NCBI RefSeq assembly: GCF_024323335.1
Contig: NC_066585.1
Location: forward strand, 184,861,684 to 184,925,683
Origin: Lathyrus oleraceus
Lineage: Eukaryota > Streptophyta > Magnoliopsida > Fabales > Fabaceae
Direction of reading: 5' to 3'
Length of the DNA stretch: 64,000 nucleotides
In this document: one piece after another, positions 1 to 64,000 of the stretch
Position numbering within the stretch: position 1 is the first letter of the stretch
How the letters are laid out: every line of letters begins with the position of its first letter
Translations under genes and position numbers: made by a program
The notes under the pieces: model-generated
The model's database searches: none
Told to the model about the DNA's origin: nothing
Seen by the model: the letters and a program-made list of their open reading frames with translations, nothing else

Positions 1-1241
1 CATCATTTAACCGTAGGCTACAACGAAGGGTCATTGAGGGACAAAGTCGTATATTCGAAGGCAACATCCGAGGGACTATGATTTATCTTGTAGGGACATG
101 ATGATTTAATCAAAGGGTCTTTGCTAAGTGTATCCCCATATTCGCAGGACATGACCGTAATACCGTAAGGCAACAAAGAGAGGACCAAGATCACACGCAT
201 TCAAAGGCAATATTTGTAATCAGTTAGGTAATTAGAATATATCTCCACAAGGGTATCCCACAAATAAAGTGGAATACCTAGCAAGCTACCTTTTCCGGGA
301 GTATGTGAGCCCTTACAAAATTAAGCAAACAGGTCAGAATACCAAATCAGGGTGCAATCAAGAGTTGCACCAAACAAAAGGAATCACAACAGTAATAGCG
401 TCAGGTAAACAATGCGTGGTTATAATAAAACATGTCGGATGAGCAAAGATCAGAACAGCGACTGTCATGTTCGCTGCTGCCTCGCCTAGCGAGGGCCTGG
501 CAAACACTCGCTACATGTTCGCTTAGCGATGTGCTAGCGAACGGCTGCGGGTTTTGAATTTAAGAACAGTACGATTTCAGCAAGCTCCAAACCCTATGGC
601 ATCCATTACAGAAATTACATGGTTAAACATTCAAGATATCCATGCATACTTAAATCCACATGCAAAACCTAAGATATATTTATAAATTCAACCATAATAT
701 CACACGTAAATTAGGAACATAAAGCGGTAATGATAGTGCAAACCTGTTTGCAATTGAATTGCAACGTTGAACTGGCAGATCACTCTTAGGGTTGGTGCCG
801 GATTGAGTTGGGCGGAGGTAACCTTTGTGCAGATGAGTTTCCTTCAGGGTTTCCTTCAGGGTTGCTCTGAATTCTCTTGGTTAGCCTCTAGGGTTTGCTC
901 TCTGTGTGTGTCTCTTTTTCTCTTTTCGTTCCTTTTTCGTTCAAAAAGAACTCCTTTTCTGAATGAGGTCTTGGTATTTATAATAGTTTTTGTGACCTGA
1001 TGGGCTCAGAATGAAGCCCAAAATTTCTGGTATCCGCAAGCTTCGCTAGGCGAGTGGTGCAGCGAAGGGTTCGCTAGGCGAATGATTTGCTCGCCTAGCG
1101 AGCATGCCAGTTTAAGTCCTTTCTGGATTGGGCCACCTGTGTGCTGGGCCTTTGCTCCTTTAAGATCAACGTCTTGAAAAATGAGTTAGAATGCCTTGAA
1201 AATGTCTTGAATAATTAATGGGCAAATTTTGGGGTATGACA
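1..1241 (-). mobile_element. 3' LTR (partial) of minus-strand Tat/Ogre-type Ty3/gypsy element
   Basis: This stretch is nearly identical to 7852-9096 and is the left LTR of an element read on the minus strand. On the minus strand it begins TGTCATACCCCAAAATTTGC, a typical Tat/Ogre LTR start, and it is directly preceded by a polypurine tract. The window edge removes about 650 bp of it. It differs from the other LTR mainly by small duplications: a 12-bp repeat near 850-875 is present only here, and a 12-bp stretch near 8318 is present only in the other copy. There are few substitutions. GC-rich palindromes lie at 481-493, 1070-1082 and 1090-1102. The short reading frames inside it are not genes. 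Confidence 0.93.
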
Positions 1242-1254
1242 GCTGCCCCTGTTC
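1242..1254 (-). other. Polypurine tract of the minus-strand Tat/Ogre element
   Basis: On the minus strand the sequence AACAGGGGCAGC ends exactly where the LTR starts (TGTCATACCCC). This is the usual plus-strand priming site of a retrotransposon, and the same AGGGGCAGC precedes the Ogre LTR at 23669. It fixes both the orientation of the element and the LTR boundary at 1241. Confidence 0.88.
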
Positions 1255-1439
1255 AATATTCTTAAACCGAGAGAGTTAGAATGGAATGTACGCCATTCGT
1301 GGTCTGGAGGTGGAAGATTATTGAACACTTAGAATGCCCCAAAAATTTGCACTTGTTAACTGAAAGTTAGTCTTGATGGAGATGGGCTTAAAGATGCCAT
1401 CCAGGAAGTTTGATGATGAGAGCTTCAGAGTGCGTCATT

Positions 1440-2260
1440 TGAAGGCATGGGTGCCACACCGGGTCGTACGCTAGACCGTATAGTGAGTCATCCATTAGGC
1501 TGCCGACTCCACTGGGGATAAAGGATCAGAATGGATCATACCCTAGATCATATCTGAGTTGCAGAATGAACCGTACGTTAGGCTATATCTGACGAAATAA
1601 GGATCAGAATGGATCGTACGCTAGATCGTATCTGAGTTGCAGAATGAGCCGTACGCTTGGCTGTATCTGAAGAAAGTAGTCGTACGCTAGACTACACCTC
1701 GGAATGTACCGTACGCTAGGTAGTATCTGAGGAATGAAAATCAGAATGGATCGTACGCTAGATCGTATCTGAGTTGCAGAATGAACCGTACGTTAGGCTG
1801 TATCTGAAGAAAGTAGTCGTACGCTAGACTACACCCCAGAATGTACCATACGCTAGGTAGTATCTGAGGAATGAAGATCAGAATGGATCGTACGTTAGAT
1901 CGTATCTAAGTTGCAGAATGAGCCGTACGTTAGGCTGTATCTGAAGAAAGTAGTCGTACGCTAGACTACACCCCGGAATGTACCGTACGCTAGGTAGTAT
2001 CTGAGGAATAAAGATCAGAATGGATCGTACGTTAGATCGTATCTGAGTTGCAGAATGAGCCGTACGTTAGGCTGTATCTGAAGAAAGTAGTCGTATGCTA
2101 GACTACACCTCGGAATGTACCGTACGCTAGGTAATATCTGAGGAATGAAGATCCAAATGGGTCGTACGCTAGACCGTATTGGAATAGTTGAAGAAATCAT
2201 ATGTTGGGCTGAATCAGAATAAACCGTACGTTAGGCCATATCTGATAATATTTGTATATG
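1440..2260 (-). repeat. 137-bp tandem repeats made of ~34-bp mini-hairpin units, in the element's 3' UTR
   Basis: The landmark TCAGAAT recurs at 1604, 1741, 1878 and 2015, with a variant copy at 2152, giving an exact 137-bp period. Each monomer holds four units of about 34 bp. Each unit has the constant 8-mer GTACGCTA (or GTACGTTA) between short arms that are reverse complements: GATC/GATC, AGCC/GGCT, TAGTC/GACTA and TACC/GGTA, and at the array edges GGTC/GACC. Tandem repeats in the 3' UTR are a known feature of Ogre-type elements. The paired arms are described under findings. Confidence 0.92.
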
Positions 2261-3432
2261 TTGAATTTGCAATAAATGTCCGGGATGGGCTTACAGATGC
2301 CACCATTAGGAGGATATCAGAATGCTTGTCAGAATGAATGTTCATATGGAGTATATTTGAAAGATGTATCCCAACCTTGAATATAATCGATAAGAGTATC
2401 TGTCTGAATGGATCTTTATTTTGACTGTATCATGAGGATAATTAACCTGAAAAATAAGGTTAGCTTCATGCCATGTCATGATGCATGGGATGTGTTATGC
2501 TTTCGAAAAATAAATACGAGCATTATATGCATGCATATGCTGGGAAATGATGTAATGAATGAATTATGCGTCTGAGAAGTTCTGCCAGGGGAAAATAAAT
2601 CCTGAGATTCCGGTTGGGGACGTTTGTGTTGATGACCCTTTCTCAGCTGGGGGTATTTGATTTCTGTCTGATGGTAGAAATATTCAACAGAAGCCTGGCT
2701 GGGGATGGAAGAGATGACCAGTCTGGCGAGTAATGCCAATTTCTTCTGGGGAATAATTGGCATTGCTGGGGAATAAAATTAGCAACCAGATTCATTGGAA
2801 AGCATGGTTAGACCTTCTCCTCGATCCTGAAGTCTTTTAGTAATTGCTATTTCTATTTTATGCATGTATTTTTGGTAAACAGCAGTCATATTCAAATGCA
2901 TATATTAATTCAAATTAAATCAATGGACGTTTATGCAAACAAAACAGAGAAGTAAGACAAAAGCATCTTTTTGGAAATAAAATTGTATTGATTTTGAAAG
3001 AGGGCCTATAAACAAGCAATTTGAGTACAAGGAGATAGAAATCCTAGTAAGAGGAAATTGTCAAGAAAACAAAGAACAAGCTATGAAGGAAAAAGCCCTA
3101 TTGATTTTAATTCTGCTATTGTCATTATGTCTTCAAGCATCTCATCTCCTGCTGTCGGATAAAAGTGATTGGCTTGTTCAGTACCTTAGACTTGGGTGAG
3201 GCTGACTGAGAACGGGACATAGTCATACGCTTTAATCCCTAATTTTTTCCTGGACCGCCCTTTCAGGTTTTCAGTCCACCAGGATACCCTTTTTTGCCCA
3301 AGCCGCCTTTTCAGGTTTTCGACTTGCCGGGTGTACATTTTTATATGTTTATCCCTAATTTTTTCCCGAACACTTTTGGTTCGCCGGGATGTCCTTACTT
3401 TTGCCTAGATACGTCGACCTAGCGGGTCTCTT
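2261..3432 (-). other. Rest of the 3' untranslated region of the Tat/Ogre element
   Basis: No coding sequence is visible here. On the minus strand it holds repeated short C-rich phrases such as TTCCCCAGCA (2560-2790) and two copies of a ~55-bp phrase with GCCTTTTCAGGTTTTC (3250-3330). The pol remnant ends at 3433. A similar C-rich phrase at 54255-54290 links that region to the same class of 3' UTR. Confidence 0.7.
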
Positions 3433-4660
3433 TTATGCGTAGTATTTTTTAACTATGTCTGCGTTCACGGGATGTGGGGAGTCTTCACCATCCATTGTAG
3501 CAAGTATCATGGCTCCACCAGAGAATACCTTCTTAACTACAAATGGCCCTTCGTATGTGGGAGTCCATTTGCCTCTGGGATCACCTTGTGTTAGAATGAT
3601 ACGCTTGATCACCAAGTCGCCAGTTTGATACACCTGTCTCTTGACCTTCTTGTTAAATGCATGGGTCATGCGCTTTTGATATATCTGCCCGTGACAAACA
3701 GCCGCAAGTCTCTTTTCATCAATCAAATTTATCTGATCGAGTCGAGTCTGAATCCATTCATCTTCGTCTAATCCTGCATCTTTCATGATTCTTAGAGAGG
3801 GAATCTGAACTTCCACTGGTAACACGGCTTCCATTCCGTAGACTAAAGAGAAAGGAGTTGCCCCTGTCGAAGTGCGATAACCATAAAGAGCAAATGGTAA
3901 CATCTCATGCCAGTCTTTGTACGTTACTGTCATCTTTTGTATAATCTTCTTAATATTCTTATTAGCAGCTTCTACGGTGCCATTCATCTTTGGCCGGTAC
4001 GGAGAAGAGTTATGGTGTTTTATTTTGAACTGCGTGCAGAGTTCAGTAATGATCTTGTTGTTCAAATTAGTGCCATTGTCAGTGATAACTCCTACTATTC
4101 TTCCGGAGAGAGCAGGTTTCTCAAATATATATTTGATAGGATCCATCTTAGAAATCAATGAAGTGGTATGATTCAACATATACTGTCTTAGTCGGCGAGC
4201 AGCCCGAGCCAAAGCACAGCAAGTCTTCTCAAGCAGTGAATATCTTGTTTCACAGTCGGTACACTTTTTGCTAAGGTGGTATATTGCATGCTCTTTTCGA
4301 CCAGACTCGTCATGTTGCCCCAGCACACACCCCATTGAATTTTCTAACACGGTCCAATACATGATTAGAGGTATTCCTTCAACTGGTGGCACCAGAATTG
4401 GAGGTTCTTAGAGATATTTCTAGATTTTGTCAAAAGCTTCTTGACGTTCATCGTTCCAGATTACCTCAGTAATTTTCTTGTCCATTTCAGTATCCAGATT
4501 TACAATTTCAATTGATTCTTCATGCGGCTGTATGGTCTTTTCTTCTTGCAGTAATAGTCTGGCAAGCTCTCCAGGTACTTCACAATCTTCCTCACTCCCA
4601 TCCTCGGCTTGGTAGATCGGATTTTTAAAGCCATAATGAACAGTAGCAGAATTGTTATCA
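3433..4660 (-). pseudogene. Broken pol (RT tail, RNase H, integrase C-terminal half) of Tat/Ogre element
   Basis: The 319-codon frame 4392-3433 starts in the RT/RNase H connection (SMGCVLGQHDESGRKEHAIYH, a typical Ty3/gypsy RNase H region). After the residues PALSGR it passes directly into the second half of integrase (VITDNGTNLNN, SPYRPKMNGTVEAANKN, KDWHEMLPFALYGYRTS) and an integrase C-terminal domain (GDLVIKRI, GKWTPTYEGPFVV). The rest of RNase H and the integrase zinc and first catalytic segments are missing, but the junction keeps frame. Upstream, 4660-4393 encodes the acidic pre-RT linker (EEDCEVPGELARLLLQEEK), then jumps to the RT end (ERQEAFDKI) with two stops (about 4431 and 4419), so the RT core is deleted too. 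The element cannot make its own enzymes. Confidence 0.88.
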
Positions 4661-4862
4661 ACAGGATCCAGAGTGGATATGGATCCGCAATTTGTTACGT
4701 GAGTGTGTGCAAGAAAACATAGCTTATTTGAAAGATGACAGGAAAGATAAAGAGCGCAATATTTGAACGCAAAAAGTCCATTGATTTATTGAATGTGAAT
4801 ATGCTTATAAAAAATGACAAAACCTTTAACAAAATTCGATACACTAAGATAAGCAATAACAA
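4661..4862 (-). other. Non-coding gap between gag-pro and pol of the Tat/Ogre element (possible intron position)
   Basis: About 200 bp with stops in all minus-strand frames lie between the end of the gag-pro frame (…IPTSFSQE, stop at 4863) and the pol linker. Ogre elements are known to carry an intron between their gag-pro and pol frames, so this gap may be what is left of it. I could not identify convincing splice sites, so this remains an inference. Confidence 0.4.
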
Positions 4863-6322
4863 TTACTCCTGACTAAAGGAAGTCGGAATAGTGTCTTCAG
4901 CCTTCCAGTTATCCAAGTTGTAATCGCTATTCGCATCTTCTACAACATTAACAGTCTTGTCATGATTAGGCATAGGAGTGGTGATGACATTAGGAGTCAC
5001 CAGAGGATCAAATTCAATTGCCCCCGCGTCGATCATATCCTGAATCTTATTCTTCAACAACCAACAATCGTTTGTATCATGCCCAGGGGTATCGGAGTGA
5101 TATGCACACCTGGCATTGGGATTATAATGAGGAGAAGTAGTGTTGGGATTCACAGGAGGATCTCTGAGGGTAATTAAATTTGCCTTTAGCATACCTTGCA
5201 GTGCTTGTGCTAAAGTCATATTGATCTTGGTAAACTGCCTTCTTGGCATGTCTTGTCTGTGCTGGAAGTTTTGAGATGGCGGTGCTGCAATCATAACTTC
5301 CCCAACAGTATGGTCATGATTTTTCTTGTTATGAACCCTTTGACCGTACACATCATTTGATTCATCCCTCTCCTGATAGGACTTTTTGGTGCTTGCAGAG
5401 GTAGCCGCCTGTATCTTTCCACTTCGAATGCCGCTTTCAACCCGTTCACCTGTCAATACAAGTTCAGTGAAACCCGATGAAGAACTTCCCAGTAGATGGT
5501 TGTAGAATGGGCCAGTTAGTGTACCCATGAACATGTCCACTAATTCTCGATCAGTCATAGGGGGTTTGACTCTGCAGCCAAATCTCTCCATTTTTGAGCA
5601 TATTCTTTGAAACTTTCTTTAGAGCCCATAGTCATATTCTGCAGCTGTAGCCGAGTAGGCGCTAATTCAGAATTATACTGGTAATGCTTGTAGAAAGTTG
5701 TCGCTAAATCAGTCTAGGTGTGGATGTTAGAGCTCTCGAGCTGATAATACCACTCTAACTGTGTGCCAGACAGACTCTCTTGGAAGAAATGGATTCATAG
5801 CTTCCTATCAGTGGTATACGGCTGAAGCTTTCTCACATAAGCTCTTAGATGCATCTGAGGACAAGACGCACCATCATACTTAGTGAAAGCGGGGACCTTG
5901 AATTTGCGAGGAATGACCACATCAGAGACCAGACCTAAGCTTTCGAAATCCAGACCGGGCGCTTTCTGACCCTCCATAGCTAGCATACGTTCTTCCAGCA
6001 ACTTATACTTATCATCTTTTGGAGAGTATTGTTCATTTTCATAATCTTCATCGTTGTCCTCAGGGTTGAAAGGATCAGCATTCTCATCTTCTGAATCATT
6101 CTCTGTCTCTTCTTCTTGATCCTTCGGCATTCTGATCTTGACTCCCGCAGCCTGTCCTTTAAGCCTTCTTCCTGGGTTAATGTAACTCACTGGTTTCTTG
6201 TCTTTCTTCTTCTCGAGCAAGAGAGCCTTCAGTTCCTCCTGCCCCTTGGATAAGCTTAAGATCATCTCCTGGAATTGAGCATTTTGAGCCTGGAGATCTT
6301 TGACAGTTTGTTCGAGGGCCAT
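4863..6322 (-). pseudogene. Broken gag(-pro) of Tat/Ogre element
   Basis: The N-terminal part, 6322-5795, is a gag with a coiled-coil start (LQAQNAQFQEMILSLSKGQE) and an acidic linker. The middle (5794-5592) still encodes gag residues in other frames (ESLSGTQLEWYYQLESS; LATTFYKHYQYNSELAPTRL), with a stop and frameshifts. The C-terminal part, 5591-4863, has MTDRELVDMFMGTL and the metal-binding-like CAYHSDTPGHDTNDCW. A protease domain should follow, but after VNVVEDANSD the frame goes straight to the segment that normally closes gag-pro (NWKAEDTIPTSFSQE). Protease is therefore deleted without loss of frame. Confidence 0.87.
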
Positions 6323-7177
6323 TTTTCTGTTTGCAATAGGAAGACCGTGAGAACATTGATCCTTTAGAATACCTGTTATGCCATGTTATGTTATGCTATG
6401 CAATGTATGGAATGTTTTCAAGGACTTTTGGAATTTAACTTTGCGTAAACCACCAAAAAAAGGAACCCTTTTTTTATTTTATTTTTTTTACAAAACAGAG
6501 CAAAGTTAAATCCCTAAGTCCTCGAAATGGTTAGTACAATGACATGATGTTATGATGTTATGATGTTATGCAAATAACAAGCACAAACAAGTCACACAAC
6601 AATCATTCCTAGGTTTTAAGGCTTGCATGAGTTCCATAGGTAAGTACCCTCCCCACTGAAGTTTGGTTGGTTCAACCTGTCCTAGAGTAGTAACCAGGTT
6701 CTAGAAGGATCTCAAATCATTGACCTTTCCTTAAGTCCACTTCAGTGCAACACCAAGCGGTTGACCGAAGCTTCCCTAAAGTCCAATCTCAAAGAGTGTA
6801 GTATCGAGTCTCAACCAACCCCAGTCGGAACCGAAGTCAGTTATCTCACTACTTTCTAATGGCTAGGATGAGTCAATTAGGGTTCTAAAGGTCTGGTTAA
6901 CGCTTTGATGACACCACGCGGACGCCAAATTTTTCCTCAAGTAAACATGAGGAACATCAGGACATCCAAAGTGTCACATTAACCGTAGCCATCATTTTAA
7001 CCATTCCAGTATACGCCAGATAGTCGCGATGACTCTTGCTACTTACCTAAGGTACACTAGATCCGGGTGTAGGATCTTTCACTCAAGCATAAAATACCCA
7101 AGCAATCCCTTAAAAGTAAATCAGACAATTCGAATACATAAGTGATCTTGTTTTTTTTAGGTAACCTCTCTTTTTAA
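6323..7177 (-). other. 5' untranslated leader of the Tat/Ogre element
   Basis: This is the stretch between the primer binding site and the gag start. No frame of note is present. It includes a slippage-prone tract (6544-6570, repeated TTATGATG) and A/T runs at 6453-6492. It may contain packaging signals, but nothing specific can be recognised. Confidence 0.7.
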
Positions 7178-7198
7178 GGATCCCCAGCAGAGTCGCCA
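7178..7198 (-). other. Primer binding site (tRNA-Arg type) of the Tat/Ogre element
   Basis: The minus strand reads TGGCGACTCTGCTGGGGATC, starting four bases after the LTR end. It matches the 3' end of a plant tRNA-Arg (…CCAGAGTCG+CCA) with about one mismatch by recall. Ogre elements are known to use tRNA-Arg. The first ten bases also recur inside the LTR at 7266-7275. Confidence 0.85.
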
Positions 7199-7202
7199 GT
7201 TC

Positions 7203-9096
7203 TGTCATACGGTGAACTGACTTTTGTGGTGTTTTTGCTTTGGAAAGCAAATGTCGCGGATAGCAAGAGTCGCCACCGACTTTTCTTTTATCCAATAAGG
7301 AAAGGTGGAAAAGAACAGGAAAGACCTTGATTAGATTTTGGGTTCGGGAGGTACATTATACAAAGGGAAGGTGTTAGCACCCTTTGTATCCATGGTTATC
7401 CATGGGCTCTTAATTGCTTAATCACTTATGTTTTTCTTGTTTGAAAAAGTATTTGAGAAGTGTTTAGAAAGTGTTTTGAAAAGAGAGTTTAACTTTGTAA
7501 TGATTCTTGTACGAATGTATACAAAGTGTTTATCTCGTTTAACTTTGAAAGTTGTTTAGAAAAATATAACTCGATAATGATTCTAGTACGAATGTATACC
7601 AAGTGGTGATTTTCTAAAAGATGTTTTGAAAGGTGTGAGGTGTGAAAAGTGTTTTAAGTTGTGAGTAAGCATTTAAGATTTATACCTACCCGAGGTCTTT
7701 ATGAGTATTTCCTATCCTTATGAGGATAAAACTGTCCTTACTATTGAGAAGTAAGTAGTCTTATCCTTTGGATGTAAAGGGACATCATAGGGTCATCGAT
7801 TGGTCATTGAAGGCAACATTTGTAAGGATACCTTAGCATTCGAAGGGACGATCATCATTTAACCGTAGGCTACAACGAAGGGTCATTGAGGGACAAAGTC
7901 GTATATTCGAAGGCAACATCCGAGGGACTATGATTTATCTTGTAGGGACATGATGATTTAATCGAAGGGTCTTTGCTAAGTGTATCCCCACATTCACAGG
8001 ACATGACCGTAATACCGTAAGGCAACAAAGAGAGGACCAAGCTAGATCACACGCATTCAAAGGCAATATTTGTAATCAGTTAGGTAATTAGAATATATCT
8101 CCTCAAGGGTATCCCACAAATAAAGTGGAATACCTAGCAAGCTACCTTTTCCGGGAGTATGTGAGCCCTTACAAAATTAAGCAAACAGGTCAGAATACCA
8201 AATCAGGGTGCAATCAAGAGTTGCACCAAACAAAAGGAATCACAACAGTAATAGCGTCAGGTAAACAATGCGTGGTTATAATAAAACATGTCGGATGAGC
8301 AAAGATCAGAACAGCGAAAAAGAAACAGCGACTGTCATGTTCGCTGCTGCCTCGCCTAGCGAGGGCCTGGCGAACACTCACTACATGTTCGCTTAGCGAT
8401 GTGCTAGCGAACGGCTGCGGGTTTTGAATTTAAGAACAGTACGATTTCAGCAAGCTCCAAACCCTATGGCATCCATTACAGAAATTACATGGTTAAACAT
8501 TCAAGATATCCATGCATACTTAAATCCACATGCAAAACCTAAGATATATTTATAAATTCAACCATAATATCACACGTAAATTAGGAACATAAAGCGATAA
8601 TGATAGTGCAAACCTGTTTGCAATTGAATTGCAACGTTGAACTGGAAGATCACTCTTAGGGTTGGTGCCAGATTGAGTTGGGCGGAGGTAACCTTTTTGC
8701 AGATGAGTTTCCTTCAGGGTTGCTCTGAATTCTCTTGGTTAGCCTCTAGGGTTTTCTCTCTGTGTGTGTCTCTTTTTCTCTTTTCGTTCCTTTTTCGTTA
8801 AAAAAGAACTCCTTTTCTGAATGAGGTATTGGTATTTATAATAGTTTTTGTGACCTGATGGGCTCAGAATGAAGCCCAAAATTTGTGGTATCCGCAAGCT
8901 TCGCTAGGCGAGTGGTGCAGCGAAGGGTTCGCTAGGCGAATGATTTGCTCGCCTACCGAGCATGCCAGTTTAAGTCCTTTCTAGATTGGGCCACCTGTGT
9001 GCTGGGCCTTTGCTCCTTTAAGATCAACGTCTTGAAAAATGAGTTAGAATGCCTTGAAAATGTCTTGAATAATTAATGGGAAAATTTTGGGGTATG
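7203..9096 (-). mobile_element. 5' LTR of the minus-strand Tat/Ogre element, split by the Athila insertion
   Basis: On the minus strand the LTR runs from TGTCATACCCC to CCGTATGACA, with the matching terminal inverted repeat TGTCATAC/GTATGACA. Its outermost six bases were cut off by the Athila insertion. They are found at 20597-20602, after the duplicated target GTATG (9092-9096 and 20595-20599). Total length is about 1.9 kb. Near its 3' end (plus coordinates 7358-7405) it carries the 48-nt double hairpin found in all Tat/Ogre LTRs of this window. The base run 20603-20607 (CTTGT) is the expected outer target duplication, but its partner is outside the window. Confidence 0.9.
7358..7405 (-). 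other. 48-nt double-hairpin module, LTR copy 1
   Basis: On the minus strand: CCATGG-ATAA-CCATGG (7405-7390), then with no gap ATACAAAGGG, the loop TGCTAACACCTT, and CCCTTTGTAT (7389-7358). Both stems are perfect. The geometry is identical to the four plus-strand copies at 21757, 30164, 32355 and 41014, although the stem sequences differ. Confidence 0.85.
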
Positions 9097-10260
9097 TGTT
9101 AGGGACCAATTTGTACTACTTTTTATACCTTTTTATTGGTCCCTTTTACCAAGTTTTGATGTAATTACACACTTTTATCTTCATTAATTTGTATAAATGC
9201 AATTAGGTTTAATTTATTTTGTTTTGAATAGTTATTTCACATTTTTGTTAGTTGTGTAGAATTTTGGATAAGCAAGACCTTGGTTTCAACATGGCATTTT
9301 GGAGGAAGCTTGCCAAACAAGGAAGCTGGGAAAGCTACAGTTCGCGCCGCGAACTCCCTTCGCGCCGCGAAGGCTGCGAATCCAGCAAGCTGACCAAGGG
9401 TCAAATGTGCTGCTGTGCAGAAAAAGTAATTGCCATTTTGATGTCTGCCTGGAAAGTGCTTTTCTGCTGCTGATGACAATGTCCAAATGGGGAAATGTCA
9501 ACCTTTTTGGTAGAGACAAAATAGTTTAACCTAGGGTATTGAGACATTATTCCATTGATTCACACATTGGTGCTGTAGAGCTTTTGTAATAGAGAAAAAC
9601 CAGAGTTTTCTTCTAAATCTTTCTGCTTTGTAACAATGGTGATGAGGAGCTAAACTCCCTTTTGTCAAGATTGGAGGTAGTAGCTATTCTCATCTATCTA
9701 TGTATTCACTTTGATTTATATATGAGATAAAGATTGTTGATGTATTGGAACTGTTTTTGCTTTACTTTGAAAACCAGATTTGAGTAGTTGTCGAGAGAGA
9801 TTACTCGAGTTTAGACATAAAACAGATTTTCAAGTAATGAATAAGTTGTAGAGATAGATTTATTCATTACTATTCTTGGATATTGAACATTCAAGGTTAC
9901 TATATTGATAGTTAGGTGGAGAGATCGTCTAAGGATCAATATAGTAACTATCACGATATCATTTAGACATAAATGACTTTGAGAGGATATTTGAACATCA
10001 TCAATAATCTTGAATCTAATTATGTATCATAGGGAATCATAGATATTTGAAATAGTGAACTCCAATCTTGCCAAGCTTTTATATTTGTCTAAAACCACTT
10101 AATAGTTTATGTTAAAATTGATTAACAAGATATTTTTCCAAACAAAACAAACCTGTTACTTTCTAAACTTAAAACATTTGAATTATCGAACGGCGGTAAT
10201 ATCACCTAATCTCTGTGGATACGATACAAAAATATTTGCCAAAGATATACTCTTTCAACA
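9097..10260 (+). repeat. 5' LTR of the plus-strand Athila element
   Basis: Starts TGTTAGGGACC and ends CTTTCAACA. It is followed after AAT by the PBS. It contains a pair of the palindrome TTCGCGCCGCGAA (9341-9353 and 9359-9371). The short frames within it recur at +10,334 because they lie in both LTRs; they are not genes. Confidence 0.95.
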
Positions 10261-10263
10261 AAT

Positions 10264-10281
10264 TGGCGCCGTTGCCGGGGA
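10264..10281 (+). other. Primer binding site (tRNA-Asp) of the Athila element
   Basis: TGGCGCCGTTGCCGGGGA begins three bases after the 5' LTR. It is the exact complement of the 3' end of plant tRNA-Asp, the primer known for Athila/Calypso elements. Confidence 0.93.
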
Positions 10282-10392
10282 TTGGTGTCGATATTACAAG
10301 CATTGCAATAATTCTTTGTTTTTAAGTTTGTTACATTTACTGTTATTCCTCTTTTGTTTCACTTGGTTTGTTAGTTTTGTAGATTCTAGTGC

Positions 10393-11625
10393 ATGCGAGG
10401 AAAAGTAACCGAGGAGCAACTTCAATTCGATCCTGAAATTGAAAGAACACTTCGGAAGCTCAATAGCAAAACACGAAGAAGAAGGAAACTAGCCGAAGAG
10501 AGGAACCGGAGAGAAGAAGCATCTACTTCCGCACTTGTTCCAATCGAAGAAGTGGTTGTAGAAGCTTGTGAAGGAAACATGGCGGAGGATAATCGTACTG
10601 AAATGTCCGCTAATAGTCCAAGAAGGAATGCTCAATTTGCCCGTGGAGGAAGAAATACGGAGATGAAGACCGGAATCCTCCAACTTCTCTATGCAACTCC
10701 ATTCACCGGAATGGATCACGAAGATCCGTATACCCATCTCATCAAATTCTATGAGATTGCGGGTTCTACGGGAATAGACGAGGCGGGTGAAGAGACGTTA
10801 TTCAAGAGGATGTTCCCACACTCATTAGTGGGAAAAGCAAAGGAGTGGTACCTTGATCAAGAATCAAGAGTGATGACGGATTGGAATCTATTAGAAGAAA
10901 AGTTCTTAGAAAGATACTTCCCTCAATCCCGATTCATGGAAGCCAAGACGGCTATAGCTGTATTTACTCAAGGAGGAAACGAATCTCTAAATGAAGCTTG
11001 GGAGAGATTCAAATCAATGTTGAGGAAGTGTAAGGGACATGGTTTTGATGAGCTTACTCAAATCCACATCTTTTTGAATGGTCTCCAATCAACCCATAAG
11101 ACACTTCTGGACGCCACCGCGGGTGGTTCGCTTATATCAAAAACTGCGGAGGAAGCTAAAGTCATTATTGAACGGATGGCCCGTAATGATCATCAAGGTC
11201 AACATGATCGTAGCCCTTCACAACGTAAGCCCGGAGTTTTGGAGTTGAATACCAATGATGCCATCCTTGCACAGAATAAGCTACTCTCTCAGCAAGTGGA
11301 GCTTCTTACTCAACAAATGGCCAAGCTTCCACAGCAAATAAAAGAGATTCAAGGTTTTCAAGTTCAGCATCAAGTCGCATGTTGTGAGTTGTGTCAAGGG
11401 GATCATCCTACTGGTTTTTGTCCTCCACCTCAAGAAGAAGTCAGTTATGTGAACAACCAAAACCAGGGATATCAAAGACAACAGCCTAACAATCAAGGCT
11501 ATCAACCAAGAAACAATCAAGGGTATCAACCGTCAAGGTTCAACAATCAGAATTATCAACAGCAAAGCCCTTACCAACAACCAAACTCTCAAGGTCAGCA
11601 GTCGCAAGAGGAAATTCCAAGCTAG
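10393..11625 (+). CDS. gag: Athila gag protein (410 aa, 3' end out of frame with pol)
   Basis: Structural protein that forms the virus-like particle of the retrotransposon. It has a basic N-terminus (TRRRRKLAEERNRREE), a retrotransposon gag domain at about residues 95-260 (FKRMFPHSLVGKAKEWYL, LEEKFLERYFPQSRF, LNEAWERFKSMLRKC), and a zinc-knuckle-like CELCQGDHPTGFC near 335-347. A long Gln/Asn/Tyr-rich tail follows (NQGYQPRNNQGYQPSRFNN). The start is the first ATG after the leader, at the same place as in the second copy. Compared with the second copy, one G is missing near 11608, so this frame closes at 11623-11625 while the pol frame continues on the other side. In related Athila elements gag and pol form one frame. 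Confidence 0.93.
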   Translation: MRGKVTEEQLQFDPEIERTLRKLNSKTRRRRKLAEERNRREEASTSALVPIEEVVVEACEGNMAEDNRTEMSANSPRRNAQFARGGRNTEMKTGILQLLYATPFTGMDHEDPYTHLIKFYEIAGSTGIDEAGEETLFKRMFPHSLVGKAKEWYLDQESRVMTDWNLLEEKFLERYFPQSRFMEAKTAIAVFTQGGNESLNEAWERFKSMLRKCKGHGFDELTQIHIFLNGLQSTHKTLLDATAGGSLISKTAEEAKVIIERMARNDHQGQHDRSPSQRKPGVLELNTNDAILAQNKLLSQQVELLTQQMAKLPQQIKEIQGFQVQHQVACCELCQGDHPTGFCPPPQEEVSYVNNQNQGYQRQQPNNQGYQPRNNQGYQPSRFNNQNYQQQSPYQQPNSQGQQSQEEIPS

Positions 11626-11645
11626 AAGACACTCTTCAACAATTC

Positions 11646-14600
11646 ATGCAAGCTTCTATGGCAAATCAGAAAAGTAACGAGGCGGCAATAAAAAATCTGG
11701 AAAATCAAGTAGGCCAACTCGCGAAGCAGCTGTCGGAACAAAATGCAGGGCCTTCTTTTTCTGCTAACACTCAACCAAATCCAAAGGAGCATTGCAAAGC
11801 AGTTGTCACAAGGAGCGGTAAAGCGTTGGTAAGTGAAAAAGGTAAAGAAATTGTAGAAGAGAACACCACTGAGGGGATTCTGGAAGAAACAGATATAGTT
11901 GGTGAGAGAAAAAATGATTCTGGAAATGCTCAGTTCGCGCCGCGAACCACCTTCGCGCCGCGAAAAGAGCAGGTTCTGCCCACTGCTGTACAGACTGATT
12001 GTGAGGAGAAAAAAGATGCTGAATCGAAGAAAAAGAAGAAATCTGAGAAGGGAGTGAATGTCATCCCAACTCAACATCTACCCTACCCACATGCTCCATC
12101 AAGGAAAGACAATGCTAGGCACTATGCACGATTCATGGACATTTTCAAGCAACTCCAAATCAACATTCCATTTTCTGATGCACTAGAACAAATGCCACGA
12201 TATGCTAAATTTATGAAAGACATTCTTACCAAGAAAAGGCGACATGTGGAAGATGAGACCATCATTCTTGATGCACGGTGTAGCGCAATCATTCAGAAGA
12301 CTTTACCTCGGAAGGAGTCCGACCCGGGACGGGTTGTTCTACCGGTAACCATTGGAAGCACATACGTTGGGAATGGTTTGATAGATTTGGGCTCTAGTAT
12401 AAATTTAATTCCCCTTTCTATTGTCAAACGATTGGGAAATGTGGAGATTAAATCAACAAGAATGACCTTACAACTAGCAGACAAGTCTACAACCTCACCA
12501 TACGGAATTGCCCAAGACATGCTCGTAAAAGTGGACAAATTTCTATTTCCTGTGGATTTTGTAATAGTAGAGATGGATGAGGACCGCGATGTACCCCTAA
12601 TCCTTGGAAGACCTTTTATGAAGACCGCTCGAATGATGATCGACATAGATGATGGGCTTATGAAGGTTAGAGTGCAAGATGAAGAGGTGACTTTTAACCT
12701 TTTCGAAGCAATGAAACATCCAACTGACAAGCATGATTCTTTTCGAATTGATGCAAGTGAAGAGGAAGTAGTGGAGGTCGTGAATCAAATCCATATTTCT
12801 AACCCTTTGGAAAGATCCCTTATTGGAGCATACAATGTGTTAACTGACAATGAGGAACGAGAGATCGAAGCGATGTTGCGTGAGTTAGAATCTTGTGGTG
12901 AACTGGCCTATCAAGAAGAATTAGTGGAAGATTTGAATGCAAAGAAGGAAACTGAAGAGCAAAAGTTAGAATTGAAGATGCTTCCGTCGCATTTGAAGTA
13001 TGTGTTTCTTGGAGATGAGTGTACCAAACCGGTGATTATAAGCAACACATTGTCCACGCAGGAGGAAGATAAGTTGATTCGAGTTTTGAAAAAGAACCAA
13101 GGTGCGATAGGGTGGGTTTTATCCGATTTGAAGGGTATTAGTCCAGCATATTGCATGCACAAGATAATGATGGAGGAAAACTTCAAACCGGTTGCACAAC
13201 CTCAGAGGCGTTTGAATCCATCAATGAAAGAGGTGGTTCGGAAAGAAGTTGTTAAACTTTTAGAAGCAGGAATGATTTATCCCATATCTGATAGTGCATG
13301 GGTGAGTCCGGTACAAGTGGTCCCCAAGAAAGGTGGAATGACGGTGATTAAAAACGATAAAAACGAGTTGATTCCGACGAGAACAGTGACAGGGTGGAGG
13401 ATGTGCATCGATTATAGAAGGTTGAACCAAGCCACAAGAAAAGATCATTTCCCACTACCTTTCATGGATCAAATGTTGGAGCGGCTCGCCGGCAAAAACT
13501 TCTACTGTTTCTTGGACGGATATTCGGGGTATAATCAAATTTCAGTAAATCCGGCAGACCATGAGAAAACAGCTTTTACATGTCCCTTCGGCATTTTTGC
13601 TTACCGAAGAATGCCTTTTGGATTATGTAACGCACCGGCCACGTTTCAACGGTGTATGCAAGCTATCTTTTCAGACCTGATAGAAGAATGCATCGAGGTG
13701 TTCATGGACGATTTTTCTGTTTATGGATCATCTTTTGAAGTGTGTTTGAAGCATCTTGATGTAGTTATAGAGAGATGCGTGGAGACCAACCTAGTGCTCA
13801 ACTGGGAAAAATGCAATTTTATGGTAACTGAGGGTATAGTGCTTGGTCACAAGATTTCTTCTGAAGGGCTAGAGGTGGACAAGGCCAAGGTGGAAATTAT
13901 TGAAAAGCTGCCACCTCCAACCAACATCAAAGGAATAAGAAGCTTTCTAGGACATGCCGGTTTCTACCGGAGATTCATACAAGACTTCTCAAAGATCGCA
14001 AAGCCACTGAGTAATTTACTCAACAAAGGTACGCCTTTTCTTTTTGATGAGTCATGTCTTAAAGCCTTCTTAGATTTGAAACAAAAGTTGATCACCGCAC
14101 CAATAATCGTAGCACCAAACTGGAATCTTGATTTTGAACTCATGTGTGATGCTAGCGATTATGCAGTGGGTGCGGTGTTAGGACAAAGAAGCGATAAAGT
14201 TTTCCATGCCATACACTATGCTAGTAAGGTGTTGAATGACGCCCAAGTTAATTACGCAACAACTGAAAAAGAATTGCTAGCCATAGTATATGCATTGGAA
14301 AAATTTAGAGCTTATTTGATTGGTTCAAGAGTTGTAATTTACACTGACCATTCTGCAATCAAATATCTGCTTACCAAGCCGGATTCAAAACAAAGGCTTA
14401 TTCGTTGGATCCTTTTATTACAAGAGTTTGATCTAGAGATTAGGGATAAAAAAGGTTCCGAGAACTTGGTAGCAGATCATCTGTCTCGATTGGTCAATGT
14501 AGAAATTACAAACAAAGAAGAAGAGGTGAGAGAAGAATTTCCAGATGAAAAACTCTATGCGATTCAAGTGAGGCCTTGGTTTGCTGATTTTGCTAACTAC

Positions 14601-15863
14601 AAAGCAACTGGTTTAACACCGGAAGACCTCACTTGCAATCAAAGAAGGAAATTCTTAGCTGATGCAAAATATTATGTCTGGGATGATCCTTATCTTTTTA
14701 AAGTGGGGGCAGACAATATTTTGAGAAGGTGTGTAACAATGGAGGAATCAAGAGACATTCTGTGGCACTGTCACAACTCTCCGTATGGAGGTCACTATAG
14801 TGGTTTGAGAACAGCCACTAAAGTACTCCAATCGGGTTTTTATTGGCCATCTTTATTCAAAGATGCGCACGAACATGCGAAGAGTTGTGATGCATGTCAA
14901 CGGAGTGGCGGAATAGGAAAACGGGATGAAATGCCTCTAACCAACATGCTAGAAGTAGAAGTTTTTGACTGTTGGGGTATTGATTTCGTTGGCCCATTCC
15001 CCTCTTCTTTCTCTAATGAGTACATTTTAGTTGCTGTCGATTATGTTTCGAAGTGGGTGGAAGCAAGTGCCTCACCCAAGGCCGATGCCAAAACCGTGAT
15101 CAAATTTTTAAAGAAGAACATATTTTCACGTTTTGGTGTGCCTCGAGTGTTGGTGAGTGATGGAGGCTCACACTTCTGCAATACACCATTAGAAAAAGTT
15201 TTGCAACATTATGGTGTAAAGCATAAAGTGACCACTCCCTACCACCCACAAGCGAACGGTCAAACTGAGGTTTCAAACCGGGAAATCAAACGGATACTTG
15301 AGAAAACAGTTTCGAACTCAAGAAAGGATTGGTCTTTAAAACTTGATGAGGCTTTGTGGGCATATCGCACTGCTTACAAAGCACCTATTGGGCTGACTCC
15401 GTTTCAACTGGTGTATGGGAAGACTTGTCATCTTCCAGTTGAAATGGAACATAGAGCATTATGGGCTCTTAAGTTCTTGAACTTCGATTCCACTCTAGCT
15501 GGAGAGAGAAGGAAAGGTCAACTCCATGAGTTGGAGGAACTAAGGAACAATGCATACCATTCTAATAAGCTGTACAAGGAGAAGACAAAAGCATACCATG
15601 ATGGGAAGGTCCGCCCCAAAGAGTTTCATGTGGGCCAGATGGTATTGCTTTTTAATTCAAGGTTGAAGTTGTTTCCGGGTAAATTGAAGTCTAAATGGTC
15701 TGGACCATTTGTGATCAAGGAAGTACGGAATTATGGAGCCATTGTGATAGAGGATCCAAAGTCGCAAGAAAGCTGGACTGTCAATGGTCAAAGACTGAAA
15801 GTCTATCATAGCGGTGACATAAACCGTGATGTGTGTGTCCTTTCCTTATCTGGATCAAGCTAA
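11646..15863 (+). CDS. pol: Athila pol polyprotein: protease, RT, RNase H, integrase (1405 aa)
   Basis: Domains in order: aspartic protease at about 230-330 (LIDLGSSINLIP, the DxGxS-type active site); reverse transcriptase at about 520-720 with MCIDYRRLN and catalytic VFMDDF near 687-690; RNase H from about 830 (LMCDASDYAVGAVLG, TTEKELLAIVYALEKF, YTDHSAIKYL); integrase zinc finger near 1040-1085 (HCHNS…CDACQR) and DDE core with WGIDFVGPF, LVSDGGSHF and GQTEVSNRE. The C-terminal part ends …VYHSGDINRD. No internal stop is seen, so pol looks able to encode active enzymes. The N-terminal linker carries an in-frame pair of the palindrome TTCGCGCCGCGAA (11934-11964), read as FAPRTTFAPRK. The true beginning lies upstream in the same frame as the gag tail. 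Confidence 0.95.
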   Translation: MQASMANQKSNEAAIKNLENQVGQLAKQLSEQNAGPSFSANTQPNPKEHCKAVVTRSGKALVSEKGKEIVEENTTEGILEETDIVGERKNDSGNAQFAPRTTFAPRKEQVLPTAVQTDCEEKKDAESKKKKKSEKGVNVIPTQHLPYPHAPSRKDNARHYARFMDIFKQLQINIPFSDALEQMPRYAKFMKDILTKKRRHVEDETIILDARCSAIIQKTLPRKESDPGRVVLPVTIGSTYVGNGLIDLGSSINLIPLSIVKRLGNVEIKSTRMTLQLADKSTTSPYGIAQDMLVKVDKFLFPVDFVIVEMDEDRDVPLILGRPFMKTARMMIDIDDGLMKVRVQDEEVTFNLFEAMKHPTDKHDSFRIDASEEEVVEVVNQIHISNPLERSLIGAYNVLTDNEEREIEAMLRELESCGELAYQEELVEDLNAKKETEEQKLELKMLPSHLKYVFLGDECTKPVIISNTLSTQEEDKLIRVLKKNQGAIGWVLSDLKGISPAYCMHKIMMEENFKPVAQPQRRLNPSMKEVVRKEVVKLLEAGMIYPISDSAWVSPVQVVPKKGGMTVIKNDKNELIPTRTVTGWRMCIDYRRLNQATRKDHFPLPFMDQMLERLAGKNFYCFLDGYSGYNQISVNPADHEKTAFTCPFGIFAYRRMPFGLCNAPATFQRCMQAIFSDLIEECIEVFMDDFSVYGSSFEVCLKHLDVVIERCVETNLVLNWEKCNFMVTEGIVLGHKISSEGLEVDKAKVEIIEKLPPPTNIKGIRSFLGHAGFYRRFIQDFSKIAKPLSNLLNKGTPFLFDESCLKAFLDLKQKLITAPIIVAPNWNLDFELMCDASDYAVGAVLGQRSDKVFHAIHYASKVLNDAQVNYATTEKELLAIVYALEKFRAYLIGSRVVIYTDHSAIKYLLTKPDSKQRLIRWILLLQEFDLEIRDKKGSENLVADHLSRLVNVEITNKEEEVREEFPDEKLYAIQVRPWFADFANYKATGLTPEDLTCNQRRKFLADAKYYVWDDPYLFKVGADNILRRCVTMEESRDILWHCHNSPYGGHYSGLRTATKVLQSGFYWPSLFKDAHEHAKSCDACQRSGGIGKRDEMPLTNMLEVEVFDCWGIDFVGPFPSSFSNEYILVAVDYVSKWVEASASPKADAKTVIKFLKKNIFSRFGVPRVLVSDGGSHFCNTPLEKVLQHYGVKHKVTTPYHPQANGQTEVSNREIKRILEKTVSNSRKDWSLKLDEALWAYRTAYKAPIGLTPFQLVYGKTCHLPVEMEHRALWALKFLNFDSTLAGERRKGQLHELEELRNNAYHSNKLYKEKTKAYHDGKVRPKEFHVGQMVLLFNSRLKLFPGKLKSKWSGPFVIKEVRNYGAIVIEDPKSQESWTVNGQRLKVYHSGDINRDVCVLSLSGSS

Positions 15864-16372
15864 TTGAGGTACCGTTGAGCTCCTAACGACGTTAAACAAA
15901 GCGCTGGTTGGGAGGCAACCCAACGTTGTTTGTGTGCAATTTAAATTTCTCTGTTGTGTGATTCTTAGCTTTGATTGAAGTTTTAAAAAATTTTTTTTTT
16001 GAAGTTCTGTTTTTTGCAGTTCGCGCCGCGATCTCCTGTTCGCGCCGCGAACTGAATGAAAAAATTTGAGTGCTTTCTGTTTTTTGCAGTTCGCGCCGCG
16101 ACCCCCTGTTCGCGCCGCGAACTGAATGAAAAAATTTTAATTGGTTCTGTTTTCTGCAGTTCGCGCCGCGACCCCCTGTTCGCGCCGCGAACTTTGCGTG
16201 ACAGAATTCATTTAAATACTGTTTAGGTCAATTCAGTTTCATTTCAAACTTCCTCTTTTCAAACCCTTTTGCCGCGCTTTCATCCCAACCCCCAAATTCC
16301 ACCATTTCTCAACGTTTTTCAGTATTTCACTCTTCCAATCTTCTTCTTTCTGCAAGTGTAGAGATTCTAAAG
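15864..16372 (+). other. Post-pol spacer with three 70-bp repeats carrying paired GC palindromes; leader of ORF3
   Basis: After pol there are three tandem 70-bp units; the landmark TCGCGCCGCG falls at 16021, 16091 and 16161. Each unit carries two copies of the TTCGCGCCGCGA motif about 19 bases apart. A TTTAAATACT box (16210) and a pyrimidine-rich stretch (16236-16350) follow, resembling a plant promoter and 5' UTR. It ends in a splice-donor-like AAAG|GTATGTAAT at 16373. Confidence 0.75.
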
Positions 16373-16710
16373 GTATGTAATCTTCATTTCCTCTTTTCCA
16401 ATCCCTTTTTGGGGTTTTTCAATTTAGGGTTGGTTAGAGATGTATTTTTCTGTGAATGCTGTTTGGAATTGCTATGCTTGTGTGAAATAGAATAGGATTA
16501 GGTTAGGGTTATGCATTTTGACTGTTTGGGTATGTTAAATCCCTCTTTGGTGAAACCCTAGAAAGCAATTGAGGATTTCCTGAAATCGCAGGGTTCGCGC
16601 CGCGAACCTCCCTTCGCGCCGCGAACTGTGAATTCCAGCAGCCATTTTCTTTTTGATTATTGACTAATGCTATAATGTTTGTTTTGTGGTTGTGCTGGTT
16701 TTGATTGCAG
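16373..16710 (+). other. Putative intron directly before ORF3 of the Athila element
   Basis: The donor AAAG|GTATGTAAT (16373) and the acceptor TTTTGATTGCAG (ending 16710) are strong plant splice sites. The ORF3 start codon follows the acceptor with no gap. The decayed minus-strand copy has matching sites (45725-46047; AAAG|GTATGTG and TTTTGTTGCAG before its ATG). The intron therefore appears conserved between copies that otherwise differ a lot. Confidence 0.65.
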
Positions 16711-17913
16711 ATGTCTAAGAGAACTAAGACCACAGCACCTCCTCAGGCCCGTGCGCCCCGAAGGTTCATCAGTGAGGAGCACGAAGCACGCTTTGAGAGT
16801 CTTGTCAAGAGGACTATTCTACCGGAAAGGTTTATCCGCCTGGCTCCAACTGGAGTGTATCACAAAGTGGTTGAGGTTTTCGAGCAAAGAAAATGGATGA
16901 AGTTGTGTGAGCCGGAAGCCGCAATCAACTACGACCTTGTCCGAGAATTCTACGCGAATGCGATGCATCGTGAGGAAGGTACGACCTTCATTCACCAGTC
17001 CAGGGTAAGGGGAAAGATTGTGTCATTTGGAAGGGATGACATCAATTCTTATCTAGGTCATCCCTTAACTCTTGGAGAGGGGGAGAGTTGTGAGTACAAT
17101 ACCATGGTAGCAGCTGACAGATGGAACCTGGAAGCAGTCAATGCCACCCTTTGTCTCAGAGGAAAATCTTTTGAAGTGAATGACCAAGGGCATCCGAAAT
17201 TGTGGAAGAGGGAAAATTTCAATTTGGAAGCTAGAGCTTTGTTGGTGCTACTGTTAACCAATATCAGACCAAGAAGCCACACCACCACAATTCCTATGGA
17301 TGTCGGGTGTCTCTTGTACTGCATCATGATCGGGAAGACGGTGGATGTTGCAGCCCTCATTTCATGCGAGATGAGAAAGATTGTGTTAAGTGGAACAAAT
17401 TTCGGGGGCAAAGCTGGTGTGCTAGCTTATCCAGGACTCATCATGGGATTGTGCCGTAGGGCCAATGTTCACATTCCTGAGGAAGTGCACTACTCGATCA
17501 CCAGTGTGATCAGTGACGCTTATTTGAACAGGTTTCTGCAGAACCCGAATGAGAAGACTGATGCATCTGGTACTTCTTCCTCTCGGTCCCGAGCCAGGTC
17601 CCGTTCTCAACCTCAACCTCAGAGTACCCCAGGTTTTGATCAGATGGCTTTTGCCAACTACTGCTGTGAGAACTTTGAGGCCTCCAGGAGGTCTCAATCA
17701 TTTCTTTTTGATGCCATGCAGCAGCAGTTCCAGAACACGTTTCTGGCACCAGAGGCCCGTACTTTTCCATCGCAAGCTGACTATGCAGCTTATGCTGATT
17801 GGCCTGTGGGCAGGCCAAATTTTATGGGGGGTGCAGGAGGTAGTGCTGACCCAAATGAGGAGATGGAAGATGTTCTTGGAGGTGTAGGTGGTGATGAAGA
17901 GGAAGAGAATTGA
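16711..17913 (+). CDS. Athila third ORF (env-position 'putative plant transposon protein'; 400 aa)
   Basis: This ORF lies after pol, where Athila/Calypso elements carry an extra gene, sometimes called env-like. The protein starts MSKRTKTT and has a conserved globular part (RFESLVKRTILPERFI, INYDLVREFYANAM, FGRDDINSYLGHPL, RSHTTTIPMDVGCLLYCIM, GLCRRANVHIPEE). A Ser/Arg-rich stretch (SSSRSRARSRSQ) and an acidic end (NEEMEDVLGGVGGDEEEEN) follow. I see no signal peptide or convincing transmembrane segment, so an envelope role is not supported by the sequence. It resembles the family labelled 'putative plant transposon protein' in plant annotations. An ATG six bases earlier (16705) lies inside the intron acceptor, so I chose 16711. 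Function is unknown. Confidence 0.85.
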   Translation: MSKRTKTTAPPQARAPRRFISEEHEARFESLVKRTILPERFIRLAPTGVYHKVVEVFEQRKWMKLCEPEAAINYDLVREFYANAMHREEGTTFIHQSRVRGKIVSFGRDDINSYLGHPLTLGEGESCEYNTMVAADRWNLEAVNATLCLRGKSFEVNDQGHPKLWKRENFNLEARALLVLLLTNIRPRSHTTTIPMDVGCLLYCIMIGKTVDVAALISCEMRKIVLSGTNFGGKAGVLAYPGLIMGLCRRANVHIPEEVHYSITSVISDAYLNRFLQNPNEKTDASGTSSSRSRARSRSQPQPQSTPGFDQMAFANYCCENFEASRRSQSFLFDAMQQQFQNTFLAPEARTFPSQADYAAYADWPVGRPNFMGGAGGSADPNEEMEDVLGGVGGDEEEEN

Positions 17914-18854
17914 ATTTGTGGAGTTTTGAAGAGAATTGTTTGTTTGAATTTCGTTTGACTAATTCTGTTTTTGTTTTGGGAATTTTGTAATGTACTTTTT
18001 GGTGGCTCTAGTTCACCGTGACTTTATCTTAGCACTTTAATTTTTCTTTAGTCTTTTTATAATTGCATGAGTACCTTGTGAAATTTAAGTGTGTTTTTAA
18101 TCAAATTGGTTTACCAACAGCTCTAGTTAATTGTTCTTACGCTTAAGTCAAGCCTAAAGCAACCAAGAGTTGTTCGCAAAGAAAGAAGCATAGGATACTT
18201 CGAGTGGTGATGATAAGAATTAGTGTCGGCAATTTCAAGGTACACTTTATCGCTTTCTAGACTTAACATGAGTAGGTTGATGTTGTGTGCAAATTCCATT
18301 TCATAAATTCATTGAAGTATATGTCAGTTTTGAATCAAAATAGGACTTAACCATTTGTGAGGAAACTTTCCATTGTGCACTAAAAAAGCGGGAAACCGAG
18401 CATTATTTTGACTCATTCTTATCATGCTAAATCATGCATCAATCTAATGTTGTGTGAAATTTTTGAAAATGATAGAGGCAATTTTTGTGAGAAAAACCAC
18501 TTGACCAAAAAGCTTAAATCAACGAACCTTGTGAGGAGTAATCCTTAGTTAACCCCCTTTGAGCTTGTTAGGATTCATTTGATTGATCATTGTAAAATCA
18601 ATTGAAAATTGTGGAATAAATGAATCCTAATTTCTTTCGTATCAGTTGAAACCTCAAACCGAGTTGTTTGCAAAAATTTTGCCTTTTGCTTATTCTTAAG
18701 TAGGGAGCATTATTGAATAAATCGGTTGTGGAATCTAAAGTTGGGGAGAGTAAAGTGAAGAGTTGATAGGGAACTTGGAATAGTGAGTTTCTTTGGAAGG
18801 GTAAGAATATGAAAAGAAACAAGAAAAAGAAATCACCCTTGAAACCATAGAGCA

Positions 18855-18891
<37 letters not shown>

Positions 18892-19420
18892 ATATGCTCA
18901 TGGTTGTGTGGATTTGAAAAGAAAAGATAGGAACCAAGGAAAAGGAAATTGGTAGAGTTGAATCTTTGGGAATGCTCCCTTAGGATAGGCAACCTTTTTG
19001 AATTCTCTTAATCATATCCTTTCTTGCAACCTAAGCCAAATTACAACCTTTGAAAGACCTCTTGATTCTCATTTTTCACATGATTTGGTACTTGTTGTGA
19101 TAGCCGCATGATTCGATTTGTTGTTGATTTAACTGCTTGGATGAGTGAAAGTAACCCTTCATGTTATTCATCAACATTGATGTGTGCGTAAGTTTGATTC
19201 AATTTTGACATGTATAGCTTTGAGATACTTGGAATGATTTTTGCACTTTACCATTTCCCTTATTCATGTTTGTCTAGAATTGAGAGAGGTGAATTGAGAA
19301 GAGGCCAAACACTTTTGAACCATTTGAATGTCCTTGATAAATGCTTGTTTAAATCTTTTGTGTCATGATCTTGGTTGTGAGGGTGGAAACTTTTGTTTAG
19401 GGACAAACAAAATGCTAAGT
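17914..19420 (+). other. Long 3' untranslated region of the Athila element
   Basis: No coding frame is visible in about 1.5 kb. It contains a run of about 31 A's (18859-18889). This run is flanked by an inverted repeat of about 14 bp (CCATAGAGCATATAA before, TTATATGCTCATGG after). The corresponding region of the second copy is 43040-44541, reversed. The polypurine tract follows. Confidence 0.8.
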
Positions 19421-19430
19421 TGGGGAGAGT
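19421..19430 (+). other. Polypurine tract of the plus-strand Athila element
   Basis: TGGGGAGAGT lies directly before the 3' LTR start TGTTAGGGACC. The minus-strand copy has the same tract (AAGTTGGGGAGAGT, 43040-43053 reversed) before its own 3' LTR. Confidence 0.85.
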
Positions 19431-20594
19431 TGTTAGGGACCAATTTGTACTACTTTTTATACCTTTTTATTGGTCCCTTTTACCAAGTTTTGATGTAATT
19501 ACACACTTTTATCTTCATTAATTTGTATAAATGCAATTAGGTTTAATTTATTTTGTTTTGAATAGTTATTTCACATTTTTGTTAGTTGTGTAGAATTTTG
19601 GATAAGCAAGACCTTGGTTTCAACATGGCATTTTGGAGGAAGCTTGCCAAACAAGGAAGCTGGGAAAGCTACAGTTCGCGCCGCGAACTCCCTTCGCGCC
19701 GCGAAGGCTGCGAATCCAGCAAGCTGACCAAGGGTCAAATGTGCTGCTGTGCAGAAAAAGTAATTGCCATTTTGATGTCTGCCTGGAAAGTGCTTTTCTG
19801 CTGCTGATGACAATGTCCAAATGGGGAAATGTCAACCTTTTTGGTAGAGACAAAATAGTTTAACCTAGGGTATTGAGACATTATTCCATTGATTCACACA
19901 TTGGTGCTGTAGAGCTTTTGTAATAGAGAAAAACCAGAGTTTTCTTCTAAATCTTTCTGCTTTGTAACAATGGTGATGAGGAGCTAAACTCCCTTTTGTC
20001 AAGATTGGAGGTAGTAGCTATTCTCATCTATCTATGTATTCACTTTGATTTATATATGAGATAAAGATTGTTGATGTATTGGAACTGTTTTTGCTTTACT
20101 TTGAAAACCAGATTTGAGTAGTTGTCGAGAGAGATTACTCGAGTTTAGACATAAAACAGATTTTCAAGTAATGAATAAGTTGTAGAGATAGATTTATTCA
20201 TTACTATTCTTGGATATTGAACATTCAAGGTTACTATATTGATAGTTAGGTGGAGAGATCGTCTAAGGATCAATATAGTAACTATCACGATATCATTTAG
20301 ACATAAATGACTTTGAGAGGATATTTGAACATCATCAATAATCTTGAATCTAATTATGTATCATAGGGAATCATAGATATTTGAAATAGTGAACTCCAAT
20401 CTTGCCAAGCTTTTATATTTGTCTAAAACCACTTAATAGTTTATGTTAAAATTGATTAACAAGATATTTTTCCAAACAAAACAAACCTGTTACTTTCTAA
20501 ACTTAAAACATTTGAATTATCGAACGGCGGTAATATCACCTAATCTCTGTGGATACGATACAAAAATATTTGCCAAAGATATACTCTTTCAACA
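19431..20594 (+). repeat. 3' LTR of the plus-strand Athila element
   Basis: Same 1,164 bp as 9097-10260, offset exactly 10,334, with no difference seen. It is followed by GTATG, the second half of the target duplication, and then ACA, the last bases of the interrupted Tat LTR. Confidence 0.95.
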
Positions 20595-20602
20595 GTATGA
20601 CA

Positions 20603-21960
20603 CTTGTGTTTGTTTATCTTTGTCCCCTGTACATATCAAAGACCTCCTAAGTGAAGAGGCATTGGCAGATCCAAGAGATGTGTAGTCCATCTCCTGCTAA
20701 TCAGTGAGTCATCCACTTTGCTCACGCACCTTGTGTTGATGCATTGTGGATATTAACCCAAGATCTTTGTTGAGTCAGTCATATGTGGATAGAAGAGTTC
20801 CAACTTTCTAGACTCCCACAATCTCATCTGTCTGAAGCTCTCCCTGGCCAGGGATAAGAGCTGTGAAGTCTTATCTTCACTTCCTATTTCGTCTGCTTCA
20901 CCCTAACTCTCAATGTTAGGGTTAAGAGCTAACATCACCCCGATACAGTGGTTTGTTTGTTGAGGTTGATATGACCCCTCAACTAAAACCTAGCCTTGTT
21001 TGAGCCCCTCTGTCTGTATATAGTGTGTGTGCTTGCTTTGTGCTTCTGTATGACTGTTTGTGCTGTTTAAGATAGCTTGCTTCCTGTGCGAGTAGATAGA
21101 AACCTTAACATAGGGCAATGATGCATGACAACTTCTAGGCTCGAGTCGTAGTCTCCCTAGTAGTTTGTGTCTCCCTTTGTATCTGGTTAAGCTAGTTTCT
21201 TTCCCTGTTAAGGGGAACTACGTCACCCTGATCCTCATACAAGATGAGGTACGTAGGCAGGAGATCGTACGAGATCTCTCAGGGCACCCTTTTTCTTTTT
21301 TTGTGTGTGTTTGCTTGACCTCTAGCAGGCTCGAGTACCAGACTCCCTGTTAGCTTGTTTGGTCAACTCTTTGTTGCTTTTGACGACTCAGCGTCCGGTT
21401 AACTTCTTGTTTGTGTGGAGTCTGACGTAAGTCCAGCGATTGGCAGTCGGTTTCCTGTGTTTGTTTGTGTGCTTGGAGTCTGACGTAAGTCCAGCGATTG
21501 GCAGTCGGTTTCCTGTTTGTGTTTATGTGTTTGTTTTGACGTCTCAGCGTCTGGGCGTGTGTTTTGTTTCGGCGTGCGTGAGCCAAACTATGGTAGCTCT
21601 GATTCTCATTCCATATGAGATACGTAGGCATAGGATGCGATGTCCTAGCGAGCCCGTTCCCCCCTTTATTCCATCTGTGTTGTATTCCAGTGTGTGTGCA
21701 TGTTTGTGAGCAGTTTTCTTTTAGAAACCTCATTCTATTTCTTTTGAGCGTGGATCCCGTCGAGTACGACGGACGTGAGGGGTGCTAATACCTTCCCCTT
21801 GCGTAACCGACTCCCGATCCCATCTCTCTTTGGTCGCGAGACCATGTCTTTTCCAGGTTTACTTCGAGCGTTTCCTTTCCCTCGTTTGGGATAAATAACG
21901 CACGGTGGCGACTCTGTTTGTTTTAGTTTTTCCCGCCGGTTGTTTTTCGCGGATGCGACA
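20603..21960 (+). mobile_element. 3' part of a plus-strand Ogre LTR, cut by the minus-strand Tat element
   Basis: This stretch has the standard end of an Ogre LTR: TACGTAGGCA with a stem-loop (21246 and 21609), the 48-nt double hairpin (21757-21804), the PBS-like TGGCGACTCTG (21906-21916) and the terminal GCGGATGCGACA (ends 21960). A 58-bp tandem duplication (AGTCTGACGTAAGTCC at 21419 and 21477) lies inside. Its start is missing because the minus-strand Tat element inserted at 20602/20603; the rest should lie left of the window. It is followed not by a PBS but directly by the 177-bp repeats, so it is the right end of an element or solo LTR inserted into that array. Confidence 0.8.
21757..21804 (+). 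other. 48-nt double-hairpin module, LTR copy 2
   Basis: CCGTCG-AGTA-CGACGG (21757-21772), then directly ACGTGAGGGG, the loop TGCTAATACCTT, and CCCCTTGCGT (21773-21804). The first stem is perfect. The second pairs over ten positions with two G-U pairs. Confidence 0.85.
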
Positions 21961-23500
21961 ATACTGCTCTAAGTATCCTCGAAGAGTCTTATATTCAATT
22001 AAGGTATTTTTCCCTTGCTGGAATATCTTAATTCTATCATATAAGACGCTCTTTCGACTCGATATAGAGAATCTCACATCTACTGTTTGAGATGCTGCTT
22101 CATCAATATGAAGAGTCTCATTTCAGATTTTTTAGAGATACTGCTCTAAGTATCCTCGAAGAGTCTTAGATTCAATTAAGGTATTTTTCCCTTGCTGGAA
22201 TATCTTAATTATATCATATAAGATGTTGTTTCGACTCGATACAGAGAATCTCACTTCTACTGTTTGAGATGCTGCTTTGTCAATATGAAGAGTCTCATTT
22301 CCTATTTTTTTAGAGATACTGCTCTAAGTATCCTCGAAGAGTCTTAGATTGAATTAAGGTATTTTTCCCTTGCTGGAATATCTTAATTCTATCATATAAG
22401 ATGTTGTTTCGACCCGATACAGAGAATCTAATTTTTACTGTTTGAGATGCTGCTTCATCAATATGAAGAGTCTCATTTCAGATTTTTTAGAGATACTGCT
22501 ATAAGTATCCTCGAAGAGTCTTAGATTCAATTAAGGTATTTTTCCCTTGCTGGAATATCTTAATTCTATCATATAAGATGCTGTTTCGACTCGATACAAA
22601 GAATCTCATTTCTACTGTTTGAGATGCTGCTTCATCAATATGAAGAGTCTAATTTCAGATTTTTTAGAGATACTGCTCTAAGTATCCTCGAAGAGTATTA
22701 TATTCAATTAAGGTATTTTTCCCTTGCTGGAATATCTTAATTCTATCATATAAGATGCTCTTTCGACTCGATACAGAGAATCTCACTTCTACTGTTTGAG
22801 ATGCTGCTTCATCAATATGAAGAGTCTCATTTCAGATTTTTTAGAGATACTGCTCTAAGTATCCTCGAAGAGTCTTAGATTCAATTAAGGTATTTTTCCC
22901 TTGCTGGAATATCTTAATTATATCATATAAGATGTTGTTTCGACTCGATACAGAGAATCTGACTTCTACTGTTTGAGATGCTGCTTTGTCAATATGAAGA
23001 GTCTCATTTCCTATTTTTTTAGAGATACTGCTCTAAGTATCCTCAAAGAGTCTTAGATTGAATTAAGGTATTTTTCCCTTGCTGGAATATCTTAATTCTA
23101 TCATATAAGATGTTGTTTCGACCCGATACAGAGAATCTCATTTTTACTGTTTGAGATGCTGCTTCATCAATATGAAGAGTCTCATTTCATATTTTTTTAG
23201 AGATACTGCTCTAATATCCTCGGAGATTCTTAGATTCAATTAAGGTATTTTTTCCCTTGCTGGAATATCTTAATTCTATCATATAAGATGATGTTTCGAC
23301 TCGATACAGAGAATCTCACTTTTACTGTTTGAGATGTTGCTTCATCAAAATGAAGAGTCTCATGCCAGATTTCCTGTATACTATTCTAACATCCTGGAAA
23401 AGTCTTAAGATTTAGCTAGGGATGTCATTCCATTACTAACATATCTCGACTGTGATGTCCAAGATATTGTTCTGGCGACTCCTAGAAAGTCTTGTATGTT
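21961..23500 (+). repeat. 177-bp tandem array in the 3' UTR of an Ogre element (about 8 copies)
   Basis: GAGATACTGCTCTAAG-type landmarks recur at 22135, 22313, 22490 and 22667, a period of 177-178 bp. The last copy (23370-23500) is very degenerate. The array stops about 170 bp before an Ogre polypurine tract and LTR, so it is the 3' UTR repeat of that element. The same monomer forms the large array from 54384 on. Confidence 0.93.
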
Positions 23501-23668
23501 CCATTTTACTTTAGGATAATGTCTTTTACTATTTCTCACCGCATTTTCTTCCTTGCATTTCCTAGGACAAAATTCGGGTCTCTTTGTATTTAATTATCTC
23601 CCACCGCGAATGCACGAAGACTATTGTCATTCTTACTTTCCGATTTGAGGTAATTAAATAGGGGCAGC
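23501..23668 (+). other. End of the Ogre 3' UTR and polypurine tract
   Basis: Unique sequence after the tandem repeats ends in the polypurine tract AGGGGCAGC (23660-23668), which directly precedes the LTR start TGTCATACCCC. Confidence 0.85.
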
Positions 23669-26340
23669 TGTCATACCCCAATTTTGTCCGGGTATATTTA
23701 AATTTTCATAAATTCTATTTAATTTTCAGTTTACATCATATGTACAGCATACCATGCATTTTATCATTAATAATACTCGAAATATCAGTCAAAATAAACT
23801 TATTAAAAATACAGACAAATCGGTTGAATCTTTCCTCAAGTACGGACAAAATCAGCAGATAAAGAGTTTCGAAATTAAAATCGCAGACGCCAGTATTATT
23901 AATCTACGGTTCATGTAGTTTAACCTGGTGTGCTCTTTGTATTTTTCAGCGACTGTTTCAGTTGCATTTTGACCCGCCTGAGCCTTTTAACCGGTGAAAA
24001 ATTATTTCAAAATTTAAAGAAACACTGTATTTTTTCAATAAGTATATTCCGCACTGATCATTTTCATGCATCCGATTTTATTTTTTGAGCAAATTTTCGC
24101 CCGACTTTTATTCATTTTTAGTCATTTTAATTTTATTCTTTCGCCAAAATATTCGGATTAAATAAATAGAATTTTCCATGTCCTTGTTTTGTTTTTATCA
24201 TACTCATTTTAGAAGTTGAGAATTTTATTTGATTCAATTGGTTTAAATTGTTCTAAATCAATTAAATCATATAAAAAATACATTATATGCATTTTAACCT
24301 ATTTAAAATAGTATGTGCTTCTTGGTGTGTTTCTTTGATTTGATCCAGGCCATCAATTCAAATTGATCAATCCTCCTCATTAGAAATCCGTGTTCATTCT
24401 ATCATCCAATCAAAAATAGCATTTAAATTAATTACATAATTAATAAATAAAATGGAAAATATGTCTTCTTCTTTCGGACACGCCAACGGTCAGAAAGGAG
24501 AGAAGGGAAAACTCTCTCACACTCCAACGTCTCTCTCTGAGCCAAAAACGACAAAAAGAAAAATAATAAAGACTTCAACGGACAAAAACACAAAAGATAT
24601 CCCTCACGTCCCTCTCTCTACTGCAACAAGAAAAAGAAGAAGCTCAGAGCTTTGAAAGAAAAAAACAAAAGAGTTTTCATTGTGGAGGCACATACACACT
24701 CACATTACATAACTCTCTCCGCTGTAACTTCATAAAATCTTCCTTCACCCCACTCCATCTTCAACCTAATACTCTTTCTTTATCTCATATCCAAGTCCCT
24801 CATTCTCTACCATATACCATTTCTTCTTCCCTTTAAAAGAACAAAACCTCCTGCTACTTCATTCCAAGTTCCAACAACACACAAACCACAAACTTCTCCC
24901 TCCATCTGCAAAGTGCATACTCACCACCTTACATCATGTTCTCATTGATCTAACACACACAATCTAACCAATATCCACCTACATAAAACAGCACAACGAC
25001 ATAGCATTATTCATCCGCAAACCCTCACACAATCCTCACGCAAATTCCAAATGCATCGTCTACTACAGTGCGTAAATCGCCACGAGGTCGCCGAGCCACC
25101 ACTTCAAGATACAGTTTCGTCACCAGAAAATTATGAGCATCACCGACGAGCCATAGTCACCGCGTATTTAAAACGAGGAATACGAGCACAGTGAAGCTCT
25201 CTGCGGGACCTGCGGCAGAAATTATAATACCGACGAGTGTTTTTGGGGGGACTGCGATATATGTAAGGGGTGGTCCCATAGGAAATGCATGAAGATCACT
25301 CCTGCTAGAGATTATAGAATATTTATCGGAAATCAAACACCGCAACAACAACCGCATCATGGTAGCATGCTTACGCATTGACGTTCACGCAATAACACAG
25401 AGTGAAGGCACCAACTCATAACACGACAATCAAACTCAGTGAAAATATTGACAGACGCAATAATAACTTGTAGCATTGGGAATCCGCGTTTCGGTAAAGA
25501 TCTCGAGTTTTTTCAAACATATCTATTATGCTGTTTCATTTTGGCTCAAAATCATGCGTTTGTTTTTTACAAATTGTTACGAATTTCATTACCGTATTCC
25601 ATATTTTACCATCAAAAATTGTTTGTCTTCGAAGCGGTGCACCTGATGTGTATTTGTTGTTATGCTAGTGCTATTAATTTATGATTCTCGAGTCGCCGTA
25701 ATAATTTACATAATGGCATGTGAGTGTTGTTGTTCTGTTTTGGTAATTACATTATTGTTGTTTTTTGCTTTACGTGGTTGCGTTCGACTCTAAAACAACA
25801 TTGCAGCTTTGAGTTTTGTTTCCAATACTTATTTGTGCGAGTTGTGCTGCGGTTTGGGTCCTATAAAACAGTGATACCGATATTCTTGTCGCAAATAAGT
25901 AGTATTGTTGTTTTTATCAGGGAAATCATTCTATATTGCGGTTTATTTCCGTTCGACATTAAGGTTGAAACCATAGCTAAATGTTGGAGATAGTTTGTCT
26001 TAATTTTAGAGTATGTTTTTTTGTTGCTGCTTGTGTTTGTGGAGTGTGTTGAATTCAAGAAGAAAACTGAGGAAAATTTAGTTCTGTTTTTCATTGGAAT
26101 GTATTGGGCTTCAGTTTGGTTTTTTTTTCTTTCTTTGTTATTTTCGACCCCACAGGCCTTAACACCATTAGCCAAGGATAATTCTCTTGTAAATACAAGA
26201 TTACATGGAATCAGGAAGTAGGGGCGGTGTTCCCCTTTGCATCTTTTTTCTTATTTTATTATTATTATTATTATTATTATATATTATTAGAAAGTTGAAT
26301 TAAGTTTTGGATTTCCCTAGTGCATATATTAGGCTCATTG

Positions 26341-29300
26341 ATACTTGTCACACCCCAAAATTTGCCCTCCTTTTCGCTTTTTCATCGGACTATAACTTGA
26401 TATCCATCTAGCCTCATTCATACTCATTCATGTGCATTCAAACATTCATAATTAACATCAACTCATAGGTGTCACGGATTCAGGGTTTGTGGTTGATAAA
26501 ATCGGGGTTTTGGATTTGAGTTTATGGCATTATACATCATATGGATCAAAATCCTAATTCTTGACTTTGATAGTCAAAGATCTTTTGTAGCATTTTCTTT
26601 TAACTTCATTAGTGGGCCATTTTATTCAAATCATCCTTAAGCCCATTTAACCATAAATCTAAGCCATCCCAATATCCAATTCCTTATCCATTATTACCAC
26701 TCCAAATCCATTCAAAAATCCAAATCCTTTTCATTTTATAAACCAAATTTGCAATTATCCACATTTTATATTCATTTACATATCCATAAAAAAGGGCAAT
26801 GTAAAAAGCATGGTACGTAATGCTACATTCTCATACACTTCATTCCATTAATATTTATATATCATGAGCACATTTTTACATGTTAAAGCCAAGCATGTTT
26901 CCATGAGCATAGTGTCGACATATTTGTTACACAGCTTATATACTAACCTTTTATTACAAGCATTTCACCATTGTATACATATATCACAAAGAGAGCCAGT
27001 TACAATCAGAATGGAAAAGAGGGAGAGTCTTGGTATGCCTCATGATTCTATACTTCACGCTTCCACTTGCCGTGCATTTTCTAACCAAAAAGCTGCTACC
27101 AAGCAAATACCACGGCAATCACAATATAAACCAACTGCGGCATGAAACATAAGCCACGCTGGAACCAACGACAACGCCGACAACAGACCGCAACAGCAAC
27201 TGAACACAACAGTCTCACAAATGCATACCAACTGCAAGCCACAATGATGTAGTGAGAGCCAACGGCAACACCGACAACGAAACTCAATCAAAAGCTATAA
27301 GTCACCATCGGCTGCAACAGAACCGCAAATGGTAAGTCCAAAACAACATTCTGCATCAAATCAAGGTCATAATTAGAAGTAAATATCCTCATTGCCAAGC
27401 CTGTCAAAATCAAAAACCTGAAATGTATCATGGATTAGCAACAATGTGTCAAAACCTACAATGCAAAATCCACAATTGGGTTGCACCCTGTTGGCATACT
27501 AAACTGTTTCAAATTAAAGTCAAACAAAGCAGTTTTGCAACATGAAGCAAACCAAAACCATAGCATGGATCTCACATCAATTCATACATCAACCAAGCAC
27601 CCTACTGCAACTTTGGAGCTACCTGCAAAAGAGGACCAAGATGATTCTAATGACTACATCGGCAAAATCCATAACAATCGGCAATGCAAGGCAAGAAATG
27701 GAATTTGAGTCATAATCATGGTAACTACCCTGCTGTGGAACCAAAGCCAAGAAAACCTGCAAAAACAGGGCAAGTTATCTGAGCATACCAACACAGACTT
27801 ACAATCCAAAAAATAGTTCGATTCAAATCATTGAGTTTCAAAACAATAAGAAGTTCAGGAAATTAAGGGATCCAAGCCAGTTTGGTTCAAGGCAAATATC
27901 CACAGTTGGGACTTCAGTGAACAAGTCAAGGAGTGAAGCGTGCCATTCAATATTCTAAATCCCACATGACTTAATTCATGATGTAAAAACTCACCTTCTC
28001 ATTCACTTAAATGCCAGCTGGATGATGTAGATTGAACCATTCAGACTTAATTCTCCAATTTGCCCTTGGATCGTGCTATATAAGTGGCAATCATTGTCAA
28101 TCATTGGGTTCAGACTTTTTTCCCTCATTCCAAAAGCTTTTTCACTCAATTCCCATCTTCAGTACACGCTATTTTTTCCATTGTTGTGAGAGCTTCAGCA
28201 CTCGAAGCTCTACACGACAGAGTTAAGCCGCCACCACCACCGGAAGCTTCGAAGCTCGCAGATCATTATCGCTCACACGCTTCCAGCTCGCTCCAACACT
28301 GTGAGAAGAGGAAGAGAGACGCTCAGAAGCTGTGCGTGTTCGTCATCATCGTCGCCATGAGGATGTATTGGATAGTAGAAGTTGTCACCATTGCGTAATC
28401 GTTTGTGAAGTTCTGGTATAATCTCCATTATAGAACCAATTGCATTTCTGCTTGTGGATAAGCTTTGTGAATAAGCGCGTTTGGTAAGCGCATTTCCGTT
28501 TGTGTTTTCTTGTTTTGCTGCCTGCTTACAGTAGCCTTGTAGAGGCTTCGATAGGGCCTATGGTACTTCACAAACACACCCCGTTTTTCAGCTTGCACTC
28601 TCCCGTGGCCCATTCTGCACTTTGAAAACTCATATACCTTGCTTTATAGCTAGTTAGTTTAGATTAATTAGGATTAGACTTAGGATTAGTTGTTAATTAG
28701 GATTAATCTTAAGAAGTGTTAATTGGTTAGTAAAAATAATTAGGACTAATGGTGTTTAGAATTGAATTTAGGAGTTAATTTTGTTTAGAATTTAATTAGA
28801 TTTGATTTCTAGAATTGACTTGGTAATTGTTTTAGAATTTGTTTTTGTTAATTGATGATTCAATTTTGGAATTGATTTGGTATTTGTTTTAGAATTCAAT
28901 TTTGTTAACTGTTTGGAATTAATTGTTGATAATCGTTTAGAAATTGAATTTTGTTAAATATTCTTTTATCATTTCTATTTGATCTAACATCTAACATTAA
29001 TTTCTAACACCTAATTCTTTTACTTTTTGCACCTAACTTTAATTTTCGTACGTTGACTTCTAACACTTTACAATTTCGTACCTAACTTTTAAATTTCGCA
29101 TCTAACTCCTAACATTTATTTTTGCCAAATTTACTTTACAATTGCTTTTATTTGCTTTACATTCCATATTGTACATATTCATATCATACTAAAATGAACA
29201 TAAAAAAGGCAAAGACTTAAAAAATACAAAAAACAAGATAATTTCCCAAGCATGGTGAGGACTTTGGACAATGGACTTAGAGACTCATTAGGACCCTTTG

Positions 29301-30337
29301 CAAAAGAGACTTTGGACTAATGTGATCTACCATGGAAGAATGCAAGTATCAAGGAGAATTTGTAATATCAATTGTAATCTTTTACTTGTTTTCCCCATCT
29401 AGAACACAATTGCACACACATGGCTTTCTCTTGGGCTACCTGACAATGAGACCTTTTATTTCCGCACCCCCTTGTATTTTACATGTACCCCTCTCCCCAT
29501 TCCGATGTATGCTTTTACTCGCTTTCTTTTATTGCTTGTTAGCTACTCCTTAGGCATTAGGAACGTTCACCCATTCAAAACCGATAATCAAACCCTTGAT
29601 CCAACGTCAAGCGGTCTTTTCCAAATCAAATTCAATAAACAAACCCTTGATCCAATGCCAAGAGGTTGTTTCCAAATCAAAAATCCAAAAAACACAATAA
29701 ATGGCGATTAGGATCGTACATCACGAGCCTTAAGCGATAAAGAAGGGATGAGACTGGAGCTTTCCTACACTCATTCTGAATGCTTCGAACACAAGATGTT
29801 TGGCTTGACCGTTTATGGTATTCACCTTTATCCATAGTCTTTAGTGCAATCCGAAACCAATAACACTTTCTCAAAACTTAAAAACAATTCCACGCATTCA
29901 AACCTTTTGTTTGAGCCTTAGGGCGACACATTCGAAAACCCTTCTTCAAGGTAATAAAATCAACAAAACAAACACAAACAAATTTCAAATCCACGAACTA
30001 CGAACGCTCTGATTTCTCACTTCAACAAGTGGGCATACGTAGGCACGAGGATCCATTCCTTGGGGAGCACACTAATTTAAAATCTACCTCCATCTCCTCA
30101 ATCCTTTAGCAAGCAACATTTGATAAACAATACACACGTAAGCGCAAACATCCTAGATGGTTCCCATGGAGTACCATGGATGTGAGGGGTGCTAATACCT
30201 TCCCCTTGCATAACCGACTTTCGAACCTGTTCGTGGTTGCGACGATCATATTTTTGGGTTTTCTCGATATTTTCCCTTTCCTTTGGAATAAATAAAAACC
30301 GATGGCGACTCTGTATTTTTCGCGTAGCGACAATACT
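26341..30337 (+). mobile_element. Solo LTR of a second Ogre-type element (3,987 bp) with target duplication ATACT
   Basis: The LTR proper is 26346-30332, beginning TGTCACACCCCAAAATTTGC and ending TTCGCGTAGCGACA. ATACT stands directly before (26341-26345) and after (30333-30337), a 5-bp target duplication, with no internal region between. This is the expected product of recombination between the two LTRs of a full element. Inside are AT-rich degenerate repeats of a TTTAGAATT phrase (28640-29000) and the usual hairpins near the end. It inserted into the older Ogre LTR 23669-32574. Confidence 0.88.
30164..30211 (+). other. 48-nt double-hairpin module, LTR copy 3
   Basis: CCATGG-AGTA-CCATGG (30164-30179), then ATGTGAGGGG, the loop TGCTAATACCTT, and CCCCTTGCAT (30180-30211). 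Compared with copy 2, the second stem pair C-G is T-A, a compensatory change. Confidence 0.85.
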
Positions 30338-31127
30338 GTTACCCCCCTTTTATGATAAAAACAATTTTGTAAACAACATTGTTTTTTATTTTTCATCATG
30401 TTATATGAATCAGACATGGAAACGTGGAGTCGACATCTTTATGACGTTATTCCACCAAAATGAAATATATTAATAGAACACTTCACCGCATTACGATTTT
30501 GCGAATGACGTTAACCATGTTGTCATTACGCACAAACCGGTTTGAGCACACCGATTCAATTAAATAAATCGATATCGTCACTTAATTCTTTTTAATTTAA
30601 TTTATATTTAATTAATTAATTAAATTTTGACCAATTAGTTAATTATTATTAATTAAATTTAATTAACTTGATTATTTGATTTAACTAAATAATCGTTAAT
30701 TAATTTAGTCAATCGATTCAAGCGAACTTTAATCAACTAATTTTAATAATTAAACATTGATCGATTTATTTTACAATCGTTTCAATCATTTCTAAACCAA
30801 TACCAATTCAATTTCATCATCAATCCAAACCAATTTCAAAACCACTTTAAACTACTAAAAATCACACAGTTCTTGATTCCAAGTCAAGCCCATTTTCAAA
30901 CACCTTTGTAAGTCGGTCGTTTTAAAGCATCGTCGTCAACCTCACATAACTTACTCTTGGGCTTTTTTACAATGAGACCTATTCGATTATTAAATAATCG
31001 ATTAGATGATTGATTCACTCAATAAAATACAATTTATTCGCAAACACCAATTCAAACCTCGATCTAATATTGACCATTTTTATTCAAACTCAATTAAAAT
31101 ACTCAATCACAATCAAATATCATTTCA

Positions 31128-31930
31128 TTTGGAAATGAAAAGGGGGATGGTTTTGAGTTTTCAACTCCTCTCCTCGATTATTTGAATAACGAGTTCTCTT
31201 ACTCGGTTAGTCAAATAGTCGTCATTTTTATCCTCCTAAACACAATTAAAACGAATCATTCTTGTAATGACGAAATGAAAAGGGAGATGGTTTTAAGCCT
31301 TTAACTCCTCTCCTCGATTGTTTGAATACAAGTTTTCTTACTCGGTCAGTTAGACAATCGTCATTTCTTTACGAACCTTAAACCAAGATTAAATCAAATT
31401 ATTTTCATACTAACGAAATGAAAAAGGGAGATGATTTTGAGCCTTCAACTTCTCTCCTCAATTGATTGAATACGAGTTATCTTACTCGGTTAGTCAAACA
31501 ATTGCCATTTTCCCACAAACTTGTGACTTAATCAAATCATTTTCACAGTAAACTATATGAAAAGGGAGATGGTCTTGAGTCTTCAATTCCTCTCCTCAAA
31601 TGCTTGGACATGAGTTGTCTTACTTAGTCATTCGAGCATTTGTCGTTTATTCTAAAGTACATCAACCATATACGACCTTATTTTCATAAATACTCAGATG
31701 AAACAAAAAGCGATCTATAGTCTTCTATTCCCTTTCCCGATTATTAAGGTACGAGTTGTCTTGCTCGATTACCCGAGTAATCATCATCCAGTCAAAATAC
31801 CTTAACTATTATCAAACCCTTTCTATAATTAAAGATGAAAAAGAAAGCGGTCTAGAGTCTTCTATTCCCTTTCCCGACTGTTAGGATACGAGTTGTCTTA
31901 CTCGACTATCCAAGTAATTGTCATCCAACC
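31128..31930 (+). repeat. Six degenerate ~140-bp repeats with long hairpin arms, inside the Ogre LTR
   Basis: Units start near 31130, 31270, 31412, 31555, 31697 and 31832 with GATGAAAAGGGAGATGG-like sequence. Each continues with CCTCTCCTCGATT and then a hairpin around TCTCTTACTCGG. The outer arms differ from copy to copy but remain nearly complementary (see findings). Confidence 0.82.
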
Positions 31931-32354
31931 AAAAACATCTCAACCAATCAAAACATCAAATATATTAATCTAACTTGTCACCCTCGTGTGATCAAAACTC
32001 TTTTCAGAAAGAACACCGTCTAATCCTTTCTAATGCGCACAACAAACTAGTGTTTAAGCCTCCGCCGAGAGTAGACAAGTCAGCGTTTAGCCTTTAGAAC
32101 GCGATCTAAGCAGTTGTTCACTAAAAGACATTAACCAACCGTAGTTCCCCGAACTACGAATGCTCTGATTTTCTTATTGCACCATAAGGATACGTAGGCA
32201 GGAGATTGTTGTATCTTCGCGAGCACACTAATAAAAAACCTCCTCTTTCCCTTTCTGAGGTTCTCATCCATTTCTATTTTTAATATTTCATAACCCAAAG
32301 ATAACAAACAAACATAAATTAACACTCGAAACGCAAATTAGAACTAAAAGGTTC

Positions 32355-32402
32355 TCGTTGAGTACAACGGACGTGAGGGGTGCTAATACCTTCCCCTTGC
32401 GT
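32355..32402 (+). other. 48-nt double-hairpin module, LTR copy 4
   Basis: TCGTTG-AGTA-CAACGG (one G-U at the base), then ACGTGAGGGG, the loop TGCTAATACCTT, and CCCCTTGCGT. Same geometry as the other copies. The first stem differs from copies 2 and 3 at several paired positions. Confidence 0.85.
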
Positions 32403-32574
32403 AATCAACTCCCGAACCCGAATACGGTTGCGACGACCATTATTCCATTTCCTAAAGGTTTTATCGATATTTTCCTATTCCTTCATTGGGATAAATAAAG
32501 TTCGGTGGCGACTCTGTTCGAACATAATTTTTTCCGCGACCATCGCGAGGAATCGTAATTTTCGAGATGCGACA

Positions 32575-32590
32575 AGTGTATTTCAATTAA

Positions 32591-32653
<63 letters not shown>

Positions 32654-33462
32654 TTATTCAATATATTTTAAAAGTATATTTTTTATAATAAAGATCTTAC
32701 TTTACACAGTTGGCCAAATAGAAAATAAGAGGAAGAAGGAATATAAGCGGATAAAATAACTTTGTTAAACAAATAGGTGAACTAATTCTAATGAGAGAAG
32801 ATAAAATATAAAGAATAAGTTTTAACATTAGAGCCTAAATATGTATTAAAAGGGTCAAAAGCTTGTACTAATGTGGGACGTGAGGTACTAGAAAATATAG
32901 TTGGAAATTTTGAAAAGAATAGAAAATACAAATCCCAATTAAGCCTGTCAGCAAGCATCATTGATTTCCCAAGCCACTTCAGCTAGAGGGTACAAAAAGC
33001 ATCATTTATTCCTTATTACAATTTTCATGGTTACTTTAACTTTTTTATTCCTTGCTTCACTTTAATATAGAATTATTCAATATCATTAACCAAAGCAAAA
33101 CCAAAACTAAAATTCTTTCTAAACTTTAGAAAAGAATCTTAAGCTATATATGTTCTATAAATATTGTCATAGGCGTCCAATTAAGTAATCACACAAGAGT
33201 TTCATCGTAGGTATGAAATGCACCCATCAATCATTATTATAAATAACTTTTTTTTATATATTTCATCATTAGTTTATGTAATTTATATGAATGAGATATA
33301 TTAATGGTCAAATATACTAAACTTATAATAACGACGGGGAGAGTGTATATATTTAATTGAATAATTTCTTTTTTATTGTTCACAACACATATTTATATAT
33401 ACAAGTCTAACATTCAGATTTTCTTTTTTCTCGCTAGCCTTAATTAATATTTTGAGAAAACC
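32575..33462 (+). promoter_or_regulatory. Upstream region of the NLR gene, with AT microsatellite and TATA-like box
   Basis: The Ogre LTR ends at 32574, so the NLR gene has less than 0.9 kb of upstream DNA that is not retrotransposon. This region is AT-rich and holds a TA-dinucleotide run (32594-32650). A TATATATA stretch near 33393 lies about 70 bp before the start codon and could be the TATA box. No other regulatory site can be supported. Confidence 0.5.
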
Positions 33463-36349
33463 ATGGAAGCGTTGGGTGTAATATGGGAAGTTGCTAAAAG
33501 TTTGTTCAGTTGCACAAATGCACAAGCTGCCTATGTTTATAAGCTGCAGGAGAATCTGGAATCATTGATGGAAAAATGGGAAGATCTTCAAAACAAGAAA
33601 AAGGATGTGCAAACAGAAATTGATAGAGCTGAGAGCACAGGACTCATGAAAAGAACAAACGAAGTGATTGGTTGGCTACATGAATTTCTAAAACTTGAAG
33701 AGGTATTTTTCATACTAGCTTTTCTTTATTTGACTTTAATCTACATCACATACATTGAATTTCAAGTTTGGAAATTGGAAAATATATGTCCGTGTCCAAA
33801 ACCGACATTTATTATAGTTTAGTTAGGATGATATTTCTTGGAACATAATGACATTTTTCTAAATTTTCTTCCTGCCTCATATGCTCATGACTCTGTATTT
33901 CTAACAGAAAATGAAAGATACTCCCAGTTCTCAAGAAGTTCAAAGTAACCAATGTCTGAATGGTTATTGCCCAAAGAACATTGTGTCAAGCTACAAGTTA
34001 GGGAAAACAATTGTTAAGAGGCTCAATGAGGTAAATGGCCTTCTTGCTAGAGCTGGTAATATGCAGATTGCTCTCAAGCAACCACCTAAACCTATAGATG
34101 AGATGCCTTCTAGTGAGACTATAGGCTTAGACTTGATGGTCCACAAAGTATGGAATTCTCTTGAGGATGACACTGTTGGTGTAATCGGTTTATATGGAAT
34201 GGGTGGGGCCGGAAAAACAACCCTTATGAAAAGAATTCACAATGAATTAGGAACGAGGGAGCATAGTTTTGATCTAGTGTTATGGATAGTGGTTTCTAGA
34301 GATTCTGATATCAATAAGTTAATGAATGACATCAGCAATAAATTAGGAATTGAGGAAGGTTTTTGGAATAGAAGTACTCAAGATCAAAGAGTATCAAAGA
34401 TTTATGACCGGTTAAAAGGAAAAAAGTTTTTGCTGATGTTAGATGATTTGTGGGGAAAGCTAGAACTAGAAGCAATAGGAGTTCCTGATCCGGAAAAAAA
34501 TAACAAATCAAAAGTAATGTTCACAACACGATCTGAAGATGTGTGTGGTAAAATGCAAGCTCAGAAGAAACTCAAAGTGGAATGTTTATCAGATGAAGAA
34601 GCATTTGATTTGTTTTGTAAGAAAGTAGGTGATGAGACTTTAAAATGTCACTCAGAGATCCCAAAGCTAGCGCGTGAAATGGCTAAAGAATGCAGAGGAT
34701 TGCCGCTAGCATTAATCACTGTGGGAAGTGCCATGGCTGGAGTGGGCAGTTTTGAAGCTTGGATGGTTGCGAAAAATAACTTGAGGAGTTCTCATTGGAC
34801 AGCCTCAGATTTTGAGGATAAAGTTTTTCATATCCTCAAGTTTAGCTACGACAAACTTCCTGATGAGGCGCATAAAAACTGCTTCTTGTACTGTGCACTA
34901 TACCCAGAAGATTTTGAAATAGACACTGATGACCTTATTGATCGATGGATCGCTGAGGGATTTCTCTATGATGATATCAGTATATATGATATGTACAACC
35001 AAGGGAAGTCTGTTGTTGAGAAATTAATACTTTCATGCCTATTAGAAGAGAGTATCGAATCTTTTCATTTTGGTTGGAGGAATAATAGGATAATTAAGAT
35101 GCATGATGTGATTAGAGATATGGCACTATGGTTAGCTCGAGATGAAGACAAAAACAAAGACAAAGTTTTAGTTCAGGGGGAAGTATTTTCCATGTCAAAA
35201 ATGGATTCTAAAAGATTGAATGCTATAGAGAGGATTTCAATAATAATTACAGAGAGTTTAGATGAAAATTGGAATTTTCTGGCTTGTCCAAATCTCATCA
35301 CTCTTTTCTTTAGCATTCGATACTTGTTTGTCCGTCATAATCCTTTTTTTTCAACAAATTTCCAATCATTGAAAAGGTTGAGAGTGTTGGATTTATCATA
35401 TACTACATCTCTTGAGGTAATCTCCCCTAAAATAGGTGAGCTAATCAACTTGGAGTTCCTTAACATTTCTGGAACATCAGTATCTTCGTTTCCGATTGAA
35501 TTGAAGAAGTTGAAAAATTTGAGGGTATTCCTTATGGAATATATGAATGGCTTTTCTATAAATATTTTTCCATTGGCAGTGATAGAAAGTCTTGAACAAT
35601 TAAAGGTGTTTAGATATAGCAGAATATCTCCAGTTATTGAACAAGGAGGCATTTCATTACTAGAGAAACTGGAATCCTTACCAAATTTGGAGGAACTGGG
35701 CATTCAATTAACTAGCTTCACTAGTGTGCAAAGACTATTTCGCTCCACCAGATTACGAGGTTGCTCTCGACATCTTAAGCTTAATTGGATGGAGCAAGAC
35801 ACAGTTGAAATGTCATCATTATTAGCATCCATATCAGAAATGACTCATTTGGACTACATACATCTTTCAGGACAATACAGCCTTGTGGATGGTTCATCGA
35901 TTACACAGAAGTGCCATCTTGGCAAGCTTCGAGAAGTGCACATAGCTGTTTGTTTTTCAATTACTCATTTGACCTGGTTGAGGTATGCTCCACTTCTCGA
36001 GTATCTTGGTGTTTATTATTGTTTGTCAGTTGAACATATCGTGAAGGAAGCCAATGACGAAGATGTTGGCTCAGAATCTAAGAATGATAATATGTTCATA
36101 AATCTTAAAGAACTTCTCCTTTCAAAAATTCCAAAGCTAGTGAGCATTCACAAAAGAGCATTGGCTTTTCCTTCCTTAAAACGTATTCGTGTAAAAGATT
36201 GCCCCAATCTGAGGAAGCTTCCTTTAAACTCCAGCTTTGCATCAAAGAACAACTTGGTTGCAATCGTAGGAGATACCGAGTGGTGGGACAAGTTAGAGTG
36301 GGATGACACAATCATTGAACACTTACTACGTCCTAAATTTCAAGACTAG
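33463..36349 (+). CDS. CC-NB-ARC-LRR (CNL) immune receptor, RPS2/RPS5-like; join 33463-33702 and 33908-36349
   Basis: Intracellular immune receptor of plants that senses pathogen effectors and triggers defence. Exon 1 (80 codons) is a coiled-coil domain (YVYKLQENLESLMEKWEDLQ, EVIGWLHEF). The 205-bp intron (33703-33907) has GT…AG ends and is in phase 0. Exon 2 completes the CC (NIVSSYKLGKTIVKRL). The protein is 893 aa. NB-ARC motifs: P-loop GMGGAGKTT (177-185), RNBS-A FDLVLWIVVSR, kinase-2 LLMLDDLW (255-262; the final Trp is typical of CC types), RNBS-B KVMFTTRS, GLPLA (344-348), RNBS-D CFLYCALYPEDFEI, MHDV (478-481). Leucine-rich repeats follow from about 530 (LRVLDLSYTTSLEVI, LEFLNISGTSVSSFP). 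All catalytic motifs are present and there is no internal stop, so it looks functional. Retrotransposon remains flank it on both sides. Which pathogen it recognises cannot be told. Confidence 0.93.
33703..33907 (+). other. Intron of the NLR gene
   Basis: GAAGAG|GTATTTTT at the donor and TTTCTAACAG|AAAATG at the acceptor. Both exons join in phase 0 and the joined coiled-coil reads naturally through to SSYKLGK. The unspliced frame of exon 1 runs into an unrelated hydrophobic stretch and stops at 33822. Confidence 0.85.
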
Positions 36350-36831
36350 GACACTGATGAATATTGGTAACCAATAGAAATAGGAATTAGTAGCTGTGAT
36401 TGAATAATTAGCCTATGTTTGATATCCAAGTGAAACACCGTAAGTTTGAAAAGCTAATGTATGTATTTATCTTTTACCGTAAGTTTGAAAAGTTAATGTA
36501 TGTATTTATTTTTCACCGTAAGTTTGAAAAAAGCTAATGTGTGTAGCTTTTGCTTTTCGTAGATTTAAAAGTTACTTTTCACATGAGAACTAAAGTTTCC
36601 AAACATAACCTTAATTTTTATGCTTCAAAGTAAACAACCAAACGCGGATGTAAATAGAGACAAGGGGACATATGATAAACAATAACCCCGTAATTTTTGA
36701 AGGACAATTCTATACATTTGATAAGTTTACACCAATCGTGCAAAGTTTCACAAACAAAGTAAAAATAAAACTAAAATTAGTAATGGAAATTAAATAAAAC
36801 CAAGACAGATAAATTATACACTTTTAACACA
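36350..36831 (+). other. 3' flank of the NLR gene with a short 39-bp tandem repeat
   Basis: There is no gene here. A 39-bp unit starting ACCGTAAGTTTGAAAAG is repeated almost three times (36437, 36476, 36515). The unit start resembles a splice donor (CCG|GTAAGT-like), but nothing shows a role. AT-rich sequence fills the rest and includes likely polyadenylation signals for the NLR transcript. Confidence 0.6.
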
Positions 36832-37527
36832 TCCATGAAAGAAGAAGTCGGGTCAATCGAGAAGAATAAGATCTGGGAGCTTGTCGGAAAGTCAATCAAG
36901 AAGCCAGTTGATGTGAAGTGGATTTACAAGCTGAAACGAAGGATGAATGGAAAAAATTTCAAGTATAAGGAAAGATTAATGGCGAGAGGTTTTCTACAAA
37001 AATCTGGTATTAATTTCGACTAAGTCTACACACCTGTTGCAAGGTTGGAGACAATCAGAATTGTTGTGTCGACAACAACATATAGAGGGTGGAAGATACA
37101 TCAGTTGGATGTAAAATCAGCATTTTTGAATGGATCTATGGAGGAAAAAGTCTATGTCAGTCAACCACCAAAATTCAAAATCAAAGGGCATAAGCCGAAG
37201 GTGTATAGATTGAGGAAAGCTCTTTATGGCTTGAAGCAAGCTCCAAGAGCTTGAAATAAGAGAATAGATGGCTTCCTGATCGAAGTAGATTTCACGAAGT
37301 GTGTCTCTGTACATGGAATGTATGTTAACGATGCAGACAGGGTCAGTCGAATCATCATATGCTTGTATTAGATGATTTGTTGATTACAGGTGCAAATGAA
37401 GTTGGGATAAGTAAAGTCAAGACGAAGCTAATGCAAGAGTTTGAAATGTCCGACCTAGGGAATTTGTCATATTTCTTAGGGATGAAGTTCAAAGACACGG
37501 GCGAAGGAATGTTTCTGACTCGATTTT
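36832..37527 (+). pseudogene. Ty1/copia reverse-transcriptase fragment, broken
   Basis: The residues are typical of copia RT: SIEKNKIWELVGKS, VDVKWIYKLKRR, TPVARLETIRIV, IHQLDVKSAFLNGSMEEKVY, YRLRKALYGLKQAPRA, and after a frame change LDDLLITGANEVG and LSYFLGMKFKDTGEG. Stops occur at 37021-37023 and 37252-37254, with a frameshift near 37330-37360. It lacks gag, protease, integrase, RNase H and LTRs. It reads plus, opposite to the copia remnant at 41191-51831, so the two are different insertions. Confidence 0.9.
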
Positions 37528-40500
37528 GACTCCTGGATATCCCTAGACCTATTTCAAAAGCATTTAATCAAAAGATTCATTATTTATTCATAAAAAATGA
37601 CTTATGTCATGATTATGTTACAAATGCTAATTTCCAACAAATTCTATCTTCCATCAAGCTTCATTCCCATGGCTTGTTCTTCACTTTCCAATATTGCTTC
37701 AAGTTCATTCTTCCACTACAATGCTCATTTTTCTACAAAGAAAATTGGGATCAAGTTAGTCTTCATGAATCATAAGCGTAAGTCATCAAAAAGCAATAAA
37801 AAAAATCATGAAGAACTCAAGAAAACTTAGGAAATTCTGCAATCTTCCTTAAATTCAATACTTATTTTTTCAACACTTTCCAACATTGATTCATGCCCAA
37901 AAAATCAAAATTTGATTCATAAGTTTATACTATTCAAAAGTGCACTTTTTCAACACAAAATCATTTCTCAAAAGCACTTAAAGTCATGGGATAATTCAGC
38001 AAAAATTCATGACAAAAGTGGCAAAAAATCAAAGATAAAAACATTCAAAAATTCCAAGTTTCGTGCATAATCACCAATGACCTTCTATCTTATATTCCAA
38101 CTTAATACTTTTGCAAAAACCAAACATCATTTGTCTCTAATTAGCTATGCGTTCACAACCATTCAATTACATAATTAACTCTTAACTACCATAACTACCA
38201 AACTAACACAAATTTCAAATTTTATTTTCAATTAAATTTTCATTCAATCATAACCATTCATAACAATCAATTCAAGAGTTGAAATTAGTGATCCACAACT
38301 AAGTCTTAGATTAATTTCCAACCATTGATAAACCTCTTACTTTGATCACTATCCAATGACGCTCATTCATTTACAAAATCTATATAAACATGCAATTTTT
38401 TAAAATTTCAGACTTAACTCATATTAACTCCTTTAACCATTTTACACCATTTTTTTCTCTTTTCTTCACTCCCTCACCATCACCAAAGCTCATATTCAAT
38501 ACCATTTAGAACTTCACATTGAAGTTCTAAATTTGGTGGAACTTAACCACAAACCAATTTCAGTCAATCATCAAGTTTCAGTAATTCATTATCATCAAAA
38601 GTCATCATCCGAAGTTCATCAAGATTCAAGTATATTCATCAATATTCTACATTCAAGATTCATCTTCTATATTCATTCATCATCAAAAATAATCATCAAA
38701 CTTGAAAATTATTGGAAGCATAGCGAAAAAGATTTACCTTTGAAGTTTTCCGGATTTCTCTCCGGCACTCCGTTAGCAACCTTTAACCGGAGAAAACAAT
38801 CCGCTCTGAAGGTAACTCTTCAACTCTTTTATTCCATACCAGTGCCATGAGTTGTTGAATGATTCTTGTTGATTAATTTAAGTCACTGTTATGAAATAAC
38901 TTATTTAATAAGCACTTTTTTCTTTAAACAAAAGAAATCCAATTTCAAGTAGTTAGAAAATTGCAAAAATCAACATACCATAGTTTTGCATAGCGTTGAA
39001 TTATGCATTGTATTAGTGTAGAGTTTAGACATAGAGTATGAAATAGTTTATTAGAATAATCACTTATTTAAGACAAAAATCCAACTTTGTCATAGATCAC
39101 AAAAAACTTTCTCCTTGAATTTTCAAAACAATAATCAACACAACAAAAAGATCAAGAAAAAAACAGAAGTGAAAGGAGTTCATAATAGAATCGTAACAAA
39201 CCAAACGAGAAATAAAACTTGATTGAAGCAATTCACAGAACACTTGATATGCAAATTACGAAACATCAAACTATAATAATTATGTCGATACAGAAACAAT
39301 GCAAAACCAAAACTGAATTGGAACCTGAAAATCATGAACAAAGTCTAATCAAAAATCAAAACCTAAACGAAATTGATGAACTCTGAATCCAAACTTGATA
39401 CCGAACCAAAACCGTTCATCCTACTTAATTTATTATTATGTGTGTGATGTTGCTGCATTGTGCAAGAGTAATTTATTCTACGCTATAATGTGAGTGCCGC
39501 AAATTAGAGACGGTTGCTTTGCCAAAAATATCGTTGGTACAAAATCCATTTCGAACTTTTGTAATATCTTTCCATTTCGATTAGAGGTTTCTTGTGCCCT
39601 GTTTCTGTCTTTCCTTTTTAGCAAAAGAACATGGAAATAACTCTTAGTTAACCGTTTATGGTTTGTATCATATTAATAATCAGTATTCAATTTCTTAGAG
39701 GGGGTGAACAATGACACTTTGGATTCTCCATATTAGGATGTTGTCACTTTTACTGCAAACATGGAATAGATGATAACTATGGATTCATTTTTATCAACAA
39801 AAAAAAATAGAGTTTATTTTGACTTAATTTTCATTAGAATTAATCTAGTTTTGTAATAAAAATAGGACATTAGTTCTCTTGAATAATTAGGATTAAGTTA
39901 AATTTTATTAGAAAATTAGAGTGAATATCATCTGATTTTTTTATGCCTCTTTGATAGCTTGACCTTATATCTTGCATAATCTCATTTGTCTTGATCTACT
40001 TAATTGTTTAAATTCCTTTTGGTCAATTAATTAGATTAATGAATTTAAGACTATTTAATTAATCTTTCAAAATAAATTGCATACTCCCTTAGGTTTTTAT
40101 TCAATTAATTGATCACAAGTCCCTTGATCACTAGATTTGAATTAGATCTTAAGACTTGCACCCATACTTGATCCATTAAATCAATCCTAAATCCTTTCAC
40201 ATTCAAAACCCTAGAAAATAGAAAAATTAATGCACGGCCACATTATGCTCGAGCCCCATTTTGGTACCATTTCCTATTCTCTCATATTCATGTCTTTTCC
40301 TTTGCCCATTTAAAACTAAAGATCTTCTTTTGAAAATAAATTCAAAATACTTAACAATAAACGAGTTTAATTCGGTCCTCATAGGATGAAAAAGAGAGGT
40401 CATGATGCACTTGCCCTTTCAGCTCTCGAGTATTCTGATTGTCGGTCGTACTTAGCATGTGGTTAGATTCTTGTCTCCCTCTAAGTACCAACGATTAAAC

Positions 40501-41190
40501 TCGCCTCACAAATTTCATAAACAAAAGCTTTTGGGAGGAAAGAGAGAGGTCAGGATGCAATTGTCCTTTCAGGTCCCGAGTACTTGGATTACCGGTCGTA
40601 CTTAGCTTGTGGTATGATACTTGTCTTCAACTTAAAATCAATCACAACCAATCAAATTCAATTTTCTCCGCCTTAGGGAATTCAAAAGGTTTTTCATAAA
40701 GAACATGTCATTTTTGTTCTGCCTCAATACAAACAATGCTTAAACCTCCCACGTACGAGTATACAAGCAACGTTTAACTACTAGAACATGAGCATTAACA
40801 TCATCGAATAAAAATGACCAACAAAGACTCATTTTCTACCCCATAAACTTTGAGGCTCTGATTTTTTTATTGCACTATAAGAATACTTAAGCACAGGATT
40901 TTGAAATCTTTGCGCGACATTAATTAAAAACTTATTTCCCCCTTAATTAAAATCAATCGTAAGTAACCTTTAGATAATAACACTCATTCATGCAAAAACA
41001 ATCAAAACTGTTCCCGTTGTATACAACGGATGTGAGGAGTTCTAATATCTTTTCCTTGCATAATCGACTCCCGAACCCGAATTTGGTTGCAACGACCATC
41101 TTCTTTTCTTTTAAGTGTTTTATCGATATTTTCTATTTTCTTTGGAATAAATAAAGTTCGGTGGAGACTCTGTATTTTTCGCGGTGCGAT
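37528..41190 (+). mobile_element. Truncated Ogre-type LTR fragment
   Basis: This is AT-rich, non-coding sequence with the full set of Ogre LTR-end marks: two ~150-bp repeats with AAGAGAGGTCA (40389 and 40541), a degenerate ACGTAGGCA stem-loop (40882), the 48-nt module (41014-41061), a mutated PBS-like TGGAGACTCTG (41162-41172) and the end TTCGCGGTGCGA. The final CA and the LTR start are missing, so both ends are broken. The frames inside (for example 38533-38850) show no family features. Confidence 0.75.
41014..41061 (+). other. 48-nt double-hairpin module, LTR copy 5
   Basis: CCGTTG-TATA-CAACGG (perfect), then ATGTGAGGAG, the loop TTCTAATATCTT, and TTCCTTGCAT. Although this LTR fragment is degraded, a G-to-A change in the left arm is matched by C-to-T in the right arm, so pairing persists. 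Confidence 0.82.
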
Positions 41191-41842
41191 AGAGGTTACA
41201 TGAGTAGAAGCACTACTATCAACCACCCAATCCATCTCATCACATGATAGATTTACATTTTCTACATAACTATCATAAAAAACAAAGAAATCATCAACAA
41301 TAGCAACATCTTCATTATTGTTACCTTCCTTTTTGTTGTTGTTGTTGTAGATCTTCTTCTTGTTTTCCCTTTTCAACTGTCGACAATACTTTTTTATGTA
41401 TCCCTTTTTCCCACAATGATGACACTCAATATTAGAGAATTTATTACAGTCTTCTTGTGATTACTTGAACCTCTATTTTGATGTCTCCCCCTCGATTCTG
41501 TAACCAACACCTTGAAATATGAAGAAGAACCTTGTGACTTACCCCTCAACTCCTCATTCAACACACTACTTTTAGCCAAGTTCATCAAGATGATACCATT
41601 TAGAACAGAGTTAGATAAGGATATCCTAAAAGTCTCCCAAGAATTAGGCAAAGTACCAAGAAACCACAAATCTTGAATTTCATCATCAAAAGTAAGATTC
41701 ATCACCGACAATTGATTTAGAATCCCTTGGAAAGTGTTCAAGTGATCGGTCATTGGTGAACCATCACTATACCTCAATGACATCAATTGCTTGAACAAGA
41801 AAAACTTATTGTTCCCCGTCTTTCTTGCATACAACTCCTCAG
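41191..41842 (-). pseudogene. Ty1/copia gag C-terminal part and protease start, broken (left of the Athila insertion)
   Basis: On the minus strand: copia gag (YARKTGNNKFFLFKQLMSLR, HLNTFQGILNQLSVMNLTFD, FLGTLPNSWETFRISLSNS), then a zinc knuckle CHHCGKKGYIKKYC whose usual His is Tyr, then the protease start WVVDSSASTHVTS. A frame change separates gag from the zinc knuckle. The sequence ends against the Ogre LTR fragment at 41190. It continues on the other side of the Athila element at 50918. Confidence 0.87.
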
Positions 41843-41847
41843 GGTTG

Positions 41848-43039
41848 TGTTGAAAAGTATATTTTCGGCAAATATTTTAATATCGTATCCACATAGATTG
41901 GTTGTTGTTACTGTCGTTCTATAATCCAAATTGTTATAAGTTTAAAATGTAACCAAGTTGTTTTGTTTGAAAAGTTATCTTTTGAGTAAAATGTCACTAA
42001 AACAATAAAATAGTTTTAACCAAATGTAAAAGGCTTGGCAAGATTGGAGTTCACTATCCTATTTTCTTATGTTTCCTTAATGACAACTATATGGACTTAA
42101 GATTATTGATGATGTTCAAGTATCCTCTCAATATCATTTATTTCTAAATGATATTGTGATAATTATTATATTAATCTTTAGACGATTTCTCCACCTAAAT
42201 ATCAATATAGCAATCTTTAATGTTTGATACAACATAAGAGTAGTGTATAAATCTATTTCTACAACTCATTAACTACTTGAAAGCATATTTTAAGTCAAGA
42301 CTTGAATAATCTTTCTCAACAACTACTCAAATCTAAATATTCAAAATAGGGCAAAAATATCATTCAATACATCAATAACGTTTTGTCATATACAAGAGTC
42401 AAATGGAATATATAAACAAATAGGAATAGCTACTACCTCCAATCTTGATAAAATGGGGTTTAGCTCCTCATCATCATTTTGGACAGCAAAATGCAATAGC
42501 AAACTAAACTCTCTTTTTCTTCTACAATGTGTGTATATTTCTATTTTTTCCATTCTGTTTTTTAAAGAGTTCAACCTTTCCTAAAATGTTCATTTTCATC
42601 TAAAACTGAAAAGCACTCTAAAAATGATACAAAACTGTCACACTAAAGTTGGGTTGAAAACAGAACACTTGGCCCAAACAAAATGCTTGCTGGTTTCGCA
42701 AGGTTCGCGGTGCCATCCCTTGTCGCGGCGCGAACTGAAGCAATTTTAGCTTCTTTGCCTTGCAAGCTTCATTTAACAGTTCTCCCAAGTGTTATTCTTC
42801 CAAATGCTTCCAAATTGCCATTGAAACTTCTTCCAAATTATGCTTGTGCACTCCAATGCTCTCTTGTCCAAAAACTCTACAAAACTAACAAATACGTGAA
42901 ATATCTACTTAAAACATAATTACTTAAACTTAATTGCATTTATACAAAATTGTGAGGATAAAAATGTGTAATTCAATAAGAAAATGGTAAAAGGGACCAA
43001 TAAAAATATATGAAAAGTAGTACTAATTGGTCCTTAACA
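41848..43039 (-). repeat. 3' LTR of the minus-strand Athila element
   Basis: On the minus strand it starts TGTTAAGGACC and ends CTTTTCAACA. The polypurine tract AAGTTGGGGAGAGT lies directly before it. It retains a degraded pair of the GC palindrome (about 42701-42736). Confidence 0.92.
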
Positions 43040-44541
43040 ACTCTCCCCAACTTATCATTTTGTTTGTCCCTAAACAAAAGTTTTCACCAAAACAACCAAA
43101 GCAATGAAACAATACATTGAAACAAGGATTAACCAAGGACATTCAAATGGTTCAAAAGTGTATGGCCCTTTCTCAATCCACCTATCTCAATGCTAGACAA
43201 AACATGAATAAGAGCAATGGTTGGGTGCGAATATCATACCAAAGAATTCAAAATAATACATGTCAAAATTGAATCAAACTTACACACACACCATAATAAT
43301 GATCAATAAACATGAAGGTTTACTTTCACTCATCCAAACAATTAAATCAACAACAACTCGAATCATGCGGTCATCAAAGCAAATACTAAATCATGTTAAA
43401 AATGAGAATCAAGAGGTCTTTCAAAGGTTGTAATGTGGCTTGGGTTACAAGAAAGGATATGATTAAGAGAATTCAACAAAAATGCCTATCCTAAGGGAGC
43501 ATTCCCATACATTCAACTCAACAACAATTTTCGTTTCTTTGATCCCCATCTTTCTTCTTTTCTTATTTTTCACATCCACACAACCATGAGCTTTTTCTTT
43601 GTTTTTTCTTTCTTTTCTTTTTCTTTGCTCTATAGTTTCAAAGGTGATTTCTTTTTCTTGTTTCTTTTCACACTTTCACCCTTTTATAAAACATCATTTT
43701 TCCAAGTTTCTAATCAACTCTTCTAATTTACTCTCCCCAACTTTAGATTTCAAAACCAAATTTATTCAATAATGTTCCCTACTTAGACATAGGCGAAAGG
43801 CAAAATTTGCAAACAAACTCGGTTTGAAGGTTCAATTGAAACGAAAGAAATTAGGATTCATTTATTCACAAAATTTTCAATTGACTTTACACTTATCAAT
43901 CAAATGAATCCTAAAACAAGCTCAAAGGGGGTTAACTAAGGATCACTCCTCACAAGGTTAGTTGATTCAAAACTTTTTGGCCAAGTGGTTTTTCTCATAA
44001 CAAACAATGCCTCTATCATATTCACAATTTTCACAAAAATAGATTAATGCATGATTTAGCATGATAAGAATGAATTGAAATAATGTTCGGTTTCCCGCAT
44101 TTAGTGTACAATGGAAAGCTACCTCACAATTGGTTAAGTCCTATTTTGATTCAAAAATGACATGTATCTCAATGAATTTATGATATGGAATTTGCAACAC
44201 ACCATCAAACTACTCATGTTAAGTCTAGAAAGCGATAAAGTGTACCTTGAAACGCCGACACTAATTCTTATCATCACCACTCGAAGTGTCCTAGACTCCC
44301 TTCTTTGCAAGCATTTCTTGGTTGCTTTAAGCTTAACTTAAGAATAAGAAAAATTAAACAAACAAATGGGGTATACCAAATTCATTGTAACACACAATTA
44401 AATCTCACAAAAGATTCATGCAATTAATAAAAAAAAGTTTATGGTGAAACTAGAGCCACCAAAAGTACAATGGTAATTAAACAAAAAACATAATAATAAA
44501 AACTCAAAAAATAAAAATCTACTACTACTCAAACAAAATCC
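43040..44541 (-). other. 3' untranslated region of the minus-strand Athila element
   Basis: Reversed and diverged counterpart of 17914-19430. There is no gene. The poly-A hairpin of the other copy is represented by a T/C-rich run (43590-43630) between GAGC/GCTC arms. Confidence 0.8.
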
Positions 44542-45724
44542 TCAATCTTCCTCATCATAACCACCACCAACGGATCCAAGGACATCCTCCATCTCATTAT
44601 CATGGGTCGCACCACCACCTTCTGCACCCCCCATAAAAGTTGGCCTGCCCTCAGGCCAATTAGCATAAGCAGCATACTCCGCCTGGGAAGGAAAAGTGCG
44701 GGCTTCGGGCGCAAGGAAGGTGTTCTGAAATTGCTGCTGCATAGCATCAAAAATGAATGATTGAGACCTCGTAGAGGCCTCAAAGCTCTCACAACAATAG
44801 GTAGCGAACACCATCTGATCGAATGCTGGCGTACTGCGGGCTCGGGGTCTAGAGGAAGAAGTGCCAGCTCCTTCAGCTCTCTCCATCTGGCTCTGGAAAA
44901 ACCTGTTCAGATAAGCATCATTAATAATACTGGTGATAGACAAGTGTACCTCATCCATAATGGGAACATATTCCCTTCGACAAAGTCCCATAATTAGCCC
45001 CGGATATGTTAGAACACCAGCTTTCCCACCGAACTTGGTTCCACTAGTAGCAACCTTTCGCATTTCCCCCCGCAATGATGGATGCCACATCTACTGATTT
45101 ACCAATCATGATGTAGTACAATAGGCATCCGACATCCAATGGAATGGTGGTGCTATGGCTCCTTGGCCGAATATTATTCAATAGAAGCACCAAATAGGCC
45201 CTTGCTTCCAAGTTCAAACTCTCCCTCTTCCACGACTTCGGGAATCCCTGATCATTCAAATCACAAGTCCTTCCTTCAAGGCATAAATGAGTGCTCACGG
45301 TAGGAAGGTCCCAATCGTTGGCCATTTCTTTGGCACGGTACTCGCACCGCCCATTATCCGCCAAAATGAGAGGATTACCCAAATACGCATTGATCGCGTC
45401 CTTACTGAAGGAAAGGATCTTTCCCCTCACTCTTGTCTAATAGTGAAATGCCACTCCCTCCTCCAGCTGAAGAGCATTGGCGTAGAACTCACGCACAATG
45501 TCATAATTTATCTCTGGCTCCGGTTCACAAATCTTGTTCCATTTTCTTCTTTCAAAATTTGACACCAGCTGCCTATAAGTTCCACCCGGTGACAATCGGA
45601 TGAATCTTTCCGGTTGAATGGTCCGTTTGATCAATTTTTCGAATCTCTCCTCGTGCTCATCACTAGTGAATCGTCGCACGGATCGAGAAGGACCGGAGCT
45701 CGTGGTTTTGGTACGTTTTGACAT
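44542..45724 (-). pseudogene. Athila third ORF, broken copy
   Basis: Homologous to 16711-17913: MSKRTKTTSSGPS, RFEKLIKRTIQPERFIR, INYDIVREFYANAL, AYLGNPLIL, GLCRREYVPI, ending in an acidic tail. An in-frame TAG lies at 45437-45439, and a frameshift sits in the C run at 45064-45070. The start codon directly follows a splice acceptor-like TTTTGTTGCAG, as in the intact copy. It cannot make a full protein. Confidence 0.9.
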
Positions 45725-46047
45725 CTGCAACAAAATTAGAAACAACCATACAAAATCCCTAAGAGAAGTTAGCATTCAAAATCAAAAATCATGAAACTGA
45801 AATTTCCCAGTTCGCGGCGCGATGGCCCTTTCGCGGCGTGAACTCTGCGAACCAGGAAAATAACAGCAGCCTCTAGGGTTCCTACTGCCCCCAACTTTTA
45901 ACAATCATAACCACAATCCCTTACCCAATCCTAATTTGAATCCTCTATAGACATGCAAGGCTATTTTCAGCATCTACATCATTTTCTAGCAAAACCCTAT
46001 TTCACCTAAATGAGGAACAAAGAGGAAAGGGAAGAGATTACACATAC
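45725..46047 (-). other. Putative intron before the broken Athila third ORF
   Basis: On the minus strand, donor CAAAG|GTATGTGTAA (46047) and acceptor TTTTGTTGCAG (45725) match the sites of the intact copy (16373-16710), at 323 versus 338 bp. A degraded GC-palindrome pair lies at about 45811-45843, as in the intact copy. Confidence 0.6.
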
Positions 46048-46489
46048 CTTTGTTGAGGATTGATTTGATTCTTGTTAAAAAGTTTGGGATTTTTGAAGTG
46101 GAGAGGCTTAATTGTGAATTTGGAAGTGGGGTAGTGAAAATGATGAAGAGAATTATGAAATTGTGAAAATGGAAATGAAATAGAAATAACACCAAAACAG
46201 AACTTAAAAGGTTCTGCCACACTCAGTTCGCTGGGAGAACTTTGTTCGCGGCGCCAACGTGAATTTTTCCATTCAGTTCGCGAGGCGAAGGTTGTTCGCG
46301 GGGCAAACTGAAGGAAATTTTTAGAAATTGTTTGGCATTGGACTGAACTCATTTTTCACAAGAAAAACCAGAACAGAATAAAATTAACAACTAAATTGAC
46401 AAAAATTTAAAAGCAAACTTACGGCGTTGGGTTGCCTCCCAACAAGCGCTTTGTTTAACGTCGTTTTGAGCTCGATGGTTCAATGATCT

Positions 46490-49400
46490 TCACGGTCCGG
46501 CTATGGGTGCGATGACTAACTTTTCTTTCGACTCAAGGAATGCTTTTAGACACGACTCATCGAAAAGAAATTGCGTACCTTTGTTGAGCAAATTACTCAA
46601 GGGATTTGCTATCTTCGAGAAGTCCTTGATGAATCTTCGATAAAATCCGATACCACTCTTTTTTGGAACTACTTGCACCTGACTCACCCATTCACTATCG
46701 GAGATATGATAAATCATTCCGGCCTCCAAGAGTTTGACAACTTCTTTTCTCACCACTTCTTTCATTGATGGATTTAAGCGCCTTTAAGGTTGTGCAACGG
46801 GTTTGAAATTTTCTTCCATCATGATCTTATGCATACAATAGGCCGGACTAATACCCTTCAAGTCGGATAATACCCACCCTATTGCACCTTCATTCTTTTG
46901 CAGCACTTGTATCAATTTATGCTCCTCTTTTATGGACAAGGTATTGCTAATGATCAACGGTTTAGTACAATCATCACCAAGCAACACATACTTCAAGTGT
47001 GAAGGTATCATCTTCAACTCTAGTTTTGGCTCTTCCACTTTCTTTTTCACATCCAAGTCTTCATTTTTCTCCTCATGATAAGCAATCTCTCCACAAGACT
47101 ACAATTCATGCAAAATTGCTTCAATCTCTTTTTCTTCATTTTCGGTCAAAACATTGTAAGCTCCGATAAGAGATCTTTCTAACGGATTAGAAACATGAAC
47201 TTGGTTTGCAACTTCCACTATTTCCTCCTTGGTGGCATCGATTCGGAAAGAATCATGCTTGTCATTAGGATGCTTCATGGCTTCAAAAAGATTGAAAGTT
47301 ACCTCTTCATCTTGCACTCTTACTTTCATGAGTCCATCATCAATGTCAATCATCATTTTGGCTGTTTTCATGAATGGTCTTCCAAGAATTAGAGGGACAT
47401 CACGATCCTCATCCATGTCCACTATCACAAAATCTACCGGAAACAAGAATTTGTCCACCTTCACTAGCATATCTTGAGCAACTCCATATGGTGAAGTGGT
47501 AGACTTATCGGCTAGTTGTAAAGTCATCCTTGTAGATTTAATCTCAACATTCCCCAATCTTTTAACAATGGATAAGGGGATTAAATTGATGCTAGATCCC
47601 AACTCGATCAAACCATTGCCAATGTAAGTGCCTCCAATGTTTACCGGTAAAACGACTCGGCCCAGATCGGCCTTCCTTGGGAGAGTTTTTTGGATTATGG
47701 CGCTACAACGTGCATCAAGCAAGATTGTCTCGTCTTCCATATATCTCCTTTTCTTTGTGAGAATATCCTTCATGAACTTTGCATATCTTGGCATTTGCTC
47801 TAATGCGTCGGCAAATGGTATATTTATTTGAAGTTGCTTGAATATGTCCATAAACCGTGCATAGTGTCTAGCATTCTCCTTCTTTGATGGTGCGTGCGGA
47901 TAGGGTAGATGTTGAGCTGGAATGACACTCACTCCTTTGTCTCTTTTTTTTCTTCTTTCTTGGCTCTGCTTCTTTCTCCTTTTCCACTTCACCCTGTTGC
48001 TCTGCTAAATCCTTCTGTTTCTGCTCTTTTCGCGGCGCGAAGGGAGATCGCGGGGCAAACTGAATAGTTTCTGCCACTTTCTTCTTTTCACAATCCACAT
48101 CCTCATTTTCAGATACAACATCCACATCATTCTCTCCTGTAATCTCCTCACCATTTTCACTTTTCAACTCTTTACCGCTTCTAGTAAAAATTGCTTTACA
48201 ATGCTCTTTTGGATTGGTTTGAGTGTTAGCGAAGAATGAAGAGCCTGCGTGTTGTTCCGACAATTGCTTCGCAAGTTGGCCTACTTGATTCTCCAAATTC
48301 TTGATTGCTGCCTCATTACTCTTTTGGTTAGCCATGGAGGCTTACATGAATTGTTGGAGAGTGTCTTCTAGCTTTGAATTTCCTCCTTGCGATTGTTTTC
48401 CTTGAGAATTTAGGTGTTGATAAGGACTTTGTTGCTGAAAATTTTGGTTGTTGAACCTTGATGGTTGATAACCTTGATTGTTCCTTTGATATGAGTTGTT
48501 GTGGGGTGGAGGTTGCCTTTGATAGCCTTGATTTTGGTTGTTCACATAACTCACTTCTTCCAATGGAGGACAATAACCGGTTGGATGATCTCCTTGACAT
48601 AGTTTACAACATGCTACTTGATGTCTAGCTTGAGATCCTTGAATTTCCTTCATTTGTTGTGGAAGTTTGGACATTTGTTGAGTGAGCAACTTCACTTGTT
48701 GAGAAAGTAGCTTGTTTTGAGCAAGAATAACATCATTGGTATTTAATTCAAGAGTTCCTGGTTTCCATTGTGAAAGACTACGGCCAGGTTGACTTTGACG
48801 ATCATTGAGTGCCATCCGGTTAATAATGACTTTTGCCTCTTCCGCATTCTTTGACATAAGAGAGCCACCCGCGGTAGCATCCAAAAGTGTCTTGTGAGTT
48901 GATTGGAGCCCATTTAGAAAAATATGGATTTGAGTGAGTTCATCAAAACCATGGCCTTTGCATTTTCTCAACATTGTCTTGAATCTTTCCCAAGCCTCAT
49001 TTAGAGACTCGTTGCTTCCTTGAGTGAATACCGCAATAGCCGTTTTGGCTTCCATGAATCGGGATTGAGGAAAATATCTTTCTAGAAACTTTTCTTCTAA
49101 CAAATTCCAATCCGTCATCACTCTTGGTGCTTGATCAAGATACCACTCTTTTCCCTTTCCCACTAAGGAGTGTGGGAACATCCTCTTGAATAATGCTTCT
49201 TCACCCGCTTCCTCTATTCCCGTAGAACCCGCAATCTCATAAAATTTGATGAGATGGGTATACAGATCTTCATGGTCCATTTTGGTGAATGGATTTGCAT
49301 AAAGGAGTTGGAGGATTCCGGTCTTCATCTCCATGTTCCTTCCATCGCGAGCAAATTGGGCATTCCTTCTTGGACTATTAGCGGACATTTCGGTAGGAGT

Positions 49401-49598
49401 TTCATCCGCCATGTTTCCTTGACAAGTCTCTACAACCACTTCTTCGATTTGAACAAGTAAAGAAGTAGATACTTCCTATCTCCGATTCCTCTCTTCGGCT
49501 AGTTTCCTTCTTCTTCGTGTTTTGCTATTGAGCTTTCGAAGTGTTCTTTCAATTTCGCGATCGAATTGAAATTGCTCCTCGGTAGCTTTTCCTCGCAT
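46490..49598 (-). pseudogene. Broken gag-pol of the minus-strand Athila element
   Basis: Gag begins at 49598 (ATGCGAGG, as in the intact copy) and is interrupted by TAG at 49476-49478. It continues to a TAA at 48342-48344, with the pol linker following in the same frame. A frameshift falls in an A-rich run near 47945. Protease sequence (IELGSSINLIP) spans 47992-47099 and ends in a TAG. The RT start (MIYHISDSEWVSQVQVVPKK) at 46765 joins directly to FYRRFIKDFSK, so the catalytic RT core is deleted. After APIAGP a second deletion removes RNase H and integrase. The zinc knuckle CKLCQGDHPTGYC remains in gag. Confidence 0.93.
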
Positions 49599-49706
49599 GC
49601 ACTAGAATCTACAAAACTAACAAACCAAGTGAAACACAAGAGTGATAGTAAGTAAAAAACTTAGAACAATGAATTATTGCAATGCTTGTAATATCCAACA
49701 CCAATC

Positions 49707-49722
49707 CCCGGCAACGGCGCCA
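49707..49722 (-). other. Primer binding site (tRNA-Asp) of the minus-strand Athila element
   Basis: The minus strand reads TGGCGCCGTTGCCGGGG three bases after the 5' LTR end, the same as in the intact element. Confidence 0.9.
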
Positions 49723-49725
49723 ATT

Positions 49726-50917
49726 TGTTGAAAAGTATATTTTCGGCAAATATTTTAATATTGTATACACAGAGATTGATTGTTATTACCGCCGTTCTAT
49801 AATCCAAATTGTTATAAGTTTAAAATGTAACCAAGTTGTTTTGTTTGAAAAGTTATCTTTTGAGTAAAATGTCACTAAAACAATAAAATAGTTTTAATTA
49901 AATGTAAAAGGCTTGGCAAGATTGGAGTTCACTATCCTATTTTCTTATGTTTCCTTAATGACAACTATATGGACTTAAGATTATTGATGATGTTCAAGTA
50001 TCCTCTGAATATCATTTATTTCTAAATGATATTGTGATAATTACTATATTAATCTTTAGACGATTTCTCCACCTAAATATCAATATAGCAATCTTTAATG
50101 TTTGATACAAAAGAAGAGTAGTGTATAAATCTATTTCTACAACTCATTCACTACTTGAAAGCATATTTTAAGTCAAGACTTGAATAATCTTTCTCAACAA
50201 CTACTCAAATCTAAATATTCAAAATAGGGCAAAAATATCATTCAATACATCAATAACCTTTTGTCATATAGAAGAGTCAAATGGAATAGATAAACAAATA
50301 GGAATAGCTACTACCTCCAATCTTGACAAAATGGGGTTTAGCTCCTCATCATCATTTTGGACAGCAAAATGCAATAGCAAACTAAACTTTATTTTTCTTC
50401 TACAATGTGTGTATATTTCTATTTTTTCCATTCTATTTTTTAAAGAGTTCAACCTTTCCTAAAATGTTCATTTTCATCTAAAACTGAAAAGCACTCTAAA
50501 AATGATACAAAACTGTCACACTAAAGTTGGGTTGAAAACAGAACACTTGGCCCAAACAAAATGCTTGATGGTTTCACAAGGTTCGTGGCGCCATCCCTTG
50601 TCGCGGCGCGAACTGAAGCAATTTCAGCTTCTTTGCCTTGCAAGCTTCATTTAACAATTCTCCCAAGTGTTATTCTTCCAAATGCTTCCAAATTGCCATT
50701 GAAACTTCTTCCATATTATGCTTGTGCACTCCAATGCTCTCTTGTCCAAAAACTCTACAAAACTAACAAATACGTGAAATATCTACTTAAAACATAATAA
50801 CTTAAACTTAATTGCATTTATACAAAATTGTGAGGATAAAAGTGTGTAATTCAATAAGAAAATGGTAAAAGGGACCAATAAAAATATATGAAAAGTAGTA
50901 CTAATTGGTCCCTAACA
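49726..50917 (-). repeat. 5' LTR of the minus-strand Athila element
   Basis: Partner of 41848-43039, the same 1,192-bp length but with many substitutions, for example in the first 60 bp at 49750-49800 versus 41870-41925. On the minus strand it starts TGTTAGGGACC. GGTTG follows at 50918. Confidence 0.92.
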
Positions 50918-51208
50918 GGTTGGTTCAAAGAAAGTGAGCATGACTCACCGAGATCACATGATTCAAAACATTATCATCCACCCATTGGTGAACGTAACCA
51001 CAAACTTGTCTATGAAACAAAGTCATTCTTCATCACTCTTTCCATCGGGGTTTTCACTAGAGAAAACCGACAAGTGAAATCCTTTAACATCAATCAAATC
51101 TTCCATCTTCCCTTTCCAAACTTTATAGTTTGATCAATTCAAACTCACCATCCTAGATGTTTTCATCTCCATCATTACATAAATCAAACCCCGACTCTAG
51201 ATACAACT
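50918..51208 (-). pseudogene. Ty1/copia gag N-terminal part and PBS, broken (right of the Athila insertion)
   Basis: On the minus strand, from about 51168: MEMKTSRMVSLN, a stop, SNYKVWKGKMEDLIDVKGFH, SVFSSENPDGKSDEE, a stop, and after a frameshift QVCGYVHQWVDDNVLNHVIS. These are the usual first residues of copia gag. A degenerate initiator-Met primer site (TTGTATCTAGAGTCGGGGTT) lies at about 51189-51209 before the LTR. It joins 41842 across the Athila element. Confidence 0.82.
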
Positions 51209-51831
51209 TGTTAGGAGGAAATCACAAACGCAACGGAAATATTCAACAACATAATCTCTCTCTAATACCAAATGCAACGACAATTAACAAAATACACCAA
51301 ATAACACAACACAATTTTAGCATGGAAAAACCTCCGTTAATTAGGAGTAAAAAAAATGGGTGCAAATGTAGTCCACTTAATATCTCCACTATAATCAACA
51401 ATGAGTGCACACAAGGTTCTCTCTAACACTAGTTAGATGCATACATAAACATCATCAAGATCTACAATCAATCTTAGAATTCAACAAGAATCAAAAGAGA
51501 CAAATAACCCAAAAATACCAAGAAATTTTCAACTCACAAATAGACTCGTCAGACAGACTTAGAATGCTCGGAATCCGATCTCCACTGTTAAGAGTGTACT
51601 CCTATAAGTGACGAGCATTGGGCCAAAATTTCAGGACGATCCAACGGTTGAATTGCGCACAAACTCAGATCTCATAAAATTGGTGGGATTTTCACTATTC
51701 TCTCTTCTTTTTTTCTTTTCACATGTTAACCTTATTCCTCTTTGTTGGATAATAACAAAGGCATACACACACACGGGCTACTAATCCACATTCATTTGAG
51801 CCACTCTAAATAGGAGGAATAACCCACAACA
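51209..51831 (-). repeat. Probable 5' LTR of the minus-strand copia remnant
   Basis: The boundary at 51209 is TGTTAGGAGG (…CCTCCTAACA on the minus strand), directly after the PBS. The far end is placed at 51831, where the minus strand begins TGTTGTGGGTTATTCC, giving 623 bp, a usual copia LTR size. There is no second LTR to compare, so the far end is a guess. Confidence 0.5.
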
Positions 51832-51985
51832 CATGAAAGTGCATGACTTTGCTGAAACACACCTTTCAGACTGCCACAAGTGTTCCTAAACCTTAATATT
51901 TCTTGCAGATAGTCAAAAACTCCAAGGCAATGATTGTCCAATGTAGTTAGATTTTAAAGCCAATTAGCATAAAGGTTACACAAGA
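51832..51985. other. Short unassigned stretch between copia LTR and LINE-like remnant
   Basis: No feature is recognised. Confidence 0.4.
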
Positions 51986-52650
51986 GGGATACTACAAAGG
52001 TGTGAAAGAATGCGAAAACCATCTTCATGGTCGTTTAATCATGGGGAAAAGGGATACTCCTTTCACAGCAAGAGACTTAATAAGAAAGATGATGCTAATT
52101 TGGAAAGGTCTTGCACCGTGGGGACTCGTTCCACTTTGCAAGGGTCTATATGTGTTCCATTTTGGAGCTGCAGAAAACAAAAGAAAGGCTTTATATGTAG
52201 GTTTGTACACTTCACATTACGGTTTGCCTAAGTTATCAAAGTGGGAATCGGACTTCAATCTATACACCCAAATATAAACGCACGTTCAATCATGGGTGAA
52301 ATTTTATAACCTTCCTCGATAATATTAGAGGTCTCGAACCCTATTTGAAATTGCTTAAGTAATCGGGTCACCATTGATAAATGATGAATTAACACAAAAA
52401 CATGCTTTCAGTCATTATGCGAGCTAGTGAATGTAGATCTTTCACATCTTATCTTCCATTATATAGTGGTGGAACGATATAGGTTTGCATTCTACGTCGA
52501 TGTTTCTTATAAGATGCTTCCAAATTTATGCACCTATTGTTTCACCATTGGCCACTCGATCAAGGTTTGTAACAAAATACATAAAAAACAGGCATCACAT
52601 GAGGAAGAAGTTGCTACTATTAAAGCGCGTAATAGAGGGTGATAAACTTT
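51986..52650 (+). pseudogene. LINE-like ORF1 remnant (DUF4283-type domain and zinc knuckle), broken
   Basis: The frame at 52002-52190 reads like the N-terminal gag-like domain of plant non-LTR elements (HLHGRLIMGKRDTPFTARDL, MLIWKGLAPWG, LCKGLYVFHFGAAENKRKA). After several stops and shifts, 52427-52642 has YIVVERYRFAFYVDVSYKML and the zinc knuckle CTYCFTIGHSIKVCNK (CX2CX4HX4C). No endonuclease or RT follows. It could be a LINE ORF1 or a related domesticated zinc-knuckle gene; breaks in the frame favour a dead copy. Confidence 0.72.
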
Positions 52651-54006
52651 GTGGAACGATAGTTATCATTGCAGATAATATGGGATATAATAATGCAATG
52701 CATAATCAAAATAAGTTTGTGCCAGCTATAATTGTGGTGAAAAAAAATGCTTATGGGGACATGGAAACGGTTACAAAACACTTATTATTATTCAAAATAA
52801 AAGTGGAATGACTAAATTTGTGGAACAAAGGGATACACGGGAGAACAATATCAGAAACAATTATGCAACACATATACTACGCAAAATAAAAGTGGAACAA
52901 CTAAATTTGTGGAACAAATGGATACTTAAGAGAGCAAAAAGGAAAACACGTGATGGATAAATTTGTGAAAGAATATTATATTGAGGACAACGCAGGAAGC
53001 ACCAATGTAGAACTGGATAATGCAAGTGCAACTCAGGTACAAACTTCTAATACAAATCATGAGGTGAAACAGAATACAACACTAGAACACTTAGAATTAA
53101 TTCAGATTGTTAATCATGACGGGAACAAACATAGGAGATTCAAGTCTTGGTTCTGACTTTGAGGGAACAAACATAGGAGATTCAAGGATCGCTATAAATC
53201 CATGAAGACGCGCGCAAGATGAGTAAAGAACCTATCAACAACAGAAGCTCGTATGACTTTTTCTTAAATACCCTTGGAGATACACGAATTTGTATGATTT
53301 ATACCCAAAACAATCTACTCTCTTGTGGTGGTGCAAAAAGATTTACAAATTATAACTATTGTATGGGAAAATGAGAAAAAAAAGAATAACACTACATTAG
53401 TAGTAACGAGGCAACAAAAGAAGAAGAATAAGAAAGTGACGAGTGCAAGACTTCATTCCACCTAATTCAAGGGTTGAACATTGCATATTCACATGTTTCT
53501 ATAGAAATTAACTCCTATGCAGATAAGTTCACAAACTATAGTGACTCGACTGAATCAACACTTTGATGGACTACAAGTCCCCCACTCATGAAGGAAGAGT
53601 TCTCAAGAGATAAGTTGAGTTATGAAAAATAACATTTTTCATAACATTATATATATATGAATAAAAGTTATGGGTAATGATAGCTATTGGTCCCAACATA
53701 ATTAGAAGGATTAGATACTCTCTTTATTAAGGATGATTTCAATTCAGCAAAATATTTAAGCGGCATATTTGGCATCAAAATATGTGTTTTGCATTCGATT
53801 ACGGTGATTTCCTAATTACATTTGTCCAATAAAGCATAAAACCAAAAAAATATAAAACACACTTAATTAAACTTTGCAAAATCGCTCAAATATACCAAAC
53901 CTCACATCTAGTTTCTATTGATATCATGTGCTATAACATCTTACAACATTCTTCCTCTAGTTTTTATTATAAGAATTTTGTGTTTTTTAAATTTGTTGAA
54001 CAATTA
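52651..54006. other. Unassigned AT-rich sequence after the LINE-like remnant
   Basis: There is no supported gene. The 68-codon frame at 52950-53156 may be a degraded continuation of the LINE-like ORF, but no motif shows this. A duplicated phrase (GGGAACAAACATAGGAGATTC at about 53118 and 53163) is the only repeat seen. Confidence 0.4.
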
Positions 54007-54383
<377 letters not shown>

Positions 54384-54512
54384 GAGATACTGCTTCATTT
54401 ATATAAAGAATCTCATTTATTTGTTTGAGATACTGCTTCATTTATCTGAAGAATCTCAGTTATATCTTTGAGATACTGCTCAAAGTATCCTCGAAGAGTC
54501 TTAGATTTAATT
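54384..54512 (+). repeat. Three 43-bp units at the edge of the 177-bp array
   Basis: GAGATACTGCT begins at 54384, 54427 and 54470, exactly 43 bp apart. Units 1 and 2 are GAGATACTGCTTCATTTAT followed by a GAAGAATCTCA-like end; unit 3 opens the regular array. The same half-motif occurs twice inside each later 177-bp monomer, 47 bp apart. Confidence 0.85.
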
Positions 54513-57500
54513 AAGGTATTTTTCCCTTGCTGAAGTATCTTAATTCTATCATATAAGATTCTGTTTCGACCCAATACAGAGAATCTCATTTTTACTGTTT
54601 GAGATGTTGCTTCATCAAAATGAAGAGTCTCATTTCAGATTTTTTTAGAGATACTACTCTAATATACTCAGAGAGTCTTAGATTCAATTAAGGTATTTTT
54701 CCCTTTCTGGAATATCTTAATTCTATCATATAAGATGTTGTTTCGACCCGATACAGAGAATCTCATTTTTACTGTTTGAGATGCTGCTTCATCAATATGA
54801 AGAGTCTCATTTCAGATTTTTTTAGAGATACTACTCTAAGTATACTCGAAGAGTCTTAAATTCAGTTCAGGTATTTTTCCCTTGCTGGAATATCTTAATT
54901 CTATCATATAAGATGCTGTTTCGACTCGATACAGAGAATCCCACTTCTACTGTTTGAGATGCTGCTTCGTTAATATGAAGAGTCTCATTTCATATTTTTT
55001 AGAGATACTGCTCTAAGTATCCTCAAAGTGTCTTAGATTCAATTAAGGTATTTTTCCCTTGCTGGAATATCTTAATTCAATCATATAAGATGTTGTTTCG
55101 ACTCGATACAGAGAATCTCACTTCTACTGTCTGATATGCTGCTTCGTCAATATGAAGAGTCTCATTTCATATTTTTTTTAGAGATACTGCTCTAAGTATC
55201 CTCGAAGAGTCTTAGATTCAATTAAGGTATTTTTCCCTTGCTAGAATATCTTAATTCTATCGTATAAGATGTTGTTTCGACCCGATACAGAGAATCTCAC
55301 TTCTACTGTTTGATATGCTGCTTCATCAATATGAAGAGTCTCATTTCAGATATTTTAGAGATACTGCTCTAAGTATCGTCGAAGAGTCTTAGATTCAATT
55401 AAGGTATTTTTCCCTTGTTGGAATATCTTAATTCTATCATATAAGATGCTATTTCGACTCGATACAGAGAATCCCACTTCTATTGTTTGAGATGTTGCTT
55501 CGTCAATATGAAGAGTCTCATTTCATATTTTTTAGAGATACTGCTCTAAGTATCCTCAAAGTGTCTTAGATTAAATTAAGGTATTTTTCCCTTGCTGGAA
55601 TATCTTAATTCAATCATATAAGATGTTGTTTCGACTCGATACAGAGAATCTCACTTCTACTGTTTGAGATGCTGCTTCGTCAATAGGAAGAGTCTCATTT
55701 CATATTTTTTTGGACATACTGCTCTAAGTATCCTCGAAGTGTCTTAGATTCAATTAATGTATTTTTCCCTTGCTGAAGTATCTTAATTCTATCATATAAG
55801 GATCTGTTTCGACCCGATACAGAGAATCTCATTTTTACTGTTTGAGATGTTGCTTCATCAAAATGAAGAGTCTCATTTTAGATTTTTTTTAAAGATACTT
55901 CTCTAATATACTCAGAGAGTCTTAGATTCAATTAAGGTATTTTTCCCTTTCTGGAATATCTTAATTCTATCATATAAGATGTTGTTTCGACCCAATACAG
56001 AGAATCTCATTTTTACTGTTTGAGATGCTGCTTCATCAAAATGAAGAGTCTCATTTCAGATATTTTAGAGATACTTCTCTAAGTATCCTCGAAGAGTCTT
56101 AGATTCAGTTCAGTTATTTTTTCCCTTGCTGGAATATCTTAATTCTATCATATAAGATGCTGTTTCGACTCGATACAGAAAATCTCACTTCTACTGTTTG
56201 AGATGCTGCTTCATCAATATGAAGAGTCTCATTTCAGATATTTTTGAGATATTGCTCAAAGTATCCTCATAGTGTCTTAGATTCAATTAAGGTATTTTTC
56301 CATTGCTGGAATATCTTAATTCAATCATATAAGATGTTGTTTCGACCTCGATACAGAAAATCTCACTTCTACTGTTTGAGATGCTGCTTCGTCAATATGA
56401 AGAGTCTCATTTCATATTTTTTTTAAGATACTACGATAAGTATCCTCGAAGAGTCTTAGATTCAATTAAGGTATTTTTCCCTTGCTGGAATATCTTAATT
56501 CTATCATATAAGATGTTGTTTCGACTCGATACAGAGAATCTCATTTTTACTGTTAGAGATGCTGCTTCATCAATATGAAGAGTCTCATTTCAGATTTTTT
56601 AGAGATACTGCTCTAAGTATCCTCGAAGAGTCTTAGATTCAATTAAGGTATTTTTCCCTTGCTGGAATATCTAAATTTTATCATATAAGTTGTTGTTTCG
56701 ACTCGATACAGAGAATCTCACTTCTACTTTTTGAGATGCTGCTTCATCAATATGAAGAGTCTCATTTCAGATTTTTTAGAGATACTGCTCTAAGTATCCT
56801 CGAAGAGTCTTAGATTCAATTAAGGTATTTTTCCCTTGCTGCAGTATCTTAATTATATCATATAAGATGTTGTTTCGACTCAATACAGAGAATCTCACTT
56901 CTACTGATTGAGATGCTGCTTCATCAATATGAAGAGTCTCATTTCAAATTTTTTAGAGATACTGCTCTAAGTATCCTCGAAGAGTCTTAGATTCAATTAA
57001 GGTATTTTTCCCTTGGTGGAATATCTTAATTCTATCATATAAGATGTTGTTTCGACTCGATACAAAAAATCTCACTTCTACTGGTTGAGATGCTGCTTCG
57101 TCAATATGAAGAGTCTCATTTCATATTTTTTTAGAGTTATTGTTCTAAGTATCCTCGAAGAGTCTTAGATTCAATTAAGGCATTTTTCCCTTGCAGGAAT
57201 ATCTCAATTTTATCATATAAGATACTGTTTCTACTCGATACAGAGAATCTCACTTCTACTTTTGAGATGCTGCTTCATCAATATGAAGAGTCTCATTTCA
57301 GATTTTTTTAGAGATACTACTCTAATATACTTAGAGAGTCTCAGATTCAATTAAGGTATTTTTCCCTTTTTGGAATATCTTAATTCTATCATATAAGATG
57401 TTGTTTCGACCCGATACAGAGAATCTCATTTTTACTATTTGAGATGCTGCTTCATCAATATGAAGAGTCTGATTTCATATTTTTTTAGAGATACTGCTCT

Positions 57501-60500
57501 AAGTATCCTCGAAGAGTCTTAGATTCAATTAAGGTATTTTTCCCTTGCTGAAGTATCTTAATTCTATCATATAAGATTCTGTTTCGACCCAATTCAGAGA
57601 ATCTCATTTTTACTGTTTGAGATGTTGCTTCATCAAAATGAAGAGTCTCATTTCAGATTTTTTTAGAGATACTACTCTAATATATTTAGAGAGTCTTAGA
57701 TTCAATTAAGGTATTTTTCCCTTTTTGGAATATCTTAATTCTATCATATAAGATGTTGTTTCGACCCGATACAGAGAATCTCATTTTTACTATTTGAGAT
57801 GCTGCTTCATCAATATGAAGAGTCTCATTTCATATTTTTTTAGAGATACTGCTCTAAGTATCCTCGAAGAGTCTTAGATTCAATTAAGGTATTTTTCCCT
57901 TGCTGAAGTATCTTAATTCTATCATATAAGATTCTGTTTCGACCCAATACAGAGAATCTCATTTTTACTGTTTGAGATGTTGCTTCATCAAAATGAAGAG
58001 TCTCATTTCAGATTTTTTTAGAGATACTACTCTAATATATTTAGAGAGTCTTAGATTCAATTAAGGTATTTTTCCCTTTTTGGAATATCTTAATTCTATC
58101 ATATAAGATGTTGTTTCGACCCGATACAGAGAATCTCATTTTTACTGTTTGAGATGCTGCTTCATCAATATGAAGAGTCTCATTTCAGTTTTTTCTAGAG
58201 ATACTGCTCTAAGTATCCTCGAAGAGTCTTAGATTCAATTAAGGTATTTTCCCTTTGTGGAATATCTTAATTCAATCATATAAGATGTTGTTTCGACCCA
58301 ATACAGAGAATCTCATTTTTACTGTTTGAGATGTTGCTTCATCAAAATGAAGAGTCTCATTTCAGATTTTTTTAGAGATACTACTCTAATATACTCAGAG
58401 AGTCTTAGATTCAATTAAGGTATTTTTCCCTTTCTGGAATATCTTAATTCTATCATATAAGATGTTGTTTCGACCCGATACAAAGAATCTCATTTTTACT
58501 GTTTGAGATGCTGCTTCATCAATATGAAGAGTCTCATTTCATATTTTTTTAGAGATACTGCTCTAAGTATCCTCGAAGAGTCTTAGATTCAATTAAGGTA
58601 TTTTTCCCTTGCCGAAGTATGTTAATTCTATCTTATAAGATTCTGTTTCGACCCAATACAGAGAATCTCATTTTTATTGTTTGAGATGTTGCTTCATCAA
58701 AATGAAGAGTCTCATTTCAGATTTTTTTAGAGATGCTACTCTAATATACTCAGAGAGTCTTAGATTCAATTAAGGTATTTTTCCCTTTCTGGAATTTCTT
58801 AATTCTATCATATAAGATGTTGTTTCGACGCGATACAGAGAATCTCATTTTTACTGTTTGAGATGCTGCTTCATCAATATGAAGAGTCTCATTTCAGATT
58901 TTTTTAGAGATACTGCTCTAAGTATCCTCGAAGAGTCTTAAATTTAGTTCAGGTATTTTTCCCTTGCTGGAATATCTTAATTCTATCATATAAGATGCTG
59001 TTTCGACTCGATACAGAGAATCTCACTTCTACTGTTTGAGATGCTGCTTCATCAATATGAAGAGTCTCATTTCAGATATTTTAGAGATATTGCTCAAAGT
59101 ATCCTCATAGTGTCTTAGATTCAATTAAAGTATTTTTCCATTGCTGGAATATCTTAATTCAATCATATAAGATGTTGTTTCGACTCGATACAGAAAATCT
59201 CACTTCTACTGTTTGAGGTGCTGCTTCGTCAATATGAAGAGTCTCATTTCATATTTTTTTAAAGATACTGCGCTAAATATCCTCGAAGAATCTTATATTC
59301 AATTAAGGTATTTTTCCCTTGCTGGAATATCTTAATTCTATCATATAAGATGTTGTTTCGACTCGATACAGAGAATCCCACTTCTACTGTTTGAGATGCT
59401 GCTTCGTCAATATGAAGAGTCTCATTTCATATTTTTTAGAGATACTGCTCTTAGTATCCTCAAAGTGTCTTAGATTCAATTAAGGTATTTTTCCCTTGCT
59501 GGAATATCTTAATTTAATCATATAAGATGTTGTTTCGACTCGATACAGAGAATCTCACTTCTACTTTTTGAGATGCTGCTTCGTCAATATGAAGAGTGTC
59601 ATTTCATATTTTTTAGAGATACTGCTCTAAGTATCCTCGAAGAGTCTTAGATTCAATTAAGGTATTTTTCCCTTGCTGAAGTATCTTAATTCTATCATAT
59701 AAGATTTTGTTTTGACCCAATACAGAGAATCTCATTTTTACTGTTTGAGATGTTGCTACATCAAAATGAAGAGTCTCATTTCAGATTTTTTTAGAGATAC
59801 TACTCTAATATACTCAGAGAGTCTTAGATTCAATTAAGGTATTTTTCCCTTTCTGGAATATCTTAATTCTGTCATATAAGATGTTGTTTCGACCCGATAC
59901 AGAGAATATCATTTTTACTGTTTGAGATGCTGCTTCATCAATATGAAGAGTCTCATTTCATGTTTTTTTAGAGATACTGCTCTAAGTATCCTCGAAGAGT
60001 CTTAGATTCAATTAAGGTATTTTTCCCTTGCTGAAGTATCTTAATTCTATCTTATAAGATTCTGTTTCGACCCAATACAGAGAATCTCATTTTTACTGTT
60101 TGAGATGTTGCTTCATCAAAATGAAGAGTCTCATTTCAGATTTTTTTAGAGATGCTACTCTAATATACTCAGAGAGTCTTAGATTCAATTAAGGTATTTT
60201 TCCCTTTCTGGAATATCTTAATTCTATCATATAAGATGTTGTTTCGACGCGATACAGAGAATCTCATTTTTACTGTTTGAGATGCTGCTTCATCAATATG
60301 AAGAGTCTCATTTCAGATTTTTTTAGAGATACTGCTCTAAGTATCCTCGAAGAGTCTTAAATTTAGTTCAGGTATTTTTCCCTTGCTGGAATATCTTAAT
60401 TCTATCATATAAGATGCTGTTTCGACTCGATACAGAGAATCTCACTTCTACTGTTTGAGATGCTGCTTCATCAATATGAAGAGTCTCATTTCAGATATTT

Positions 60501-63500
60501 TAGAGATACTGCTCTAAGTATCCTCATAGTGTCTTAGATTCAATTAAGGTATTTTTCCATTGCTGGAATATCTTAATTCAATCATATAAGATGTTGTTTC
60601 GACTCGATACAGAAAATCTCACTTCTACTGTTTGAGATGCTGCTTCGTCAATATGAAGAGTCTCATTTCATATTTTTTTAAAGATACTGCGCTAAATATC
60701 CTCGAAGAATCTTAGATTCAATTAAGGTATTTTTCCCTTGCTGGAATATCTTAATTCTATCATATAAGATGTTGTTTCGACCCGATACAGAGAATCTCAT
60801 TTTTACTGTTTGAGATACTGCTTTATCAATATGAAGAGTCTCATTTCAGATTTTTCTAGAGATATTGTTCTAAGTATCCTCGAAGAGTCTTAGATTCAAT
60901 TAAGGTATTTTTCCCTTGCTGGAATATCTTAATTCTATCATATAAGATGCTGTTTCGACTCAATACAGAGAATCCCACTTCTACTGTTTGAGATGCTGCT
61001 TCGTCAATATGAAGAGTCTCATTTCATATTTTTTAGAGATACTGCTCTATGTATCCTCAAAGTATCTTAGTTTCAATTAAGGTATTTTTCCCTTGCCGGA
61101 GTATCTAAATTCAATCATATAAGATGTTGTTTCGACTCGATACAGAGAATCTCACTTCTATTGTCTGAGATGCTGCTTCGTCAATATGAAGAGTCTCATT
61201 TCATATTTTTTTAGAGATACTGCTCTAAGTATCCTCGAAGAGTCTTAGATTCAATTAAGGTATTTTTCCCTTGCTGGAATATCTTAATTCTATCATATAA
61301 GATGTTGTTTCGACCCGATACAGAGAATCTCATTTGTACTGTTTGAGATGCTGCTTCATCAATATGAAGAGTCTCATTTCAGTTTTTTCTAGAGATACTG
61401 CTCTAAGTATCCTCGAAGAGTCTTAGATTCAATTAAGGTATTTTCCCTTTGTGGAATATCTTAATTCAATCATATAAGATGTTGTTTCGACCCGATACAG
61501 AGAATCTCATTTTTTCTGTTTGAGATGCTGCTTCATCAATATGAAGAGTCTCACTTCAGATTTTTTTAGAGATATTGCTCTAAGTATCCTTGAAGAGTCT
61601 TAGATTCAATTAAGGTATTTTTCCCTTGCTGGAATATCTTAATTCTATCATATAAGATGTTGTTTCGACTCGATACAGAGAATCCCACTTCTACTGTTTG
61701 AGATGCTGCTTCGTCAATATGAAGAGTCTCATTTCATATTTTTTAGAGATACTGCTCTTAGTATCCTCAAAGTGTCTTAGATTCAATTAAGGTATTTTTC
61801 CCTTGCTGGAATATCTTAATTCAATCATATAAGATGTTGTTTCGACTCAATACAGAGAATCTCACTTCTACTGTTTGAGATGTTGCTTCGTCAATAGGAA
61901 AAGTCTCATTTCATATTTTTTAGAGATACTGCTCTAAGTTTCCTCGAAGAGTCTTAGATTCAATTAAGGTATTCTTCCCTTGCTAAAGTATCTTAATTCT
62001 ATCATATAAGATTCTGTTTCGACCCGATATAGAGAATCTCGTTTTTACTGTTTGAGATGTTGCTTCATCAAAATGAAGAGTCTCATTTCAGATTTTTTTT
62101 AGAGATACTGCTCTAATATACTCGGAGAGTCTTAGATTCAATTAAGGTATTTTTCCCTTTCTGGAATATCTTAATTCTATCATATAAGATGTTGTTTCGA
62201 CTCGATACAGAGAATCTCACTTCTACTGTTTGAGATGCTGCTTCATCAATATGAAGAGTCTCATTTCAGATTTTTCTAGAGATACTGTTCTAAGTATCCT
62301 CGAAGAGTCTTAGATTCAATTAAGGTATTTTTCCCTTGCTGGAATATCTTAATTCTATCATATAAGATGCTGTTTCGACTCGATACAGAGAATCCCACTT
62401 CTACTGTTTGAGATGCTGCTTCGTCAATATGAAGAGTCTCATTTCATATTTTTTAGAGATACTACTCTATGTATCCTAAAAGTGTCTTAGATTCAATTAA
62501 GGTATTTTTCCCTTGCTGGAATATCTTAATTCAATCATATAAGATGTTGTTTCGACTAGATAGAGAGAATCTCACTTCTACTGTCATAGATGCTGCTTCG
62601 TCAATATGAAGAGTCTCATTTCATATTTTTTTAGAGATACTGCTCTAAGTATCCTCGAAGAGTCTTAGATTCAATGAAGGTATTTTTCCCTTGCTGAAGT
62701 ATCTTAATTCTATCATATAAGATTCTGTTTCGACCCAATACAAAGAATCTCATTTTTACTGTTTGAGATGTTGCTTCATCAAAATGAAGAGTCTCATTTC
62801 AGATTTTTTTAGAGATACTACTCTAATATATTTAGAGAGTCTTAGATTCAATTAAGGTATTTTTCCCTTTTAGGAATATCTTAATTCTATCATATAAGAT
62901 GTTGTTTCGACCCGATACAGAGAATCTCATTTTTACTGTTTGAGATGCTGCTTCATCAATATGAAGAGTCTCATTTCATATTTTTTTAGAGATACTGCTC
63001 TAAGTATCCTCGAAGAGTCTTAGATTCAATTAAGGTATTTTTCCCTTGCTGAAGTATCTTAATTCTATCATATAAGATTCTGTTTCGACCCAATACAGAG
63101 AATCTCATTTTTACTGTTTGAGATGTTGCTTCATCAAAATGAAGAGTCTCATTTCAGATTTTTTTAGAGATACTACTCTAATATACTCAGAGAGTCTTAG
63201 ATTCAATTAAGGTATTTTTCCCTTTCTGGAATATCTTAATTCTATCATATAAGATGTTGTTTCGACCCGATACAGAGAATCTCATTTTTACTGTTTGAGA
63301 TGCTGCTTCATCAATATGAAGAGTCTCATTTCATATTTTTTTAGAGATACTGCTCTAAGTATCCTCGAAGAGTCTTAGATTCAATTAAGGTATTTTTCCC
63401 TTGCTGAAGTATCTTAATTCTATCTTATAAGATTCTGTTTCGACCCAATACAGAGAATCTCATTTTTATTGTTTGAGATGTTGCTTCATCAAAATGAAGA

Positions 63501-64000
63501 GTCTCATTTCAGATTTTTTTAGAGATGCTACTCTAATATACTCAGAGAGTCTTAGATTCAATTAAGGTATTTTTCCCTTGCTGAAGTATCTTAATTCTAT
63601 CTTATAAGATTCTGTTTCGACCCAATACCGAGAATCTCATTTTTACTGTTTGAGATGCTGCTTCATCAATATGAAGAGTCTCATTTCAGATTTTTTTAGA
63701 GATACTGCTCTAAGTATCCTCGAAGAGTCTTAAATTTAGTTCAGGTATTTTTCCCTTGCTGGAATATCTTAATTCTATCATATAAGATGCTGTTTCGACT
63801 CGATAAAGAGAATCTCACTTCTACTGTTTGAGATGCTGCTCCATCAATATGAAGAGTCTCATTTCAGATAGTTTAGAGATATTTCTCAAAGTATCCTCAT
63901 AGAGTCTTAGATTCAATTAAGGTATTTTTCCCTTGCTGGAATATCTTAATTCTATCATATAAGATGCTGTTTCGACTCGATACAGAGAATCCCACTTCTA
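54470..64000 (+). repeat. Large 177-bp satellite-like array (about 54 monomers, continues past window end)
   Basis: The same monomer as at 21961-23500 and the same orientation. The consensus runs GAGATACTGCTCTAAGTATC…AATTAAGGTATTTTTCCC…GGAATATCTTAATT…CGATACAGAGAATCTCA…GAGATGCTGCTTCATCAA…GAAGAGTCTCATTTC. Monomers are about 90% or more alike and fall into subtypes: CTCTAAGTATCCTCGAAGAG versus CTCTAATATACTCAGAGAG; CAATATGAAG versus CAAAATGAAG. These often alternate as dimers. No polypurine tract or LTR is reached in the window. Short reading frames inside are chance. Confidence 0.96.
58300..60780 (+). repeat. Higher-order duplication of 8 monomers (1,419 bp) within the 177-bp array
   Basis: Rare variants recur at a fixed distance of 1,419 bp (8 × 177): AGATGCTACT at 58731 and 60150, AGAGTCTTAAATTTAG at 58932 and 60351, CATAGTGTCTTAG at 59106 and 60525, and GACGCGATACAG between them. 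The similarity fades near 59,360/60,780. A further partial copy with AGAGTCTTAAATTTAG occurs at 63724. Confidence 0.85.

Follow-up and report, generated by a model that had tools for sequence, protein, structure and literature searches.

A covarying 48-nt double hairpin near the 3′ ends of five LTRs in a pea mobile-element cluster

Do the ends of LTRs in a pea mobile-element cluster carry an RNA structure that selection has maintained, and what might such a structure do? The window analyzed here, a stretch of 64,000 nt of Lathyrus oleraceus DNA, contains five copies of a 48-nt unit in which a first hairpin (6-bp stem and 4-nt loop) is followed with zero spacer by a second (10-bp stem and 12-nt loop). 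Four copies are on the plus strand: T21757 (21757-21804; hairpin 1 at 21757-21772 and hairpin 2 at 21773-21804), T30164 (30164-30211), T32355 (32355-32402), and T41014 (41014-41061, within a degraded LTR). The fifth and most divergent copy, A7405 (7358-7405, minus strand), lies in the 5′ LTR of a minus-strand retrotransposon that we call element A. The copies had been proposed in a sequence-only reading of the window, and on extraction their coordinates, their stems, the loop lengths of 4 and 12 nt, and the zero spacing were all exact. The constancy of lengths and spacing also held in every copy, including the one in the degraded LTR of T41014. The 12-nt loop, described as nearly constant, is TGCTAATACCTT in three of the five copies, TGCTAACACCTT in another, and TTCTAATATCTT in the last. 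The further claim that the LTRs otherwise share little does not hold for the four plus-strand LTRs, which can be aligned over 168-180 nt at 70-83% identity. As for the claim that every Tat/Ogre LTR has the unit, the LTRs seen amount to five 3′ ends in a single window, and four of these are close relatives.

A search of both strands of the window for the exact geometry, with G-U pairs allowed, returned only the five copies plus matches in two (TA)n tracts, one spanning 32594-32650 and the other 54041-54183. Dinucleotide shuffling of the whole window gave 2 geometry matches in total over 30 shuffles. The core of the unit was found with three or fewer mismatches in four of the five copies, the core of T41014 having more. 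When the five copies were used to train a covariance model, it retrieved them from the window at 81-102 bits; the next of the 17 matches listed scored 12.6 bits (E 0.11).

All 80 stem cells of the five copies form standard pairs, compared with a mean of 90.5% in shuffles (0 of 500 shuffles as high). Stem bases change in pairs, as had been proposed: 6 of the 16 pairs (the third and fifth of hairpin 1; the second, third, seventh, and ninth of hairpin 2) have changes on both sides, a count reached in 1 of 500 shuffles, and none is broken. One-sided changes that preserve pairing account for another four pairs, and the other six are invariant. The covariation score was 0.50 (0 of 500 shuffles as high), against 0.27 for shuffles and at most 0.18 for structures slid out of register, which were 44-57% paired. 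The number of further pair types, alone among the five measures, did not rise above that of shuffles (11 observed and 11.3 shuffled; 387 of 500 as high).

In a permutation analysis, the stem substitutions of each sequence were redistributed at random over the stems, with base types matched. The observed absence of broken pairs in all four other sequences was reached in 0 of 20,000 permutations for each of the five references; permuted substitutions broke 10.3-11.5 pairs on average and never fewer than 3, as summed over four sequences, a sum that counts changes common to relatives more than once. Permutation of single sequences gave 0 of 20,000 for A7405 against T32355 and was weak for near relatives, with P up to 0.30 for T21757 and T32355, which are only 3 bases apart. 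Swapping of 3′ strands between copies, a weaker form of evidence with five sequences, left pairing as good in 4 of 120 arrangements for hairpin 1 and in 2 of 120 for hairpin 2, the true arrangement included in each case.

Two explanations would dispense with a selected RNA structure. In one, the appearance of covariation would arise from common ancestry together with C-to-T decay at symmetrical CpG sites. Of the six two-sided pairs, five are of the G-C/A-U or C-G/U-A kind favored by cytosine deamination, several pair changes are of the CpG type, four of the five copies are near relatives, and single-sequence P values reach 0.30. However, when the CpG context was held during permutation, zero broken pairs were never obtained (0 of 20,000 for each of the five references; minimum 2). 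Moreover, hairpin 1 pair 5, the only pair with transversions as well, is found as G-C, U-A, and C-G, and there is no A-C cell among the 80 stem cells. Decay of this kind is thus a very improbable source of the pattern. Scarcely credible is the other explanation, already disfavored, which has a short ORF on either strand impose a coding constraint in place of RNA structure. In all five copies, frame 0 is open over the 48 nt in both the sense and the antisense direction. However, several of the coupled changes would alter the amino acid encoded in sense frame 0 (Ser/Trp, Thr/Met, Arg/His, and His/Tyr), stops occur in that frame no more than 10 codons upstream in two copies, and a 79-amino acid ORF spanning one copy has no relative among 6 candidates.

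G-U pairs are present in four copies (2, 2, 3, and 3, a total of 10) and absent from A7405. Because these pairs would be A-C in antisense RNA, the sense RNA is favored as the structured strand. Antisense folds, tried for two copies, kept hairpin 1 and interrupted the stem of hairpin 2. The data point to a structure of the sense-transcript RNA rather than to a DNA palindrome. Minimum-energy folds of 82 nt contained both hairpins in all five copies, with z-scores of -2.3 to -3.7. In contexts of ∼400 and ∼650 nt, the mean pair probability was at least 0.95 for 9 of the 10 hairpins, the exception being hairpin 1 of T32355 (0.63-0.71 in long context), and the 12-nt loop was unpaired with a probability of 0.91-0.98. 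The compensatory changes, the two permutation tests, the slid-structure controls, and the strand argument from G-U pairs together bear out the earlier proposal of a selected RNA structure, and we hold this conclusion with high confidence.

A possible extension of the structure is an outer stem that would close a three-way junction. A 5-bp outer stem appears in the minimum-energy folds of three copies, where the junction has an 11-nt single strand. The putative junctions are at 21752-21820 in T21757 (GGATC at 21752-21756 with GATCC at 21816-21820; context probability 0-0.54), 30159-30227 in T30164 (GGTTC at 30159-30163 with GAACC at 30223-30227; 0.26-0.53), and 32350-32418 in T32355 (GGTTC at 32350-32354 with GAACC at 32414-32418; 0.07-0.11). 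Altogether 21 of 25 outer-stem cells are paired, with four of five pairs in T41014 and only two of five in A7405, the most divergent copy, in which the stem fails. We grade the outer stem as possible, and no higher, because its mean probability in the longer contexts ranges from 0 to 0.54. A possible interaction between the CGAACC strand and a tRNA T arm was considered and not kept; in T21757 the strand and its partner in the outer stem have changed together, so that the outer stem fits better than tRNA pairing. Helices also placed by RNAalifold within alignment columns 128-186 contained broken cells and were given no weight.

The element that owns an LTR could be characterized best for element A. 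Its 5′ LTR, minus the first three bases, which an insertion has split off, spans 7203-9096 on the minus strand, and 7853-9096 matches positions 1-1238 of the cut 3′ LTR at 96%. The LTR starts with TGTCATAC, as seen in the 3′ LTR, and ends with GTATGACA at 7203. The bases GAAC follow, and 4 nt past the LTR end is a tRNA-type primer-binding site (PBS)-like 18-mer, TGGCGACTCTGCTGGGGA (7181-7198, minus strand), putatively specific for tRNA-Arg. The hairpins are 160 nt upstream of this PBS. The motif TATAAATA at 8840-8833, ∼1.4 kb upstream of the hairpins, is likely to be the TATA box of element A, and with such a promoter the hairpins would be transcribed as part of the leader; the same LTR has two more TATAAA[A/T] matches. 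The other four LTRs, the starts of which are uncertain, yielded no TATAAA[A/T] in the segments assigned to them.

An ORF of element A at 3436-4407 (minus strand) matches a reverse transcriptase RNase H profile and has a partial, weak match to an integrase core. The 120 relatives listed, of 2047, include pea and faba bean proteins. PF13456 and PF00665, which we take to be the aRH and integrase of Tat, occur together in 10 of these 120 relatives. According to Neumann 2019 (PMC6317226), an aRH domain beside the integrase is the Tat/Ogre criterion. No aRH was found in the 7 of 14 pieces of element A that were scanned. The Tat/Ogre label given to all five LTRs by the sequence-only reading is supported for element A by plant integrase homology, and extends to the other four only by similarity of their LTR ends. 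The 3′ LTR of element A leaves the window, and the other four hairpin-bearing LTRs have no recognized adjoining internal region; no Pfam family was detected in 28084-28395 or 38437-38847, two pieces near the plus-strand LTRs. The insertion in the 5′ LTR of element A is a Ty3/gypsy element (9097-20594) with 100% identical LTRs and a GTATG duplication. A related element in the opposite orientation is found at 41848-50917, with LTRs that are 97.4% identical. The former carries a protease-reverse transcriptase-RNase H-integrase ORF and a Transposase_32 ORF, and the latter a Retrotrans_gag ORF. The LTR with copy T21757 has probably been interrupted in turn by element A.

Downstream of the hairpins each LTR has an AATAAA-like block followed by a PBS-like 10-mer. 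In the plus-strand LTRs these occupy 21888-21915 for T21757 (GGGATAAATAA block, with TGGCGACTCT at 21906-21915), 30285-30312 for T30164 (TGGCGACTCT at 30303-30312), 32488-32515 for T32355 (TGGCGACTCT at 32506-32515), and 41144-41171 for T41014 (TGGAGACTCT at 41162-41171). Near the end of the 5′ LTR of element A, at 7266-7293 on the minus strand, a GGATAAAAG block accompanies TGGCGACTCT at 7275-7266. The distance from block start to PBS-like motif is exactly 18 nt in all five LTRs. The motif matches the first 10 nt of the element A PBS at 9 or 10 of 10 positions, and that PBS is 77 nt beyond its PBS-like copy. The only other match to the 10-mer in the window with at most one mismatch, at 23473 (plus strand), is without the block surroundings. 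The four plus-strand LTRs agree at a mean identity of 83% over the hairpin block, against 30% immediately before it and 51% in the downstream tract; from the AATAAA-like block through the PBS-like motif the figure is 86.5%. As judged by eye, a T-rich tract precedes the AATAAA-like block.

As judged from LTR anatomy, the hairpins would belong to the R/U5 leader that is transcribed into the genomic RNA of Tat/Ogre elements and would come shortly before the probable poly(A) region. A poly(A) site downstream of the AATAAA-like block would put them in R and so at both RNA ends. A leader position, probably in R, would best suit genome recognition or the start of reverse transcription, then 3′-end formation, and then strand transfer. 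On balance we favor a selected cis-acting element of Tat/Ogre genomic RNA, most likely concerned with genome recognition or the start of reverse transcription. That the stems vary while the exposed 12-nt loop is near-constant suggests recognition in trans. We propose tentatively, and with much less assurance than for the selected structure itself, that this loop, displayed on a rigid stem, would be recognized by one of the element's own factors, either Gag/nucleocapsid or the reverse-transcription complex. Such binding would mark the genomic RNA for encapsidation and would assemble the initiation complex near the primer site.

Other functions could be served from the same position. In one, the hairpins, in R and upstream of the AATAAA-like signal, would help to specify or control where the transcript is cleaved and polyadenylated, a role active in the 3′ LTR and disregarded in the 5′ LTR. 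The AATAAA-like block begins 64-85 nt after hairpin 2 in all five LTRs; the well conserved stretch from this block to the PBS-like motif, coming after the T-rich tract, is also in keeping with 3′-end formation. However, the spacing between hairpin and signal is variable, and ordinary plant poly(A) sites have no known requirement for such a structure, so that we judge 3′-end formation to be rather unlikely. The occlusion form of a polyadenylation role, which the earlier suggestion would have allowed, is contradicted by the same distances, since a signal outside the hairpin leaves no simple poly(A) occlusion. A little less probable again is an aid to first-strand transfer, in which hairpins near the U5/R border would pause reverse transcriptase and let a short strong-stop DNA jump early. 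From the TATA-implied RNA start of element A to its hairpins is ∼1.4 kb, and copying all of R before transfer would thus be slow; the recovery of both hairpins in the minimum-energy fold of every copy agrees with a pausing role. Nevertheless, pausing needs stability only and not a near-constant 12-nt loop. Dimerization had also been suggested. The 16 nt of hairpin 1 in T41014 are perfectly palindromic, and two of the copies have CCATGG arms. As a kissing-loop initiation site, however, the unit is a poor candidate: by eye, the loop is palindromic in one of five copies of hairpin 1 (TATA) and in none of hairpin 2, and a self-complementary stem arm would be consumed first by intramolecular pairing. 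We consider this form of dimerization improbable.

The genome-recognition or reverse-transcription-start reading may involve more of the leader than the double hairpin. A second module, characterized by an invariant CTGAT, a TACGTAGGCA linker, and two hairpins of differing stems, is found upstream on the plus strand. It occurs twice in the LTR of T21757 (21206-21290, the upstream copy, and 21574-21652) and once in those of T30164 (29993-30069) and T32355 (32147-32226). The degraded LTR of T41014 has a TACGTAGGCA-like version with TACTTAAGCA (40840-40918). In each of these four LTRs, ∼95-130 nt separate the end of the module from the double hairpin downstream. Hand segmentation, which favors pairing, gave 30 of 30 pairs for each module hairpin; in a longer cut, hairpin A of the module at 29993 has 7 of 8 pairs. 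Strand swaps paired as well in 2 of 120 arrangements, the true one included. An upstream CTACG could pair with a CGTAG of the linker, possibly as a pseudoknot, and 24 of 25 such pairs can form. Single-sequence folds of the module were weak (z -0.4 to -2.0), and the degraded copy folded without hairpin A. Hairpin B accounts for most of what RNAalifold recovered, a result probably due to misalignment of hairpin A by MAFFT. On the minus strand of the window, and so in element A, there is no exact CGTAGGCA.

One could imagine the R/U5 leader as a hitherto undescribed composite RNA device in which this module, the double-hairpin three-way junction, and the rigid AATAAA-18 nt-PBS-copy block jointly signal encapsidation and the start of reverse transcription; the tRNA primer could then dock at a second site, the PBS copy in U5. 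We regard this as a doubtful proposal. If true, it would describe such a signal for a retrotransposon lineage that dominates Fabeae genomes; in Vicia faba, Ogre makes up 54% of the genome (PMC4659654).

Relatives of the double hairpin were sought in two sequence collections. A 16-nt loop-and-stem pattern matched 19 stretches in viral_contigs and 89 in genome_contigs, with no convincing relative; among the 107 matches with enough flank, the best agreed with a 65-nt majority string at 36 of 65 positions, 16 of them imposed by the pattern. The full PBS matched viral_contigs once (L109), with nothing LTR-like by eye in 801 bases, and the element A RNase H ORF found no locus in the same collection. 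When 18 of the 120 relatives were aligned, the pattern derived from them had 84 matches in viral_contigs, none of them confirmed. Two protein searches found no Tat element in viral_contigs, and genome_contigs was scanned with the pattern only. The hairpin loop sequence was not found in full-text literature, a coverage that mostly excludes subscription journals. The conserved strings TACGTAGGCA and GGTGGCGACTCTG do occur there, in no paper about LTRs as judged by title. Among the literature matches listed, no title or abstract start described this structure, and the words "hairpin" and "secondary structure" are absent from PMC12786077 and PMC7004042. Rfam contains no family matching the whole window at gathering score, nor any matching 20600-22000 at E up to 5.

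The closest parallels are with the stem-loops of long retroviral R regions. The TAR and poly(A) hairpins of HIV-1 are likewise conserved stem-loops in the transcribed part of the LTR, and in HIV-1, too, two hairpins abut. Unlike those of HIV-1, the hairpins described here are ∼1.4 kb past the inferred RNA start in element A and not at the 5′ end, the AATAAA-like block is outside them, and the host element is a plant Ty3/gypsy retrotransposon. In Benachenhou 2013 (PMC3601003), residual conservation in long R regions is linked to stem-loops, and LTR length variation in plant Metaviridae is said to have prevented modeling. Conserved R-region stem-loops are known in retroviruses, and apparently none had previously been modeled in this plant lineage.

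Among plant elements, Sirevirus motifs, according to the abstract of PMC2829016, are similarly conserved in divergent LTR retrotransposons and include an inverted repeat near an LTR junction. However, Sireviruses belong to Ty1/copia, their inverted repeat is located beside the junction of PPT and 3′ LTR, and the abstract does not describe an abutting hairpin pair. The dimerization and packaging signals of BARE are also plant LTR retrotransposon signals, thought to direct genomic RNA into particles; BARE is a Ty1/copia element, and the likeness is to the role proposed for its signals (PMC3735527). Hammerhead ribozymes in retrozyme LTRs (PMC4918200) are another structured RNA of plant retroelements, from which the present case differs in that the window has no Rfam match. 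The covariance model could be used to find Tat/Ogre LTR ends, and the hairpins offer a defined site at which packaging, priming, or 3′-end formation in plant gypsy elements could be examined.

The mobile-element cluster is flanked on both sides by an array of a 177-bp satellite (about 21960-23370 and 54407-63991), and the LTR of T21757 ends at the start of this array. Beyond the LTR of T41014, at 41190-41460 on the minus strand, the translation resembles by eye a copia-type zinc knuckle and protease, with no Pfam match. Upstream of the same copy, at 40384-40626, is a repeat pair 150 nt apart. Tandem repeats of ∼140 nt are present at 31132-31934 (plus strand), upstream in or near the LTR of T32355. 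Between LTR fragments at 33905-36346 (plus strand) is an open NB-ARC/LRR frame of the disease-resistance type, 814 codons long.
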